From contig NZ_WYDS01000001.1 of the NCBI RefSeq assembly GCF_009914765.1, forward strand, positions 1 through 64,000: a DNA stretch of 64,000 nucleotides. The letters run 5' to 3'. A program made the translations under genes and the position numbers. Numbering within the stretch: position 1 is the first letter of the stretch; each line of letters begins with the position of its first letter. This stretch comes from Halodesulfovibrio sp. MK-HDV. GTDB taxonomy: Bacteria > Desulfobacterota > Desulfovibrionia > Desulfovibrionales > Desulfovibrionaceae. The notes under the pieces were generated by a model. That model was not told the origin of the DNA and made no database searches. It saw only the letters and a program-made list of their open reading frames with translations. Shown here piece after piece: positions 1-64,000 of the stretch.

Positions 1-1223
1 ACTTTGCTTCTTTACGTTGGCATCAGTGTTAATTTGGCAATTCTTTTGTACTACAAGTACGGTATGCTTATTATTGGGGGATAGCTTGCAGGCAATTAAC
101 GTCTTGCTTCCTAATACCTTAGAGTCTAGCGAAGTTAATATATCTTTGCCACTAGGTGTAAGTTTTTATGTTTTTCAGGCTGCAAGTTATCTTATTGATG
201 TTTATAGAAAAGAAGTGGCACCCTCTAGAAATATAATCAATTTTGGTTGTTATTTGACAATGTTTCCTCAATTAGTTGCTGGGCCCATTGTTCGATATTC
301 TCAAATTGCTGATGAACTTATCACTAGGCATATTTCTCTAGATAATTGTGCCTATGGTATTTCACGTTTTATTATTGGGTTAGCAAAAAAAATATTGATA
401 GCAGACACGCTTGGTCGAGTTGCCGATGCTGCCTTTACCGTTCCTAACGGTGCGTTGAGTGCAGAAGGTGCGTGGATTGGCCTTATTTGCTATGCATTTC
501 AAATATATTTTGATTTTAGCGGATACTCAGATATGGCCATTGGGATAGGAAGGATGTTGGGATTTACATTCCCTGAAAACTTTAACTACCCTTATTCTGC
601 AGACAGTATTCAAAATTTTTGGAAACGTTGGCATATGTCTTTGTCAACATGGTTTCAGGATTATCTTTATATTCCCCTGGGAGGAAACCGCAAAGGGACT
701 TTGAGAACGTATCTCAATCTTATAGTTGTCTTTCTGCTTTGCGGGTTTTGGCATGGCGCAAACTGGACTTTCATGGCGTGGGGAGGGTATTATGGGGTGT
801 TCCTTGTGCTAGAAAGAGCTTTCCCCTCGTTTTATAAGCGGATCCCCAAATTATTAAAACATATTTATGTAATTGTGATCGTTTTTGGAGGGTGGGTTCT
901 TTTTTAGATCTGAAAGATTTATAGATGCGATGTTTTATTATAAGTCATTGTTGGGACATTATGCTGATTCTTTTGAAATGAACAGCGTTTGGCTACAGTG
1001 GCATGGAGATGATGTAACGATTGCTCTTTTTTTTGCTTCTGTTTTCTCTTTCCCTATAGTTTCCCTTGTTAGTAAGGTATTAAAAAGAAAAGAGCATGTT
1101 TTACATTTTAATAAAAACTATTTTGAATTAACAAGATACATACTTCTTATACTCATTTATCTCGTAACATTTATGCCTCTTTATGGAGCCAGTTATAATT
1201 CTTTTATTTACTTTAAATTCTAA
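1..1223 (+). pseudogene. MBOAT-family O-acyltransferase (AlgI-like), 5'-truncated by the window and frameshifted twice
   Basis: Membrane-bound O-acyltransferase of the AlgI/DltB type, which acetylates exported polysaccharide at the inner membrane. Typical pieces appear in order: YYKYGM near base 50, [21 protein letters not shown] near 145-210, the [10 protein letters not shown] motif near 280, [12 protein letters not shown] near 510, and [10 protein letters not shown] followed by the conserved [12 protein letters not shown] near 735-775. The last residues, FIYFKF, look like the natural end of the family. The reading frame moves from frame 1 to 2 inside GGGGG at about 77-81, and from 2 to 3 inside TTTTTT at about 899-904. 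Removing one base at each site restores a continuous AlgI-like protein. The start lies upstream of the window. It may be a decayed gene, a phase-variable gene or sequencing error. Confidence 0.85.
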
Positions 1224-1338
1224 TCTTAAAGATTTCGTTTTGAGAAAATTAAATTGGCTTACTTTTGCAGAATATTGATTACTTCACGGTTAAAACTCTA
1301 ATTTTAACTGCCAGCTTGACAGTGAGGCTCACCGTTAT

Positions 1339-1495
1339 CGTTGGATCGTTGTGACGAGAAAAGGGGATATATGGTATTAAGATGCGCTTGAAGCACGTCT
1401 TAATACCTTCATAAAAAGTGACATCGAGGATGCTAGAATTATTACTGACACAGGGTGGGGCGACGTCTTAAGAAAAACGAAAAAAGGGTCGTAGA
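1339..1495 (+). other. possible degenerate coding remnant
   Basis: Between the acyltransferase and the tRNA pair, one frame reads protein-like text (AHRYRWIVVTRKGDIWY, stop, DALEARLNTFIKSDIEDAR, then IITDTGWGDVLRKT). It has no plausible start and an internal TAA. I do not recognise the family; a transposase or recombinase relic beside tRNA genes would be plausible, but this is a guess. The stretch also contains an imperfect inverted repeat, GTATTAAGA near 1375 against TCTTAATAC near 1398. Confidence 0.25.
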
Positions 1496-1511
1496 TTTTC
1501 ATCTACGACCC
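1486..1511 (-). terminator. intrinsic terminator of the tRNA-Met pair
   Basis: Perfect 11-bp stem GGGTCGTAGAT / ATCTACGACCC with a 4-base loop. On the minus strand it is followed by a run of T, directly downstream of the two minus-strand tRNA genes. Confidence 0.75.
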
Positions 1512-1523
1512 TTGTCTTTTCTT

Positions 1524-1600
1524 TGGTAGCGAGAGAGAGAATTGAACTCCCGACACTGCGGATATGAGCCGCATGCTCTAACCAACTGAGCTATCTCGCC
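1524..1600 (-). tRNA. tRNA-Met (CAU), second copy in transcription order
   Basis: A 77-nt cloverleaf with encoded CCA can be folded on the minus strand: acceptor GGCGAGA / TCTCGCT, D-arm TAGCTCAGTTGGTTAGAGCA, anticodon stem TGCGG / CCGCA enclosing loop CTCATAT (anticodon CAT), and T-loop TTCAATT. It is not an initiator, because the anticodon stem lacks the three G-C pairs. A lysidine-modified tRNA-Ile2 with a CAU anticodon cannot be fully excluded. It differs from its neighbour at only one base pair of the acceptor stem. Confidence 0.9.
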
Positions 1601-1625
1601 ATCAAAATTTATGGGGAACAAGAAG

Positions 1626-1702
1626 TGGTAGCGAGGGAGAGAATTGAACTCCCGACACTGCGGATATGAGCCGCATGCTCTAACCAACTGAGCTACCTCG
1701 CC
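1626..1702 (-). tRNA. tRNA-Met (CAU), first copy in transcription order
   Basis: Near-identical 77-nt twin of the tRNA at 1524-1600, separated from it by 25 bases. The acceptor stem reads GGCGAGG / CCTCGCT, so pair 7:66 is G-C here and A-U in the other copy. All other positions, including anticodon CAT and the encoded CCA end, are the same. Both are probably transcribed together from a promoter to the right. Confidence 0.9.
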
Positions 1703-1738
1703 ATCTCTTGTACGCCGCACTTCGTTGCGACGGAAAAG

Positions 1739-1767
1739 TGTTTAAGGAAATATCAAACACAATGCAA
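1739..1767 (-). promoter_or_regulatory. candidate sigma-70 promoter for the tRNA pair
   Basis: On the minus strand, TTGCAT at 1767-1762 and TAAACA at 1744-1739 are separated by 17 bases, about 37 bases ahead of the first tRNA. The match to consensus is moderate. Confidence 0.35.
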
Positions 1768-1807
1768 AGTGTTTTTAAAAAAAAGTTACTTTGGAAGCAA
1801 AAAAAGT

Positions 1808-2617
1808 CTAAGTCCAGAAAAGGTATACTAGTGGTGCGATAATTAATCGGTACCACGCGAAAGGTCTGAACGTCATCTTGCCAACAAGTGTGATGAATGT
1901 CTTAACTGCAATTAATGCTGAAAGAAATGAGACTATGAATCCTACAGCAAAAAAAGGAATATCGGCAGTAGTGAATAGTTGATAATTTTTTAATACGTCA
2001 TAGCCGGTTGCAGCGAACATAATAGGGACGGCAGCTAAAAAAGAATATTCCGCGGCAAGAGTACGACGTGCTCCGAGGAGCATACCGCCCATAATGGTTG
2101 CTGCAGATCGGGAAAAGCCAGGCCAGAGGGCGAGGCACTGAAAGCAGCCGATACCGAAGGCAAGTTTTGGAGTAACTTCATCCAAAGTGTGGAATGTTGC
2201 TTTTTCCAAATCGTGCGCAGGAGCATACTTTTCGACAAAAAGGATAAAAACTGCACCGACAGCTAGAGCAAAAGATACCGTTACTGGGTTAAACAGGTAT
2301 GTTTTAATATACCCACTGAGAAGTAACCCAAGAATACTGGCAGGGAGCGATGTGAGAAAAAGCATCCACAAGCCACGCATGCCTGAAAAAGGAATTTCCG
2401 GTGTGTTTTTCAGTAATCCTAAAAATCTGTTAAGGTAGAGTATTACAACGGCAAGGATGGCTCCAAGCTGGATGAATACTTCAAAAACTTCCGCTTTAGG
2501 ACCTGTATAATCGAGAAGGTGTCCTGCGATAATGAGGTGTCCGGATGAAGATACCGGCAAGAATTCTGTTAAGCCTTCAATAATGCCGAGAATAACGGCG
2601 GAAAAGAGTTCTGTCAT
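1808..2617 (-). CDS. uppP: undecaprenyl-diphosphatase UppP/BacA
   Basis: Integral membrane phosphatase that recycles undecaprenyl pyrophosphate to the monophosphate carrier lipid for peptidoglycan and O-antigen synthesis; overexpression in this family gives bacitracin resistance. The 269 residues match the usual length. The first signature, EGLTEFLPVSSSGH, lies at residues 14-27. The second, PGFSRSA, with the catalytic arginine, lies near residue 170. Several hydrophobic segments cover the rest. It is the only protein gene on the minus strand in this part of the window and sits behind the tRNA pair, so it is probably a single transcription unit. Confidence 0.95.
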   Translation of the reverse strand: MTELFSAVILGIIEGLTEFLPVSSSGHLIIAGHLLDYTGPKAEVFEVFIQLGAILAVVILYLNRFLGLLKNTPEIPFSGMRGLWMLFLTSLPASILGLLLSGYIKTYLFNPVTVSFALAVGAVFILFVEKYAPAHDLEKATFHTLDEVTPKLAFGIGCFQCLALWPGFSRSAATIMGGMLLGARRTLAAEYSFLAAVPIMFAATGYDVLKNYQLFTTADIPFFAVGFIVSFLSALIAVKTFITLVGKMTFRPFAWYRLIIAPLVYLFWT

Positions 2618-2774
2618 ATATATGTCGTATGTGTGTTAGGGTTAATGGCAACAATTGCAGAAAAATACAGTATAGTAGAGCTAGTTGCAAGGTGTTGGTT
2701 AGTAAGTTAGATTGCCATGTTTTTCCATGTTAAAGGATTAGGTTGTATCTACCACCAATAACGGGGAGTCGCAG

Positions 2775-2960
2775 ATGACTACAATTATGCCGCAAAGTGA
2801 GCTTGTTAGGAAAGCTGCTGCGTATATAGAAGAGCACCGTAAAGAGTATCCGAAAAATTTAAATAAATTGTTGGATAAAGCGGGGATGCGATTTAACCTG
2901 AGTCCTAAGGAAGCAGAAATGCTTAAAGATTTTTTTAAACAATCAGAAAGTGACCACTAG
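2775..2960 (+). CDS. small hypothetical protein, 61 residues
   Basis: Not recognised as a named family. The start ATG follows GGGGAG at a normal distance. The product is charged and probably all helical (SELVRKAAAYIEEHRKEYP, then LSPKEAEMLKDFFKQ), with no signal peptide or membrane segment. It ends in TAG immediately before the lptF reading frame and in the same frame, so it may couple translation into lptF. The good ribosome site and the tight join to lptF argue that it is real. Confidence 0.7.
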   Translation: MTTIMPQSELVRKAAAYIEEHRKEYPKNLNKLLDKAGMRFNLSPKEAEMLKDFFKQSESDH

Positions 2961-2969
2961 GGGGCTGTT

Positions 2970-4163
2970 CTGTTTAGAGTCAGTTTAGTTCACAGGCAGA
3001 TTTTTAAGGAGCATATATCCATTTTCTGTCTGGCTATGTTTTCTTTGGTTTTTCTAATCGTAATCGGAAAGGTATTACAGCTTAGAGAGCTGTTTTTAGG
3101 ACTTGATGTCGGGATACTCGAAATGCTTAAGCTCTTCGGGTTCTTGATTCCTGCCGTTCTGCTTATGATTATTCCCATAGCAACTATGCTATCTGTGTTT
3201 CTTACGTTCTTACGTATGAGTTCAGATAGAGAGCTTGTCGCGTTGAAAGCCAGCGGCGTAAGCTTGTACCAACTTCTACCTGCACCTGTTGTGTTCGCGT
3301 CGCTTTGTACGTTGCTTACGCTTTGGGTTTCTATGTTTGGCATTTCATGGGGGATGGATAATTTTCGAACATCCGTCTTGGAACTGGCTCAAACTCGCGC
3401 AAAAGTTGTTTTGCAGCCGGGTGTGTTCAATAAATCTATCCCGAATTTGATGATTTATTCACGCAGCTCAAGCCTTGCCACAGGTGAACTGGAACACGTA
3501 TTAGTTCAGGATACCAGTAGGGACTCCGGCGGTGTAACTATTGTTGCTCCGACTGGTAAGATTATTTCTGATACAAAGATGGGTGAAATTCGTTTTGTAT
3601 TGAATAACGGAAAGCTTTATCGTCAGGATAATAATGAGATTAGTGTGCTCGGCTTTAATCGATACACTGTTCGGTTAGCCTTATCACAACTTGTAAAAGG
3701 TGTGCATTTGGGCAAACTTCGCCCTTCCGGCATGTCATATCCTCAGCTTCAAGCGATCAAAAATGATCCATCTCTCGCAGAAAGTGAGTCTTTTATTCGT
3801 AAAACAGACGTGGAGATACCAAAGCGCTGGGCAATGCCTTTTGCCTGCCTTGTACTTGGCTTATTTGCAATGCCGCTTGCCTGTGCCTTTGAAGGCATGC
3901 GTCAGCAGATGGGGGTCGTTATGGCTCTCGGTAACTTCCTTGTTTACTACAGCCTGCTTTCTATCAGCATGAAAAGTGGTGAAGGGGGCAGTGGTATTTC
4001 TCCGTCGATCAGCCTTTGGATTCCGAACATCCTTTTTGCCGGTTTGGCTATTGCAGGGCTGTATTTTACTGCAAAAGAACGAACCATAAATCTTACATCT
4101 ATGATCACACATGTGATGTTTTTACGACGCAAGGATAAAGGGGGCGGAACATGTCGCTCTTAA
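2970..4163 (+). CDS. lptF: LPS export permease LptF
   Basis: Inner-membrane permease subunit of the LptB2FG ABC transporter, which extracts lipopolysaccharide and passes it to LptC/A/D. It has the YjgP/YjgQ layout: three N-terminal membrane segments, a periplasmic beta-jellyroll domain around the middle, and three C-terminal segments (from AMPFACLVLGLF on). The motif RMSSDRELVALKASGVS is diagnostic. The first ATG is at 3036, but the conserved N-terminal piece LFRVSLVHRQIFKEH lies in frame upstream of it, where no ATG, GTG or TTG exists. I therefore place the start at CTG 2970, behind AGGGGG. The ATG-only version would be 375 residues. It overlaps lptG by 13 bases. Confidence 0.88.
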   Translation: MFRVSLVHRQIFKEHISIFCLAMFSLVFLIVIGKVLQLRELFLGLDVGILEMLKLFGFLIPAVLLMIIPIATMLSVFLTFLRMSSDRELVALKASGVSLYQLLPAPVVFASLCTLLTLWVSMFGISWGMDNFRTSVLELAQTRAKVVLQPGVFNKSIPNLMIYSRSSSLATGELEHVLVQDTSRDSGGVTIVAPTGKIISDTKMGEIRFVLNNGKLYRQDNNEISVLGFNRYTVRLALSQLVKGVHLGKLRPSGMSYPQLQAIKNDPSLAESESFIRKTDVEIPKRWAMPFACLVLGLFAMPLACAFEGMRQQMGVVMALGNFLVYYSLLSISMKSGEGGSGISPSISLWIPNILFAGLAIAGLYFTAKERTINLTSMITHVMFLRRKDKGGGTCRS

Positions 4164-5266
4164 GTCGCTACATGCTTAAGCAGAATCTTTTTTTGATGCT
4201 GCTTATTCTGGGTATTGGCACCGCGGTATACTTGCTGACAGATTTGTTTGAAAAATTGGATGACTTTCTTGAAGTGGGACTCGGTTTTTCTACTGTTGCT
4301 CTGTACTTCATCTGTAAGCTTCCACTTATTGTCTCGCAGATTCTTCCTGCGGTATTTTTGCTTTCCTGTACTGTCCAGTTGTGCGTTATGTCCCGTAACA
4401 AAGAACTTGTTGCGTTGCAGGCTGGCGGTGTTTCCTTTATCTCACTTGCCCGTTTTATCGTGTACATGGGGTTATTCTGGGCTGTACTTCAGCTTGGATT
4501 TTCACAGTATCTCGGAGTCATGGGTGATGTTGAGTCTCGTCGTATATGGAATGAAGAAGTACGAGGAAAATCTTCTGCCAATGCAACAGTTCGTGATATC
4601 TGGTTCCTTGAGGGTGAGTATGTCATTAACTTGGACGTAGCTCATCTGAATGCTGAAAAAGCTGAAGGTGTCACTATTTTGCGCATCTTGCCAGATGGCG
4701 ACACTATTCAGGAAGTTATTAAAGCGCAGAGTATGAAAGTACAGCCTGAAGGCTGGCTGTTGACCTCCGTTCTTCGTACAGAGCCGGGCAGTTATAGTGA
4801 GACAACAATGCCAGAATTGGTATTGCCTATAGAGCAGAGATTGGGTGTGTTTAAGACTGTAGCCGCGGATGCAGATTTAAATAGGCTGGCTTTATGGGAA
4901 CTTGGTGCAGCGATTGACCGATTGGAAAAATCCGGTTCCAACGTTGAAGCTTTGCAAACAGCTTATCAGCAAAAAATTGCTTATGCGGCTGCGGTGTTGT
5001 TAATGGGACTGATAGCCTTGATGCTCCTTACTTGGAGAGACAGTCTTTATATTAATATATCCATCGGGCTTATTATCACCTTTGCATTTTATGCGCTCTT
5101 CACATGGTTTGGTGCTCTCGGTGAACGTGGTTTTGTTAACCCTGTGTTTGGCGCATGGTTTGCGAATATCTTGTTTGGCGTGATCACTCTTGGACGTGTT
5201 CTTTGGTATACCCGTTCCCGTGTGAAGAAAACGTCCTCCATGACGCTTTCCGGTAGTACCTCGTAA
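4151..5266 (+). CDS. lptG: LPS export permease LptG
   Basis: Partner permease of LptF in the lipopolysaccharide exporter. It has 371 residues with the same design: hydrophobic N-terminal segments (LFLMLLILGIGTAVYLLTDL), the cytoplasmic coupling motif VMSRNKELVALQAGGVS, a soluble periplasmic domain near residues 130-250, and three C-terminal membrane segments. The ATG lies inside the 3' end of lptF behind GGGGGCGG, so the pair is translationally coupled. The ATPase LptB is not in the window. Confidence 0.93.
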   Translation: MSLLSRYMLKQNLFLMLLILGIGTAVYLLTDLFEKLDDFLEVGLGFSTVALYFICKLPLIVSQILPAVFLLSCTVQLCVMSRNKELVALQAGGVSFISLARFIVYMGLFWAVLQLGFSQYLGVMGDVESRRIWNEEVRGKSSANATVRDIWFLEGEYVINLDVAHLNAEKAEGVTILRILPDGDTIQEVIKAQSMKVQPEGWLLTSVLRTEPGSYSETTMPELVLPIEQRLGVFKTVAADADLNRLALWELGAAIDRLEKSGSNVEALQTAYQQKIAYAAAVLLMGLIALMLLTWRDSLYINISIGLIITFAFYALFTWFGALGERGFVNPVFGAWFANILFGVITLGRVLWYTRSRVKKTSSMTLSGSTS

Positions 5267-5325
5267 TTCTTTTATTACCGTAATAATATTTGTCATACGC
5301 TTAAAAATGGGTGTATGGAGTTTGT

Positions 5326-6150
5326 ATGTTTGAAAATAGCTTTTATCCTGAATGGTTAGAAGTGTTTATTGTTGATGATGAACGCTTTGGAGCCGCATAC
5401 GATGCTGTGCCGGATAACCGTCGTGCATGGCTTAAGACTACAATTGCACGATTGCATGCGTTACATGGAACTCCTCAAGTAATGTGGGGAAGACAGGAAA
5501 ACCATTGGCGGCAAGGACATATCTCCATTGCGGAAAGTCGTCCTGTAGATTGGACTGCCGTGGTCGTTGATTCTGCATATGCGTCAGGCGTGCGCCTTCT
5601 TGCCGCAGCAATGATGCCGTTGCTTAGTGGTGTAGAAGATATCCTTGTTGTCTTTTCTGGTGATGCACCAGTTGCCGCGGAGTGTCTTGCTGCTCTTGAG
5701 CTGGCAGGTATTGAAATGGCTGTACAGCTTGATGCTGAGAACACAGCTTTGTTTATGGCAGAGTTGTCAGCATCAGGCATTAGCGGCCGAATCCTTGCCC
5801 TTGGCGAAACAGCCAGACATGCAGTGCATCACGTTGGCATACTGGGTAATGGTCTTTCAGCATGGTTTGAGCCTCAGCATACGAGTCTTGGTGTCCTGTC
5901 TGGTGCTTCTTTTGATAGAGATTTGCTAGCATGGGCTCATCCGGATTTAAATATCGTTGATGTTGCGGCTGATGATCTTGCTTCGCCTTCTTCTTTTGCC
6001 GCTATTTGCTGTGAGGCTGATGTCGTAGATACTGTGGCAGATACTGTTCCTGTGTCATTAGGCGCAGGGCAGGAGGGTTGTTGGATCTGGCCGGATTTAT
6101 TACCCCAGTGGTTTACGCATCGTCGCTTTTCTCTTCTTTCCGAAGTGTAA
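5326..6150 (+). CDS. hypothetical protein, 274 residues
   Basis: Function not recognised. The start is taken at ATG 5326, preceded by GGAG at 5314, rather than the GTG at 5311. The protein is soluble, acidic and rich in alanine, with no signal peptide. The middle section alternates hydrophobic strands and helices (WTAVVVDSAYASG, VEDILVVFSGDA, AAECLAALELAGIEMAVQ), which suggests a Rossmann-like alpha/beta fold. The C-terminus is aromatic-rich (CWIWPDLLPQWF). It sits between lptG and an EF-G gene on the same strand with short gaps, so it may belong to the same transcript. Confidence 0.75.
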   Translation: MFENSFYPEWLEVFIVDDERFGAAYDAVPDNRRAWLKTTIARLHALHGTPQVMWGRQENHWRQGHISIAESRPVDWTAVVVDSAYASGVRLLAAAMMPLLSGVEDILVVFSGDAPVAAECLAALELAGIEMAVQLDAENTALFMAELSASGISGRILALGETARHAVHHVGILGNGLSAWFEPQHTSLGVLSGASFDRDLLAWAHPDLNIVDVAADDLASPSSFAAICCEADVVDTVADTVPVSLGAGQEGCWIWPDLLPQWFTHRRFSLLSEV

Positions 6151-6177
6151 CATCGCATTTGAGTGAAGGTAAAATTA

Positions 6178-8217
6178 ATGAGTAAGAGCGCAAATTCCTA
6201 TCTGAACAACTTGAGAAATATTGGCATCATTGCGCATATTGATGCCGGTAAAACGACACTTACTGAACGAATTCTGTTTTACACCGATAAGATTTACCGC
6301 ATGGGTGAAGTGCATGATGGCACTGCAACTATGGATTTTATGCCGGAAGAGCAGGAAAGAGGCATTACGATCGCTTCAGCGTGCACTTCATGCGAATGGA
6401 ACGATGGTGTAATTAACATTATCGATACCCCGGGACATGTAGACTTTACCATTGAAGTTGAACGCTCATTACGTGTGCTTGATGGTGCAGTGGGTGTTTT
6501 TTGTGCCGTAGGCGGTGTTGAGCCACAGTCAGAAACTGTATGGCGGCAGTCTGAAAAATTTAAGGTTCCCAAAATTGCGCTGATTAACAAAATGGATAGA
6601 CTCGGTGCTGATTTTAACTCAGTGCTTGAATCTATGCGTGAACGTTTAAACGCTTCTCCATTAGTGCTTGTGGCTCCGATTGGCGAAGGTGATGAGTTCG
6701 CCGGTCTTGTAGATGTCTTAACGCTTGAACGTCTGGACTTTGATCAGGAAACAGAAGGGCGAGAGTACACTCGTACGTCTCTTGAAGGCGATGAATTGGC
6801 CTTTGCTGAAGAATGGCGTGAAAAAGTACTGGAAACCATTTCTGATTTTGATGATGAGATTATGGAGTTGTATCTTGGCGGAGAAGAAGTTCCGCTTGAT
6901 TTAATCAAGGAATGCATCCGTAAAGCTACACTCAATCTATCCATCACACCTGTTTTTTGTGGATCTGCTTTGAAGAATGTAGGAGTGCAATGTGTGCTGG
7001 ATGGTGTGTTTGATTACCTACCGGCACCACTCAATGTTCCTGCACCCAAAGCAATCAGACCTGCAACTGGAAAAGCAGAACAGCTTGTCGTTTCACCTGA
7101 AAGTCCGTTAGGTGCACTTGCTTTTAAAGTGTACATGGATGAAGGGCGTAAGATGGTGCTGGCCCGTATTTATTCTGGTACACTGCGGTCTGGTGATTCT
7201 GTGCAGAACATTACGCAGGGAAAAAAAGAAAAACCTGCTCGTCTCTATCGCTTGCATGCAAGCCATAGAGAGCAAGTTGAAGAAGCACGTGCAGGTGAGA
7301 TTGTTGCTTTGGCTGGGATGAAGTTTGCAAAAACTGGTGATTCCCTTGCGACTGAAGAGAATCCATACCTGCTTGAAAATATTACAGGGTACCGACCTGT
7401 TATTTCCCGTGCTTTGGAGCCTGCCAATTCTGAAGATGCTGAAAAGCTTGATGAAGTGTTGGAGAAGCTGCTGCTGGAAGATCCTACATTGCAGTATGAG
7501 CAAAGTCCTGAAACCGGACAGCGTGTAATTTCCGGCATGGGTGAGCTTCATTTAGAAGTGATCGTAGATCGTCTTACTCGTGAATATCATGTTACACCGC
7601 GTGTTGGGAATCCTCAGGTTGTGTATCAGGAGTCAATCAGCGGTAAGGGGTCCGCCGTAGAAGAATTTGATCGTGAACTCGGAGATAAACGTCATTATGG
7701 GTATGCGGCCCTGACGGTTTCTCCCCGTGAGCGCGATGCTGGTAATATGGTGCGGTTCACTTTTGATATTTCAGAATGGCCAGAGGCATGGGTAGATGCT
7801 GTTGAGCAGGGCGTTAAGGACGGCTTGCAATGCGGTGTGATTAAGGGCTACCCTGTGCAGGACGTAGAAGTTGCTATTACAGAAATAAAACGCAACGATT
7901 GTTCATCTGAACCGGGATATCGAATGGCTGCGGGCATGGCTTTGAAGGCTGCGCTGAGAAATGCAAAGCCAGAGTTGCTTGAGCCGATAATGGATGTAGA
8001 GATTTCTGTTCCTGATGAAAATGTCGGGGACGCTATCAGCTTGCTTGGCGCAAAGGGCGCAAAAGTTGAAAACCTCTTTGACCGCGCAGGGCTGAAAATG
8101 GTGAAAGCCTTAGCTCCTATGTGCAATCTGTTTGGTTTTTCAACAGAATTGCGTTCTGCAACACAGGGGCGCGCTGGGCTTGTAATTCAGTTTTTGCGAT
8201 TTGATACATTGTCGTAG
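6178..8217 (+). CDS. fusA: elongation factor G, paralogue outside the str operon
   Basis: Translational GTPase that drives translocation or ribosome recycling. The start is ATG 6178 behind GAAGG, giving 679 residues, close to the normal EF-G length. GTPase motifs: AHIDAGKTT (residues 19-27), the switch I region with EERGITI-like sequence, DTPGH (83-87) and NKMD (about 137-140). Domain II and the C-terminal domains IV-V are complete, ending in LRSATQGRAG. It is not beside rpsL, rpsG or tuf, so it is probably a second EF-G such as an EF-G2 or recycling-type form rather than the main str-operon copy. Symbol assigned by family only. Confidence 0.85.
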   Translation: MSKSANSYLNNLRNIGIIAHIDAGKTTLTERILFYTDKIYRMGEVHDGTATMDFMPEEQERGITIASACTSCEWNDGVINIIDTPGHVDFTIEVERSLRVLDGAVGVFCAVGGVEPQSETVWRQSEKFKVPKIALINKMDRLGADFNSVLESMRERLNASPLVLVAPIGEGDEFAGLVDVLTLERLDFDQETEGREYTRTSLEGDELAFAEEWREKVLETISDFDDEIMELYLGGEEVPLDLIKECIRKATLNLSITPVFCGSALKNVGVQCVLDGVFDYLPAPLNVPAPKAIRPATGKAEQLVVSPESPLGALAFKVYMDEGRKMVLARIYSGTLRSGDSVQNITQGKKEKPARLYRLHASHREQVEEARAGEIVALAGMKFAKTGDSLATEENPYLLENITGYRPVISRALEPANSEDAEKLDEVLEKLLLEDPTLQYEQSPETGQRVISGMGELHLEVIVDRLTREYHVTPRVGNPQVVYQESISGKGSAVEEFDRELGDKRHYGYAALTVSPRERDAGNMVRFTFDISEWPEAWVDAVEQGVKDGLQCGVIKGYPVQDVEVAITEIKRNDCSSEPGYRMAAGMALKAALRNAKPELLEPIMDVEISVPDENVGDAISLLGAKGAKVENLFDRAGLKMVKALAPMCNLFGFSTELRSATQGRAGLVIQFLRFDTLS

Positions 8218-8271
8218 AAATTAGAAACGAGGACAGATTTCGGACAAATTTGCACATTGCAACGTTACTTC

Positions 8272-8324
8272 AAAAAATTCAGATGCTCACATAGTTTTAA
8301 CTATGCTTCGCTCCTGACTTTTTC
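8272..8324 (+). terminator. stem-loop after fusA, probable terminator
   Basis: AAAAAATTCAG (8273-8283) can pair with CTGACTTTTT (8314-8323) with one mismatch, enclosing a second hairpin CATAGTT / AACTATG (8290-8305). The distal T-run fits termination downstream of the EF-G gene. A similar outer stem follows ugd. Confidence 0.45.
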
Positions 8325-8398
8325 TTGTGCCTTGCACTGCACACGATTGTCTCAATCTGTTTAAAAACAACTTTGTCAGTAACCTCGAGGAGTTTTTG

Positions 8399-8920
8399 GT
8401 GCGGTTCTGGGAATCATTTAAGCGAGCTATTAGATATAACTACTTACGTGTAATGCGTTTGAAAGTTTCAACGCATTCTATTGCGTTAGGTGTGGCTGCC
8501 GGTGTGTTTACGGGCTGTCTGCCTGTTTTGCCATTCCAAACCGTTGTGGCTGTTGCACTGGCGTTTGTGTTACGATGCAGTAAAATTGCAGCGGCAGCGG
8601 GAACATGGATTTCTAACCCGTTAAACTGGGTTCCTTTTTACACTGCTTGTTTCTTCATCGGTAATTTGATTATTCCTATTGATGTAGCCTTTGATCCTCA
8701 CCATATGGAACTGAAAGAGCTGTTTGAACAAGGTGGTGGGATCGTGATCGTAATGATGACAGGGGGCTTGGTGATGGCTGTGCCATGTTCCATCCTCTCA
8801 TATTTTATTACGTTCAGAGCCGTTACTCGTTTTCGTCAACGCCGCATGATACGCCTTATTAATCAATATAAGAGTAGGCATGGAGACCAGGGCAGTAATG
8901 ATAAAAATTTGGACAGCTGA
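8399..8920 (+). CDS. DUF2062 membrane protein
   Basis: Small inner-membrane protein of the DUF2062 family, function unknown. The family signature is visible: HSIALGVAAGVFTGCLPVLPFQT, followed by hydrophobic segments with GTWISNPLNWVPFY and a third around VIVMMTGGLVMAVPCSI. The start is placed at GTG 8399 (TTG 8396 also possible) because CGAGGAG lies at 8386-8392; this gives 173 residues. The 3' end overlaps otsB by 41 bases, so it is translated together with the trehalose genes. Confidence 0.8.
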   Translation: MRFWESFKRAIRYNYLRVMRLKVSTHSIALGVAAGVFTGCLPVLPFQTVVAVALAFVLRCSKIAAAAGTWISNPLNWVPFYTACFFIGNLIIPIDVAFDPHHMELKELFEQGGGIVIVMMTGGLVMAVPCSILSYFITFRAVTRFRQRRMIRLINQYKSRHGDQGSNDKNLDS

Positions 8921-9692
8921 GGAACAGGCTGATTTTGGACAACAGTTAGCTGCCTGTCGCAGGGCAGTTATCTTTCTGGACTACGATGGCACGTTAGCAC
9001 CTCTGGTGCCGGATAGAGATAATGCTCGACCATTTCCCGGTGTTCGCGAAGCGCTTGATCGACTTCTAGCGATTAAGCATTGTCGCACTGTACTTGTGAG
9101 TGGGCGCAGGGTGATGGAGCTTCAACCATTGTTGCAAAGTCGTTTGCCTTTTGAAGCGTGGGGCTCGCATGGTGGTGAACACTTGCGGGTAACCGGACAG
9201 ATGGAGATGGCAACTATTTCTGAAGAAGCCCGTGAAGGACTACGCATTGCTGCCGAAAAGATTACAGGCTTGTTGGATGAACATGCTATTGAACGTAAGC
9301 CTAGCAGTGTGGCAGCTCACGTAAGCGGCGTTAATGCAGAACTTGTCCCACAGTATCTTACAGAGATTGATGAGCTGTGGGAGCCTGTTGCAGAAGAGTT
9401 TGGTCTAGAGCTTTTGGACTTTCATGAAGGGATGGAAATGCGTGTCCCGGGAATGAATAAGTCTCGTGCTATTTATTCTGTTCTTTCAGAAGAGCCTAAA
9501 AATGCTGTTAAGGTATATATTGGTGATGATGTGACAGATGAAGATGCGTTTCGTGCTCTTGATGATCAAAGTCATACCATCCTGATAGGGCGAGAGAAAC
9601 GTACTTCTGCCGCAAGGTGGTTATTGCCTGAAAGACCTTATGGACGACATATTATTGATTTTTTAAACGCGACTGCATCTGCTCTTTCATAG
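8880..9692 (+). CDS. otsB: trehalose-6-phosphate phosphatase OtsB
   Basis: HAD-superfamily phosphatase that converts trehalose 6-phosphate to trehalose, the final step of compatible-solute synthesis. Motif I, FLDYDGTLAPL, lies at about residues 32-42. The family cap region follows, and motif IV, YIGDDVTDEDAF, lies near residue 215. The 270-residue length is typical. An ATG six codons further in (8898) is an alternative start. It is followed by a terminator and then otsA, so both trehalose enzymes sit together. Confidence 0.93.
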   Translation: METRAVMIKIWTAEEQADFGQQLAACRRAVIFLDYDGTLAPLVPDRDNARPFPGVREALDRLLAIKHCRTVLVSGRRVMELQPLLQSRLPFEAWGSHGGEHLRVTGQMEMATISEEAREGLRIAAEKITGLLDEHAIERKPSSVAAHVSGVNAELVPQYLTEIDELWEPVAEEFGLELLDFHEGMEMRVPGMNKSRAIYSVLSEEPKNAVKVYIGDDVTDEDAFRALDDQSHTILIGREKRTSAARWLLPERPYGRHIIDFLNATASALS

Positions 9693-9711
9693 CAGTCGTA
9701 ATTTGACTTTT

Positions 9712-9748
9712 AGCCCCGTTCTGCATTTTGCAGTGCGGGGCTTTTTTC
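9712..9748 (+). terminator. intrinsic terminator between otsB and otsA
   Basis: Stem AGCCCCG (9712-9718) / CGGGGCT (9736-9742) with an inner CTGCA / TGCAG extension, followed by TTTTTTC. otsA probably has its own promoter or is reached by read-through. Confidence 0.85.
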
Positions 9749-9830
9749 TTTTCATGTATTGGTAACTCTCATTGTTTCGTTCGATTAAGCTGGGTATTCT
9801 AATATGCTGAATAATCGTAAAGGAGTTTCC

Positions 9831-11261
9831 ATGCCCCATAATTTTAAAGACGACCAAGGCCTTATTGTAGTTTCGAACAGGTTACCCGTTTCGTTGGAAT
9901 GTGCTGATGGAACGTGTCACTCTTCTGTGGTTTCCGGTGGCTTGGTCACGGCATTGTCGCCTGTGTTGACTGCAAGTAAAGGCACATGGATAGGTTGGGC
10001 CGGAACACCGGATGCCGAAGGGGTTGATGAGGCTTTACGTCTTTTTTCTGAAGAAACAGGCTACAGATTGCTTCAAGTTGGATTAACGGCGGAACAAATA
10101 GACGATTTTTATTTTGGATTTACTAATCAAATAATCTGGCCGTTGTTCCATGCTTCGCAGTTCGAATGTGATTTTAATCCTGATTACTGGCGGACGTATT
10201 TGGATGTGAACGAACTGTTTGCGTTCCGGACTGTTGAGACTGGTAATGAAGATGATTATGTATGGGTGCATGATTACCATTTGATGCATGTAGCAAAATA
10301 TATGCGGGAGGCCGGAGACTGTAGGCGTACGGGATTTTTCCTTCATATTCCGTTTCCTTCTGTTGATAGATTTAAGCATCTTCCTTGGCGGACTGAGTTG
10401 TTGCAGGCTTTGCTAGAATACGACCAGATAGGGTTTCAAACTTTACATGACAGGCGCAATTTTATTCAAGCTATTTCAGTGCTGACTCCCAAAGTTCGTG
10501 TGTCCGGTCGTGGGCAGGTCGTACACGCAAGAGTAGGGTCGCGCGTGGTTAAAATTGGTGCGTTCCCTATTAGTATCGATTACAAAAATTTTTACCAGAC
10601 AGCCCGGTCAGCTGGTGTCCGAAAAGCTACACAGCAGGTACATAAAGCATTACCAAACAGAAGTATCATTCTGGGCGTAGATCGTCTTGATTATACCAAA
10701 GGTATTCCGCTTCGGCTTAAGGCAATGCATAGGTTGCTAACAATGTATCCGGAGTTGCAAGGGCAGGTAAGCCTACTCCAGATTGTTGTTCCTAGCAGGG
10801 CGACCATTCCATTGTATGCAGAGTTGAAAAAAGAAATTGAAAGGCTCGTCGGGCGGATCAACGGTGAATTCTCTGTGCCGGGGTACGTCGCGATTCATTA
10901 TCAGTATCGTAATTTGTCTTTTGAAGAGTTGCTTGCGTACTATCGTGCTAGCAGTATTGCTTTAGTGACCCCGCTTCGTGATGGGATGAACCTTGTGGCC
11001 AAAGAGTACTGTGCGGCAAATGTTGAACGTACAGGAGTGCTCGTGTTGAGCGAATTTGCCGGTGCCGCAGCACAGCTTAGAAATGGGGCTATACTGGTTA
11101 ATCCTTTTGATGTAGAAGGTGTTGCTGCTGCTATTCATCAGGCATATATGATGGATAAAAAAGAGCGGCAGGGACGGATGGATAGAATGCGGGAATCAAT
11201 CCGCAAAAATGACATTTTTAAATGGGTAGACAGCTTTTTTGCATCTGCTTTTGCAAAGTAG
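9831..11261 (+). CDS. otsA: trehalose-6-phosphate synthase OtsA
   Basis: GT20 glycosyltransferase joining UDP-glucose (or ADP-glucose) to glucose 6-phosphate. The start is ATG 9831 because AAAGGAG precedes it at 9818-9824; the ATG at 9804 has no such site. It has 476 residues. Signatures: [11 protein letters not shown] near the N-terminus, [10 protein letters not shown] near residue 145, [10 protein letters not shown] near 285 with the donor-site arginine/lysine region, and the C-terminal [14 protein letters not shown] motif near 385. Trehalose suggests osmotic protection, consistent with a marine or saline habitat. Confidence 0.95.
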
Positions 11262-11285
11262 CGTTGCCTGTCTGGATATACACAC

Positions 11286-12104
11286 ATGGCATTGGATATT
11301 AAGCAAGGACCTCGCGCAAAGAAAAGTTTGGGTCAGAACTTTTTGCAGGACAAAAATACGGCTAACCGTATCGTTGATGCGCTTCGCATAGAAGCTGAAG
11401 ATCATGTTATTGAAATCGGCCCGGGGCCGGGTGCGTTGACGCATCTTATTCATAATCGCAAGCCGGCTTGGTTTACGATTCTTGAAAAAGATTACCATTG
11501 GGCTCATGAGCATAAGCGTTTGCCGCCTGCTGGTGATCCTGAATTGCAGGTTGTGCTTACAGATGCCTTGTTGTTCCCGTGGGAGAATTTAACTCCTGAA
11601 AAGCCATGGAAAATTATTGGCAACCTTCCATACAACATTGCATCTCCACTGATGTGGGATATTTTAAGTAAATCTACGGGATTGAAACGTGCTGTTTTTA
11701 TGATTCAGAAAGAAGTGGGGGACAGAATTGTTGCTGCACCATCTTCCAAACAGTACGGGGCGTTGTCAGTCTGGTTGCAGAGCTATAGTAAGCCAAAGCG
11801 CGAATTTATTGTTCCTCCAGGGGTATTCCTGCCACGTCCTAAGGTTGATTCAGCGGTGCTGAGTTTTGTGCCGACTCCTGCCGAAGAACGTGATTTTGAC
11901 CCTGATGCCCTTTCATGGTTACTAAAAGTAACTTTTCAGCAACGCAGAAAGCAATTGCAGAAGATTTTAAAAGGTTGCGTTGCTTCCGGTGCTGACGAAG
12001 CTTTTGAAAAAGCTGGCGTGCAAGGCTCTGCAAGGCCTGAGACGCTTACAACTCGCCAATTCCAAATATTGGCAGATGCGTTGAAAAGCTGCCCTAAGAA
12101 GTAG
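11286..12104 (+). CDS. rsmA: 16S rRNA (adenine-1518/1519-N6) dimethyltransferase RsmA/KsgA
   Basis: Methylates two adjacent adenines in the 3' hairpin of 16S rRNA late in 30S assembly. Motifs: KKSLGQNFLQD at residues 13-23, the SAM-binding EIGPGPGALTHL near 44-55, the catalytic NLPYNIASP near 115-123, and PPGVFLPRPKVDSAV near 178. The 272 residues are the normal size. It follows otsA by 24 bases and could share its transcript. Confidence 0.95.
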   Translation: MALDIKQGPRAKKSLGQNFLQDKNTANRIVDALRIEAEDHVIEIGPGPGALTHLIHNRKPAWFTILEKDYHWAHEHKRLPPAGDPELQVVLTDALLFPWENLTPEKPWKIIGNLPYNIASPLMWDILSKSTGLKRAVFMIQKEVGDRIVAAPSSKQYGALSVWLQSYSKPKREFIVPPGVFLPRPKVDSAVLSFVPTPAEERDFDPDALSWLLKVTFQQRRKQLQKILKGCVASGADEAFEKAGVQGSARPETLTTRQFQILADALKSCPKK

Positions 12105-12278
12105 AAAACCCCTGTTTACAAGGGGCTAAGAGTGTATAAACCGTTGCATATGCTGAATGCATCTGGTATCGACTAACAAGTTTGGGCTTATATCTCAAAT
12201 AACAGTAATATCTTTTGGAGCTAGAGTGTGTGCGCTTTGGCGAAAATTATTACAACCCCCAGAGAGGAGGACGTGACC

Positions 12279-12551
12279 GTGACCAAGGCGGAACTCGTAG
12301 AACGAATTGCTGAAAAAGCAAATCTCACTAAAGCAAATGCAGAACGCTCCCTGAACGCATTCCTTGAATCTGTACAGGATGTTCTTGTGGCTGAAGGTAA
12401 ATTAACTCTTACAGGCTTTGGCACCTTCGTTGTCGAAGAGCGTAAAGAACGTTTGGGCCGCAACCCTCAGAGTGGTGATCCAATTATCATTCCAGAAACA
12501 AAAGTAGTAAAATTCCGTCCAGGAAAATTGCTTAAAGAAGCTGTTAAGTAG
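12279..12551 (+). CDS. HU-family DNA-binding protein
   Basis: Small histone-like DNA-bending protein. The start is placed at GTG 12279, eight bases after GGAGG; the earlier in-frame GTG at 12273 is too close to the ribosome site. The resulting 90 residues fit HU exactly: dimerisation helices ([16 protein letters not shown]), the [18 protein letters not shown] arm with the DNA-intercalating proline, and the terminal [12 protein letters not shown] helix. Confidence 0.92.
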
Positions 12552-12566
12552 TAGGAGGAGGCTCTT

Positions 12567-12749
12567 ATGCTGCACGGTGAAACTCTTCAGAGCGCATTGC
12601 CTCAGGATATTCCATGGTGGATGCCTGACCATTTCGTATTTTTCGGAGCACTCTACGCTGTTCTGTTCGTAATTCTTGGTGGACTGGGTTACGTAATTCT
12701 TAAGTCTATTCTTCATGCGAAGCATGAAAATCACGGACACAGTCACTAA
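12567..12749 (+). CDS. small membrane protein, 60 residues
   Basis: Function unknown. It starts 15 bases after the HU gene behind GGAGGAGG, so it is very likely co-transcribed with HU. The N-terminus is amphipathic with paired tryptophans (QDIPWWMPDHF), followed by one membrane helix (GALYAVLFVILGGLGYVIL) and a histidine-rich tail (HAKHENHGHSH) that could bind metal. A strong terminator follows immediately. Confidence 0.8.
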   Translation: MLHGETLQSALPQDIPWWMPDHFVFFGALYAVLFVILGGLGYVILKSILHAKHENHGHSH

Positions 12750-12763
12750 TTTTTGTTTGTTAG

Positions 12764-12794
12764 AAAAAGCCTACTGCTTGCAGTAGGCTTTTTT
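12764..12794 (+). terminator. intrinsic terminator after the HU / small membrane protein unit
   Basis: Stem GCCTACTG / CAGTAGGC (12769-12776, 12781-12788) with loop CTTG, flanked by A-run and T-run, so it can act on either strand. Confidence 0.9.
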
Positions 12795-12817
12795 ATGCGC
12801 AAGATATAAAAAATAAC

Positions 12818-12846
12818 TTGCAAAAAAACAAATCAGGCCGTAAATT
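12818..12846 (+). promoter_or_regulatory. candidate sigma-70 promoter of the rpsU-rpoD operon
   Basis: TTGCAA at 12818-12823 and TAAATT at 12841-12846 have exact 17-base spacing, about 60 bases ahead of rpsU and just after the upstream terminator. Confidence 0.5.
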
Positions 12847-12907
12847 ACGCTCTTGTCTTGGGCGCGTTTGCGTTTGAGGTATTAAGTAATGAAGGTGGTG
12901 ATATTTC

Positions 12908-13111
12908 ATGCCAGGCGTATATCTCGATGATGGTGATTACAACTTCGACATCGCGCTTCGACGCTTTAAAAAGCAGGTTGAAAAGGCAGGCATTCTTTCA
13001 GAAATGAAAAAACGTCAGCATTTCGAAAAACCTAGCGTAATGCGTAAGAAGAAGAAAGCAGCTGCCCGTAAACGTCTTCTTAAGAAGATGAGAAAGATGA
13101 ACCAGTACTAG
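12908..13111 (+). CDS. rpsU: 30S ribosomal protein bS21
   Basis: Small basic ribosomal protein of 67 residues, needed for base-pairing of mRNA with the anti-Shine-Dalgarno region. The pattern [20 protein letters not shown] followed by the lysine/arginine-rich tail [16 protein letters not shown] is characteristic. The start ATG is preceded by GGTGG. It is the first gene of the macromolecular synthesis operon, which here continues yqeY-mutS2-dnaG-rpoD. Confidence 0.96.
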
Positions 13112-13156
13112 TACTAGTTCACCGCTACGGCGGGTGCATCTTATAGATGCTTCTTG

Positions 13157-13182
13157 GCGGGGATTCGTTATCGGATCCCCGC
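13157..13182 (+). promoter_or_regulatory. hairpin between rpsU and yqeY
   Basis: Perfect 8-bp stem GCGGGGAT / ATCCCCGC with a 10-base loop and no T-run. It lies in the 106-base gap after rpsU. It may be an attenuator, a processing site or an mRNA-stability element that separates the abundant S21 message from the downstream genes. Confidence 0.5.
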
Positions 13183-13217
13183 ATTATTCTATGCAAAAAT
13201 TACATAAGAGTGACAGC

Positions 13218-13661
13218 ATGAGCCTTATTCAGCAGATCGATAAAGATTACATTACTGCCTATAAAGCCAAGGAGCAAGTTGCACTTGGTGTACTGCGTCA
13301 TCTGAAAACTGCTGCGAAAAACATGCAGATTGACCTCAAGCGTGAACTTACCGATGAAGAAATGCTTGATGTTATGATGAAGCAGGCTAAACAGCGTCAG
13401 GACTCTATTGAACAGTTCCGCGCGGCGAATCGTGAAGACCTTGCTGCAATTGAAGCTGCAGAACTTGAAGTTTTGCAGACTTACTTGCCAAGCCAGCTTT
13501 CCGACGTTGAACTTGAAGAACTTGTTACCAAAACCGTAGCAGAAACCGGCGCAGCCGGCATGAAAGATATGGGTAAGGTAATGAATGCCATTATGGCAGA
13601 GTACAAAGGTCGCGTAGACGGTAAGAAACTGAGTGCATCAGTTCGCGCAAAGCTCGCATAA
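13218..13661 (+). CDS. GatB/YqeY domain protein
   Basis: YqeY-type protein sharing the C-terminal tail domain of the aspartyl/glutamyl-tRNA amidotransferase GatB; its exact role is unresolved. 147 residues, the usual length. Landmarks: KEQVALGVLRHLKTA near the N-terminus, LTDEEMLDVM, LEVLQTYLPSQLSDVEL in the middle and GKVMNAIMAEYKGRVDGK near the end. The ribosome site before ATG 13218 is weak (AAGAG). It lies between rpsU and mutS2. Confidence 0.9.
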   Translation: MSLIQQIDKDYITAYKAKEQVALGVLRHLKTAAKNMQIDLKRELTDEEMLDVMMKQAKQRQDSIEQFRAANREDLAAIEAAELEVLQTYLPSQLSDVELEELVTKTVAETGAAGMKDMGKVMNAIMAEYKGRVDGKKLSASVRAKLA

Positions 13662-13665
13662 TTTT

Positions 13666-15966
13666 ATGGAGCAGCGTACCATACACAATTTAGAGTTCCG
13701 TAAGGTGCTTGAGCGCCTTGCGGACTTTGCCGTTTCGGAAGCAGGCACCAATGCGTGTTTGTCAATTGCTCCCGTGTCCAATAGAGACGATGCACAAAAG
13801 GCTGCACAGTTTTTTAGACAAGGGCAGGAATGGACTCGTACCGTTACTGTGAAACTCTCTTCTTTTCCTGATCTTGCAGGAATGTTCCGCTTTATAGATA
13901 CCCCGACTGCTGTGCTTGATCTCGACGATCTATGTGCACTGCGTCAGGTGCTTGTTCAAGCACGGGATCTGCGGGCTTCTATTCGTGTAAGCACAGACTA
14001 CTCACCATGGCCACTCCTGCTGGAGATGGTGGATAAATTTCCTTGGCCGGAGCAATGCGCTTCCGGACTTTCCCGCTGTGTTGGGGATGATGGTCTTATC
14101 CGTGATAACAGTACCCCTGAGCTTTTGTTAATACGTCAGGAGATTCGTCGAATTCACCAGACGTGTACACGCAAAGCAAAGGATTTTGTTAATTCACACG
14201 GCATCCTACAATATCTTCAAGATGAATACATCACACTCGCGAGTGATCGCTATGTATTGCCACTTAAAAGCAATTTTAAGGGCAGGGTACAAGGGATCAT
14301 TCACGACTACTCTCAAACTGGCGAAACTTGCTATTTTGAGCCGATGTTCCTTGTTGATCTCAACAACGAACTTGCAGAGCTGAAAAAGCAAGAACGCGAA
14401 GAAGAGCATAAGGTTTTTGAATTCCTGACAGGTCTTGTTCGTGCCAATTTTGGCGCGTTGCATGGCGTGTACGACCTTATGGTTCAAGTGGATGTTTTGC
14501 TTGCAAAATGTGCCTTAGCTTCCAAGTTTAATGGTGTTGCACTGGACTTTAGTAACGAAGGTAATCTGCATCTTGTTAATGCATTACATCCGTTACTTGC
14601 TCTGGCTGAAGGCGGCGCGCTGCCTGTTACGCTAGAGCTTCAGAAAGAACAGTTTGCTTTGCTTATTAGTGGCGGTAACGCGGGTGGTAAGACTGTGTGT
14701 CTTAAAACCATCGGTCTTATCGCGATCATGGCAATGAGCGGCTTACCTGTTCCTGTAAAAGAAGGCAGCTCCATACCATTTTGGAAAAATATTTTCGCTT
14801 TTATCGGTGACGAACAAAGCCTTGAAGAAAATGTATCTACATTTACTGCTCAAATTACAAACTTGGGTGCTATTTGGGATACTGCAGACGACAGCACGCT
14901 TGTAATTCTTGACGAATTTGGCGCAGGTACTGATCCTGCTCAGGGTGCAGCGCTTGCTCAGGCTGTTATCGACGAATTACTTGAGCGTGGGGCGTATATT
15001 TGTGCAGCGACACATTTCCCTGCGTTAAAGGCATACGCACTTTCGAACGATAAGGTTCGTGCAGCGTCTGTTCTTTTTGATCCAAGCACAAAGAAACCTT
15101 TGTATACTCTTGCATACGACCAAGTTGGTGCATCTCTGGCACTTGATGTGGCGCGCGAGCACGGTATGCCGGATTATGTATTACGTCGTGCTGAGCAGTA
15201 TTTGCTTATGGATGGCGAAGATACTTCCGCGCTGATTGATCGTCTCAATACTTTGGCTGTTGAACGTGAACGCGAAATGAACAAGCTTGATGCAGAACGT
15301 GAACGTTTTGAAGAGCGTCGCAAAAAGCTTAGTGTTCGCTACGAGCGGGAACGTGACCAGCTGTTTGGAGACATCAAAAAAGAAGCACAGAGTGTTCTTA
15401 ATGATTTAAAAACACAGAAGATTACCCATAAGCAAGCTTTGAAAGAGTTAGCAAAAACTCGTCAAAAGCTTGTTGAAGCTGACAAGACTGAACGTCCTAA
15501 GGCGGAGGCATTAGCTCCGCAGGAAATTAAGCCTGGTCAAACATTAAAATATAATCCTTGGAAGAAATCAGGGGTTGTTGAAGAAATTGATGATAAACGT
15601 GGAAAGGTCAAAATCAATCTTTCCGGCGTTGCTATGTGGGTTAATTTACATGACGTTTCTTTTGCCGAAGATGGAGCTACAATAGTTCAGACCTCTCAGG
15701 TTACCGTAAAAGCAGAGCGTAAAACATCTTTTAGGGTTGACTTACGTGGAAAGCGTGCTGATGTAGCTATAAGTGAACTTGACTCTTTTATCGATAAAGC
15801 TCTTTTGAGTAATACCGAAGAGCTCGAAGTTGTGCACGGAAAGGGTACTGGTGCGTTGCGCCGTGAGATTCATTCTTACCTTAAAAATGCCCCTGCCGTT
15901 GCATCATTCCGCCTTGCTCCTGCCGATTTAGGTGGTGACGGAATGACAATTGTTGAATTGCGATAA
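13666..15966 (+). CDS. mutS2: MutS2-family ATPase / endonuclease
   Basis: MutS-like protein lacking the mismatch-recognition domain; the family suppresses recombination and also rescues collided ribosomes. Start ATG 13666, 766 residues. Features: Walker A SGGNAGGKTVCLKT near residue 340, signature STFTAQITNLG near 395, Walker B VILDEFGAGTDP near 415, a long charged coiled coil near 520-610, and a C-terminal Smr nuclease domain with LRGKRADVAISELDSFID and HGKGTGALRREI. It overlaps dnaG by one base. It is an insertion relative to the rpsU-dnaG-rpoD order of E. coli. Confidence 0.94.
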   Translation: MEQRTIHNLEFRKVLERLADFAVSEAGTNACLSIAPVSNRDDAQKAAQFFRQGQEWTRTVTVKLSSFPDLAGMFRFIDTPTAVLDLDDLCALRQVLVQARDLRASIRVSTDYSPWPLLLEMVDKFPWPEQCASGLSRCVGDDGLIRDNSTPELLLIRQEIRRIHQTCTRKAKDFVNSHGILQYLQDEYITLASDRYVLPLKSNFKGRVQGIIHDYSQTGETCYFEPMFLVDLNNELAELKKQEREEEHKVFEFLTGLVRANFGALHGVYDLMVQVDVLLAKCALASKFNGVALDFSNEGNLHLVNALHPLLALAEGGALPVTLELQKEQFALLISGGNAGGKTVCLKTIGLIAIMAMSGLPVPVKEGSSIPFWKNIFAFIGDEQSLEENVSTFTAQITNLGAIWDTADDSTLVILDEFGAGTDPAQGAALAQAVIDELLERGAYICAATHFPALKAYALSNDKVRAASVLFDPSTKKPLYTLAYDQVGASLALDVAREHGMPDYVLRRAEQYLLMDGEDTSALIDRLNTLAVEREREMNKLDAERERFEERRKKLSVRYERERDQLFGDIKKEAQSVLNDLKTQKITHKQALKELAKTRQKLVEADKTERPKAEALAPQEIKPGQTLKYNPWKKSGVVEEIDDKRGKVKINLSGVAMWVNLHDVSFAEDGATIVQTSQVTVKAERKTSFRVDLRGKRADVAISELDSFIDKALLSNTEELEVVHGKGTGALRREIHSYLKNAPAVASFRLAPADLGGDGMTIVELR

Positions 15967-17789
15967 TGTCTTCTGGGTATCGTAACGATTCTGGATCAGC
16001 CATGACAAATAGCGGTTTTTCTGCTGTAAAAGAAATTAAAGCTCGTCTGAATATTGCTGACGTTGCAAGGCGCTACATGGAGTTGCGTCATGCCGGAGGC
16101 AGATGGATGGGGCTTTGTCCTTTTCATCAAGAGAAGACGCCATCATTTTCTATCAATGAAGATGAAGGTTTTTACTACTGCTTTGGTTGTCAGGCTGCAG
16201 GCGATGTTATTGACTTTTTTTGCAAAGTTAATGGTTTAGAATTTCGAGAAGGTCTGCAGCAACTTGCAGAAGAAACCGGAGTTCAACTTACTGAATATAA
16301 AGCAGACCCGCGTGCGAAAGAAGAGCGTGATTTTAAAAAACAATGTTATACAATGTATGACGTTGCAAAAAATCACTTTCGACAAAATCTTTCAAAACAT
16401 GATGCACGGGAATGCAGAGACTATATTAAAGGGCGTAAACTTACGCCTGAGATTGTAGAGAGCTTTGAACTGGGCTGGGCTCCTGATTCGTGGCAATCCC
16501 TTTCTGACGCATTGGTTGCGAAGGGAGTGACACAAAAGCAGGCTGCTGAGGCTGGTCTTTTGTCACGCAATGATCGTGGTCGTATGTATGACCGCTTTCG
16601 TGGCAGATTTATATTCCCGATCAAGAACCTTTCCGGACAAGTTATCGCTTTTGGCGGTAGAATCATTGGAAAAAGTGATCAAGCGAAGTATATCAACAGT
16701 AGCGATTCTGTAATCTATAAAAAAGGTGAGCATCTCTACGGACTTTTTCAAGCACGTAGAGCTATTTCCGCTACCAAAAGTGCCTTTTTAACCGAAGGGT
16801 ATATGGATGTATTAACACTACATCAGTTTGGTTTTGAAAATGCCTGTGGGGTGCTCGGTACAGCTCTTACTCCGGATCAAGTCAAACGACTTGGCGGCTT
16901 TTGTTCTTCTGTTGATCTCATCTTTGATGGTGATGAAGCAGGGCGCAAGGCTGCATTAAAAAGTTGTGAGATGATTCTGACCAAAGGTATGAAGTGTCGA
17001 GTTGTTCTTTTACCGGACGGTGAAGACATTGACAGCTTTTTACATGAGCGGGGCGTTGAGGCGTTTGAAAAGCTTCTTGCCCAATCTCCTGATGGACTAT
17101 CCTATTGCACTGCAACAGTTAGCATGTACGCACCGCGCGATGTAATGGATTGGACTACCCGTTTTTTAAGCAGCATGGAACAGCCTGAACTCTGTTCATT
17201 TTACGTGTCTCGAATCGCATCCGGACTGGGTCTGGATGAAAAGGAATTACGTCAGACTGTTGCTCCCAAAAAAGCCGCTCAGACTAAACCGCGCTCCTCC
17301 TTTCAACAGCGAGGGAAACGGGATAAGTCCGGTGGTTGGAAGAAAAAACAGGATGTTTTGCAGGTTTCTGCTCCGCGTCCTGTGTTAGCTGCTTCATTAG
17401 AAGAGCGAGTGTTGCAGTTTGTAGTACGTTACCCTCACCATGTGTCCACGTTGGAACAATATGGAGGGATAGAACTTTTACAGTCCTCATGGGCTGAGTC
17501 GCTCTGGAACAAAATTTCTGCTTACGGCAATGATGCCGCTGAGTACCTTGAAGGTAAAGAAAAAGTATTTTGGATTAAGCACCGTATTGTAGATACGGCT
17601 GCGATGCAAAAAGAACAGGAAGAATTGAACGATGTCTGTATGTTCCTGGAAAGAACTCGCCGCCAACAGCAAGGGCAATCCCTAGTCGCCGCAATGCGGC
17701 ACATTACAGAGGGGGGCGAACAGGATGCAGAGATGGATTTTCTTCTGGCCTTAAAAGAATCCTTGGGGAGGTCCAATGGGGAATATTAA
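15966..17789 (+). CDS. dnaG: DNA primase DnaG
   Basis: Synthesises RNA primers at the replication fork. 607 residues. N-terminal zinc-binding domain CPFH...CFGC at about residues 51-75, RNA polymerase core motifs ([13 protein letters not shown] near 220), Toprim acidic motifs [10 protein letters not shown] (near 277) and DGDEAGRKA (near 320), and a C-terminal helicase-interaction domain. The ATG is formed by the stop codon of mutS2 (TAATG). A second ATG at 16002 ([19 protein letters not shown]) is also possible. Its 3' end contains the rpoD ribosome site and start. Confidence 0.95.
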
Positions 17790-19548
17790 GGACATCCAGC
17801 AAATCAAGTCCTTGATTGCGAAGGGCAAGGTTAACGGGTTCCTGACCTTTGAAGAGGTCAACAAAGCGTTACCGGCTGAAGTGAATACTCCCGAACAGGT
17901 TGAAGAGATCATCGGGATTTTTGATCAGTTGAATATTGCTATTGTTGACAACGACAAAGCCAAGGATGAAGTTCCCGTTGCCGATGCTGACAACGATGAC
18001 GACCTGCCTTCTGAAACCGTTATTGAATTTAACGAAGAAGAAGAAACTACCGATTACGCATCACGTAGCACAGACCCTGTGCGAATGTATTTGCGAGAAA
18101 TGGGCGCAGTACCGTTACTCGATCGAGATGGCGAAGTAGTTATCGCTAAGAAGATCGAAATTGGTGAGCAGGATGTATTATATGCACTTGTAGAAGTGCC
18201 TGTGGCTGTTGAAGAGCTCGTAAGTGTTGGTGAAGACCTTAGAGAGAACCGTGTTAAGCTGAAGGACGTTGTTAAGACCATCGAAGAAGATGATCCTAGC
18301 GAAGACGAACTTAACCAGCGTGAACGCGTTATCAAGCTTCTGGACGAGATTCGTAACATCTACAAAAAGAAAAGAAAGATTTACGACAAGCTCGATGATT
18401 GTTGTACTCTAGATCGTAGAGTATACGGTTTGCAAAAAGAGATTATTCAGTACAAAGAAGATGTTGTAATTCGTCTTCGCGATATTAAACTGGAAAAAAC
18501 TCTTATCGACCGTGTTATTGAGACTGTTGAAGACTACGTGCGACAGATGCATAACTGTCAGCGTGATCTTTCTGCATATATTCTTTCAACCGGTAAAACA
18601 CAGTCTGAAATTCAGATTTTGTTTAAACAACTTGATGATCGTGAAGTGAATCCAGTTGTTGCAGCGGATGAACTCGGACTTACTGTAGATGAGTTATTCT
18701 CCTTTAAGGAAATGATTCTCGGTAAGATCGAAATTTTGAAGCGCTTGCAAGAAAAATGTTGTCATAACGTTACAGATCTTGAAGAAGTTCTTTGGCGTAT
18801 TAAATATGGTAACACTGCAGCAATGCGCGCAAAGCAGGAGCTTATCCGCTCCAACTTGCGTCTTGTTGTAAGTATTGCAAAAAAATACACAAACCGTGGT
18901 TTACAGTTCCTTGATCTTATTCAGGAAGGTAACATCGGTCTTATGAAGGCTGTTGATAAGTTCGAATATCAGCGTGGTTACAAGTTTTCTACCTATGCAA
19001 CCTGGTGGATTCGTCAGGCCATTACTCGCGCTATCGCGGATCAGGCTCGTACTATCCGTATTCCAGTGCACATGATAGAGACTATTAACAAATTGATCAG
19101 AACTTCTCGTTACCTTGTTCAGGAGCTTGGACGTGATCCAACACCTGAGGAAATTGCAGAACGCATGGACTATCCGATCGATAAAGTGAAGAAAGTCCTG
19201 AAGATTGCAAAAGAACCTATTTCTCTTGAAACTCCGATTGGCGATGAAGAAGATTCTAGCCTCGGTGATTTCATTGAAGATAAAAAAGCAGTTGCTCCAG
19301 CTGAAGAAGTGGTAAACACTAAACTTGGTGAGCAGATTGCGGGCGTTCTCGCAGACCTTACTCCTCGTGAGGAACAGGTGTTGCGTAAGCGTTTTGGTAT
19401 CGGTGAAAAATCCGACCACACCCTCGAAGAGGTTGGTAAGTTGTTTAACGTTACTCGTGAACGTATTCGACAGATCGAAGCAAAGGCGCTTCGAAAACTA
19501 CGCCATCCGGTTCGAAGTCAGACTCTTAAGTCTTACTACGAAAACTAG
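17776..19548 (+). CDS. rpoD: RNA polymerase primary sigma factor RpoD
   Basis: Housekeeping sigma-70. 590 residues, starting at an ATG behind GGAGG inside dnaG. Region 1.1 is at the N-terminus; the acidic patch near residue 85 leads into region 1.2 ([11 protein letters not shown]). Region 2 contains [24 protein letters not shown] and the -10 recognition segment [15 protein letters not shown] (near 402). Region 4.2 carries the -35 recognition helix [18 protein letters not shown] (near 558). It is the last gene of the operon, followed by a strong terminator. Confidence 0.97.
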
Positions 19549-19554
19549 AAAAAA

Positions 19555-19585
19555 GGCGGCTTCAACTGAAGCCGCCTTTTTTTTT
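19555..19585 (+). terminator. intrinsic terminator after rpoD
   Basis: Stem GGCGGCTTC / GAAGCCGCC with a 4-base loop followed by nine T. It closes the macromolecular synthesis operon. Confidence 0.95.
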
Positions 19586-19606
19586 GAGCTTTTTATTGGA
19601 GTTCTC

Positions 19607-20272
19607 ATGATAAATCGGACAATATGCCTTTTAGCAATTCTATGTTTGATTTGTGTTACAGTTTTAACGTCTTTTGCCGATACAGTTCACACTGTAGCTA
19701 CAGTTATTGATGGTGACACTGTAATCCTTAAAGATGGAAGAAAGGTACGAATAGCTTTTATAGATACTCCGGAAATGGAATATAAAAAAAGAAAGCAACA
19801 GTACTTTTCAATTAAAGCTAAAAAATTTATAGTTGATACAGTTTTGGGACAGAACGTTACGTTACAAAGAATTACTGCTAAAGATAGATATAAAAGATTA
19901 GTCGCAATCGTTACGTTGCGTGACGGTCGAGACGTAGGAGCCTTACTTGTTCAAAAAGGCTTGGCTTTTGTGTATCCTCATGGTGTAAAACATCGGTCAT
20001 ATATAGATAAACTTGGAGAAATGCAGAAAAAGGCCATGAATGCAAGAGCAGGAATGTGGGATAAAGTAATTACTTACTTTGAAAGTGCTGGGAACGTTGT
20101 TGGTAATAGACGCAGTAAACGTTTCTTTGCATTGGATTGCAAAGTTGTTAAAGACATTGCAACTAAGAACAAAGTTCATTTTATGTCTGCTGTTGATGCA
20201 CTTTATAATGGCTATGCACCAGCACGAATTTGTAAGCTATGGCCTCTAGATACAGATATTTTAGACAAATAA
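19607..20272 (+). CDS. secreted thermonuclease-family nuclease
   Basis: Staphylococcal-nuclease-like (SNase) protein with an N-terminal signal sequence (MINRTICLLAILCLICV, cleavage near residue 24), so it probably acts outside the cytoplasm. 221 residues. The fold signature is clear: VIDGDTVILKDGRKVRIAFI, then DTPEMEY with the catalytic Glu, then DRYKRLVAIV with the second catalytic Arg, then LVQKGLAFVYP. The tail after about residue 160 is unassigned. The start ATG 19607 follows TTGGAG. It lies just past the rpoD terminator and is probably transcribed alone. Confidence 0.88.
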   Translation: MINRTICLLAILCLICVTVLTSFADTVHTVATVIDGDTVILKDGRKVRIAFIDTPEMEYKKRKQQYFSIKAKKFIVDTVLGQNVTLQRITAKDRYKRLVAIVTLRDGRDVGALLVQKGLAFVYPHGVKHRSYIDKLGEMQKKAMNARAGMWDKVITYFESAGNVVGNRRSKRFFALDCKVVKDIATKNKVHFMSAVDALYNGYAPARICKLWPLDTDILDK

Positions 20273-20340
20273 AAGTCGTATAGAGTGCCATACTTTTTAT
20301 TATAAGAAAAAAATTGCTGAACTGTATTTGTAAGGGGGCG

Positions 20341-21423
20341 ATGTTGCATTCTGATAACCCTTCAGAAAGAATTTGCCGTTTCGAAGTGGGTCATAAATAT
20401 TGTGATCTGTTTGAGCGCTTGGGCGTTCCACGCGATGATCGTTGGCGTTCACTGCTTTCATGTCTGCGCAGCACCCAGAAATATTCATACTATTCTCAAG
20501 CACAAAAGAAATCTGTTGCAGATTTGTTAATCAAAACTCTTGAGAATGCAGATTTTTCAGAGGAAAACTATTGCTCTGTCTTGCGGGAATATCAAGCTAT
20601 TTTAGCGAGTTCTTATGCAAAAAAACTAGAAGAAGCGTTAAAAGAGTCTGCCGATTTGGCCGACGATTTTCGGCGTAATGTGTACACTCACAAAGGTGCT
20701 GTCGAAGGCTTGGAAGAACAGAGTGTTGAAGCGGTTCGCAGTGGAGCAGATCCCGAGGATATTGTTGCTCAACTGAGAAGCACTTTTCAGGAAGTTATCT
20801 CTGTTATGAAAGAGGATGCAGAGCGCCTTGATCATATATGCAAGACAGATGGTCTTACAGGGCTCTTTAATCGCCGTGCTTTTGATGAAAGCTTGAAAGG
20901 GGGCATTAGTGCATGGGAAAGCAATAATACGCCGCTTTGCCTGCTTTTGTTGGATATTGACAACTTGAAGAATTTTAATGACCGTTTTGGTCATCGTATC
21001 GGTGATCAGGCATTGCAGACTTTTTCGCAAATTATGCAGGAAGTCGCACATAGGCGTCATGATGATGAAGATATCTGCTGCTGTAGATTCGGCGGCGATG
21101 AGTTTGCTATTTTGTTGTTTGGTGACGCAGCGTCAGATGTTATCGAAATAGCACAATCTATTAGAGCACGCCTTGAAACCTATGACTTTGTTATTCGGGA
21201 CAATCAAGGGCGTATCATTAAGCGTAACGTACAGATGACCGTTTCGTGCGGTTTTGCATATTCACGTGATTTTGAGTTGGAAAATTTAGCTGCCCTTATG
21301 TTGGATGCCGCAGATTCTGCTCTTTACGAAGCAAAAGATCTCGGGCGAAATCGAATTGTTGAGTACACAAAAAAAGACAATAGTTGCACATTTACCGTCA
21401 TCAGCGGCGGTGAGGTTGCATAA
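20341..21423 (+). CDS. diguanylate cyclase (GGDEF domain)
   Basis: Makes cyclic-di-GMP from two GTP. 360 residues from ATG 20341, chosen because AAGGGGGCG precedes it. The N-terminal ~165 residues are a predicted helical sensor or dimerisation region without a recognised domain. The catalytic domain begins at TDGLTGLFNRRAFDE (near 169) and carries an intact RFGGDEF (near 248) and DAADSALYEAKDLGRNRI (near 325). No RxxD inhibitory site is seen at the usual place upstream of GGDEF, so feedback inhibition may be absent. No membrane segment. Confidence 0.92.
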   Translation: MLHSDNPSERICRFEVGHKYCDLFERLGVPRDDRWRSLLSCLRSTQKYSYYSQAQKKSVADLLIKTLENADFSEENYCSVLREYQAILASSYAKKLEEALKESADLADDFRRNVYTHKGAVEGLEEQSVEAVRSGADPEDIVAQLRSTFQEVISVMKEDAERLDHICKTDGLTGLFNRRAFDESLKGGISAWESNNTPLCLLLLDIDNLKNFNDRFGHRIGDQALQTFSQIMQEVAHRRHDDEDICCCRFGGDEFAILLFGDAASDVIEIAQSIRARLETYDFVIRDNQGRIIKRNVQMTVSCGFAYSRDFELENLAALMLDAADSALYEAKDLGRNRIVEYTKKDNSCTFTVISGGEVA

Positions 21424-21435
21424 AATATAATAAAA

Positions 21436-21472
21436 ATGGTTCCGGTCATGTTGACACAACGACAGGAACCAT
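21436..21472 (+). terminator. hairpin after the diguanylate cyclase gene
   Basis: ATGGTTCC (about 21436-21443) pairs with GGAACCAT (about 21465-21472), extended inwards by GTC / GAC-type pairs. Only a short T-rich tail follows. It separates this gene from the FMN riboswitch. Confidence 0.5.
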
Positions 21473-21498
21473 ATAGCAATTTTCTTAACGCGAATTTA

Positions 21499-21632
21499 TT
21501 CTCAGGGCAGGGTGTAATTCCCTACCGGCGGTAATCCTCATTAGGAAAGCCCGCGAGCGCTTCGTTGTACGAAGGTCAGCAGATCTGGTGTGATTCCAGA
21601 GCCGACGGTTAGAGTCCGGATGAAAGAGATTA
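21499..21632 (+). promoter_or_regulatory. FMN riboswitch (RFN element)
   Basis: The conserved RFN blocks occur in order: TCTCAGGGCAGGGTG, ATTCCCTACCGGCGGTAAT, AAAGCCCGCGAGCG, AGGTCAGCAGATCTGGTG, ATTCCAGAGCCGACGGTTA and AGTCCGGATGAAAGAGA. It lies about 110 bases ahead of ribB and should lower its expression when FMN is plentiful, by transcription attenuation or by masking the ribosome site. Confidence 0.97.
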
Positions 21633-21741
21633 AATGCAGCTTGCATTCCTTTTTTGGCAGCGTATATATGCTGCTCTATTCTTTTGCACTGCTTTTTACT
21701 TGCCCTGATTCTTGCGATTCTTAAACTTTTTGGAGAATTCA

Positions 21742-22386
21742 ATGAATCAGTCATTACTTGATCAGTTTGGTACCTCAGAGGAACGTGTAAAAAGAGCTCT
21801 TGCTGCTTTGCAGCAGGGATCTGGTGTTATTGTTACTGACGATGAAGATCGTGAGAACGAAGGTGATATGATCTTTTCTTCAGAACACCTTACATCTGTA
21901 CAGATGGCTTTACTCATTCGTGAATGTAGCGGCATTGTTTGTCTCTGCATGACTGATGATAAAATTAAGCAACTTGATTTACCAATGATGGTTGATGAAA
22001 ACCACAGCCAGTTCCAGACTGCATTTACAGTATCTATTGAAGCCGCTGAAGGCGTAACCACCGGTGTTTCTGCAGCAGACCGTGTTCGCACCGTTAAAGC
22101 AGCATCCTGTGGTAGCGCTGATTCTTCGGTCCTTAATAGCCCAGGTCACGTATTTCCGCTTCGTGCCCGTGAAGGTGGCGTTTTAGAACGTCGTGGTCAT
22201 ACAGAAGCTACTGTTGACCTTATGCGCCTTTCCGGTCTTGGAAATTGTGGTGTGCTTTGTGAAGTAACAAATCCAGATGGTACTATGGCTCGTATGCCAG
22301 AGCTTGTTGAAATCTCAAAAAAATATGAGATGCCAATGCTTACCATCGAAGACTTGGTTGCCTACAGAAAAGAAAATAGCCTTTAG
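21742..22386 (+). CDS. ribB: 3,4-dihydroxy-2-butanone 4-phosphate synthase RibB
   Basis: Converts ribulose 5-phosphate to the four-carbon precursor of riboflavin. 214 residues, a stand-alone RibB without a fused GTP cyclohydrolase II domain. Active-site motifs: [13 protein letters not shown] (near residue 32), [33 protein letters not shown] (near 136-159) and [16 protein letters not shown]. Start ATG 21742 follows TTGGAG. Expression should be under the FMN riboswitch directly upstream; a terminator follows. Confidence 0.96.
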
Positions 22387-22420
22387 GGTGCAGCGCTAAT
22401 CCCTACGACACAACGAGAAA

Positions 22421-22449
22421 GATCGGACTATGTCCGGTCTTTTTTTTTG
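22421..22449 (+). terminator. intrinsic terminator after ribB
   Basis: Stem GATCGGAC / GTCCGGTC (one G-T pair) with a 3-base loop, followed by about ten T. Confidence 0.9.
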
Positions 22450-22565
22450 TAGCGCACTCACCAAATGCGATGATGCTAATTTTTTCTGCAAGATTGTTCT
22501 AAACACTAAAAAGTCGAATATCCTGAGATGTCACGAATGTCTTTGCTCGGCAGAGTCGTAAATTA

Positions 22566-22610
22566 TTGACATGACTTTCGAGGTTTGCAATATTTGTCAC
22601 CAGTGGTGAC
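22566..22610 (+). promoter_or_regulatory. promoter and 15-bp palindromic operator for the C-GCAxxG / TetR pair
   Basis: TTGACA at 22566-22571 is followed, 17 bases on, by AATATT (22589-22594). Immediately downstream is the perfect inverted repeat GTCACCAGTGGTGAC (22596-22610, 7-bp arms around one central base). Its place over the expected transcription start suggests repressor binding. The TetR-family protein encoded by the second gene of the unit is the obvious candidate. Confidence 0.5.
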
Positions 22611-22677
22611 TTTTGCGACACACTTCATATTGCGGGCACCATTGTTGGTATTAATTGCAGACTGTGAGGAGCCGAGA

Positions 22678-23136
22678 ATGCCTAAAACTCGAACAGAAAA
22701 AGCTATTGCTTACCTTAATGATGGATTGATGTGTTCAGAGGCCGTTATTGCACCATATGCAGAAGAATTTGGTCTTTCTAAAGATGTTGTCTTGAAAATA
22801 TCAAGCGGCTTTGCGGGAGGAATGGCTCAGGCTTTAACGTGCGGGGCTGTTTCTGGGGCTTTTATGGTAATTGGTTTGAGACATGGAGCGGGTGTTTCAA
22901 AAGACCAAGGTTCAAGGAATTTTTGTTTTCAACTTGTTAAGGAGTTTTCTCAGCGTTTTGAAAAAAGAAGAGGAACCATAGAGTGTCGCAAGATTCTTGG
23001 GATGAATGATATAAATCCTGATAATCCTGAAGATATGAACAGATTAAGAACTACTGGGATATGTGAAGGTGTTGTCCGCGATGCAAGTGACATTTTAGAA
23101 GAATTACTTTTTGAAAATAAGGTGGAGGGGAAATGA
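22678..23136 (+). CDS. C-GCAxxG-C-C family protein
   Basis: Putative redox-active protein of the C_GCAxxG_C_C family, known mainly from anaerobes and of unproven function. 152 residues from ATG 22678 behind GAGGAG. The conserved cysteines are present: LMCSEAV (Cys19), the loop LTCGAVSG (near 54), TIECRKILG (near 103) and a final GICEGVVRDA. Glycine-rich SSGFAGGMAQ precedes the central cysteine. No signal peptide or membrane helix. Its stop overlaps the start of the TetR gene by 4 bases, so the two are coupled. Confidence 0.85.
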   Translation: MPKTRTEKAIAYLNDGLMCSEAVIAPYAEEFGLSKDVVLKISSGFAGGMAQALTCGAVSGAFMVIGLRHGAGVSKDQGSRNFCFQLVKEFSQRFEKRRGTIECRKILGMNDINPDNPEDMNRLRTTGICEGVVRDASDILEELLFENKVEGK

Positions 23137-23747
23137 ATAAACCAGCCAAACCAACAGGACGCAAGGAGCAGACTAAAGAAAAGTTAGTCAGTTCCGTTGG
23201 CAAAGTTCTTGCGAGAGATGGATTTAAAGGTCTCGGGGTAAATAAGGTTGCAAGAGAAGCTGGTGTGGATAAGGTGTTGGTTTATAGATATTTTGATGGA
23301 CTCCCAAACCTAGTGCTCGAATACAGTAATACCTGTGATTTTTGGCCAACAGCAAAGGAACTACTTGGCTCCGAACCTGAAAGAATAAAAGCGTTTTCAC
23401 CCGACAGACAAATCGCAGAATTTTTTAAATCATTTGTTGTGGCGCTCCGAAATCGCCCTGTGACATTAGATATTCTTGCGTGGGAAGTTCTTGAAAGAAA
23501 TGAACTTACAAAGCAGCTTGAAGATATCAGGATAAGAACTGTTCTACAGTATTTTGAATATCTTGAGGATATTCCTGATGATGAAAATTTGACCGCAATT
23601 GTCGCTATTATGAGTGGAGCCGTAACTCATCTTCTTATTAAATCACGAATAACGGGTAGTGTTGGCGGGCTTGATATTGAAAAAGAAGACGGTTGGGAAA
23701 GAATAAACAGAGCAATAGAATTGTTACTGAAGGGTATATTTGAGTAA
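23133..23747 (+). CDS. TetR/AcrR-family transcriptional regulator
   Basis: 204 residues with an N-terminal helix-turn-helix of the TetR type (TKEKLVSSVGKVLARDG, then KVAREAGVDKVLVYRYFDG at about residues 43-62). The rest is a helical ligand-binding domain. ATG 23133 overlaps the stop of the C-GCAxxG-C-C gene, so the two are co-translated. It probably represses its own operon through the 15-bp palindrome upstream; that is inference from position. The ligand is unknown. Confidence 0.9.
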   Translation: MNKPAKPTGRKEQTKEKLVSSVGKVLARDGFKGLGVNKVAREAGVDKVLVYRYFDGLPNLVLEYSNTCDFWPTAKELLGSEPERIKAFSPDRQIAEFFKSFVVALRNRPVTLDILAWEVLERNELTKQLEDIRIRTVLQYFEYLEDIPDDENLTAIVAIMSGAVTHLLIKSRITGSVGGLDIEKEDGWERINRAIELLLKGIFE

Positions 23748-24017
23748 TATTGATTTTACTCCGCACGGATGAGGAATAAAGCAGGTCGAAAATTGTGCAT
23801 GTAATCTTGTTTTTTTAATACGTCTATGTGTTGAGTGGCAATGAGCGAGTGTTGTCTTAAATTTTCTTTTATCGCGGCGTTGCAATCTCGCGCATCGTTT
23901 TCTTTTTCAGCAACTTTCAACAGCATCAGATTACTATCAAATAACGTGCCAAGGTATATATTGATGTTGTTTTACGTTTTATAAAACTGAAAACAGGTAG
24001 TCAGCAAGTTCTTGCTT

Positions 24018-24066
24018 AAAAGCAGGCAACTTTTTGCTCATTGAGCAAGAAGTTGCCTGCTTTTTT
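24018..24066 (+). terminator. strong composite terminator, upstream transcript unclear
   Basis: AAGCAGGCAACTT pairs with AAGTTGCCTGCTT, with an inner TTGCTC / GAGCAA hairpin, followed by TTTTTT. It may end the TetR mRNA with a 270-base trailer, or an unannotated small RNA. Confidence 0.85.
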
Positions 24067-24621
24067 GTTTTTATAGAATAGAATCGCTGATTTACAATTT
24101 CTTAGATTTTATATGACAATGAGAGAAGTTTTTTACCTGACTAATGTCCATATTATTCGGCTGTTTAAGTATTGTTTGATGGTTTGGATTAGAACTGAAT
24201 TTTTCATTAAAAAAGCATTAAAAAAAACGGTTTTCCGAATAGGTTTTCTGAAAAAAAATTAAAGATTTATCGAAGTTTCTATTGATGTTTGATTTTTTTA
24301 AATGTAGAGGGCAGTTGTTGCTTCGATATAGAAGTTTAAATATCGATGTGGGTGTTTTTTTGGTGCATAAAATAGGAATTGAATTTTTTTGAAAAAGTAA
24401 GATTCATTTTCCTGTAGCACAGAACCAAGTGAAATATTTCAAATCGGTGTTGTAACTTTTTATATGTCTCATGCAATAGAAATTTAGATTGTACATCGTA
24501 ATTACAACAATTCATTTTTTGACATGGTGAGCATTAGTTCTTTGTTGTCTAATGAGCCATACTGTTTATACGTACTTATTGCAGTTTGGTATTTGGTTTT
24601 TACGATGATGATCGTTTAATA

Positions 24622-24635
24622 ACAACATGTTGTAA
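24622..24635. promoter_or_regulatory. candidate operator upstream of tssB
   Basis: Perfect 12-bp palindrome ACAACATGTTGT at 24622-24633, overlapping TGTTGTAA (24628-24635), 60 bases before the tssB start. The same octamer occurs at 24448-24455 and, inverted, at 24502-24509. Confidence 0.35.
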
Positions 24636-24692
24636 ATTTAAAGGTGCAAATGCATCTTTCAATCACAACACTATGTCGATGGAGAACTTAAT

Positions 24693-25247
24693 ATGGCTAA
24701 AGAGGGAAGTGTAGCTCCGAAAGAGCGAATAAATATTAAATACGTTCCCGCCACTGGCGACCAACAAGAAGAAGTCGAATTACCATTGAAAATGGTTATT
24801 ATGGGCGACTTTAAGGGGCATCCTGAAGATACTCCTATTGAAGAAAGACAGACCGTATCTGTAGATAAGAACACATTTTCTTCCGTAATGGCTGAAAGTG
24901 ACCTCTCTTTAAGTGCATCAGTGCCTAACTTGATGGTTGATGAAGAAGGCGTGGACTTACCAGTTAATCTATCTTTCCGCTCATTAAGCGATTTTACACC
25001 TGATTCAATCGCAAATCAGGTTCCAGAGCTGAAGCAGTTGATTGAATTACGTGAAGCGCTTGTCGCTTTGAAAGGCCCACTCGGAAACATCCCTGCCTTC
25101 CGTACCAGAATGCAAGACTTGCTCTCCTCGCAGGAATCTCGCGAGAAATTGCTGGCTGAATTGCAGTTGGTTGGTGGTGGTGATGAAGCAGCTTCTGAAG
25201 CTGAACCTGCTCCGAAAGCTGAGCCTGCTCCTAAGAAAGACAAGTAG
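24693..25247 (+). CDS. tssB: T6SS contractile sheath small subunit TssB
   Basis: Small sheath protein (VipA) that forms the contractile tube with TssC. 184 residues. The family N-terminus is present: PKERINIKYVPATGDQQEEVELPLKMVIMGDF split over residues 10-42, then FRSLSDFTPDSIANQVPELKQL near 105. The last ~20 residues are an unusual AEPAPK repeat tail (EAEPAPKAEPAPKKDK). It is the first gene of the 15-gene T6SS unit, starting 945 bases after the previous gene. Confidence 0.95.
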   Translation: MAKEGSVAPKERINIKYVPATGDQQEEVELPLKMVIMGDFKGHPEDTPIEERQTVSVDKNTFSSVMAESDLSLSASVPNLMVDEEGVDLPVNLSFRSLSDFTPDSIANQVPELKQLIELREALVALKGPLGNIPAFRTRMQDLLSSQESREKLLAELQLVGGGDEAASEAEPAPKAEPAPKKDK

Positions 25248-25286
25248 CCCGTACTGTAAGAAGATCAGTGCGAAGAGGATTATTCT

Positions 25287-26762
25287 ATGTCCGCTCAAGT
25301 ACAAACTGCTGCAGTAGAGAATGCTGCACCGGTAGGCCTTCTCGATGAAATTATGGCGCAGACCAAAATGGCGCCGAACGAAGAAGGCTATGATGTTGCT
25401 AAAAAAGGTGTAGCAGCATTTATTGAAAACCTTATCGGTACTAATAAGACAGAAGAGCCGGTAAACAAAACTCTCGTAGACCAGATGCTTGTTGAGCTTG
25501 ATAAAAAGATCAGCTCGCAGATGGATGCAATTCTTCACGAAGCCAGCGTGCAGGAGATGGAATCTTCATGGCGTGGGCTTAAACTTTTAGTTGATAGAAC
25601 TGACTTTCGTGAGAACATTAAGCTTGAATTGCTTCATGTTACTAAGAAAGAGTTGCTTGATGACTTCGAATTTGCACCGGAAACCGTGCAGTCTGGTTTA
25701 TACAAGCACGTATACTCTTCCGGTTACGGTCAGTTCGGTGGTGAACCAATCGGTGCAATGATTGGTAACTACTCGTTCTCTCCAAGCACACCGGATATGA
25801 AGCTTCTTCAGTACGTAGCTGCTGTTGGTGCTATGGCTCACGCGCCGTTTATCTCCAGCGTTGCTCCGGACTTCTTCGGTATCGACTCTTATGAAGAATT
25901 ACCGAACTTGAAAGATCTTAATACAATCTTTGAAAGCCCACGTTACACCAAATGGCGTTCCCTGCGTGAGTCTGAAGATTCCCGCTACCTTGGTCTTACT
26001 GCGCCACGCTTTTTGCTGCGCGTTCCTTACGATCCAGTCGAGAACCCTATCAAATCATTCAATTACCGCGAAACCGTTAGCGACTCTCACGAGAGCTACC
26101 TTTGGGGTAACACTGCATTTGCAATGGCATCTCGTCTTACAGACAGCTTTGCAAAATTCCGCTGGTGCCCGAATATTATCGGCCCTCAGAGCGGTGGTGC
26201 TGTGGAAGATTTGCCAGTGCATGTATATGAAGCACTTGGTTCCCTTCAGGCAAAAATTCCAACTGAAGTTCTTATTACTGACCGTAAAGAATTTGAACTT
26301 GCAGAAGAAGGTTTCATTTCCCTTACCATGAGAAAAGGCAGCGACAACGCAGCATTTTTCTCTGCTAACTCTATTCAGAAACCAAAAGTGTTTCAGAATA
26401 CCAAAGAAGGTAAGGAAGCAGAAACTAACTACAAGCTTGGTACTCAGCTTCCATACATGATGATCATCAACCGCCTTGCGCACTACATTAAAGTGCTCCA
26501 GCGCGAACAGATTGGTTCATGGAAAGAACGCCAGGATCTTGAGCGCGATCTTAATACATGGATTCGTCAGTATGTTGCTGATCAGGAAAACCCACCTTCT
26601 GATGTACGTAGCCGTCGTCCGCTTCGCGCTGCAAAAATCGAAGTTTCCGATATCGAAGGCGATCCAGGCTGGTATCAGGTTTCTCTCGCAGTACGTCCTC
26701 ACTTCAAATATATGGGTGCGAATTTTGAATTGTCCTTGGTAGGCCGACTCGATCAGGCATAG
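25287..26762 (+). CDS. tssC: T6SS contractile sheath large subunit TssC
   Basis: Large sheath protein (VipB). 491 residues, normal length. Diagnostic stretches: VQEMESSWRGLKLLVDRTDF near residue 90, SGYGQFGGEPIGAMIGNYSF near 148, PRFLLRVPYDP near 238, and the C-terminal DPGWYQVSLAVRPHFKYMGANFELSLVGRL split over the last 35 residues (the first residue here is G of EGDPGW). It pairs with TssB and is recycled by ClpV. It follows tssB by 39 bases. Confidence 0.97.
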   Translation: MSAQVQTAAVENAAPVGLLDEIMAQTKMAPNEEGYDVAKKGVAAFIENLIGTNKTEEPVNKTLVDQMLVELDKKISSQMDAILHEASVQEMESSWRGLKLLVDRTDFRENIKLELLHVTKKELLDDFEFAPETVQSGLYKHVYSSGYGQFGGEPIGAMIGNYSFSPSTPDMKLLQYVAAVGAMAHAPFISSVAPDFFGIDSYEELPNLKDLNTIFESPRYTKWRSLRESEDSRYLGLTAPRFLLRVPYDPVENPIKSFNYRETVSDSHESYLWGNTAFAMASRLTDSFAKFRWCPNIIGPQSGGAVEDLPVHVYEALGSLQAKIPTEVLITDRKEFELAEEGFISLTMRKGSDNAAFFSANSIQKPKVFQNTKEGKEAETNYKLGTQLPYMMIINRLAHYIKVLQREQIGSWKERQDLERDLNTWIRQYVADQENPPSDVRSRRPLRAAKIEVSDIEGDPGWYQVSLAVRPHFKYMGANFELSLVGRLDQA

Positions 26763-26764
26763 CA

Positions 26765-27199
26765 ATGTCTCATCTTCGAGCTAAGAACAATTCTTACGGA
26801 AGCTTCTTTGAACGACTAGAAGCAGATGCATCAACTCGGTCGGTGACGCAATGTCCCGACCCCGTTGATGTGGTCGATTCCGTAAAGCGAAATATCGCAC
26901 AGCTTCTTAACACCCGTATGGGCGAATCGCTAAGTGCACCCGATCTCGGGTTGATGGATTTTAATGACGCAACTCTCGGTAGTCAGGATTTGGCTGTACA
27001 GATTCGTCGGGCAATCCGTCATTGCATAGAGCGGTACGAACCGCGGGTGGAAGATATCGATATCAGAGTGTTACCGGACGCAACAACGCCGCTGAAGCTG
27101 AAATTTCATATTGTAGCAACAGTACGTTCTGGCGCTATGCACGACAAAGTGCAGATAGACCTCTTCTTGGATAGTAACAGATCATACAGAGTAAAGTAG
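26765..27199 (+). CDS. tssE: T6SS baseplate subunit TssE
   Basis: gp25-like baseplate protein of 144 residues. It carries the family core SVKRNIAQLLNTRMGESLSAP, then LGLMDFND, and the conserved YEPRVEDIDIRVLP near residue 100. It begins 3 bases after tssC ends and its stop overlaps the GTG of tssF. Confidence 0.93.
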   Translation: MSHLRAKNNSYGSFFERLEADASTRSVTQCPDPVDVVDSVKRNIAQLLNTRMGESLSAPDLGLMDFNDATLGSQDLAVQIRRAIRHCIERYEPRVEDIDIRVLPDATTPLKLKFHIVATVRSGAMHDKVQIDLFLDSNRSYRVK

Positions 27200-28962
27200 T
27201 GCGTGACAGATATTTCAGAGATGAACTCGCTTTCTTGCGAGAGCAAGGTGCCGCTTTTTCAGAAGTGTATCCTCAGCTTTCCCGTTTTCTTAATGCCCGT
27301 ACAACCGACCCTGATGTTGAGCGGTTGTTGGAAGGCTTTGCTTTTCTAACAGGACGCTTACGGGAAAAGGTGGAAGACGAGTTCCCTGAGCTTACGCATT
27401 CAATCATTAACATGCTCTGGCCTAACTACCTGAGGCCTGTTCCTAGCATCAGTATCGTACAGTTTACTCCTGATGAAAAAGCAATCAGCGAACGGCAGAC
27501 TGTGGCGAAGGGAACTAGATTGAACAGTGTGCCTGTGTTCGGAACGACTTGTCAGTTCCGCACCTGTCACGAACTGGATATCTGCCCGATAGTACGTGAG
27601 AAGGTAACAACAACCACAACTCGTGAATCTTCGCATATTGATGTGGACTTACGAATTTTGGGCGATCTCAATGCTGAGAGCGTGGATTTTAATTCGTTAC
27701 GCTTTTATTTAAGCGGTCAAACGTACAGTGCTCAAATGCTCTTTTTGTGGCTCAGCCACTATTTAGAGCGGATTGAAATTATTGCTGGAGACAATGTGTA
27801 TTCATTGCCATCAAGCAATTTCAGAGCTGTAGGATTTGATCCTGCTCACTCCATTTTGCCGTATCCGAAGAACGTGTACGAAGGGTACCGTATCCTTCAA
27901 GAATACCTTGCTTTCCAGGAAGCGTTTTTATTCTTTGATGTACATAACTTCGGTAAAACGTTGCCGCCGGAAACAACTGGTAACGTAACAGTACGTTTTT
28001 GTTTTTCTAAAACACTTCCTGCAGATGTTCGTGTGCGTGATGAAAGTTTTGAGCTGCATTGCACGCCTGTCATTAACCTGTTTACGCATGATGCAGACCC
28101 TATCGATCTGAATGGTAAGAGTACTGAGTATAAAATCGTCCCTTCCAGCAGATTCGCTTCTCATTATGAGATCTTTAGTATCGATAAGGTTCGGGGATGG
28201 CAGGAAAATCAAACAGGCCGCGTTCGCGGTCAGGCGCGTATTTATACGCCATTTGAGAGTTTTCAGCACGAAATTGAACGCGCACAGGATCGAAACACAC
28301 TCTATTACCGCGTACGAGTGAGAGATAGCATCCGTAACGACGGATTTGAACACTACCTGTCATTCGTACGTGGTGATGAGTCTGCCTGTATGAATTTTAG
28401 TGAAGCAGTGTCGCTGGAGTTGACGTGTACAAACAGGCAACTTCCGCTTGAATTAGGAAAAGGGGACATCTGTGTACCCACGGATAGTTCACCGTCTTAT
28501 GCTGAGTTTTCCAACATTACAGAACCAACCGCACCCTTACGCCCAGTGCTGGATGGCAGTCTTCTTTGGACACTTATTTCCAACCTTTCTTTGAACTATA
28601 TGTCGCTGCTGTCTAAAGACGCCTTGTGTTCTGTTTTGCAAGCGTATGACTTTCGAGCTTTGGTCGATAGACAGGCAGAGCGCATTTCCCGTCATAGACT
28701 GGATGGTATTGTGACCATTAATTCTTCACCGGTGGATAAGATTTTACGAGGGCTTCCAGTTCGAGGTTTGCGTTCGGAAATAACGCTTAACCAGTCTGCA
28801 TTCGGGTCAGAAGGTGATTTGTATCTGTTCGGTACAATTCTCAGCCGATTCTTTGCACTCTATGCAAGCATCAATTCATTCCACGAATTGGTGGTGATCA
28901 ACTCGGATAATCAGGAGACCTACACATGGGACACTCAGACGGGAATGCAGCCGTTGATTTAG
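27199..28962 (+). CDS. tssF: T6SS baseplate subunit TssF
   Basis: Baseplate wedge protein (VasA), 587 residues with a GTG start that overlaps the tssE stop. The N-terminus RDRYFRDELAFLREQGAAFS and LEGFAFLTGRLREKVEDEFPEL are family hallmarks, as is SIINMLWPNYLRPVPS near residue 70. With TssG, TssE and TssK it forms the wedge around the VgrG hub. It overlaps tssG by 37 bases. Confidence 0.96.
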   Translation: MRDRYFRDELAFLREQGAAFSEVYPQLSRFLNARTTDPDVERLLEGFAFLTGRLREKVEDEFPELTHSIINMLWPNYLRPVPSISIVQFTPDEKAISERQTVAKGTRLNSVPVFGTTCQFRTCHELDICPIVREKVTTTTTRESSHIDVDLRILGDLNAESVDFNSLRFYLSGQTYSAQMLFLWLSHYLERIEIIAGDNVYSLPSSNFRAVGFDPAHSILPYPKNVYEGYRILQEYLAFQEAFLFFDVHNFGKTLPPETTGNVTVRFCFSKTLPADVRVRDESFELHCTPVINLFTHDADPIDLNGKSTEYKIVPSSRFASHYEIFSIDKVRGWQENQTGRVRGQARIYTPFESFQHEIERAQDRNTLYYRVRVRDSIRNDGFEHYLSFVRGDESACMNFSEAVSLELTCTNRQLPLELGKGDICVPTDSSPSYAEFSNITEPTAPLRPVLDGSLLWTLISNLSLNYMSLLSKDALCSVLQAYDFRALVDRQAERISRHRLDGIVTINSSPVDKILRGLPVRGLRSEITLNQSAFGSEGDLYLFGTILSRFFALYASINSFHELVVINSDNQETYTWDTQTGMQPLI

Positions 28963-29930
28963 ATGCAAGCCCAGTGTGTGCCTTGCCGGAAAATGTCCGG
29001 TCATACAACTTTTACCAGCTTGTGGAGCTGCTGCACAAGCTGGATGGTTCTGATCCAGAAAGCGAAGAGTGGGAATCCACATGTCGCTTGCTGTTCAGTT
29101 CGAGTACCAGTCTGGGGTTTGCAGCTAGTGATGTGCAGGGGATTGAACGAATAAAAGGTGGGGCATGCCGTCTGGAAACAACGTTTCTTGGATTAAATGG
29201 GGCGCAATCACCACTACCGGGATATTATCTCGAAGAAATTTTAACAGAAGGAGACGAGGGACTTCGCAAGGAGTTTCTCAACTTCTTTAACCACCGACTT
29301 GTGTCGCTGGTGTACCGTATCTGGCGAAAATATAGGTACTATATTCGATTTAAGGATAATGCCTCGGATGCCTTCTCAGGCCAGCTATTTGCGTTGGTTG
29401 GATTGGCCGACAAGGGCATGCGAAGTGGAACTTCGATCAACTGGTGCAAAATGCTCGCGTATGCGGGGATGCTTGCAGGACGGAGTCGCTCTCCACAGGT
29501 TGTCTCCGGTATTGTAGGGCATTGTTTCGATTTACCGGATGTATCCATCTTGCAATGGCAGGTGCGTAATGTGCCTATTCCTGCAGAGCAGCGGTTGTTG
29601 CTTGGAAGAAAGAACATCCAGCTGGGTCAAGATACCGTTATTGGCAATTATGTGCGCGACTGCACAGGAAAATTTGTTATTTGTTTGAAAGACTTAACAA
29701 TGGAACGGTTTAGGGATTTTCTTCCTATTGGGAAAGATTTTCAACCGCTCTGTACACTGATTGAATTTATTTTACGGGAACAGATGGCGTATGATTTGGA
29801 GCTTGAACTTAAACCGGATGAAGCGTTCCCGATTTGTCTCGATAAAAAGTACGGCGCGTTATTAGGCTGGTCTTCATTTATGGGTGACATAACGAAGAAT
29901 CGGCGCGTGCGAATCCAGATTAGGCTTTAG
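28926..29930 (+). CDS. tssG: T6SS baseplate subunit TssG
   Basis: Baseplate protein (VasB) of 334 residues. Landmarks: NFYQLVELLHKL near residue 28, the LNGAQSPLPGYYLEEIL segment near 97, FFNHRLVSLVYRIWRKYRY near 123, and a C-terminal domain ending in RVRIQIRL. The start ATG lies inside the 3' end of tssF, so the two are translated together. Confidence 0.94.
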   Translation: MGHSDGNAAVDLDASPVCALPENVRSYNFYQLVELLHKLDGSDPESEEWESTCRLLFSSSTSLGFAASDVQGIERIKGGACRLETTFLGLNGAQSPLPGYYLEEILTEGDEGLRKEFLNFFNHRLVSLVYRIWRKYRYYIRFKDNASDAFSGQLFALVGLADKGMRSGTSINWCKMLAYAGMLAGRSRSPQVVSGIVGHCFDLPDVSILQWQVRNVPIPAEQRLLLGRKNIQLGQDTVIGNYVRDCTGKFVICLKDLTMERFRDFLPIGKDFQPLCTLIEFILREQMAYDLELELKPDEAFPICLDKKYGALLGWSSFMGDITKNRRVRIQIRL

Positions 29931-29938
29931 AGGAACAT

Positions 29939-31291
29939 ATGATGTCAGAGCAACAATGTATCACATTAGTAGTCACGAATACTCAGGTGCTTGAAGCTGG
30001 GTTGTCCGCAACAAAAACATTTTACGCTAAGGGTGGCTCCATTGGTGCCAGTCCTGGTGATGACTGGAATCTGCGTGACAGGAAAGGGAAAGTTCGCCTT
30101 TCACATTGCAAAATTTCAGTTATTGATGGCGAATTTTGTATCACTGATACCAGTGATGCAACTTACGTAAACGGTGCTTCTATGCCTGTTGGCTGGGGAA
30201 AACATGCCCAGTTGAACGATAACGACACCGTTGCAATCGGTCCGTACGAAATGCGAGTGCATTTTGCCGATGAAGATGAAATTTTCGCTGGTAAAACTCG
30301 GTCGTTGAAGCAGGTTTTTGATGATTCTGATAACTCATCACTTTTAGCAGACGGCGTTGCGCAAACTTCGTTTGATTCAACGTTAAGTGATGATAGCGGC
30401 GCGGTGGATGATCCATTAGCTGCGCTGGATGAATTAGAGGGAATGCTTGCCACGGATTTAGATGATTTTTCATTGGATGAACCGAAAGCAGAAGATGATT
30501 CTGCGTTTCTTCTCGCAAAAGATCAGCAGTGGCAAGGTCATTCTGTGACTGTGCAGGCTGATAGTGATTATGAAACAAGTTCTGCCATTTCATTGCAACA
30601 GCAGGCATCACCAAAGGGGCGTGAAATGGATGAAAGTGCACTTGAATCAATAGAACAGGCTGTTGCCGGAAACGGGTATGGCACTGATGCTGGTTCATCA
30701 CACTTTGTGGCCGGTCCTATGCTTCGCGGTCTGGGAGTCTCCATCGGTAAAAGCGAAAATCTTGCCGACATGCAAGTGCTTTCAGAAGAGATAGGGTGCT
30801 CATTACAGGCTGCTGTGAAAGGGCTTTTGAATCTGCACCAACAGGTTGAAGACAGTCGTTACGGTGTCATGAATAAAAACCTTCAGCCTATTGAAGATAA
30901 CCCGCTCCGTCTTGGTCTTCCGTACGATGAAACTATTAAGACTATGTATGACGGCAAACGCAGTCTTGTACATCTTGCTGCTCCTGCCGCGATTGAAGAG
31001 AGCCTTGGCACAGTAAAGAATCATAATGAAGCTGTGCAGATTGCTACTGCGGAAGCGCTCTCTCAAGTGCTCCGTGCTTTTTCACCGGAAGTGTTGATGA
31101 AGCGTTTCACCAGCTATCGCCGTACAAGCTTGCATGAAAGTGAATCTCAGGAAGCGTGGGCATGGAGCATGTACAACAGCTACTATGCTGAGCTTATTTC
31201 AGAACGACAGAAAGGGTTTGAAAAGCTTTTCTGGGAAATTTTTGATCAAGCGTACGACAAAAAATTACGCGAAATGCAGATGGAGTCATAA
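29939..31291 (+). CDS. tagH: T6SS FHA-domain protein TagH
   Basis: TagH/Fha-type accessory protein, 450 residues (449 from ATG 29942, which has better spacing to AGGA). The N-terminal ~100 residues are an FHA domain (GGSIGASPGDDWNL, RLSHCKISVIDGEFCI, TYVNGASMPVGWG). The middle is acidic and low in complexity, and the C-terminal ~200 residues are the conserved TagH domain (MLRGLGVSIGKSE). The first FHA motif reads IGAS where most FHA domains have IGRS, so the phosphothreonine-contacting arginine is absent; the Ser-His and Asn-Gly motifs remain. No PpkA or PppA gene is in the window. Confidence 0.92.
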   Translation: MMSEQQCITLVVTNTQVLEAGLSATKTFYAKGGSIGASPGDDWNLRDRKGKVRLSHCKISVIDGEFCITDTSDATYVNGASMPVGWGKHAQLNDNDTVAIGPYEMRVHFADEDEIFAGKTRSLKQVFDDSDNSSLLADGVAQTSFDSTLSDDSGAVDDPLAALDELEGMLATDLDDFSLDEPKAEDDSAFLLAKDQQWQGHSVTVQADSDYETSSAISLQQQASPKGREMDESALESIEQAVAGNGYGTDAGSSHFVAGPMLRGLGVSIGKSENLADMQVLSEEIGCSLQAAVKGLLNLHQQVEDSRYGVMNKNLQPIEDNPLRLGLPYDETIKTMYDGKRSLVHLAAPAAIEESLGTVKNHNEAVQIATAEALSQVLRAFSPEVLMKRFTSYRRTSLHESESQEAWAWSMYNSYYAELISERQKGFEKLFWEIFDQAYDKKLREMQMES

Positions 31292-31292
31292 T

Positions 31293-31778
31293 ATGAAGTT
31301 ACGACTCATACTTATCATCTGCCTGCTCACTCAGCTGACAGGTTGTGGTTGGTTTTTCGGTGATGATGACGAATTGCCGCAGCTTCCTTCACAAATTTCG
31401 TATTGTGTTTTTGCAGATACAAAAGTGAACCAGAACGTCAGCGGTGAACCGACTCCAATTGGGGTGCAGATTTTCCAGCTGGAAGATGACTCGTTGTTTT
31501 TAGATGTCAGTTACGACGAACTTGTTGAAGAAGAGGACGATGCTCTCGGCAGCAGTTACGTTGATGATTCTGACTATCTTCTGGCTCCCGGACAGTTCAA
31601 GCATACAGAGTTTATTGAGATAGATGACGATACTCGTTTTATCGCTGTATTCGGCAAATATGCAGAGCCGAACAAAGTACAGTGGAAGAAGATTATCCCT
31701 GTTCAGCCTATCAATAAACTGTACCGCTTGATGGTGTATTTGGGACCTGACGAAGTAAAACTGAGCATAGTGGAATAA
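31293..31778 (+). CDS. tssJ: T6SS outer-membrane lipoprotein TssJ
   Basis: Lipoprotein that anchors the TssJLM membrane complex to the outer membrane. 161 residues from ATG 31293, which directly follows the tagH stop. The signal LRLILIICLLTQLTGC ends in lipobox LTGC, with the acylated Cys at 18. The mature part has the TssJ beta-sandwich features, including NVSGEPTPIGVQIFQL and the C-terminal YRLMVYLGPDEVKLSI. Confidence 0.9.
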   Translation: MKLRLILIICLLTQLTGCGWFFGDDDELPQLPSQISYCVFADTKVNQNVSGEPTPIGVQIFQLEDDSLFLDVSYDELVEEEDDALGSSYVDDSDYLLAPGQFKHTEFIEIDDDTRFIAVFGKYAEPNKVQWKKIIPVQPINKLYRLMVYLGPDEVKLSIVE

Positions 31779-31782
31779 TTAT

Positions 31783-33117
31783 ATGTCTGCACGAAATCGC
31801 GTTGTCTGGAACGAGGGGCTCTTTATTAAGCCTCAACATTTTCAGCAACAACAACGCTATAACGAATATTTACTCGATGCACGTGTCACTGCAGCAAGCC
31901 GCTATCTCTATGGTATTTCTGAGCTGTCGTTGAACCCTGAATATTTAAGTTTCGGTCGTATCGCTCTTGAAAGCGCATCAGGCATTATGCCGGATGGTAC
32001 ACCGTTTCGTATTCCTCAGGAAGATACTCTGCCGGAAGCGTTGGAAATTGCATCCAGCGATGTGGCAAGCCAGATTGTGTACCTGACCATTCCTCTCCGC
32101 AGTGACTCTATTACAGAGCTAACGTGGCCAGAAAGCAAAGGTGCCAGCCGCTTCGAAGTTCAAAAACATGAATCTCGCGATATCCATACTCCGCAAGGTG
32201 ACTTAACAGTCATCGATGTAAGCCCAGTTCGACTACGGTTGATGCTGGAACAGGAAGATCGCAGTGCGTATGCCTCAATCGCAATCGCAAGAATTTTAGA
32301 AAAACGACCTGACGGCAGCGTCTATCTCGATCCGGATTTTATTCCGTGTCATCTGGATGTGTGCGCAGTCGCTATGCTGCATCGCTTCATTAGTGAAGTG
32401 GCAGGGCTTATGCGGGAAAGAGCACGCAATATTGCTCAACGTATTGGTTCCCCTAGTCAGGGTGGCGTTGCGGATGTTTCCGACTTTATGCTGTTGCAGG
32501 CACTGAACCGTATTCAGCCTCAGTTACAGCATCTTGCGAAACTGCGCAGTCTGCATCCAGAGCGATTGTACGAAGTGCTTTCTTCATTTTGTGGAGAGTT
32601 CGCGACGTTTACGGATGAAAGCAGAATGCCACCTGAGTTTCCCGGGTACAATCACGACATGCCGGTAAGCTCTTTTGCTCCGGTAATGTCTATGCTCAGA
32701 CAGGCGTTGAGCATTGTGCTCGAACCGCGTGCTGTTTCATTGCAGCTGCAAAAGCGCAAGTTCGGTCTCATGGTTGCTCCTGTGCAGGACCCGTCTCTTA
32801 TCAGCAAAGCCGATTTTATTCTGGCAGTACGTGCGCGTATGCCGCTTGATGAATTGCGTAAGCAGTTTATCCAGCAAACGAAAGTGGCTTCTGTGGAGAA
32901 AATTCGAGAGCTTATTTCTCTTCAGCTTCCGGGCATTCCGGTCACACCGTTGCCGGTTGCTCCTCGCCAGTTACCTTACCATGCAGGATACACATACTAT
33001 CAGCTTGATAAAAGTAACGAAGCTTGGAACATGCTGAATAATTCAAGTGGCTTTGCTCTGCATGTCGCTGGTGATTTTCCAGACCTTGACCTGCAGTTCT
33101 GGGCTATCAGGAGTTAG
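31783..33117 (+). CDS. tssK: T6SS baseplate adaptor TssK
   Basis: Connects the baseplate to the membrane complex. 444 residues, typical length. The N-terminus RVVWNEGLFIKPQHFQQQ is the family signature; SIAIARILEKRPDG and YLDPDFIPCHL lie near residues 165-185, and the C-terminal receptor-binding domain ends in DLQFWAIRS. It sits between tssJ and tssL with gaps of 2-5 bases. Confidence 0.96.
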   Translation: MSARNRVVWNEGLFIKPQHFQQQQRYNEYLLDARVTAASRYLYGISELSLNPEYLSFGRIALESASGIMPDGTPFRIPQEDTLPEALEIASSDVASQIVYLTIPLRSDSITELTWPESKGASRFEVQKHESRDIHTPQGDLTVIDVSPVRLRLMLEQEDRSAYASIAIARILEKRPDGSVYLDPDFIPCHLDVCAVAMLHRFISEVAGLMRERARNIAQRIGSPSQGGVADVSDFMLLQALNRIQPQLQHLAKLRSLHPERLYEVLSSFCGEFATFTDESRMPPEFPGYNHDMPVSSFAPVMSMLRQALSIVLEPRAVSLQLQKRKFGLMVAPVQDPSLISKADFILAVRARMPLDELRKQFIQQTKVASVEKIRELISLQLPGIPVTPLPVAPRQLPYHAGYTYYQLDKSNEAWNMLNNSSGFALHVAGDFPDLDLQFWAIRS

Positions 33118-33119
33118 TT

Positions 33120-33911
33120 ATGAGTGAAGTGTCTGTAGAAAATCCAGAACAGCAAAAGCATTACGATAGTTTGCTGTTCGATGAAGTGAAAAATATTGAT
33201 GCAGATCAGGACTACTGGTTTCAGTTGCGCGGAGAAAATATCAACCCGCTGATTGATGCTGCAACACCACTTATCGGAATGGCATTACGAGTTCGCCGAA
33301 TGTCCAGTTGTGATGATATCGGTGAAATTTATAAGCATACTGTCGGAGAAGTGAAAGCCATTGAGGTGGAGCTGACGGAAGCAGGGTACGAGCATGCAGT
33401 TATTTTGGCGTACCGCTACATTTTCTGCTCATTCCTTGATGAGACTGTGATGAGTACCTGCTGGGGCGCGGAAAGCGTTTGGGCAGAGCATTCACTGCTT
33501 ACCCGATTCCATAATGAGACATGGGGCGGCGAAAAGGTCTTTACGATCTTGTCTCGTTTAGAAAACGAGCCTGCCCGCTACAAAGATTTACTCGAATTTA
33601 TTTATTTATGTCTGAATCTTGGGTTTGAAGGACGATACAGGGTTATGCCTCATGGTCGCGAAGAATATGAAAAGATCATCAACAGATTATTTCTTATGCT
33701 TCAGCGCCTTGAGGACAAGGAACCTCAGGATCTCACCAATGCAACAAACCATGTTGTGAGCACAAAATATCGGTTGAAAAAGCAAATGCCTATCTGGGTT
33801 TTGTTCGGTGGTTTTGTGTTGGCGTGGGGTGCTATTTTCGTCGTTTATTCCGTTCTGCTTCATGCAAAGTCTATGAACGTAATAGAGCAGTTAACTCAGG
33901 TTTTGAAGTAA
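33120..33911 (+). CDS. tssL: T6SS inner-membrane protein TssL (DotU/IcmH family)
   Basis: Inner-membrane partner of TssM. 263 residues: a cytoplasmic helical DotU domain with FRYIFCSFLDETVMSTCWG-like sequence (here YRYIFCSFLDETVMST near residue 100) and GGEKVFTILSRL, then one membrane helix near the C-terminus (MPIWVLFGGFVLAWGAIFVVY). There is no C-terminal OmpA-type peptidoglycan-binding domain, so this is the short TssL form. Confidence 0.95.
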   Translation: MSEVSVENPEQQKHYDSLLFDEVKNIDADQDYWFQLRGENINPLIDAATPLIGMALRVRRMSSCDDIGEIYKHTVGEVKAIEVELTEAGYEHAVILAYRYIFCSFLDETVMSTCWGAESVWAEHSLLTRFHNETWGGEKVFTILSRLENEPARYKDLLEFIYLCLNLGFEGRYRVMPHGREEYEKIINRLFLMLQRLEDKEPQDLTNATNHVVSTKYRLKKQMPIWVLFGGFVLAWGAIFVVYSVLLHAKSMNVIEQLTQVLK

Positions 33912-33921
33912 GGAGTTGGTC

Positions 33922-36690
33922 GTGATACGAGTTGAGTTAAATACACTAATTAGCAAGTTAAATGCTCAGACAAAGTTGGCTCTTGAGCAGGCTGCTTCTC
34001 TTGCCATCAGTCGTCAGAATCCAGAAGTGACTATTGAGCATTTTATGACAACCTTGCTCGATAATCCTCTTTCAGATTTACGTATTCTTCTTTTGCAGTT
34101 TGAACTGGAGCATGAAGTAATTCGGCAGAAAATTGCGGACAGCATGAGCAGAGAAGTGAGCAACGATACATATCCTGCTTTTTCTCCGTTACTTGTTGAG
34201 CTGCTGCAGGATGCTTGGATGCTTTGTTCAACGGAATTGAATGTTACTGAAATTCGTTCCGGAGCAATCTTTCTGGCTGCTCTCATGCGTCCTGACCGCT
34301 ACCTTCCATACAGCCTTATCGCTGCTCTTGATTCGATTAACCGCGAAGCGTTGCGCAAACATTTTGCTCAGCTGACTGCAGATTCATCAGAAACTGATGT
34401 TGTTTCAGACGGTAAGAAATCTGTGCCGATCATGGATGCAGATGCAACAGCTCTTGGTAAGTATTGCGTTAACTTTACAGAACTTGCTCGTAATGACGAA
34501 CTTGACCCTGTGCTTGCTCGTGATGATGAAATTAGCCTGATGATCGACATTCTGTGTCGCCGTCGTAAAAACAACCCGATTATCGTTGGTGATGCCGGTG
34601 TTGGTAAAAGTGCGGTTGTAGAAGGCTTAGCATTACGGATTGTAGCTGAAAAAGTGCCGGCATCTTTGCGCGGCGTAGAGCTTCTTTGTCTTGATTTAGG
34701 CAGATTGCAAGCTGGAGCCGCTGTTAAGGGTGAGTTTGAAAAACGTCTTAAGAATATTATCGATGAAGTAAAAGACTCCGTTACTCCGATCATTCTGTTC
34801 ATCGATGAAGCCCACACTCTTATTGGCGCAGGTAATCAGGAAGGCGGCGGTGATGCTGCTAACTTGCTTAAACCGTCACTGGCTCGTGGTGAGCTGCGTA
34901 CTGTAGCTGCGACCACATGGAAAGAGTACAAAAAATATTTCGAAAAAGATCCGGCGTTATCCCGTCGTTTCCAGCTGATTAAGCTTGATGAGCCATCTGT
35001 CCCGCAGAGCATCGACATCATGCGCGGTCTGCATGGCGTATACGAAAAGGCACATAAAGTGCTTATTAATGATGAGGCACTTCGTGCCGCTGTTGAACTG
35101 TCCGCTCGGTACGTTTCCGGCAGACAGCTTCCTGATAAAGCAATTGATGTGCTTGATACGGCGTGTGCTCGTATCGCCATTAATTTGAGTGCGCCTCCTC
35201 GTCGTTTATCTGAAATTGAAACTCGTAGTTATCAGCGTCAGTTGGAAGTTGATATGTTGAACAGGCAGGCATTGCTTGGACAGCCGGTTGATGAAGAACA
35301 TTTAGAAGGCTTGATTCAAGCAGGTCAAGCCGACCTCGCGGAGCAGCAATCCCTAACAGCAGCATGGGAAAAACAGCGCGCTTTGATTGAAAAAGTCATT
35401 GAGGTGCGTCAGGCAATTCTTGAGACAGATAGTGTTGAACGAAGCTCACAGGCAATGCGGAAGCCCCATTTTGACCTTGTGAGTAACTCCGACATTACAA
35501 GTGGGTCTGATGCACCAAGTGACGAAGCTGTGGGTGACACAGCGATCTCTGAGAATAGTACAATTTTACCGGAAGAGCTGGAAATGCTCCTGCCGGATGA
35601 TGAAGCTCCTTCTTCTACAATGCTGGAGCTGCGTGCAGAATTAGATGAGTTGTATGTTGAACTCGAAACACTCTCACATAAAGATCGTATGGTGCATCAG
35701 GAAGTAGATGCTCAGCAGATTGCAGAAGTTATTGCAGACTGGACAGGCGTACCAGTTGATCAGATGAATACAGATGAGCTTTCCCGTATCACGAACTTGC
35801 CGGACATGCTTGGTGAGGTGATTAAAGGGCAGGATGTAGCCATTGAGCGTATTCATCGCCATATGTTGACTGCACGTGCTGATTTACGTCGCCCTGGTCG
35901 TCCCAAAGGTGCATTCCTTCTGGTTGGCCCGAGTGGTGTAGGTAAGACTGAAACCGTGTTGCAGATTGCAGAACAGCTCTATGGTGGCAAGCAATTTCTT
36001 ACCACCATCAACATGTCTGAGTATCAGGAAAAACATACCGTTTCTCGTCTTATCGGTTCGCCTCCGGGCTACGTAGGATACGGCGAAGGTGGTGTACTTA
36101 CAGAAGCAATTCGCAAGATGCCGTATTCTGTAGTCTTGCTGGATGAAGTTGAAAAAGCGCATCCGGAAGTACTGAACTTGTTCTACCAAGCGTTTGACAA
36201 AGGTGAGCTTGCAGACGGTGAAGGTCGCTTCATTGATTGTCAGAACATCATCTTCTTCCTCACGTCGAACTTAGGGTTCCAGACTATTGTTGATTATGCA
36301 GAATCACCTAATCTGCTTGAAGAAAAATTATATCCTGAGCTGGCAGGGTTCTTTAAACCTGCATTGCTTGCTCGAATGGAAACTGTGCCATACCTGCCGC
36401 TTGGTAAAGAGGTGCTTGAACAGATTATTCGTGGCAAATTAGCCCGTCTCGAAAATGTTCTTACCACTCGTTACAAAGCAGAAGTGTTTATTGACGATGC
36501 GTTGATCAGTGAAATTATGCGACTGGCAACCCGTTCTGAAAATGGTGCCCGAATTTTAGAGGCAATCATCGAAGGACAGGTTCTTCCCCCATTATCACTC
36601 GAATTGCTGAACAAGCTTGCTGCCAGAGAAGAAGTACAAACGGTACGTCTGACAGTTAAAGACGGCGTGTTTGTTGGTGAAGTGGAGTAG
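33922..36690 (+). CDS. tssH: T6SS sheath-recycling ATPase ClpV/TssH
   Basis: AAA+ unfoldase that disassembles contracted TssB-TssC sheath. The start is GTG 33922, six bases after AAGGAG, giving 922 residues. N-domain residues 1-~150, first AAA+ module with [13 protein letters not shown] (near 223) and [13 protein letters not shown], a coiled middle domain, and second module with [13 protein letters not shown] (near 669) and [14 protein letters not shown]. The linker between the modules, near residues 515-560, is longer and more acidic than I would expect. The gene overlaps vasH by one base. Confidence 0.95.
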
Positions 36691-38237
36691 TGAACATGAA
36701 TCAGTGGTTAGCAAGAGCCGTGAATCTGGCTGCTATTCGCGACACTGACGAACTCGTTGAAAAATATGCAGCAGAGCTACGCGAAGAGCTGGGCTTACAT
36801 GCTGTTTGTGTGTTGCTTCCCAGTGCAGACGGGCGAAGGCTTGTTACGCAATACGAGGGAAATGAACTATCATGGGCGGTTGATGATTTTGAAAATCCAT
36901 TTGCTCATGTTCTTCAGAACCCCGAACCAAAATTGCTTGATGAGAAAGATCGTCTGTACTGGTTGAGTGACGCGGCATTCTGCACGCTTATTAAAGACAT
37001 AGGACACGGGGAAAGTGTCCTTATTCAGCCGCTGTTACCGGATACCCCGTCAGTGCACCTTCTTGTTGTGCTGATGGGAAAAACGATAGAACTGAGCAAC
37101 CTGATGCAGTCGGAAACTTGGTTGGAATTCAGCAAGTTTTTTGCTTTGCAATGGCAGGTGGCTTCGGGAATAGAGCGACAGTTGGATAAAGAGTCAGTTC
37201 TCACCGAGTCAATAGCTCGTATCCGTCAGGAAGAGCGTGCCCGCGAAATGTCAGTACGAGTCCGTACTCAATTAATCGGGAATAGCGATGTTATGCAGCA
37301 AGTGCGAGAGCAGGTAATCACCGCAGCCCAATCCGGACTCACAGTGTTGATTCAAGGAGAGACGGGAACAGGTAAAGAACTTGCTGCGCAGGCAGTTCAT
37401 AATATGTCTTCCCGTAGCAACAAGCCTTTTGTCGCTATCAACTGCGCAGCCATTCCTGAAAATCTTCTGGAAAGTGAACTGTTCGGGTACGAACGGGGTG
37501 CTTTTTCCGGTGCTGACAAAGCCAAAAAAGGGCTTTTAGCAGAAGCGGATGGCGGCACATTGTTTCTTGATGAGATTGGTGACATGTCCGTGATGCTGCA
37601 AGCTAAGCTGCTACGGATGCTGGAGACTCGAAAGTTCCGCCCTGTTGGTGCTAAAGATGAAATTCATTCAGATTTTCGTCTGGTAGCGGCAACACATGTT
37701 CATCTACGCGAACAAGTGGAAAGGAACCAGTTCCGATCTGACCTGTATTACAGACTTAATCAATATCCATTAGACCTTCCTTCTTTGGCTGAACGAAAAG
37801 AAGATCTTTCCGAACTCACGTTGCATTTCATTGATGCTTACAACAAAAGCCGCGGCACAGAAGTCACTGGCATACGGTACGCTGCGTTGAAATTTTTACG
37901 TGAGTACGATTTTCCCGGAAACGTACGAGAGTTGCGCAACTTAATTGAATTTTCATGTGCGCAGACAAACTCCGGTGAAGAGATAGATATTATGAGTTTC
38001 GGGAAACGTACGTTTCATAAGAAAACACGGGGTGGGAAAAATTCTTCTTCTAAGACTGAGAAAGAACATCCGTTTTCGCAAATAAAAAATCTACGACAAG
38101 CGTTGCTCAACTATGAAGCAGCGATAATTAAGTCACGATTAGAACTGTACGACGGTAACAAGACCAAGACAGCGGTAAGCTTGAATTTACCAAAGCGGAC
38201 GCTGGCGCACAAATGCCGGAAGTTGGAGATTCAGTAA
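36690..38237 (+). CDS. vasH: sigma-54-dependent activator of T6SS (VasH-like)
   Basis: Bacterial enhancer-binding protein. 515 residues: N-terminal GAF-like sensor region (~1-190), AAA+ domain with Walker [16 protein letters not shown] (near 223), sigma-54 contact loop GAFSGA (near 270), Walker [13 protein letters not shown] (near 288), [11 protein letters not shown]-like R-finger region ([15 protein letters not shown]), and a C-terminal Fis-type helix-turn-helix ending in [16 protein letters not shown]. The loop has Ser where most members have Thr (GAFTGA). Start GTG 36690 overlaps the clpV stop; ATG 36696 is an alternative. Vibrio VasH activates hcp/vgrG operons elsewhere; a similar role is inferred. 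Confidence 0.93.
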
Positions 38238-38239
38238 CT

Positions 38240-38959
38240 ATGAAAACGAAATCAATTTGGACTTGGGGGCTTGTAGGCGGGGCGTTTGTGCTCATGCTGG
38301 TGCTCGCAGTTAATCAGAAAAAGACTCCTGTTGATGATACGGTAATTGCTTCCGTCGAGAATCAGGAGAAAATCACAACAGCGTTGCTTTGTGTCCCGAT
38401 TAAGGCCCGTCTTGCCCGCCTTGCATGTTTTGACAACGTATTTCCTGCAACGATCGATGAGCTGTTGGAAAAAGAAGAAGTTGTAATGAACGAGAAGCCG
38501 CAAGAATGGTTGCGTGCGGAGGCCAGTGAAGCACTGAGAAAGAAAGAAGAAGGGTTTCGCTCTAACAAAAAAGAAACAGAAGATGCCGAACCCAGTATAT
38601 GGTTCACGGCCCGAGCTCAGAAAAGAGAAGGAAAGAAAGGCAAGCAGCCGATTTTGCAGCTTGGTTGTATTGACAAAATTAGCCGCGCTGAAATTCTCCT
38701 CGACGAGCCGATAAAAGATGGGCGCATGTTCATTACCGTTATGGGTGAAGAACCTTTCACGCAGCAATGGACAAGTGACGAATCCGGTTTGGTATTGCGT
38801 CCTGGACGCGGAATTCCTGCCATTCGTGCTATGAAAGCTATGCTGGAATCAAAACCGATAATTATTCGCTCTGACGTTACAGAGGTAGACGAACTTGCAT
38901 TCGATAGCCGTGGTTTGAGCGAAGCAATTGTGCCTATGCGTAATATTTGCGGTTGGTAA
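38240..38959 (+). CDS. tagO: T6SS-associated protein TagO/VasI
   Basis: Accessory T6SS protein of the VasI family, 239 residues from ATG 38240 behind TTGGAG. It begins with a membrane anchor or signal (IWTWGLVGGAFVLMLVLAV). The family motif follows: ALLCVPIKARLARLACFDNVF, with two cysteines likely to form a disulfide (text split: ALLCVPIKARL, then ARLACFDNVF). The C-terminal domain, with VLRPGRGIPAIRAMKAML, is conserved. It lies between vasH and tssA as in V. cholerae (VCA0118). Confidence 0.85.
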   Translation: MKTKSIWTWGLVGGAFVLMLVLAVNQKKTPVDDTVIASVENQEKITTALLCVPIKARLARLACFDNVFPATIDELLEKEEVVMNEKPQEWLRAEASEALRKKEEGFRSNKKETEDAEPSIWFTARAQKREGKKGKQPILQLGCIDKISRAEILLDEPIKDGRMFITVMGEEPFTQQWTSDESGLVLRPGRGIPAIRAMKAMLESKPIIIRSDVTEVDELAFDSRGLSEAIVPMRNICGW

Positions 38960-38968
38960 GGTGTCAAT

Positions 38969-40375
38969 ATGGATATCAAAAAGTACCGTGAACAAATAAC
39001 AAAGGCGATAGAGGGTGAAAGCCCTGTTGGAGACCGGCTGCTCGATGATACCCTTTTAGACTTTGTTGAAAACCAGATGATGAAGATTGGGTCTCTTTCT
39101 CATGCAGATGTGCAATGGGAAGAGGCTGAAAAGGGTGCTCTGACATTACTGGAGAATAAGACCAAGGACGTTAAAATCCTCACGTATCTCCTGCAATGTC
39201 TGCAACATCAGACCACACCGGAAAGATTTACACTTTCTGTGTATGTGCTGGCAGATTTTATGGATGCGTATTGGGATACATGCCATCCAGCTCCGGGGCC
39301 GCGCGGTGCGTTGCCTCGAAGAAAGTTCTACGGGCAGATTATACAGCGGACAGTGAAAGCTGCTGAAAGTCTGGATGGCAACAGTTTTGATTTCGATCAG
39401 AAAGAAGAGCTGGAAAAAGCCATCGTTGTTCTTACACAAGCTGTAAAAAAGTTTGAGCTTCCCGAAGATGGAGTAGAGGGTGTTGAGGCTGCGGTGCGGC
39501 GAAAGCTGTCCGGTGTTAGCCGACAGGACTCCGAATCCAATGCTACAGAAGGACAGTCGACTGCCATTGTAGAGCCTGCGTTTGGCGGCCCTACGAAAGT
39601 GGAAATCGATAGAAGCAGCGATAAAGCTGTTAGGCAGACCTTTTTCAAGGTTGCAGATCTTCTTTCTGATTTGGACGGCGGGCAGGCGTTAAGTTTGCGG
39701 TTACGACGGTTTGCAATTTGGTTCTCCATAGGTGCAGCACCGGATGCAGACAGTAGTGGCGAAACGCAACTTATGCCGGTTTCTGTTGACCGTGTGACAG
39801 AATATGAAGATCAGTTACAGCGTGGTGCTGATCTTGCGCTTTGGCGTAATGTTGAGAAGAGCCTTACCGTTGCCCCCTTTTGGTTAGATGGTCATTATTT
39901 GAGTTTTCGAGTTGCTAGTAAGCTGGGTAAAGAAGACTGGGCTGAAGCGATTCAGTCAGAGGCGCGAGCCTTTGTTTCCAGACTTCCATCACTCCTGCAT
40001 CTTTCTTTTAAGGGCGGCAGTCCTTTTGCAGGAGTAGACGCGGCTCACTGGTTAACAGCTACCTCTGAAAAAAGCAGTGGTGGAGAATCTTCCGGCGGTT
40101 GGGAAGCAATGCGTAGTAATGCATTGGAACTGGCTAAGGAAGGCGGTGTATCTGTTGCATTGGCTCAATTGAATGAAGGGTTGGCGACTGCACGCGAGCC
40201 ACGGGATAAATTTTATTGGCGCATGTTATCTGCTGATGTGATGCACTCACATCAACTCTCTGCCATTGCCCGTCAGGAATACGAAACATTGCTGGATCAA
40301 GTTAGCAAGGTTTCTGTCTCTGACTGGGAACCATCACTTATTCAGCGTTTAAAAACAGGTGCTGACGCAGTATAA
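38969..40375 (+). CDS. tssA: T6SS cap/assembly protein TssA (VasJ type)
   Basis: 468 residues with an N-terminal ImpA domain (GESPVGDRLLDDTLLDFVE near residue 15, then VLADFMDAYWDTCHPAP and RRKFYGQI near 100) and a C-terminal VasJ-type domain (from about 230), which decides how this TssA class acts in tail assembly. It begins 9 bases after tagO. It precedes tssM, as in the Vibrio vas cluster (VCA0119-0120). Confidence 0.92.
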   Translation: MDIKKYREQITKAIEGESPVGDRLLDDTLLDFVENQMMKIGSLSHADVQWEEAEKGALTLLENKTKDVKILTYLLQCLQHQTTPERFTLSVYVLADFMDAYWDTCHPAPGPRGALPRRKFYGQIIQRTVKAAESLDGNSFDFDQKEELEKAIVVLTQAVKKFELPEDGVEGVEAAVRRKLSGVSRQDSESNATEGQSTAIVEPAFGGPTKVEIDRSSDKAVRQTFFKVADLLSDLDGGQALSLRLRRFAIWFSIGAAPDADSSGETQLMPVSVDRVTEYEDQLQRGADLALWRNVEKSLTVAPFWLDGHYLSFRVASKLGKEDWAEAIQSEARAFVSRLPSLLHLSFKGGSPFAGVDAAHWLTATSEKSSGGESSGGWEAMRSNALELAKEGGVSVALAQLNEGLATAREPRDKFYWRMLSADVMHSHQLSAIARQEYETLLDQVSKVSVSDWEPSLIQRLKTGADAV

Positions 40376-40391
40376 GGTTAGGAAGTACGTT

Positions 40392-43300
40392 ATGTTAGGT
40401 AAGATTTTTAAATTTTTGAAAAAAGCTGTCCCGGGGATAAAGTCTGCGATTCCAGTATTGCTTGTGTTGATTGTAATACTGCTCGTTATTGCAATATGGT
40501 GGGCTGGTCCGTGGCTTCAATATAATGAAGAGAATCCTCTACAGTCTGTTTTTGCACGGTCGGTAACAACAATCATATTTGTACTGTCCTGCTTAGCTGT
40601 CTGGGGTCTCGTTCAGTGGCGTACGCTTGCCGGTTACAAAGATGAGCAAGAACGTGAACTGGAGCTTCAGGAAGATCCAATTCAGCGATACGAAGAACGG
40701 CAGGAAGAAGAGCTGGATATGGTTATGAAAGGGCTTAAAGATAGCCTTAATAAACGTAACTATATGTATGCGCTGCCGTGGTATCTTGTTATGGGGCTTG
40801 AAAATGCCGGCAAAACGAGCCTTATCAACCGCTCTGGACATAACTTTGTATTTTCATCAGTCATGCGAGCCTCTGGCAAAAAGACTGAAAATCCATATTC
40901 CTTTGATTGGTGGATCGGTGATGATTCTGTTCTGATTGATCCTGATGGCGAACTGCTTACACAGAACGCGACCAGTGAAGGGGAAAACGGAGAGATGGAA
41001 CGTCGTCTCTGGATGAACTTTCTTCAGTGGCTTGAAAAGACACGTAGTCGTCGTCCTCTTAACGGCGTAGTGCTGACACTTGATGTGGCACACCTTATTT
41101 CTGCAACAAACTCTGAACGACGGGCGTATGCGAGCTTGCTCCGTGCAAGAATTCGCGAACTTATGGAGACCTTATCCATCCGTCTTCCAGTCTACATTTG
41201 TTTGACTAAGCTTGATCTTTTGTACGGCTTTGAACCTTTCTTCCGCCACTATACTCGAGTGCAGCGTGAAGAGGTATTGGGCTTTACCTTTACTATGAAT
41301 TCAGTGGAAGACCTTGATAGCTGGTTGCAAGAATTTGATACTGACTATCAGGGATTCATTACACGAATTAACGATATGCTTCCGGGAGCGCTTCTCAAGT
41401 GCTACGAATCAGAAGATAGTATTGCAATCTATAGCTTCTGCCGTCAGATGGCAGGACTGCACGACGTGTTGAAACGGTTCCTTGAAGAAACTCTTGGAAG
41501 CGATCAGTTCTCAACGTCAGCGTTGGTACGTGGTGTGTACTTTTCCTCAGTATACCAGCAAGGGGTTCCAACAAACGCGTATGTTGATGCAGCATCACGA
41601 AGATACGGTTTAGAGCATACAATCCATAGCGCTCAGCAAGCCAAGAACTCGACGACCTTTTTCACACAAAACTTGTTCGGACGTATTATCTATCCTGAAG
41701 CAGGGATTGCGTCGGATAACTTTAGAGTAGCTAAAAAGAAACGTCAGGTGATGCTTCTTTCTACCGTAATGTGCATTATTGTATCTGTTTTACTTGTTGG
41801 CAGTTGGCAGCGTTACTACATGAAAAACGTTGAACATGCTGATGCTGTGCTTGAGAAGGTAAAAGATTACAACGAGAAGTTCTCTCATGAAATTTTAATC
41901 GACAGTGGTCAAAATATCCTTGGGCCTCTGAACGCAATCCGTGAAGCAACGTTGAAATTTGGTTTCTTCCGAGACAAGTCTCATTACATATCTGATATGG
42001 GATTGTATCAGGGACATACCATCGGACCAGAAGTTGAACAGACTTATCTGAGCCTTTTGGAAAGCCGTTACCTTCCGGCACTTATGAAGCGTTCTGCCGA
42101 AGACTTGGCAGCAGCCGATACAGATGAAGGTAAGCTGGCATCCCTGCGCGTCTTCCGTATGCTTACGGATAAGAGTGGACGTTATAAAGGCTTTGTAGAG
42201 AACTACTTTGCCCGTAAGTGGCAGAAGAGCTATCCGGGTAATAAAGAGACTCAGGAAAAGCTGATGGAGCACCTTCAGTATGCGATGAAGCATACTGATC
42301 TGCAAAAGAAGCGTGATGCAGGTAATAAAGCAGCTGAGGTAGTGTTAAAACCATACGACACGCTAGTAGCAGATGTTCAGAGTGCATTAAATAAAATGCC
42401 TGTTGAGCAACGCGTTTACCGAAATCTTAAGCAAAATGCTTCAGCAGTACTTGGTGCACCGCTTAACCTTGCGACCTCAATTGGCCCAATTTACGATGTA
42501 GTATTCTCGACTCGCGGAAGTGATAATTCAGCATTGCAAATTCCTCGTTTACTCACTCGAAAAGGATATGAAACATACTTTATTCCTAAGTCCGATTCCG
42601 TTTCCGAGTTAGCACTTGTGGATAGTTGGGTACTCGGGCAGACCGCGACAATTAACTTCAGTGAAGAAGACAAACGTGCGCTGCGAGAAAAAATTAGAGA
42701 TCAATACGTTTCTGACTACGTAAACACATGGCGTACTGCCATGAACAATATTGATACTAAGATTTTCCGAGACATTAACAGTGCAGCGTTGGTACTTGAA
42801 AATATTACAGGTAACTCTAATCCGTTTGCTCGTCTGCTGAATGTGTTGACGGAAAATACAAACTTGTTCCCGCCATTACCTGATGATGATCGGGCCCGTG
42901 AAGAGATGATGACATCTCCGCGATACAAAGTTGCAGCAATGATCGACAAACAGTTCGCAGGTGTGAACAGTTTGATCGTGAAAGACGACAGCAAACCTGC
43001 GTACATTGATGAAGTACTCGAAGCTGTGACTCAGCTTCAGTCTTACCTTAAATCAATTGCAGATGCGCCGGATATCGGTAAAGCCGCACTTGAGGCAACT
43101 AAGTCTCGTGTGAACTTGAATAGTGTTGACCCGATTTATGTGTTGCAGCGTATCGCAAGCGGTCTTCCACAGCCATTCGATACTATGATTACAAAAATGG
43201 CTGACGAAAGTTGGTTTGTGGTGAAACAGGAAGCAATTAAGCATTTGGAAGTACGCTGGTCTAACGACGTATACAAAGAGTACGTACAGAAGTTTGCAAA

Positions 43301-43937
43301 TCGCTATCCGTTCAACCCTACAGCACCGAAAGACGTAGCCTTAATTGACTTTGAAAGTTTCTTTGGCCCTTCAGGTACCTTGAGTAAATTCTATGAAAAC
43401 AACCTGAAACTGTTCCTTGATGAAAATATTATCTCTAAGGATACAGAAGGTGGTTCTTCCCTTATCAGGTCTGATGTGCTGGATCAGCTTGCAACTGCTC
43501 AGCGAATTCAACGTGCATTCTTTAACAACAAAGGTGTACTTGATGTTGAATTTACGCTTGAACCAGTCGAACTCAGTCCTACAAAACGCCGAAGCATCAT
43601 CAACGTTGATGGACAGTTTGTAGAATACAGTCATGGTCCTCGTAAGTCAGTTGAGCTTATCTGGCCGAACACACTGCGCGCAGCATCAGCAAGTAAACTA
43701 ACGCTGATTCCTGCAGAGGTTAACAAGTCTCCACGCAGTATTAATATTCAGGGACCATGGGCGTTCTTCCGTCTTCTCGACAAGGGTGAGATTGTGGGTA
43801 CAAGTGTTACCAGTGTTGACTACAGATTCACCATTGATGGTGGAGCAGTTCGATACCGTCTGTACTCAGAAGCGGATAGCAACCCGTTCACATCGGCGTT
43901 GTTCAGATCATTCCGTCTTTCACCGACACTTTACTAA
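40392..43937 (+). CDS. tssM: T6SS inner-membrane core protein TssM (IcmF)
   Basis: Large membrane-complex protein, 1181 residues from ATG 40392. Two N-terminal membrane helices (SAIPVLLVLIVILLVIAIWW and TTIIFVLSCLAVWGLVQW), a cytoplasmic GTPase-like domain with Walker A GLENAGKTSLINRSG (near 134), a third helix near 460 (VMLLSTVMCIIVSVLLVGSW), then a long periplasmic region that binds TssJ. The P-loop is intact, so nucleotide binding is possible. The gene is followed by a strong hairpin before vasL. Confidence 0.96.
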   Translation: MLGKIFKFLKKAVPGIKSAIPVLLVLIVILLVIAIWWAGPWLQYNEENPLQSVFARSVTTIIFVLSCLAVWGLVQWRTLAGYKDEQERELELQEDPIQRYEERQEEELDMVMKGLKDSLNKRNYMYALPWYLVMGLENAGKTSLINRSGHNFVFSSVMRASGKKTENPYSFDWWIGDDSVLIDPDGELLTQNATSEGENGEMERRLWMNFLQWLEKTRSRRPLNGVVLTLDVAHLISATNSERRAYASLLRARIRELMETLSIRLPVYICLTKLDLLYGFEPFFRHYTRVQREEVLGFTFTMNSVEDLDSWLQEFDTDYQGFITRINDMLPGALLKCYESEDSIAIYSFCRQMAGLHDVLKRFLEETLGSDQFSTSALVRGVYFSSVYQQGVPTNAYVDAASRRYGLEHTIHSAQQAKNSTTFFTQNLFGRIIYPEAGIASDNFRVAKKKRQVMLLSTVMCIIVSVLLVGSWQRYYMKNVEHADAVLEKVKDYNEKFSHEILIDSGQNILGPLNAIREATLKFGFFRDKSHYISDMGLYQGHTIGPEVEQTYLSLLESRYLPALMKRSAEDLAAADTDEGKLASLRVFRMLTDKSGRYKGFVENYFARKWQKSYPGNKETQEKLMEHLQYAMKHTDLQKKRDAGNKAAEVVLKPYDTLVADVQSALNKMPVEQRVYRNLKQNASAVLGAPLNLATSIGPIYDVVFSTRGSDNSALQIPRLLTRKGYETYFIPKSDSVSELALVDSWVLGQTATINFSEEDKRALREKIRDQYVSDYVNTWRTAMNNIDTKIFRDINSAALVLENITGNSNPFARLLNVLTENTNLFPPLPDDDRAREEMMTSPRYKVAAMIDKQFAGVNSLIVKDDSKPAYIDEVLEAVTQLQSYLKSIADAPDIGKAALEATKSRVNLNSVDPIYVLQRIASGLPQPFDTMITKMADESWFVVKQEAIKHLEVRWSNDVYKEYVQKFANRYPFNPTAPKDVALIDFESFFGPSGTLSKFYENNLKLFLDENIISKDTEGGSSLIRSDVLDQLATAQRIQRAFFNNKGVLDVEFTLEPVELSPTKRRSIINVDGQFVEYSHGPRKSVELIWPNTLRAASASKLTLIPAEVNKSPRSINIQGPWAFFRLLDKGEIVGTSVTSVDYRFTIDGGAVRYRLYSEADSNPFTSALFRSFRLSPTLY

Positions 43938-43945
43938 ATCATTAC

Positions 43946-43966
43946 ACGGGGGCTTTATGCCCCCGT
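43946..43966 (+). promoter_or_regulatory. hairpin between tssM and vasL
   Basis: Perfect 8-bp stem ACGGGGGC / GCCCCCGT with loop TTTAT and no T-run. It is the only strong hairpin I see inside the T6SS unit, 20 bases ahead of the vasL start. Confidence 0.55.
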
Positions 43967-43985
43967 CTACATTTGTGAGTATGAT

Positions 43986-45221
43986 GTGAGCAGTTTGTTT
44001 TTTTCTGAACTTAAAAAGTTCAAACTGGCTGATGATGAAGAGAGCCTTAGAGACACCTCTGCGTATCAGCAGGTACGTGGCGAGATTAACCGCAGGGTGA
44101 ACCCGCTGACTGGTGGCATTGACTGGTCGATGGTATTCAACTTGTGTGAAGAAATTGGAAAGCGTGAAGGGTTTGATTTACTCCTCGCTGTTTATTACAC
44201 GGTCGCGGCTGTTAAAATTCACGGGCTGCGTGGTTTATCAAACGGTTTAGAAATTCAAGCCGCGGTATTAACGCATCAGGGTTTGAATTCTACGTTTCCT
44301 GCGGCCAAAAGGATCGATCTTTTTAACTGGATGATAGGGCAGATAGGCAAAGAAATTCGCGCCGTAAAGCCGGGTATTACCCAGTTACGGGAGCTGTACC
44401 GTTGCGAACGTGCGTGTACGGCTCTGTACGATCTTTTAAAAGAAATTCAACCAGATAATGTGCCGGATTTGGAAGCTGTGGCATTCAATGTATTTGAGCA
44501 TATTGATCGGTTGGAACATCCCGCTGTTCCTGCTCCGCAAATCATTAAGGTGTTCGCAGTTAAGAAACTAGCGCTTTTTTCAGCACTGTTGCTCGGTGTA
44601 GGAGTAGGCATTCTTTCTTTGCATTTCTGGCTTACAATGCCTCGACTTATGGACTCTGTGGTTGTCACTCAGCAGACACCAAAGATATTGACAAAAGAAG
44701 AAGGCGATAAGCTAGTTCGGGAGTTTGGTTCTAATATTATTTTGGAAAAACGCGATGAGTTGGCGGATCTCTATTCCGGTGCAACGCAGGGTATAATGGA
44801 ACGTCCTGTCGGTGAGGACGTTTTGGAGACATTGGAGCGTAGTGAAAGCCTTCGGTATCTCTTTCCGGAAGACGTAGATGTTATCGTACAAAGCCTTGAA
44901 GTTGCGAGCTGGCAGCAGGTGCTGGAAGAAGATTTTCAAGCTCAGATGGCACGTTTTCGTGCTGCACGCACTCGTGCTGCGAATCTAGCTCGATCAGTTA
45001 AGCTTGGTAAGCTGAACAAGGCACGCAGACAGAGTAAAGAGTTAGAGAAATACGCTGTCAGCTTATCTCCTTTGTATGGCAGAACGCTTTATGTTGAAGA
45101 GCTGCTAAACCAAAATGACTATAGCGGCGCAGAAGGGGAATTAAAAAAATTATCTCGAAGCATGAACGCGTTATCTCTCAAGATTGCACGGCTTGAACGT
45201 CAACTTTCAAATGCATTATAA
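43986..45221 (+). CDS. vasL: T6SS-associated VasL-like protein (ImpA N-terminal domain plus membrane helix)
   Basis: 411 residues from GTG 43986. The N-terminal half is an ImpA/TssA-like domain (VRGEINRRVNPLTGGIDWSMV near residue 30, split here from LAVYYTVAAVKIHGLRGLSNG). One membrane helix lies at about 194-216 (LALFSALLLGVGVGILSLHF) and the C-terminal part is a charged coiled coil. It is the last gene of the cluster, in the place of V. cholerae vasL (VCA0121). It is related to the membrane-anchored TssA-like proteins; its role here is inferred. Confidence 0.85.
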   Translation: MSSLFFSELKKFKLADDEESLRDTSAYQQVRGEINRRVNPLTGGIDWSMVFNLCEEIGKREGFDLLLAVYYTVAAVKIHGLRGLSNGLEIQAAVLTHQGLNSTFPAAKRIDLFNWMIGQIGKEIRAVKPGITQLRELYRCERACTALYDLLKEIQPDNVPDLEAVAFNVFEHIDRLEHPAVPAPQIIKVFAVKKLALFSALLLGVGVGILSLHFWLTMPRLMDSVVVTQQTPKILTKEEGDKLVREFGSNIILEKRDELADLYSGATQGIMERPVGEDVLETLERSESLRYLFPEDVDVIVQSLEVASWQQVLEEDFQAQMARFRAARTRAANLARSVKLGKLNKARRQSKELEKYAVSLSPLYGRTLYVEELLNQNDYSGAEGELKKLSRSMNALSLKIARLERQLSNAL

Positions 45222-45302
45222 CCATCTTGTTTAACACTTTTATGTTCTTGAAAATAAGCAGCGTATGTGAAGTGATTGCGACGAGAATTTGGTAAGCAAA
45301 TA

Positions 45303-45336
45303 AAAAGGGCAGTCTCCTTAAGGAGACTGCCCTTTT
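45303..45336. terminator. bidirectional terminator between vasL and cimA
   Basis: A 34-base perfect palindrome: AAAAGGGCAGTCTCCTT followed at once by AAGGAGACTGCCCTTTT. It can serve the converging T6SS (+) and cimA (-) operons. Confidence 0.95.
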
Positions 45337-45355
45337 CTATGTAATTAAAGCTTAC

Positions 45356-46975
45356 TTACTGTTCAATATGAGCACGCTGTTCGTGTTCATCCTTATAAAG
45401 CTTGTAGGTGATGGAATCAGCCACAGCTTGCCAGCTCGCCTCTATGATGTTGTAGGATACACCTACAGTCACCCAGCGCGAAAGATGGTCACCGGATTCA
45501 ATAAGAACGCGTACAAAGGAAGCTGTACCACCGCCTTCAGGATCTTCTGCTGTCATGACTCTAACTTTGAAGTCGAGCAGCTTCATCTCGGAGAGACGCG
45601 GGTAGAAGTTGCAGAGCGCTTTACGCAGTGCGTTATCCAAGGAGTTAACAGGACCACGCCCAGTTGCGGCGGTATGTTCCGTAACTCCTTCAACTTCAAC
45701 TATTACTGAAGCTTCAGAAATAGGATCTAAATCCTGAGCTTCTTTAAGTTCGAGCACACGGAATTGGTTGAGTTTAAAGAACTCCCTTACTCCACGACGA
45801 CCAAGCTTTTTGAGCAAAAGCAACTCTACAGAAGCTTCTGCTGCGGCATAGTCGTAGCCCATGCTGGAACGTTTTTTTAATTCATTGAGCAATCCTTTGA
45901 CAACCGGCTCATCCTTATCCAAATGGAATCCGAATTTTTTAGCCATGTTGACAATGTTAGCTCGTCCGGCAAGTTCTGTGAGCAGTACTCGCTGTCTGTT
46001 GCCGACAATTTCTGGATCAATGTGTTCGTACAATGCTGAGTTTCGGTTAACCGCACTTGCGTGAACACCACCTTTATGCGCAAACGCTGACCTGCCGACA
46101 AACGGCTGGCGATCGAATGGCATTACGTTGGCTACATCTGTAACAAATGCTGATGTACTTGTTAACAGTGCCAACTTGTCCTTACCAAGAGTCGAGTATT
46201 CGTCGTTGAATTTCAACTCAAGCGTAGGAATGATAGAGCAGAGGTTCGCATTACCACATCGTTCACCGATGCCGTTAATGGTTCCCTGAATATGGGTAGC
46301 GCCTGCCTGCACCGCAGCAATGGAGTTTGCCACTGCCAACTCACAGTCATTGTGAGCATGGATGCCAAGCTTTGCATCAGGGAGCGCTTTAGCAATAGCC
46401 TGTACAATTCGATACACTTCATGAGGCAATGTGCCACCGTTTGTATCGCACAGACTAAGCGTTTGAGCGCCTGCTTTGTGTGCTTCTGTAATAGCAACAA
46501 GAGCGTATTCCTGATTCGCTTTGAAGCCGTCAAAGAAATGTTCGGCATCAAAGACCACATCGCGACCCATAGAACTGAGGAACGCAACAGAGTCATGAAT
46601 AATTTTCAGGTTTTGTTCTAACGGAATTCGTAGCGCTTCGGTTGCGTGGATATCCCACGTTTTACCGAAAATGGTACACACATCTGATCCAGAACTAAGT
46701 AAATTACGTAGGTTCGGGTCGTTTTCCGCAGTAAAGCCTGGGTGATGGGTGCTCCCGAAAGCAGCAATTTTTGCATGCTTTAAGGATGTGCGCTTAATTT
46801 CATTAAAGAACGCCATGTCCACAGGGTTAGACCCTGGCCAGCCGCCTTCAATAAAATCTATACCAAGTTCGTCAAGCTTAAGAGCAATCTTAATTTTGTC
46901 GTCATTGGTAAGGCTGATGTCTTCTGATTGAGTTCCATCACGCAAACTTGTGTCGTAGATCTGAATTTTTTTCAT
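45356..46975 (-). CDS. cimA: (R)-citramalate synthase CimA
   Basis: Condenses pyruvate and acetyl-CoA to citramalate, the threonine-independent entry to isoleucine. 539 residues from the ATG ending at 46975 (behind GAAAGGG). Signatures: YDTSLRDGTQSEDISLT near residue 6, GGWPGSNPVD near 44, LCDTNGGTLPHEV near 158, GIHAHNDCELAVANS near 200, and a C-terminal regulatory LeuA dimer domain from about 410. Its long size and C-terminal domain fit CimA better than homocitrate synthase. Last gene of the minus-strand operon, 16 bases after lysC. Confidence 0.93.
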   Translation of the reverse strand: MKKIQIYDTSLRDGTQSEDISLTNDDKIKIALKLDELGIDFIEGGWPGSNPVDMAFFNEIKRTSLKHAKIAAFGSTHHPGFTAENDPNLRNLLSSGSDVCTIFGKTWDIHATEALRIPLEQNLKIIHDSVAFLSSMGRDVVFDAEHFFDGFKANQEYALVAITEAHKAGAQTLSLCDTNGGTLPHEVYRIVQAIAKALPDAKLGIHAHNDCELAVANSIAAVQAGATHIQGTINGIGERCGNANLCSIIPTLELKFNDEYSTLGKDKLALLTSTSAFVTDVANVMPFDRQPFVGRSAFAHKGGVHASAVNRNSALYEHIDPEIVGNRQRVLLTELAGRANIVNMAKKFGFHLDKDEPVVKGLLNELKKRSSMGYDYAAAEASVELLLLKKLGRRGVREFFKLNQFRVLELKEAQDLDPISEASVIVEVEGVTEHTAATGRGPVNSLDNALRKALCNFYPRLSEMKLLDFKVRVMTAEDPEGGGTASFVRVLIESGDHLSRWVTVGVSYNIIEASWQAVADSITYKLYKDEHEQRAHIEQ

Positions 46976-46991
46976 GGCCCTTTCAACTTTG

Positions 46992-48206
46992 TTATTCTTT
47001 GCCGAGCCCGAAGGCATCGTGCAGCGTTCTTACTGCGAGCTCCGTGTACTTCTCCTCGATAAGGCAGGTAATTTTAATTTCTGAGGTGCTAATCATGAGA
47101 ATGTTAATATTCTCTCTACGCAGAGCATCAAAAGCCTGTGCAGCCACGCCGGAATGGTTACGCATACCAACGCCGATGGCAGACACTTTACAAACATGTA
47201 AATCGTGCAGAACTTCTGCCGCATTTGTTTGTTTTTGAATATCAACCATGAGCTCGAGAGTCTTGTCCAGATCACCGCGCGGAACAGTAAATGTCATATC
47301 TGTTTTGTTATCACGGCTTGGGTTCTGAACGATCATATCAACAACAACACCGCCCTCTGAAAGCGGACCAAACAAGTTGGAAGCGATACCCGGCACGTCC
47401 GGAACATCGCGCAATGTAACGCGCGCCTGATCCTTGTCGTATGCGATACCTGAAACTAAAACGGCTTCCATGCGTGAATCCTCCTGAGTGACTAATGTGC
47501 CTGGGGCGTCTGTAAATGTTGAACGAACAAGTACTGGTACTTTGTACTTTTTTGCAAATTCTACAGAACGAATCTGTAAAACTTTAGCGCCCATGGAGGC
47601 CATTTCTAGCATTTCATCATAGGAAACGCGGTCCATTTTGCGAGCTGTACTTACGATATTAGGGTCGGTGGTGTATACGCCGTCTACATCGGTGTAAATT
47701 TCGCACTCACAGCCAAGTGCTGCGGCAAAAGCTACTGCGGATGTATCAGAACCGCCACGACCAAGTGTTGTTACGCGGGTTTCGTCGGTACAACCTTGGA
47801 ACCCAGCAACAGCGAGAACATCGTGTTTTTCAAGTAAACCTTGAAGCTTTTCCTGATTTATCCCTAAAATACGGGCGTTTCCGTGTGCACAGTCTGTGCT
47901 TACAGGAACCTGAAACCCGAGTAGGGAGCGAGTGTTAGCTCCGGCATCATTCATGAGCATCGAAAATAGTGCTACTGATACCTGTTCTCCAGTGGAGACA
48001 AGAACATCAATTTCCGCCGGGTCAGGGGAGGTGGACCATTTTTTTGCTAGTCCTAAAAGCCGGTTGGTTTCTCCTGACATTGCAGAAAGAACAACCACTA
48101 CTTTAAATCCCTTGGCACGAGCGGCAAGAACTTTATCACGTACTTTTTTCATGCACTCTAAAGTGGCAACGGAAGTTCCGCCGAACTTCTGAACCAGAAT
48201 ACGCAT
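46992..48206 (-). CDS. lysC: aspartate kinase LysC
   Basis: First step of the lysine/threonine/methionine pathway. 404 residues from MRILVQKFGGTSVA. Kinase motifs FGGTSV (residues 8-13), GFQGCTDETRVTTLGRGGSD (near 133-152) and TDVDGVYTTDP (near 175). Two C-terminal ACT domains begin near residue 262, suggesting feedback control by amino acids. It is followed directly by cimA, so amino-acid synthesis genes are grouped. Confidence 0.95.
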   Translation of the reverse strand: MRILVQKFGGTSVATLECMKKVRDKVLAARAKGFKVVVVLSAMSGETNRLLGLAKKWSTSPDPAEIDVLVSTGEQVSVALFSMLMNDAGANTRSLLGFQVPVSTDCAHGNARILGINQEKLQGLLEKHDVLAVAGFQGCTDETRVTTLGRGGSDTSAVAFAAALGCECEIYTDVDGVYTTDPNIVSTARKMDRVSYDEMLEMASMGAKVLQIRSVEFAKKYKVPVLVRSTFTDAPGTLVTQEDSRMEAVLVSGIAYDKDQARVTLRDVPDVPGIASNLFGPLSEGGVVVDMIVQNPSRDNKTDMTFTVPRGDLDKTLELMVDIQKQTNAAEVLHDLHVCKVSAIGVGMRNHSGVAAQAFDALRRENINILMISTSEIKITCLIEEKYTELAVRTLHDAFGLGKE

Positions 48207-48264
48207 ACTGATTCCTTTGTCGTTAGAAAGAGAATGAGAAGGGTAGAACAAGTCTACTAAATAA

Positions 48265-48756
48265 TTATGGTGCTACTTGCATCGAGGTCACAAGTGGTTT
48301 TAATGCCTCGATTACACGGGTAGCTCCTGCCCCTTTTACCAAAATGTCAATTTGTCGTCCTTCTTCGCATGGAATCCAACAGAATTGCAACCATTCATTC
48401 GGGTATTCCCGCTCTGGAAGGTGCTCCGCCCATTCAACAAGCATGAGGGTCTGCTCTTCATCCAGCAGTTCATAAAACGACTCGTCAACACATCCGCCTG
48501 CCAGTCTGTAAAGATCATAGTGAGCGGTTTCGGGAGTGGTTGGGTACAGGTTATATACATTAAAACTTGGGCTGCTTACTTCAGCTTCGTCCCCACCGGG
48601 AAGATGCTGAACAAGAGAGCGAACAAGGGTTGTCTTGCCCGAGCCCAGTGTACCTTTAAACAATAAAGTTTGCACAGGATTCGTCGAAACGAGAGCCTGT
48701 GCAAGATATTTTCCCAGAAGTTCGGTCTCTTCTGTGTTTTTTACATAAAGAAGCAC
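48265..48756 (-). CDS. tsaE: tRNA threonylcarbamoyladenosine biosynthesis ATPase TsaE
   Basis: ATPase that works with TsaB and TsaD to make the t6A37 modification of ANN-decoding tRNAs. 163 residues. P-loop FKGTLGSGKTTLVRSL near residue 40, SPSFNVYNLYP near 80, HYDLYRLAG near 97, and LVEWAEHLPE near 128. It sits between a CBS-domain gene and lysC. Confidence 0.93.
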   Translation of the reverse strand: MLLYVKNTEETELLGKYLAQALVSTNPVQTLLFKGTLGSGKTTLVRSLVQHLPGGDEAEVSSPSFNVYNLYPTTPETAHYDLYRLAGGCVDESFYELLDEEQTLMLVEWAEHLPEREYPNEWLQFCWIPCEEGRQIDILVKGAGATRVIEALKPLVTSMQVAP

Positions 48757-48763
48757 AGTTTGG

Positions 48764-49231
48764 TTACTCTTTGGGTTCTTCCTTAGGCAGGAGGGTGCGT
48801 AGAATATCTTCTTTTCCGACGATTCCTACCAATTTGCCATTTTTGACAACTGGCAGCGAATGGTAATTACTATCCACCATAAGCGTGGCGATTTCGTCAA
48901 TAGGCGCTTCTTCTGTCACAGATGTCGGAGCCGGCGTCATTGCCTCTACAACTTTGCTGGCAGATATCTTTCTCATTTCCGCATCCATATCAGCATTGGA
49001 ACGTAAAGGAATGATGCCGTCCAGTACTGTAAACAGTGAAGGAAGGTTAAGGCGCTTGTGTTGATTGATAAGATCGCTCTGGCAGATAATGCCAATAAGC
49101 GTTCCATCAGCTTCTACAACAGGCAGTCCGTTATATCGTTTTTCAACCATTATACGTGCTGCTGTTACAATATCATCATCCGGGGCAATCGTCTGTGGAT
49201 TCTCTGTCATTAGGTCGTAGGCTGTTAGCAT
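48764..49231 (-). CDS. CBS-domain protein
   Basis: 155 residues made of two CBS domains (MTENPQTIAPDDDIVTAARI, then VEAMTPAPTSVTEEAPIDEI), a module that usually binds adenine nucleotides. There is no partner catalytic domain, so it is a free-standing regulatory or energy-sensing protein whose target is unknown. Its start overlaps the end of the nnr gene by 7 bases. Confidence 0.88.
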   Translation of the reverse strand: MLTAYDLMTENPQTIAPDDDIVTAARIMVEKRYNGLPVVEADGTLIGIICQSDLINQHKRLNLPSLFTVLDGIIPLRSNADMDAEMRKISASKVVEAMTPAPTSVTEEAPIDEIATLMVDSNYHSLPVVKNGKLVGIVGKEDILRTLLPKEEPKE

Positions 49232-50775
49232 ATGTACTTCCTTACGGCTTTTGGCAAAGCATGAGCGATTTCTTGTGGCAGATTTCCCCTGTGTGGGAAT
49301 TCTTCTTCAAGAAACTCTCCAGCAAGCCCGTGTTCATAGACTCCAAGGCAGGCGGCTTCTCGTGCTGGAACTCCCTGTGCGAGGTGAGTTCCTAGAATTC
49401 CGGAAAGAACATCTCCAGATCCGGCAACTGCAAGGGCAGGTGTGCTGAACGGAGAAATAACAGTCGGCTTTCCTTGTTGCGCGACACAGCTTGCTGCTCC
49501 TTTCAGAATAACAGCACCTTTGAATGTGTCGTCAAGAAGTCTTGCAGATGTGAGCCTGTCTGCTTGAATTTCACTAATTGTTTTCCATGTTAGTCTTGCC
49601 ATTTCACCCGGGTGAGGGGTGAGAATGTCACTGTCAGACAGTGAGTGTAAAAGAATTTTATCTTCAGCAAGATGATAGAGAGCATCTGCGTCAAACACTG
49701 TTGGCGGTCGACGCAATGCAATCAGTTCTCGTAAAAAATTAGCTGCTTCGTCTGAGCGTCCCATACCGGGACCGATGATAAGACTGTCTGAGTGTTGTAT
49801 TGCCCGGATAAGTAACTCTGGGACATGGATAGGCCATTCATCAGATGTCCCGATATCAAGAGTTAATATTTCGGGTTGTTCTGCTTTAATTTCCTGTGTC
49901 AGTAGTGCGGGTGAAGCAATTGTTGCGTACCCGGCGCCAGAGCGCATGGCTCCTAGTGCAGATAAATGAGGTGCGCCGGTAAGTCCTTTTGAACCACCTA
50001 TAATAAGCACCTTACCTGCGGAGCCTTTATGCATTGCTTCAGACAGAGGTCTGCGAAAAGCAAGCACGTTGTCTGTCATTCCTACGTGAGAAGCTGGGTG
50101 CGTGGTTTGCACCTGTGCAGGGATTCCAATGGGACGTACATGTAAGTTGCCAACCCATTGGTCGGTTTCCGGCATGACCAGTCCGCATTTAGCCGCTTCA
50201 AACGTTACCGTGGAATTGGCTCGTACTGCTATAGGATCAACGGTACCTAACGTTCCGTTTAAACCGGACGGGATATCCAAAGCAAGCACGAAAGCTTTTT
50301 TGCCCAGCGAATTTATGTGTTCGATGATGCTTGCTTTATCAGAAGACAATGGACCACGAAGCCCTGTGCCGAGTAATCCGTCTATAATAATGTCCGGTTG
50401 TTCGGCACGCAACAAGCGTGAAGCATTTTTAGGCGTAAGTAACGCGTGAGGTGTACCAATGTTTCTGGCAAGCTTGAAATGATAGCCAGTTGTTTTGTGA
50501 TACTCTCGCACAGGTTTTGTATGAAGCAGTAGAACATCGGCACCAAGGTTATGTAGGTGTCTGGCAACAGCAGCAGCATCGCCGCCGTTATTTCCGCTTC
50601 CCATAAATGCGAGAACACGTTTGCCTGTTATGGACCCCGTCAGCTCGAGAAGCACATGAAGTGCTTCCCGGCTAGCGTTTTCCATAAGAATTTCTTCACG
50701 GATACCGAAAGCAGAAATTGCTTGAGTATCCCAGCTGTTCATTTCCGCCGGTGTCGGCAAGGGAATGTATGCCAT
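49225..50775 (-). CDS. nnr: bifunctional NAD(P)H-hydrate epimerase / ADP-dependent dehydratase
   Basis: Repairs damaged NAD(P)H hydrates. 516 residues from MAYIPLPTPAEMNSWD; a longer start is in frame but lacks a good ribosome site. The N-terminal YjeF epimerase domain (~1-215) has FMGSGNNGGDAAAVARHL near residue 53 and DIPSGLNG near 155. The C-terminal kinase-like dehydratase domain has GGSKGLTGAPHLSALGAMRSG, the GPGMGRS motif near 330, LTPHPGEMARL and AVAGSGDVLSGIL near 460. Confidence 0.94.
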   Translation of the reverse strand: MAYIPLPTPAEMNSWDTQAISAFGIREEILMENASREALHVLLELTGSITGKRVLAFMGSGNNGGDAAAVARHLHNLGADVLLLHTKPVREYHKTTGYHFKLARNIGTPHALLTPKNASRLLRAEQPDIIIDGLLGTGLRGPLSSDKASIIEHINSLGKKAFVLALDIPSGLNGTLGTVDPIAVRANSTVTFEAAKCGLVMPETDQWVGNLHVRPIGIPAQVQTTHPASHVGMTDNVLAFRRPLSEAMHKGSAGKVLIIGGSKGLTGAPHLSALGAMRSGAGYATIASPALLTQEIKAEQPEILTLDIGTSDEWPIHVPELLIRAIQHSDSLIIGPGMGRSDEAANFLRELIALRRPPTVFDADALYHLAEDKILLHSLSDSDILTPHPGEMARLTWKTISEIQADRLTSARLLDDTFKGAVILKGAASCVAQQGKPTVISPFSTPALAVAGSGDVLSGILGTHLAQGVPAREAACLGVYEHGLAGEFLEEEFPHRGNLPQEIAHALPKAVRKYIC

Positions 50776-50800
50776 TGAGCCTCCGTTAAACGGATGGTGA

Positions 50801-51175
50801 CTATAAGGACTCGAGAATAACAACAGCAGATGCTGTATCTCTGCCATGCGTTAAGCTGACATGGTACCGCGTTGCAGATAAAGCGTCTGCAACCTCTGCT
50901 GCTTTGTTATGTAGAACTAGCGTTGGTTTGCCGGAAGGTTCCGATTGTATCTCAATATCCTGAAACTGAATGCCTTGCGTAAAACCTGTTCCAAGCGCTT
51001 TTACTGCTGCTTCTTTTGCTGCAAAACGAGCCGCAATGTAGGCTACAGGGTGCTTGGGCAGTGCCGCTTGTTCATTCGGGTGTAGGATTCTCGAAGTGAA
51101 CCGGTCGCCATGTCGTTCAAACGATTTCTGGATGCGGTCCAGTTCTGTTGTATCAATACCAAGTCCGACAATCAC
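50801..51175 (-). CDS. acpS: holo-[acyl-carrier-protein] synthase AcpS
   Basis: Transfers 4'-phosphopantetheine from CoA to acyl carrier protein. About 124 residues from the GTG at 51175; an upstream GTG at 51187 is also in frame. Motifs: [12 protein letters not shown] at the N-terminus with the metal-binding Asp, [17 protein letters not shown] near residue 55, and the C-terminal [14 protein letters not shown]. It lies between pdxJ and nnr, a common bacterial neighbourhood. Confidence 0.93.
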
Positions 51176-51199
51176 CAAAAGCCCCACAGAATAGAATTG

Positions 51200-51925
51200 T
51201 TATTCAGCAAAAGAGCTGACGATATCGTTCATTTCACGCACAGCGCGATCCATACCTACAAGAACGGCACGGGAAACAATGGAATGACCGATAGAGTATT
51301 CAGTGATACCCGGAACATTCGCAAATTCGTACACGTTGGTGTAGTTAAGACCATGGCCAAGGTTAACCTTAAGGCCGAGGCGTTTAGCATACGCTACGCC
51401 TTTAATGATCTTGTCGCGTTCGAGCTGCATTTTTTCCGGAGTTTTTGCATCTGCAAAATGACCGGTATGAAGTTCGATGTATTCAGCACCACAAGCGTGA
51501 GAAGCATTAATCTGCTTTTCACTTGCTTCGATGAACAGGCTGGATTTAACGCCTGCTGCATGGAATGGTGCTAAGTATTCGCGGAAAAATTCTTCACGTC
51601 CTGCGACTACGAGGCCGCCTTCAGTGGTGAGTTCTTCGCGTTTTTCCGGTACAAGACAAATCATGTAAGGATTAATGCGAAGTGCAATCTCATGCATTTC
51701 TTCAGTGGCCGCCATTTCAAAATGGAAACGAGTATTCAGACAACGGGATACTAATTCGATATCGCGATCCTGAACATGACGACGGTCTTCACGAAGGTGC
51801 ATAATGATGCCACGTGCGCCAGCAAGCTCTGCAAAATGTGCAGCAGTTATTGGTTCTGGCTCAACACCGCCACGCTGTTGCCTAAGAGTTGCAACATGAT
51901 CAACATTAACTACTAAAACGGGCAT
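51200..51925 (-). CDS. pdxJ: pyridoxine 5'-phosphate synthase PdxJ
   Basis: Last step of the DXP-dependent vitamin B6 route. 241 residues. N-terminal [15 protein letters not shown] (residues 6-20), [14 protein letters not shown] (near 43), a TIM-barrel body with [14 protein letters not shown] near 140 and GHGLNYTNV near 185, ending in the family region [19 protein letters not shown]. First gene of the seven-gene minus-strand operon ending with cimA. Confidence 0.96.
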
Positions 51926-52211
51926 ATCTTCTCCTCATATAAGTAAACCCATATGTATCTAACCACTTTATATAAAGTCTCGAGCAAAGAAAACATAGTT
52001 TTGCGGACTCTACAGATTTTATACACTCTTTTACAATAAACTTCATGCATAAAGTGCAATGAATCTACGTGAAAAATTTGTAAGGGCATTGGTTTGACGG
52101 CAAGTACGTAATCGACATCGAATTCATTTACAAAAATAAATTCCCATCCGATGGGCGTAGGTACTTGTATTGGAAATTTTTATGTATTTCACAATTCTTT
52201 CCTGCACATAA

Positions 52212-52240
52212 TTGACTGTTGAGATACAACTCAGTAAAGA
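52212..52240 (+). promoter_or_regulatory. candidate sigma-70 promoter of ugd
   Basis: TTGACT at 52212-52217 and TAAAGA at 52235-52240 with exact 17-base spacing, about 75 bases before the ugd start. Confidence 0.55.
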
Positions 52241-52250
52241 GAGTGTCCAT

Positions 52251-52284
52251 ATTTACATGAAATCTGAATTTACATGAAATCTGA
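52251..52284 (+). repeat. 17-base perfect tandem duplication in the ugd leader
   Basis: ATTTACATGAAATCTGA occurs twice back to back (52251-52267 and 52268-52284), between the candidate promoter and the ribosome site. Each copy contains ATGAAATCTGA, that is, a short start-to-stop reading frame. Confidence 0.9.
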
Positions 52285-52315
52285 CATCTCAGCAGGGATG
52301 AACTGGAGTTCGTTT

Positions 52316-53650
52316 ATGAACGTTTGTATTGTTGGCACTGGTTACGTTGGTCTTGTAAGCGCAGCATGCTTTGCAGAAATGGGTAATGCCATCACGTGTG
52401 TTGATGTAAATCCTGAAGTTGTTAAGATGCTTTCCAATGGCCAGGTTCATATTTGGGAACCTGGTTTGGAAGAACTTGTGCAGCGTAACTATGAAGAAAA
52501 GCGACTCACCTTCACAACAAGCCTCCAAGAAGGTATTGAGAAGTGTGATGTTGTATTTATTACCGTTGGTACCCCGTCTAGCGACGACGGTTCATGTGAT
52601 CTTTGCTATGTTGAGCAGGTTGCACGCCAGATTGGCGCGGTAATGACTTCCCCAAAAGTTATTGTTGATAAATCTACAGTACCTGTGGGTACTGCCGATT
52701 TCGTTACTTCCCTTGTACAGGAAGAACTTGATAAGCGCGGAGAATCCATTGGTTTTGCAGTTGTATCTAACCCAGAGTTCTTGAAAGAGGGCGACGCGGT
52801 TAGTGACTTTATGAAACCGGATCGTGTTATTGTTGGTACAGACGATGAAAATGCTGCTGCTGTTCTTGGCGAACTGTATGCTCCATTTGCCCGCAGTCGT
52901 GAAAAACTGATTGTTATGGGTGTTCGTAGTGCTGAAATGACCAAGTATGCAGCAAATTGCATGCTCGCGACAAAAATTTCTTTCATCAATGAAGTCGCAA
53001 ATATTTGTGAACGTGTTGGCGCGGATGTTCGTGACGTTCGTACCGGCATTGGTTCCGATCACCGCATCGGGTATGAATTCATCTACCCGGGTGTAGGCTA
53101 TGGTGGTTCTTGTTTCCCTAAAGACGTTAAAGCGCTGATCCACACTGCACACCAGTACGAGTACACTCCTGAGTTGCTCGAAGCTGTAGATAATGTGAAC
53201 AAACGTCAGAAAAAACGTATGGCAGAGCGTCTTGTTGAATACTTTGAGCCACAGGGTGGCGTTGAAGGAAAAACATTGGCTCTGTGGGGCATCGCGTTTA
53301 AAGCAAACACAGATGACACCCGTGAAGCTGCTTCCTTAGCTATTATCGAAGAGCTTACCGCAAAAGGTATGCGTATTCGTGCTTTTGATCCTGTAGCAGG
53401 CGATAAAGTAAAAGAGCGTTTTGCGGATAACGACTTAGTAGAAATCGTAGATGAGCAGTATGCAGCACTTGATGGTGCACAGGCTCTGATGGTTGTTACT
53501 GAGTGGCACCAGTTCCGCACACCTGATTTTGATCGCGTGAAGGAACAGCTTACAGCACCTATTTTGTTTGATGGACGCAACCTGTACAATGCCGCAACAA
53601 TGGCTGAGAAAGGGTTTGCGTACTTCTGCGTAGGTCGTAAAGCAGATTAA
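52316..53650 (+). CDS. ugd: UDP-glucose 6-dehydrogenase
   Basis: Oxidises UDP-glucose twice to UDP-glucuronate for capsule, exopolysaccharide or LPS. 444 residues from MNVCIVGTGYVG, with TGGAG upstream. NAD-binding motif GTGYVGLVSAACFAEMGN (residues 7-24), VDKSTVPVGTAD near 120, NPEFLKEGDAV near 155, and the catalytic cysteine in YGGSCFPKDVKAL near 262. The C-terminal UDP-binding domain is complete. It is expressed alone, ahead of a terminator-like stem. Confidence 0.96.
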   Translation: MNVCIVGTGYVGLVSAACFAEMGNAITCVDVNPEVVKMLSNGQVHIWEPGLEELVQRNYEEKRLTFTTSLQEGIEKCDVVFITVGTPSSDDGSCDLCYVEQVARQIGAVMTSPKVIVDKSTVPVGTADFVTSLVQEELDKRGESIGFAVVSNPEFLKEGDAVSDFMKPDRVIVGTDDENAAAVLGELYAPFARSREKLIVMGVRSAEMTKYAANCMLATKISFINEVANICERVGADVRDVRTGIGSDHRIGYEFIYPGVGYGGSCFPKDVKALIHTAHQYEYTPELLEAVDNVNKRQKKRMAERLVEYFEPQGGVEGKTLALWGIAFKANTDDTREAASLAIIEELTAKGMRIRAFDPVAGDKVKERFADNDLVEIVDEQYAALDGAQALMVVTEWHQFRTPDFDRVKEQLTAPILFDGRNLYNAATMAEKGFAYFCVGRKAD

Positions 53651-53678
53651 AACAAATTCGCACTCTGTTGCTTTTTTG

Positions 53679-53730
53679 AAAAAATCAGATGTTCACAGAT
53701 AAGATGTGGTGTTTAATTCTGATTCTTTTC
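53679..53730 (+). terminator. stem-loop after ugd, possible terminator
   Basis: GAAAAAATCAGA (about 53678-53689) can pair with TCTGATTCTTTT (about 53718-53729). The outer stem resembles the one after the EF-G gene (AAAAAATTCAG with CTGACTTTTT). Confidence 0.35.
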
Positions 53731-53844
53731 GTGCAATTGTACTTTCTTTATTCGTAAAGCCGTTGATAACGGCTAAAGATTGCACTGCACAAATTTGTTT
53801 TAGTTTAGGAAAAGCCCATCACCTATAGCGTGGTGACGATAAAG

Positions 53845-53901
53845 CCTTAAGAAAAGAAAAACCCTGCCGATGAGGAATCATCGGCAGGGTTTTTCTTAAG
53901 G
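53845..53901. terminator. long bidirectional terminator between ugd and the 75-residue gene
   Basis: ACCCTGCCGATGA / TCATCGGCAGGGT with loop GGAA, flanked by A-run and T-run, and by a further CCTTAAGAAAA / TTTTCTTAAGG pairing. It serves the minus-strand small gene and possibly ugd. Confidence 0.9.
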
Positions 53902-53908
53902 AAAAATC

Positions 53909-54136
53909 TTATAGTTGAGCAGTAGCGGCACAGCGCCTGCAAGATCTCAATTGAAGTTCCTGTAGAATCAATTTTTCGTATTGCAACGAATCTTGATTAT
54001 GCACAGGGGTGCCTTCTTTCAGAAAGCGTTCAAGAAATTGTGTTTCTTCCCAGAAATCAAGAAGTTCCTCGTCGCCAAGCGATTTAATCTGCATGGCAAG
54101 CGGCGTTTCTTCAGGGAATGGTAAGATGTTCGCCAT
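53909..54136 (-). CDS. hypothetical protein, 75 residues
   Basis: Not recognised. The start is the ATG at 54136, nine bases after GAGGAG; a longer in-frame version to 54172 lacks such a site. The protein is acidic and helical (IKSLGDEELLDFWEETQFL), ending in a basic, cysteine-containing tail (LRSCRRCAATAQL) whose CRRC could bind metal. A strong terminator follows directly, which supports expression as a single gene. Confidence 0.7.
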   Translation of the reverse strand: MANILPFPEETPLAMQIKSLGDEELLDFWEETQFLERFLKEGTPVHNQDSLQYEKLILQELQLRSCRRCAATAQL

Positions 54137-54337
54137 CAATTTGGTACTCCTCGCGGATAGCGTTACACTCAATTGCTTTTGAGCGAGGTTATATTATCTA
54201 ACACTCTGTTTTTTTACAACCGCTTTTATGGACGGTGGTATCGTCCTGTAGTTGCTTTGAATTGTGAGAACAGGTATGTGTCGATTTACTAAATTTTTCC
54301 CGTAATCGCTGCTCGGGAAAGTAAGGAGTTGTTCTGT

Positions 54338-54814
54338 ATGAATGAGCCTCAGAAGAAGCAGGATGACGAGCTGATGCAACTTGTCACCTTTAGTATAGGT
54401 GAAGAGGAATTTGGTGTTGATATTCTTAAAGTACAGGAAATTATCCGTACTATGGAAATCACTAAAGTGCCCAAAGCTCCAGTTTTTGTTGAGGGGGTAA
54501 TTAACCTTCGAGGAAAAGTGATTCCAATCATTGACCTAAGAAGGCGTTTCGGGCTTAGCTCCAAAGAGCATGACAAACACACCCGAATCATTGTAATCGA
54601 AATCAACAACATGATTGTCGGGTTTGTAGTTGATTCCGTGTCAGAAGTTCTGCGAATTCCAGCAGGCACGGTAGAACCGCCTCCGGCTGTTGTTGCAGGT
54701 ATGGAATCTGAGTACATCAGTGGTGTTGGTAAGCTTCAGGATCGTTTGCTTATTTTGCTTGATCTTGACCGTCTGCTTTCTAACGATGATCTTGACGTGC
54801 TCGGACAGATTTAG
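54338..54814 (+). CDS. cheW: chemotaxis coupling protein CheW
   Basis: Adaptor linking chemoreceptors to CheA. 158 residues from ATG 54338, behind AAGGAG at 54322. The CheW fold is clear: LVTFSIGEEEFGVDILKVQEI at residues 14-34 (here split as LVTFSIGEEEFG and VDILKVQEI), KAPVFVEGVINLRGKVIPII near 48, and DSVSEVLRIP near 105. No cheA or receptor gene lies nearby, so it is an orphan CheW. A terminator follows. Confidence 0.94.
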   Translation: MNEPQKKQDDELMQLVTFSIGEEEFGVDILKVQEIIRTMEITKVPKAPVFVEGVINLRGKVIPIIDLRRRFGLSSKEHDKHTRIIVIEINNMIVGFVVDSVSEVLRIPAGTVEPPPAVVAGMESEYISGVGKLQDRLLILLDLDRLLSNDDLDVLGQI

Positions 54815-54865
54815 TTTTTCCTTTGGGTTTTTTCGTCAAAAAAACGAATAACCTCTCTTGAAAAG

Positions 54866-54903
54866 CAAAAGCCGCCTGCCTTCCTTAGGGCTGGCGGCTT
54901 TTT
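54866..54903 (+). terminator. intrinsic terminator after cheW
   Basis: AAAGCCGCCTGCC pairs with GGCTGGCGGCTTT (one mismatch) around an 8-base loop, followed by T. Confidence 0.85.
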
Positions 54904-54939
54904 CAGTTTATATATTCAATAATCCGGGAGCAGTGACGA

Positions 54940-57900
54940 GTGCTGTTTTCTGAAATCGTCAGAAAAATCCAGAATGAGAAAGATGCCGTTGTTCATGTTG
55001 CGCGAAGTGGTCCTGCAAGTCAGGCCAGATTAGCGCGCGTTTTACGTGACAGAGGCGAAAATGTGGTAGTGGTCGCACGTGATGCCAAAGAGTTTGCAGA
55101 ACTGAATGGGCTGTTGCGTCTCTTTACACCGAATTGTTCCCGAGGACCTGCTCCACTGGCAACTCCGCAGTGGGATGATGAGTGGATTACTATTCCTCAG
55201 CATCCGGCAGGTACGTATGGTAAATCACGCTGGGCAGCACGAATGGCAAGTCTTTACGGGCTTGGTCTGAAACGCTCTGCACAGGGTGTGTTGCTTTCTA
55301 TAGACAACTTCCTGCCTGCACTGCCTCCTGAAGATATCTTTTCTCATAATGAGCTTTTACTTGTCGTCAGTGACGAAACAGGTCCTGACCTCATTATCGA
55401 ACAGGCCGTAGAATGGGGATACACACGTGTCCCGCTGGTAACTCAGCCGGGTGAAATTGCGTTGCGTGGTGATATTCTGGACATTTTTTGTCCCGGTTTC
55501 ACGCTTCCTATTCGCATGGAATTTTTTGGCGATATTCTTGAAGAAATTCGACTTTTCGAACCTACCTCCCAGCGTTCCCGCGGGAATATCCAAGAGCTTG
55601 TTTTACTGCCGGCTGCTCCTGTTGTTCTCAATGACTCCAATGTTGCGCAAGCTTCTGTTTGGTGGAAGCAATTAGAAGCAGACGGTACGTTGGCTAATGG
55701 TCAATCCTCTGCCCTGCAACATGCTGCTGAAAATGGTGACTACACATTTCTTCCGGGTTGCTTCTACAAGAACGCAAGTTTTCTCGAAAGCTGGCTTCCA
55801 AAGGACGCTGTTTATGTTCTACCTTCAGAAGGTGGGCTAAGTGAGGCGCTGGAAGAGTCAGAACGCTCATGGGTGTCATTTCTTGATGAGCAGGCAGAAG
55901 AATATGGAGTGCGTCAGCCTGTAGGTAACGTACTTCGTTCCGCTGATCTTGCCGGAACCGTGTGGCACAAGTCTCGGCGAGCCCATTTTGAAGAATTGAA
56001 AATGGGGATAGAGATACAAGGCTCCTCATTACAGGAACGCAGTTATGGTGCGTTCCAGGATATTTTTCAAAAGCCGGAAGATGCAGAACGACCTTGGCAT
56101 ACGTTAGTAGCCCGCCTGCGTGAGTGGATGAAAGAGAAGCGACAGGTTGTGCTGAGCTTTGCCACAGATCGTAGTCGAACAAAATTTTTAACGCTTGCAG
56201 AACAAGACGGTCTGATGCCGCATATGTGCTACGACCCGAGAGAACGGGGACTGTTTGCACTGGTATCTTCTTTCAGGCGCGGTATTGATCTAGAGTGGGA
56301 TAATATTCTTCTGCTCGGTGAAGATGTATTGCAGCCAAAAGTGGAGCGTCAGGCTCGTGCTCGTTCCGGTGCGTTTTCCGGTCTTAAAGACTACGACGAC
56401 CTGAAGGTCGGCGCACATCTTGTTCATAGAGATTATGGTATTGCTACCTTCGGAGGACTTCTTCGTCTTGATTTAGGGGATGTGTCGAACGACTTTTTAC
56501 TCCTGAAATACGCTGGTGAAGATAAACTTTATCTCCCTGTAGATAGATTGTCTCTAATTCAGCTCTTTAAAGGGCCGGATGGAGCATCACCGGCTTTAGA
56601 TAAGCTTGGCGGTGCTGGATGGCAGGCAAGCAAGTCTAAAGCGCGAAAAGCCATTGAGAAAATTGCTCATGACATCATGGAAATGTATGCATGGCGCAGG
56701 CTTGCAAAAGGCTTTACCTATGGGCCTGTGGATGAGCTGTATCGAGAGTTTGAAGCTTCTTTCGGGTTTGAAGAAACACCGGATCAAGCCAGAGCCATTC
56801 AGGATGTTCTGGATGATATGCAAAAGCCGGAACCAATGGACAGACTTGTTTGTGGTGACGTTGGGTTCGGTAAAACTGAAGTTGCAATACGTGCTGCATT
56901 CCGTGCTGCATGCGAAGGCAAACAGGTTGCTTTGCTTTGTCCAACAACCGTTCTTGCAGAACAGCACTATCAGACATTTAAAAGTCGCCTTTCCCGATTC
57001 CCTGTGCATATTGGCTTATTAAGCCGCTTTGTCACCCGTACCCGTCAGAAAGAAGTTCTTTCTGCTGCGGCACGCGGTCAGGTAGATATTTTGATAGGCA
57101 CACATCGTTTGTTATCAGATGATGTTGATTTGCCGAACTTGAGTTTGCTTGTTCTGGATGAAGAGCAACGTTTTGGTGTTCGCCATAAAGAGAAACTTAA
57201 GAAACTGAAACGTAATGTAGATGTACTAACTCTTACAGCGACACCTATTCCGCGAACACTTCAGCTTTCCATGTCCGGTGTGCGAGAACTTTCTGTTATT
57301 GAAACAGCACCGGTCGGGCGTAAGCCGGTTCAAACGGCTCTTATTGAGCGAGAAGCTCCGGAACTGAAAAGAGTGCTTGAGCGGGAAATCGCTCGAGAAG
57401 GTCAAGTCTTCTGGGTATACAATCGCGTAGAAGGCTTGGAACGTGTTGCCGAATATGTGCGGGAACTGGTTCCTAATGCCCGTATTGGAATGGCACATGG
57501 CAGGATGTCTGAAAAGAACCTTGAAGAAGCCATGCACCAATTCTGGCATGGTGAACTTGATGTTCTGGTATGTACTTCAATCGTTGAATCCGGCCTTGAT
57601 TTTCCTCGGGCGAATACGCTTATTGTCGATCAGGCTCAAATGTTCGGACTCGGACAGCTTTATCAGTTGCGTGGACGAGTAGGACGTTCAGACAGGCAGG
57701 CATATGCGGTGTTTGTCGTCAATAATTTGGATAAATTGCCAACTCCTGCACGAAAACGATTACGTATCATTCTGGAGTTGGATTACCTTGGTGCCGGTTT
57801 CAGAGTTGCCATGGAAGATTTGCGTCTTCGTGGTGCTGGTAATATTTTGGGTGAGGCACAATCTGGTCAGATGGCTAAGGTTGGTCTGGATATGTACCTT

Positions 57901-58401
57901 GAAATGCTCGAAACGGAAGTAAAGCGCCTGAAGGGTGAAAAAGAAAGTGTTGTGGTTGAGACAGAAATTAATCTTGGCATAAACGCTCATATTCCAGAAT
58001 CATATATTCCGGATGGCAGGGAGCGCTTGAAGTTCTATAAAGCTCTCTCTTCTGCGACTGACGCTGTCCACATGCAGGACGTTGAACTTGAAATACGCGA
58101 CCGTTTCGGAGCGTTGCCGCCGGAGCTTGTGAGCTTCCTTGGCGTACTTGAGTTTAAACGCTTCCTTATGTCTATTCAGGTAGAGCGGGCAGATATTTTA
58201 CGAGATAAAGTACGTCTTACATGGTCAGAGAATGCAGACGTTATTTCGCCTGCACTGCTTGTAGGGTGGGTAAACGATAATATAGACAGAGCAAAACTGA
58301 CTCCGCCTGCAACGCTTGAGCTGCGCTTGAAAGGAGATGATGATTTGCGTACACGTCTAGCTAAGTTGAAAAAAGAACTTGAACCTCTTGTAACTGCATA
58401 A
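54940..58401 (+). CDS. mfd: transcription-repair coupling factor Mfd
   Basis: ATP-dependent translocase that removes RNA polymerase stalled at DNA damage and recruits UvrA. 1153 residues from GTG 54940 (CGGGAG upstream), full length. UvrB-like N-terminal domain, RNA polymerase-interaction domain near 480-560 (GAHLVHRDYGIATFGG), RecG-like helicase motifs GDVGFGKTEVAIRAAF (near 639) and LDEEQRFGV (near 740), LTATPIPRTLQLSMSGVREL near 766, and the C-terminal TRCF domain. It is the first gene of the run mfd-ppi-surA-rodZ-recO. Confidence 0.96.
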   Translation: MLFSEIVRKIQNEKDAVVHVARSGPASQARLARVLRDRGENVVVVARDAKEFAELNGLLRLFTPNCSRGPAPLATPQWDDEWITIPQHPAGTYGKSRWAARMASLYGLGLKRSAQGVLLSIDNFLPALPPEDIFSHNELLLVVSDETGPDLIIEQAVEWGYTRVPLVTQPGEIALRGDILDIFCPGFTLPIRMEFFGDILEEIRLFEPTSQRSRGNIQELVLLPAAPVVLNDSNVAQASVWWKQLEADGTLANGQSSALQHAAENGDYTFLPGCFYKNASFLESWLPKDAVYVLPSEGGLSEALEESERSWVSFLDEQAEEYGVRQPVGNVLRSADLAGTVWHKSRRAHFEELKMGIEIQGSSLQERSYGAFQDIFQKPEDAERPWHTLVARLREWMKEKRQVVLSFATDRSRTKFLTLAEQDGLMPHMCYDPRERGLFALVSSFRRGIDLEWDNILLLGEDVLQPKVERQARARSGAFSGLKDYDDLKVGAHLVHRDYGIATFGGLLRLDLGDVSNDFLLLKYAGEDKLYLPVDRLSLIQLFKGPDGASPALDKLGGAGWQASKSKARKAIEKIAHDIMEMYAWRRLAKGFTYGPVDELYREFEASFGFEETPDQARAIQDVLDDMQKPEPMDRLVCGDVGFGKTEVAIRAAFRAACEGKQVALLCPTTVLAEQHYQTFKSRLSRFPVHIGLLSRFVTRTRQKEVLSAAARGQVDILIGTHRLLSDDVDLPNLSLLVLDEEQRFGVRHKEKLKKLKRNVDVLTLTATPIPRTLQLSMSGVRELSVIETAPVGRKPVQTALIEREAPELKRVLEREIAREGQVFWVYNRVEGLERVAEYVRELVPNARIGMAHGRMSEKNLEEAMHQFWHGELDVLVCTSIVESGLDFPRANTLIVDQAQMFGLGQLYQLRGRVGRSDRQAYAVFVVNNLDKLPTPARKRLRIILELDYLGAGFRVAMEDLRLRGAGNILGEAQSGQMAKVGLDMYLEMLETEVKRLKGEKESVVVETEINLGINAHIPESYIPDGRERLKFYKALSSATDAVHMQDVELEIRDRFGALPPELVSFLGVLEFKRFLMSIQVERADILRDKVRLTWSENADVISPALLVGWVNDNIDRAKLTPPATLELRLKGDDDLRTRLAKLKKELEPLVTA

Positions 58402-58410
58402 AGGTAACGA

Positions 58411-59439
58411 ATGCGCCGACTCATATTATTGCTGACTCTCTTATTAGCTATTGCTGGTTGTACGCAGCACCCTGAAGAGAAAGGGATTGTGGCACGGGTG
58501 AATGGTAAGCCAATCTACTTGAAAGAGTTGGAAGCTCGCTATGACCTGAATAATCTTGGCTGGGTTTCTGGAGTTGTTCCGTCTGTTGAAGCTATGAGTG
58601 CAGAATACGGGAACGTTCTTTCGGAGCTTATAGTTTATAAGCTTGTGGGCTTTGCTTTAGAAAAAGAAGGTCTGAGTGTTTCCTCGGAAGATGTGCAAAA
58701 AGAAGAAGCATCTATCAGGGCGGATTACCCAGACGGCCTTTTTGAGAGAACGTTAACTGAAGAGTACATTGATATTGCTGTATGGCGATTGTTTTTAAAA
58801 CGTCATTTGGAAATGAAATTGTTTTTTAATGATGTATTACGCCCGACAGTCTCTCTGACATATCAGGAAGCTGAAGGGTACTACAAAGATAATTTGTCAG
58901 AATTCTATATTCCAGAACGGGTACATGTATTGCTCGTGCGCGGTAATGATAGAACAAGCGTACAGCGGTCTTCTCTTTTATTAGAAAAAGCTGAAGATTG
59001 GAAAGTAGCAGCTAAGACATTGCCGGAAGAAATTACAGTGCGTGAACTAAAACTGAAAAAAGACCGTTTGCCAGTTCAGTGGGCTTCTACTTTGCAGCAG
59101 CTTCGTCCTAAAAGCAGTAGCAATATTTCCACGACTGCATACGGTTTTGAACAGTTAGTGTCACTTGCTGTTATTCCGGAGAAATTACTTGGACCGTCTC
59201 AGGCATATTCAGTCATTGAACGTATCTTGATTGACCAAAAAATGAATGAAGCATTTAGTGATTGGTTGGAAGGTCAGCTTGCTTCAGCTGATATTAAAGT
59301 CACTCCACTTTTATCAAAAAAGCTGGGTGGGAAAAATAACCAGAATGCTCATTCTAACTCTTCGCAAAAACAGGAAGAAGTTCAGGAAGAGCCAGACAGA
59401 GAACCTGAGTCTGAGGTTGGTAAAAGTTCCGACCCATAA
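58411..59439 (+). CDS. SurA-like lipoprotein chaperone
   Basis: Periplasmic lipoprotein related to peptidyl-prolyl isomerases of the SurA/PpiC group. 342 residues; the signal MRRLILLLTLLLAIAGC ends in a lipobox with Cys17. A SurA N-terminal helical domain follows (VARVNGKPIYLKELEARYDL, then VLSELIVYKLVGFALEKEGL). The region where a PpiC domain would lie (from about 165, ERVHVLLVRGND) is poorly conserved and lacks the usual GGxLG loop, so isomerase activity is doubtful. The tail is rich in Asn, Ser, Gln and Glu. It lies 9 bases after mfd. Confidence 0.82.
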   Translation: MRRLILLLTLLLAIAGCTQHPEEKGIVARVNGKPIYLKELEARYDLNNLGWVSGVVPSVEAMSAEYGNVLSELIVYKLVGFALEKEGLSVSSEDVQKEEASIRADYPDGLFERTLTEEYIDIAVWRLFLKRHLEMKLFFNDVLRPTVSLTYQEAEGYYKDNLSEFYIPERVHVLLVRGNDRTSVQRSSLLLEKAEDWKVAAKTLPEEITVRELKLKKDRLPVQWASTLQQLRPKSSSNISTTAYGFEQLVSLAVIPEKLLGPSQAYSVIERILIDQKMNEAFSDWLEGQLASADIKVTPLLSKKLGGKNNQNAHSNSSQKQEEVQEEPDREPESEVGKSSDP

Positions 59440-59489
59440 TGTTGAAATGAAATACAAAATTATTTTAGATAGTTTTAGTTTGAATTAGA

Positions 59490-59547
59490 GGGTCTGATTT
59501 TTCTCATTATTGCATAATTGCTTAAAAGGTAATACAGACCCAATGAG
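59490..59547 (+). promoter_or_regulatory. possible structured leader of surA
   Basis: GGGTCTG (59490-59496) is complementary to CAGACCC (59535-59541), and CTCATT (59503-59508) to AATGAG (59542-59547). The two pairings cross, so they could form an H-type pseudoknot. It lies about 70-125 bases before the surA start. Confidence 0.35.
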
Positions 59548-59615
59548 TAAGAACTCGCGCACCATGAGGGGAGCTGTGGTGTGTGAATGTTTATCACCTA
59601 TATCGGGAGAATAGT

Positions 59616-60548
59616 ATGGCCTCCAGATTTTTAATTGCGCTGGCAGCTGTTGTTATGTTTGCTGCACCTGTTTATGCTGAGCAGTTGGTTAATAAGATTG
59701 CGGCGGTTGTGAACGGTGACATTGTAACGTTATATGATTTGAAACAACTGGCAATTCCGGAACTGAAAAAAGCCGGAGTGCTCGGTCCTAAATACGCTGA
59801 CAGCCCGAAAGTAAAATCTATTCTGAGCGACGTTCTTGATAACGTAGTGTCAGAAAAACTTTTTTTACAGGATGCAGAGCGTCGCGGTATTACCGTGAAA
59901 GAGGCCGAAATTGAAAACGAGTTGCGCAAAATTGCGCAGCAGCGCGGCATGACTCTCGAGAAGGCTAAAGAGCAGATCTTAAGCGAAGGTCTTACTATTG
60001 AATCTGTGAAAGAGCGAGTAAGAGCATCTATTATTCGCCAGCGTCTCCTTGGACTTATGGTAGGACGTAAAGTCGTTATCACTAAAGAAGAGGTTCAACG
60101 TTTTTACGATGAACATAAATCTGAATTTGCAGCAGACGGAAAAGTGGAAGTAAGCTTGCTTGTTTTTGCACCGACAGCTGATATTAAAGACGTTCACAGT
60201 GAGCTTTCTGCTGGTAAGATTTCATTCGAAGAAGCAGTTCAAAAATATTCTGTTGGTCCAGGCAAAGAGCAAGGTGGTTACCTTGGCGAGCTTGGTGTTA
60301 AAGATGTATCACCACAGATGATGGCTGTTGTTCAAGATATGAAGAATGGTTCTGTTTCTGATGTTTTGTCTCTTGGGTCTTCAAAGGCACTTATTAAATT
60401 GCACAGTAAGACCAAAGGTTCGCTGCGTTCGCTTGAAGAAGTAGCGCAGGAAATTGAAGCTAAGCTGAGAGCGCCTCGCCTTGAAGCAAGCTTTAAAGAC
60501 TACGCTGAAAAACTGCGTAACAATGCCGTCGTAGACGTTCGGCTGTAA
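59616..60548 (+). CDS. surA: periplasmic chaperone / peptidyl-prolyl isomerase SurA
   Basis: Outer-membrane-protein chaperone. 310 residues from ATG 59616 behind CGGGAG. Signal peptide FLIALAAVVMFAAPVYA; the mature N-terminal domain begins KIAAVVNGDIVTLYDL and has SVKERVRASIIRQRLLGLMV near 140. A single PpiC domain covers about 175-275, with AGKISFEEAVQKYSVGPG and GGYLGELGVKDVSP. Classic SurA of E. coli has two such domains; this form has one. A second SurA-like lipoprotein gene lies just upstream. Confidence 0.9.
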   Translation: MASRFLIALAAVVMFAAPVYAEQLVNKIAAVVNGDIVTLYDLKQLAIPELKKAGVLGPKYADSPKVKSILSDVLDNVVSEKLFLQDAERRGITVKEAEIENELRKIAQQRGMTLEKAKEQILSEGLTIESVKERVRASIIRQRLLGLMVGRKVVITKEEVQRFYDEHKSEFAADGKVEVSLLVFAPTADIKDVHSELSAGKISFEEAVQKYSVGPGKEQGGYLGELGVKDVSPQMMAVVQDMKNGSVSDVLSLGSSKALIKLHSKTKGSLRSLEEVAQEIEAKLRAPRLEASFKDYAEKLRNNAVVDVRL

Positions 60549-60560
60549 GTGGAGGTACAG

Positions 60561-61497
60561 ATGTCTGAAATGCTGGAGCTCGGAACCCTGTTGCGTGAGG
60601 AACGTGAAAAAAAAAGGTTTATCTCTTGAGGAACTTTCTGAACGCATAAAATTGGCACCGCGCACGCTTGCATTTATAGAATCAGGTACTAAATCAGAAC
60701 TGCCCCATGCAGTGTATGTGAAAGGATTTGTTAAGAGCTACGCAATGATTTTGGGACTTGATCCTGAAGAGCTTGGTGCAATAGTTGATGTTGCATACAG
60801 AGATGAGCTTGAAGAAGATATGGCAGAGCCTGTGTTAGCTCGTAGAGATAAGAAAGGATGCCCTGTTAAGCTCATCATCATTGTCGTGATTATTGCTGGC
60901 CTCGTTGCGGCGGGCTACTTCTATATGCAGTCTGGTACTGCCACGCTTGGTAATGAAGAAGCAACAGTAGAAGTACCTGTTCAACAGCCCCCTGCACAGC
61001 AGGAACAGGCTGAACAACCAGTAGGGCAGAATGCTGCTGAGGTTGTTGTGATTGAGCCAGCAGCTCCTTCCGTTCAAGTGGAAGAAGTTAGTCCGGAAGC
61101 AAATAGTAAAGCGACTAAGGAAACTGAAGTCGCTCCGGAGCCAGTAGTTGTTAACGAAACACCGGCCCTTGTTGTTGTAGCTCCTTCTGATGTCGTAGCA
61201 CAAAAGGCAGAAGAAAAAGCTGCAGTAACAGAGCAGGCAAATAAAAAAGCAGATGTTGCAATGCGTTCTCTACGTGTTGAAGCAACTGCGGACTGCTGGG
61301 TTGAAGCAACCGGTGATGGATTTACCCGTAAAGAGTTTTTGCTTCGTAACGGACAGGGGTACACTGTTACCTTCCCGAATAATCTGTCTTTACGCTTAGG
61401 AAACTCTGGCGGAATTTCACTGACACTTGATGGTGCTCCATACTATTTCAATGGTGCGGACGGTAAGGTGCGTACAGTACATATTGCCGCTTCATAG
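60561..61497 (+). CDS. RodZ-like helix-turn-helix membrane protein, frameshifted at an A9 run
   Basis: Cell-shape/cytoskeletal RodZ-type protein: N-terminal HTH_25 domain, one membrane helix and a periplasmic DUF4115 domain. ATG 60561 follows GGAGG and encodes MSEMLELGTLLREEREK, which is the family N-terminus. Translation then runs into AAAAAAAAA at 60607-60615, after which the remaining protein (GLSLEELSERIKLAPRTLAF) is in the next frame. Removing one A gives a clean 311-residue protein. Membrane helix KLIIIVVIIAGLVAAGYFYM, then a Pro/Gln/Val/Glu-rich linker and C-terminal SLRVEATADCWVEATGDG. The second part alone could start at GTG 60595. Confidence 0.85.
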
Positions 61498-61502
61498 TTC
61501 TG

Positions 61503-62241
61503 ATGGAATTTACCGAAAAAGTTATCATCCTCCGTATCGGAAGATTTAAAGAAGCGGACCTTTGGGTCCGCTTTTTGTCTCCAACGCGAGGAATAATGAA
61601 CGCGTTTGCTTTTGGCGGGTGCCGAAGCAGAAGGCGTTTTTGTGGTTGTTTGGACCACTTGAACCGCGTGCTGTTTCGGGTAAAAGGCAGCAAGCTTGCG
61701 ACCTACTTTTCGCTTGAAGAGGGAACCTTAATGGATTCCCCGGAGAATCTTCGTGTCAGTCACGAAAGACTTGGGCTCGCAGTAAACTGTCAAAAATTTT
61801 TAGAAGCAATGGGTATATCTTTTGAAGGTGCACCTGCTGCGTATAGCCTTTTTTCCGAAATGCTGGTGTTATTGAATGAAGCAGAAGCGTTGGATAAGCT
61901 TTGGCCTATTTTTTTTTCGTGCTCGTTTTGCATTCGATCAAGGCTACAGTCCAGAGCTAAACATCTGTCAAATTTGTGCTAACGACTTGAAATATCCAGT
62001 GTTTCATGTTCAAGAAGGCGTGCTTACATGTGCGGCTTGTGCTCAGTCGCAAGGGCCAAGGTTCAGATTAAGTAAGGAATCTCTTGACGCTTTGCGATTT
62101 GTACAGGAAAATTCTCCGCTTCGTTGGTCAGAGCTGAATCTTTCTATGAGGGCGCGTAAAGAGCTTTCAAGAGCTATTGACGGCTTTATCCAATATCATA
62201 TAGGTCTTTCTTGGGAAAACGGAATGTTTAGACGCGTTTAG
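61503..62241 (+). CDS. recO: DNA repair protein RecO, frameshifted at a T9 run
   Basis: RecFOR-pathway protein that loads RecA on SSB-coated DNA. ATG 61503 starts the OB-fold domain ([20 protein letters not shown]). The frame changes in TTTTTTTTT at 61909-61917: the zero frame stops at 61982, while the next frame continues the family sequence as [20 protein letters not shown] and ends at 62241. Removing one T gives exactly 245 residues. The C-terminal zinc-finger pair CQIC...CAAC is only present after the shift, so correct decoding matters for function. It begins 5 bases after the rodZ-like gene and precedes glyQ. Confidence 0.88.
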
Positions 62242-62309
62242 CGCTACATACAGTTACCACAACAACTCGGCATAGGCCGTGTAGAGAATATAGTATTCAG
62301 GGGAAAAAC

Positions 62310-63191
62310 ATGAACTTCCAAGACGTTATCCTCACCCTGCAGGACTTTTGGTCCAAACAGGGCTGTGTATTGCAGCAGCCGTTCGACATCGAGTGTGGTG
62401 CCGGCACGTTTAACCCCGCAACTTTTTTGCGTGTTATCGGTCCGGAACCATGGAAGGCTGCATATGTAGAACCTTCCCGTCGCCCTACAGATGGTCGTTA
62501 CGGTGAAAACCCGAACCGTTTGCAGCATTACTTCCAGTTTCAGGCTGTTTTAAAGCCTTCTCCTGATAATATTCAGGAAATGTATCTCGACAGCTTGCGT
62601 GCTATTGGTATTGATCCGTCAGCGCACGACATTCGCTTTGTTGAAGATGACTGGGAATCTCCAACCCTTGGCGCTTGGGGACTGGGCTGGGAAGTTTGGT
62701 TGAATGGTATGGAAGTAACTCAGTTTACATACTTCCAGCAGGTTGGCGGTATAGACCTGCATCCTACCAGCGTAGAAATTACCTATGGTCTTGAACGTAT
62801 TTGCATGTACTTGCAGGAAAAAGAGTCAGTGTACGACCTTATGTACAACGACACTGTGACATACGGTCAGGTGTACCATCAGAACGAAGTGGAAATGTCG
62901 AAGTACAACTTCGAGCACAGTGATCCAAAGATGCTTCTTGAGCTGTTCAATATGTTTGAAAAAGAATGCAAGCAGCTTTGTGAAACTGGCCTTCCGCTTC
63001 CAGCCTACGATTACTGTTTGAAGTGTTCTCATACCTTCAACATGCTTGATGCGCGCGGTGCGATTTCCATTACGGAACGTACTGGCTACATTGGCCGTGT
63101 GCGCGTTCTTGCTTCTGCTGTTGCTCGTTTGTATGCACAGCAGCGTGAAGAGCTTGGTTACCCGTTAATGCCTGCAAAAAACAACGATTAG
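62310..63191 (+). CDS. glyQ: glycine-tRNA ligase alpha subunit GlyQ
   Basis: Catalytic alpha subunit of the bacterial alpha2-beta2 glycyl-tRNA synthetase. 293 residues. Class II core: [20 protein letters not shown] at the N-terminus, [20 protein letters not shown] near 42-61 (motif 2 region), [19 protein letters not shown] near 68-86, and [21 protein letters not shown] near 138-158 (here split after HPTS). The gene follows recO by 68 bases and is followed by glyS. Confidence 0.97.
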
Positions 63192-63209
63192 TCCATAGGA
63201 AGAATTGAG

Positions 63210-64000
63210 ATGTCCTTATTTATTTTGGAAATCGGCACCGAAGAGCTTCCCGCCCGTTTTCAAAAGGGGTTGGAAAAAGATTTAATTACCCGCCTTTCTA
63301 ACTTTCTCAAAGAATCCAATGTGGAATTTGATAAGGTAGAATCGCATGTAACCCCTCGTCGTGCTGCTGTAATGATCTATGACATTGCAGGAGTTCAGAA
63401 AGAAAGCGAAGAAGTTATCCCGGGTCCTCCTGTTCGTATTGCATATGATGCAGACGGCAACCCGACTAAAGCCGCCGCTGGTTTTGCAAAAACGCAGGGT
63501 GTTGACCTTGCTGATGCATTCCGTCTTGAGACTGACAAAGGTGAATACCTTGCAGTTCGCAAAAAGATGGGTGGCGCAAAGACTGCAGACCTGCTCGCAA
63601 CATTTTGTCCAACTTTGATCGCACAGCTTCCTTTTGCAAAAAAAATGAAGTGGGGCGAACAGGAGTTCACCTTTGCACGTCCAGTTCGCTGGGTGCTTGC
63701 AATGCTCGACGATGCTGTTGTTCCGTTTGAAGTTGCAGAATTGAATTCCGGCAGAGAAACATACGGTCACCGTGTGCATGCTGCCGGTCCGTTTGCGATT
63801 GCAAACGCTGCTGACTACTACTCAACCATCGAAGAAAAATGTGCCGTTGTTCTTTCTGCAGAAAAACGTCGCGCTAAAATTATTGAAGAAGGTAATGTGC
63901 TTGCTGAGAAAGCAGGCGGACGCATTATCTGGAAAGACAGCCTTCTTGACGAAGTTCAGGGTCTTGTCGAACATCCTATTGCCTGTCTTGGTGATTTTGA
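63210..64000 (+). CDS. glyS: glycine-tRNA ligase beta subunit GlyS, 3'-truncated by the window
   Basis: Beta subunit, which carries the tRNA-binding part. ATG 63210 follows GGAAG; 263 codons are visible and the frame is still open at the window end. The N-terminus SLFILEIGTEELPARFQKG, the TPRRAAVMIYDIAG segment near residue 45, FARPVRWVLAMLDD near 150 and ETYGHRVHAAGP near 178 are characteristic. It forms an operon with glyQ, 18 bases upstream. Confidence 0.95.
   Translation, partial: MSLFILEIGTEELPARFQKGLEKDLITRLSNFLKESNVEFDKVESHVTPRRAAVMIYDIAGVQKESEEVIPGPPVRIAYDADGNPTKAAAGFAKTQGVDLADAFRLETDKGEYLAVRKKMGGAKTADLLATFCPTLIAQLPFAKKMKWGEQEFTFARPVRWVLAMLDDAVVPFEVAELNSGRETYGHRVHAAGPFAIANAADYYSTIEEKCAVVLSAEKRRAKIIEEGNVLAEKAGGRIIWKDSLLDEVQGLVEHPIACLGDF

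What the first reader, a model, noticed from the sequence alone, without database searches (positions are those of the whole stretch)
29987..30230. TagH FHA domain lacks the phosphothreonine-binding arginine, and no PpkA/PppA gene accompanies it
The first FHA motif reads GGSIGASPGDDW; the family normally has Arg after the second Gly (GRS). The later Ser-His and Asn-Gly motifs are kept. With no threonine kinase or phosphatase in the cluster, this TagH may work without phosphorylation, as a structural or constitutively active form.
Basis: partly seen in the sequence, partly recalled or inferred. Interest (0 to 1): 0.6.

Follow-up and report, generated by a model that had tools for sequence, protein, structure and literature searches.

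The report
TagH without its phosphate-binding pocket
A protein that in many bacterial "spear gun" secretion machines reads a phosphate switch has here lost the pocket that reads it, as its relatives in Vibrio-type machines have, and the enzymes and target site of that switch appear to be missing too, so these machines probably assemble without it.

Summary
The Arg loss is real, but it is a subgroup trait and part of a larger loss. Window TagH (29939-31291) has Ala37 where FHA domains have Arg. Of 69 TagH clusters compared, 19 lack the Arg; 18 form one TssC clade, the VasI-bearing V. cholerae type. None of the 19 has a PpkA- or PppA-like gene in the stretch examined; all 47 clusters with intact pocket have both. 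TssL differs too: 45 of 47 intact clusters carry an N-terminal acidic-x-Thr-hydrophobic element, against 2 of 21 with a degenerate pocket (chance level). The window genome has no PP2C_2 phosphatase match and one Ser/Thr kinase, a genus-wide gene elsewhere. The domain is still strongly conserved (dN/dS about 0.01, one pair). Best reading: a phosphorylation-independent assembly scaffold after the phospho-threonine switch was dismantled. Limits: at fewest two independent losses, so no significance after phylogeny; no binding data; some clade members gained basic residues near the site. By spacing, the two residues a V. cholerae paper treats as conserved phosphopeptide sites are the substituted ones.

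The parts
29939..31291 (+). TagH / Fha (450 aa)
   Evidence: TIGR03354 276 bits, PF20232 C-terminal domain 134 bits; no PF00498 match listed at E up to 0.1
29960..30268 (+). Degenerate FHA domain, residues 8-110
   Evidence: AF2 model of residues 1-126 with FHA fold (pLDDT 70, 3 sequences; VIA Z up to 10.6 to FHA domains); dN/dS 0.012 against the 85%-identical relative L009, dS near saturation
30047..30049 (+). Ala37 codon at the pThr-binding Arg position
   Evidence: Arg in 47 of 47 intact TagH; A10 S6 G1 H1 in the 18-member clade
30095..30097 (+). Arg53 codon at the Ser position of SxxH
   Evidence: Ser in 47 of 47 intact; V5 R3 L2 H2 and six single others in the clade
30155..30160 (+). Asp73-Ala74 in place of the binding Asn-Gly, with one residue deleted before it
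   Evidence: intact: N 43 and G 47 of 47; clade: gap before it in 18 of 18
30725..31261 (+). T6SS_FHA_C domain, residues 263-441
   Evidence: PF20232 E 6.8e-39
33120..33911 (+). TssL (DotU); its first 47 residues (33120-33260) have no threonine and carry LLFD...DYWFQLRG instead
   Evidence: PF09850
24693..26762 (+). TssB (VipA, 24693-25247) and TssC (VipB, 25287-26762)
   Evidence: Pfam; TssC used for the tree
26765..29930 (+). TssE, TssF, TssG
   Evidence: Pfam
31134..33117 (+). TssJ lipoprotein (ORF 31134-31778, true start probably ATG 31293) and TssK (31783-33117)
   Evidence: Pfam; start by reading
33916..38237 (+). ClpV-type AAA ATPase (33916-36690) and sigma-54 activator at the VasH position (36690-38237)
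   Evidence: Pfam; NCBIfam (NtrC-like matches; those shown are below their cut-offs)
38213..38959 (+). VasI
   Evidence: TIGR03360 126 bits, cut-off 124.2; VasI found in 18 of 69 clusters, the same 18 as the clade-wide Arg loss
38969..45221 (+). TssA (38969-40375), TssM (40359-43937), ImpA_N protein at the VasL position (43986-45221)

Best explanation
This is the TagH of a V. cholerae-type (Boyer sub-group I) T6SS in a Halodesulfovibrio-like bacterium. Its FHA domain keeps the fold but has lost the three elements known to hold phosphothreonine. In this subgroup the whole switch appears dismantled: writer (PpkA), eraser (PppA), mark (the N-terminal Thr of TssL) and reader pocket (FHA). TagH most likely still works as a required cytoplasmic assembly scaffold, contacting the membrane complex or baseplate through its FHA face without phosphorylation. 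Control then lies at transcription (the sigma-54 activator in the operon). Shown: the substitutions, the gene absences in the stretches examined, the TssL change, the strong conservation of the domain. Inferred: that the TssL element is the mark, phospho-independent binding, the partner, and the scaffold role here.
For: Pocket residues: R, S and the NG glycine in 47 of 47 (the NG asparagine in 43 of 47) intact TagH; in the 18-member clade R 0, S 0, that Gly 1, that Asn 1. PpkA-like plus PppA-like genes: 47 of 47 intact clusters (42 within 19 kb; 5 at 21-36 kb on the same contig) against 0 of 19 Arg-lost clusters within the fetched stretch; in those genomes no PP2C_2 match lies within 40 kb on the tagH contig and no listed Pkinase match within 200 kb of the Arg-lost tagH (list cut at its end). 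TssL element: strict pattern 45 of 47 intact (shuffled mean 4.8) against 2 of 21 degenerate (shuffled mean 2.4); looser pattern 42 of 47 against 2 of 21. FHA dN/dS 0.012, C-terminal domain 0.023, linker 0.164 (one pair). Literature: in A. tumefaciens Fha binds TssL pThr14 and R30A S46A abolishes Hcp secretion (PMC3953482, passages); V. cholerae VCA0112 is needed for Hcp secretion (PMC3166118, passages); no ppkA/pppA and no TagH phosphorylation were found there (PMC8993066, section 9 and passages); regulation of the V. cholerae locus in sub-group I does not depend on the PpkA/PppA/Fha mechanism (PMC2660368, passages).
Against: Eighteen of the 19 Arg losses are one clade. With T32, T41 and T62 the best tree needs only two origins of the degenerate pocket and six changes of the TssL element, and the independent-pairs test gives median p 0.5: the co-loss is coherent but not statistically shown. 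In V. cholerae S38A and K54A (by spacing the Arg and Ser positions) reduce Hcp secretion: the face matters, which also fits a rewired phospho-site. The clade has gained Arg/Lys at 46, 88, 104 and 106 in part of its members (8, 12, 8 and 16 of 18), so another basic residue may serve. No binding assay; the pocket loop of the model is under pLDDT 50. One intact cluster (T50) lacks the TssL Thr although PpkA and PppA are present, and T51 has a Thr without the acidic residue. [quoted passage not shown] cholerae VCA0115 among them. PMC2492809 proposed that VCA0112 works with a Ser/Thr kinase (passages). Several Arg-lost clusters lie on short contigs (G191, G569) or near a contig end (G201), and G191 and G569 have a PP2C_2 gene on another contig.
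Confidence: 0.67

Rival explanations
1. Rewired phospho-reader: another basic residue (Arg53 or Arg46 here, Lys54 in V. cholerae) replaces the lost Arg, and the domain still binds a phosphopeptide made by a kinase encoded elsewhere.
For: Arg53 in Halodesulfovibrio and the equivalent Arg in V. salinus; Arg/Lys at 46, 88, 104 and 106 commoner in the clade than in intact TagH; K54A reduces Hcp secretion in V. cholerae; the genome has one kinase with HRD and DFG motifs (motifs read by eye); a review suggests unidentified kinases (PMC10482370, passages). Odds raised from 0.20 to 0.23.
Against: Position 53 is Arg or Lys in only 3 of 18 clade members, and from 37 to 55 no column has Arg/Lys in more than 9 of 18; the basic residue before the His (position 55) falls from 24 of 47 to 1 of 18. 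The TssL element is absent and PppA-like genes are not near. The kinase is in 10 of 10 genus genomes, of which 2 have TagH.
Confidence: 0.23
2. Vestigial domain: the FHA part is decaying after loss of PpkA/PppA and only the C-terminal domain matters.
For: Loss of the binding residues and no PF00498 match; in two members (T40, T49) even the His is gone.
Against: Residues 8-110 are 92% identical to L009 with dN/dS 0.012, residues 32-80 98% identical with dS saturated; clade-specific conserved residues Asn14, Cys67, Thr75; point mutants in this face have phenotypes in V. cholerae.
Confidence: 0.07

Closest known systems
V. cholerae TagH / VCA0112 and its T6SS (Boyer sub-group I)
   Same: Gene order vipA-vipB-tssE-F-G-tagH-J-K-L-clpV-vasH-vasI-tssA-tssM-vasL (V. 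cholerae order partly recalled, partly), no ppkA/pppA; mutated positions spaced 16 apart, as here (S38/K54; A37/R53).
   Different: Different phylum, probably by transfer; A/R instead of S/K. The V. cholerae sequence itself was not fetched.
A. tumefaciens Fha (Atu4335) and P. aeruginosa Fha1
   Same: T6SS Fha/TagH proteins with an N-terminal FHA domain.
   Different: They have the pThr-binding residues (Atu R30, S46) and work with PpkA; pTssL or pFha is the phosphoprotein (passages).
EssC FHA domains of the S. aureus type VIIb system
   Same: FHA fold used as an assembly contact in a secretion machine (FHA2 needed for EssB and EssA association); its authors know of no phosphothreonine or phosphoserine in T7b proteins (PMC9436818, passages).
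   Different: Unrelated machine; domain is part of an ATPase.
GarA / OdhI FHA proteins
   Same: Among the nearest folds (Foldseek E 3.6e-5 and 1.8e-4; Z 10.1 and 9.9). That GarA binds enzymes through its FHA face without phospho-ligand is recalled, not checked.
   Different: Intact pocket and metabolic role (recalled).

Membership tests
TagH (TIGR03354) | Full-length match over the curated cut-off | tested here: met
   276 bits against 120.25, residues 8-444, profile 1-420 of 420
Phosphothreonine-binding FHA domain | FHA fold | tested here: met
   AF2 model, pLDDT 70, VIA Z up to 10.6 to FHA chains
Phosphothreonine-binding FHA domain | Arg of the GR motif | tested here: not met
   Ala37; Arg in 47 of 47 intact relatives
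Phosphothreonine-binding FHA domain | Ser of SxxH and first Asn-Gly | tested here: not met
   Arg53; Asp73-Ala74 with deletion
Phosphothreonine-binding FHA domain | Binds pThr peptides | not testable with these tools
   needs a binding assay
Threonine-phosphorylation-regulated T6SS | PpkA and PppA with the cluster or genome | tested here: not met
   none in the window; no PP2C_2 match in the genome; one kinase, Pkinase plus Lcl_C, genus-wide. Genome 97.29% complete; PP2C families other than PF13672 not searched.
Threonine-phosphorylation-regulated T6SS | TssL N-terminal Thr element (defined here; phosphorylation known only for some species) | tested here: not met
   no Thr in the first 47 residues
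V. cholerae-type T6SS (sub-group I) | VasI and sigma-54 activator in the operon, TssC in the same clade | tested here: met
   The clade was anchored with V. salinus, not with the V. cholerae sequence itself.

The most novel reading that the evidence does not exclude
In V. cholerae-type T6SS the phospho-threonine switch was removed as a unit and replaced by a permanent protein contact: the new, acidic N-terminal element of TssL (LLFD...IDxDxDYWFxLRG; both halves in 13 of 18 clade members and 0 of 50 others) docks on the remodelled, more basic FHA face of TagH without phosphate, which makes assembly independent of an assault signal.
Probability: 0.3. Interest if true: 0.7.

Novelty: new variant of a known kind. 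Interest (0 to 1): 0.5.

Why it matters
How TagH works in T6SSs that lack PpkA is stated as open in the literature (PMC8993066, PMC10482370, passages). The present comparison says that in that subgroup reader pocket, writer, eraser and probable mark are missing together, so a search for an unknown kinase may be misdirected, and that the residues mutated in V. cholerae as 'conserved phosphopeptide' sites are, by spacing, the substituted ones. It turns the question into a simple binding test and gives a sequence rule (GR, SxxH, NG in TagH; N-terminal Thr in TssL) for predicting which T6SSs use threonine phosphorylation.

Tried and rejected
An Arg swap (Arg lost at 37, gained at 53) as a general compensation: rejected for the clade, since position 53 is Arg or Lys in 3 of 18; not excluded for Halodesulfovibrio and V. 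salinus, and other basic gains exist.

Kinase L002 as a hidden PpkA: judged unlikely, since it is in 10 of 10 genus genomes of which 2 have TagH, has an Lcl_C domain and lies on another contig.

Five intact clusters first seemed to lack PpkA/PppA (G607, G614, G416, G484, G367). Whole-genome searches put both genes 21-36 kb away on the same contig.

Regex detection of kinase and phosphatase was too narrow for kinases and gave some chance PP2C-like strings; replaced by profiles built from motif-bearing ORFs of the fetched clusters. The motif patterns are recalled.

Solved TagH structures: none by sequence. The AF2 model rests on 3 sequences and does not settle the pocket. The second structure job was not used.

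Counting the association as significant: Fisher p 6e-17 over clusters ignores relatedness; the independent-pairs test has median p 0.5.

Prior description of the pocket loss: not seen in the listings of searches nor in the passages read, over the held open-access library only. Figures and supplements were not seen, including the FHA alignments of PMC8993066 (Fig. 5a) and PMC3953482 (Fig. 1C).

Rows: 78 clusters were chosen by hand from the hits, leaving out partial matches and near copies. T61 (G459) was dropped from the counts because no TssC, TssK or TssL was found nearby; T41 and T62 were kept apart (Arg kept, His to Gln, NG lost, a kinase but no phosphatase in the stretch).

Failed steps: (script error, repeated); one search took the wrong strand for L014, mended; the tagH read-out covered 44 of 67 loci by pattern and no count rests on it. 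The first two hand-ins of this report were returned (one for a check, one for its format).

Full report
What is there. The window holds a T6SS operon in the gene order vipA, vipB, tssE, tssF, tssG, tagH, tssJ, tssK, tssL, clpV, sigma-54 activator, vasI, tssA, tssM, ImpA_N protein. The genome belongs near Halodesulfovibrio: the closest named record is a Halodesulfovibrio MAG with TagH at 85% identity; the only other relative that this scan returned is Vibrio salinus at 42%. Only 2 of 10 genomes of the genus have TagH. Four clusters from other genera of the same family and order were sampled; they are of the other kind, with intact pocket and PpkA/PppA-like genes. On the TssC tree the two Halodesulfovibrio rows lie inside the clade that holds V. 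salinus; transfer from there is the likely origin (inference).

Observation. Ala37 stands at the Arg position. Against 47 TagH with intact pocket (R 47, S 47, H 47, NG glycine 47 and asparagine 43 of 47), the 18 members of the window's clade have A10 S6 G1 H1 at the Arg position, ten different residues at the Ser position and none of them Ser, a gap in 18 of 18 just before the Asn-Gly site, Gly there in 1 and Asn in 1; the His is kept in 16 of 18.

Fold and constraint. Pfam's FHA model is not listed even at E 0.1, but an AF2 model from three sequences (pLDDT 70; loop 37-42 under 50) matches FHA domains (Foldseek E down to 3.4e-5; Z up to 10.6). Between the window and L009 the domain has dN 0.039, dS 3.2 (near saturation), dN/dS 0.012; C-terminal domain 0.023; linker 0.164; TssG 0.053. 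The domain is not decaying, on this one pair.

Kinase and phosphatase. With profiles built from the fetched clusters, 42 of 47 intact clusters have both genes within 19 kb and 0 of 19 Arg-lost clusters have either. The other five intact clusters have both 21-36 kb away on the same contig. Genome-wide, PP2C_2 is unmatched in 10 of 18 Arg-lost genomes, including the window's, and in 1 of 30 others. In the 8 Arg-lost genomes that have it, it lies on other contigs or over 800 kb away; the tagH contigs of G191 and G569 are short, so nearness cannot be fully excluded there. Hanks-type kinases match in 46 of 48 genomes, so a kinase as such says little. The window genome's single one is a Pkinase-Lcl_C protein found in 10 of 10 genus genomes.

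TssL. In A. tumefaciens PpkA phosphorylates TssL Thr14 and Fha binds it (PMC3953482, passages). [quoted passage not shown] Here, intact clusters carry a short N-terminal element such as DDKTIVIPRPGG, EATVMKPRPG, DRTQFMPRPGGR or DKTVLLDR: by a strict pattern 45 of 47 (shuffled mean 4.8), against 2 of 21 with a degenerate pocket (T05, T06; shuffled mean 2.4); by a looser one 42 of 47 against 2 of 21. The two intact misses of the strict pattern are T50 (Ala where others have Thr, by eye) and T51 (Thr without the acidic residue). That the element is the PpkA mark in these species is inference. The window's clade has another element, L[LM][FY][DEQ] plus xLRG, in 13 of 18 and in 0 of 50 others; the window TssL has no Thr in its first 47 residues.

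Against the reading. The clade has more Arg/Lys than intact TagH at 46 (8 of 18 against 0 of 47), 88 (12 of 18 against 6 of 47), 104 (8 of 18 against 0 of 47) and 106 (16 of 18 against 9 of 47), and less at 55 (1 of 18 against 24 of 47). A new basic site is therefore possible; the novel reading uses the same fact. I lowered the best explanation from 0.70 to 0.67 for it.

How many events. The 18 form one TssC clade (SH-aLRT 100, quick tree with long branches). Row T32 (G177, a different T6SS subtype) lost the Arg separately, and T41 and T62 lost His and NG but kept the Arg. The best tree needs two origins of the degenerate pocket and six changes of the TssL element; independent pairs: median p 0.5. 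The co-loss is a coherent history, not a statistical proof.

Literature. V. cholerae VCA0112 is required for Hcp secretion (PMC3166118, passages). A 2022 study found no ppkA/pppA and no phosphorylation of TagH, and reported that S38A and K54A reduce Hcp secretion, calling these conserved phosphopeptide-binding residues (PMC8993066, section 9 read, passages elsewhere). The spacing of 16 equals that of R30/S46 in A. tumefaciens and of A37/R53 here, so S38 and K54 are most likely the substituted Arg and Ser positions; the V. cholerae sequence was not fetched and the paper's alignment figure was not seen, so this is inference. A 2008 study proposed that VCA0112 acts with a Ser/Thr kinase (PMC2492809, passages). 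Boyer et al. noted that the V. cholerae locus of sub-group I does not depend on PpkA/PppA/Fha regulation (PMC2660368, passages). A review leaves open that V. cholerae TagH binds partners phosphorylated by unknown kinases (PMC10482370, passages). Fha has been called an assembly scaffold in Acidovorax, there with PpkA (PMC12607579, abstract and passages). TagF binds Fha and represses without need of threonine phosphorylation in two species (PMC5995506, passages), so Fha has phospho-independent contacts elsewhere too.

Verdict. A real, subgroup-wide variant of TagH. It remains unproven without a binding test.

Noticed in passing
window 24693-45221: TagH of this T6SS is present in only 2 of 10 genus genomes and its TssC groups with clusters of the Vibrio salinus type, while four sampled clusters of the same family and order are of a different T6SS type: probable horizontal acquisition.
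   Followed up: partly
L002:1486-2853 (G000:C2:90512-91876): A Ser/Thr kinase fused to an Lcl_C domain, next to a cysteine-rich ORF, conserved in 10 of 10 genomes of the genus; function unknown.
   Followed up: partly
G177:C6:110704-112167 (T32): A TagH of another T6SS subtype that lost the Arg separately; its TssL reads SSLLKPTPGG where relatives have a Thr in the N-terminal element.
   Followed up: partly
G569:C178 and G594:C2 (T41, T62): TagH keeping the Arg but with His to Gln and NG lost; a kinase but no PP2C phosphatase in the stretch, and no TssL element: possibly an intermediate state.
   Followed up: no
G386:C8 (T50): Intact TagH pocket with PpkA- and PppA-like genes, but TssL seems to have Ala where others have the N-terminal Thr: the mark may sit on Fha or another protein there.
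   Followed up: no
window 29939-30268, positions 46, 88, 104, 106 of TagH: Arg/Lys at these positions is commoner in the pocket-less clade than in intact TagH; where they sit relative to the former pocket is unknown.
   Followed up: partly
window 28926-28962 and 31134-31291: Neighbouring T6SS reading frames overlap (TssF/TssG by 37 bases; the listed TssJ ORF start lies inside tagH, its likely true start at 31293 is just after tagH).
   Followed up: no
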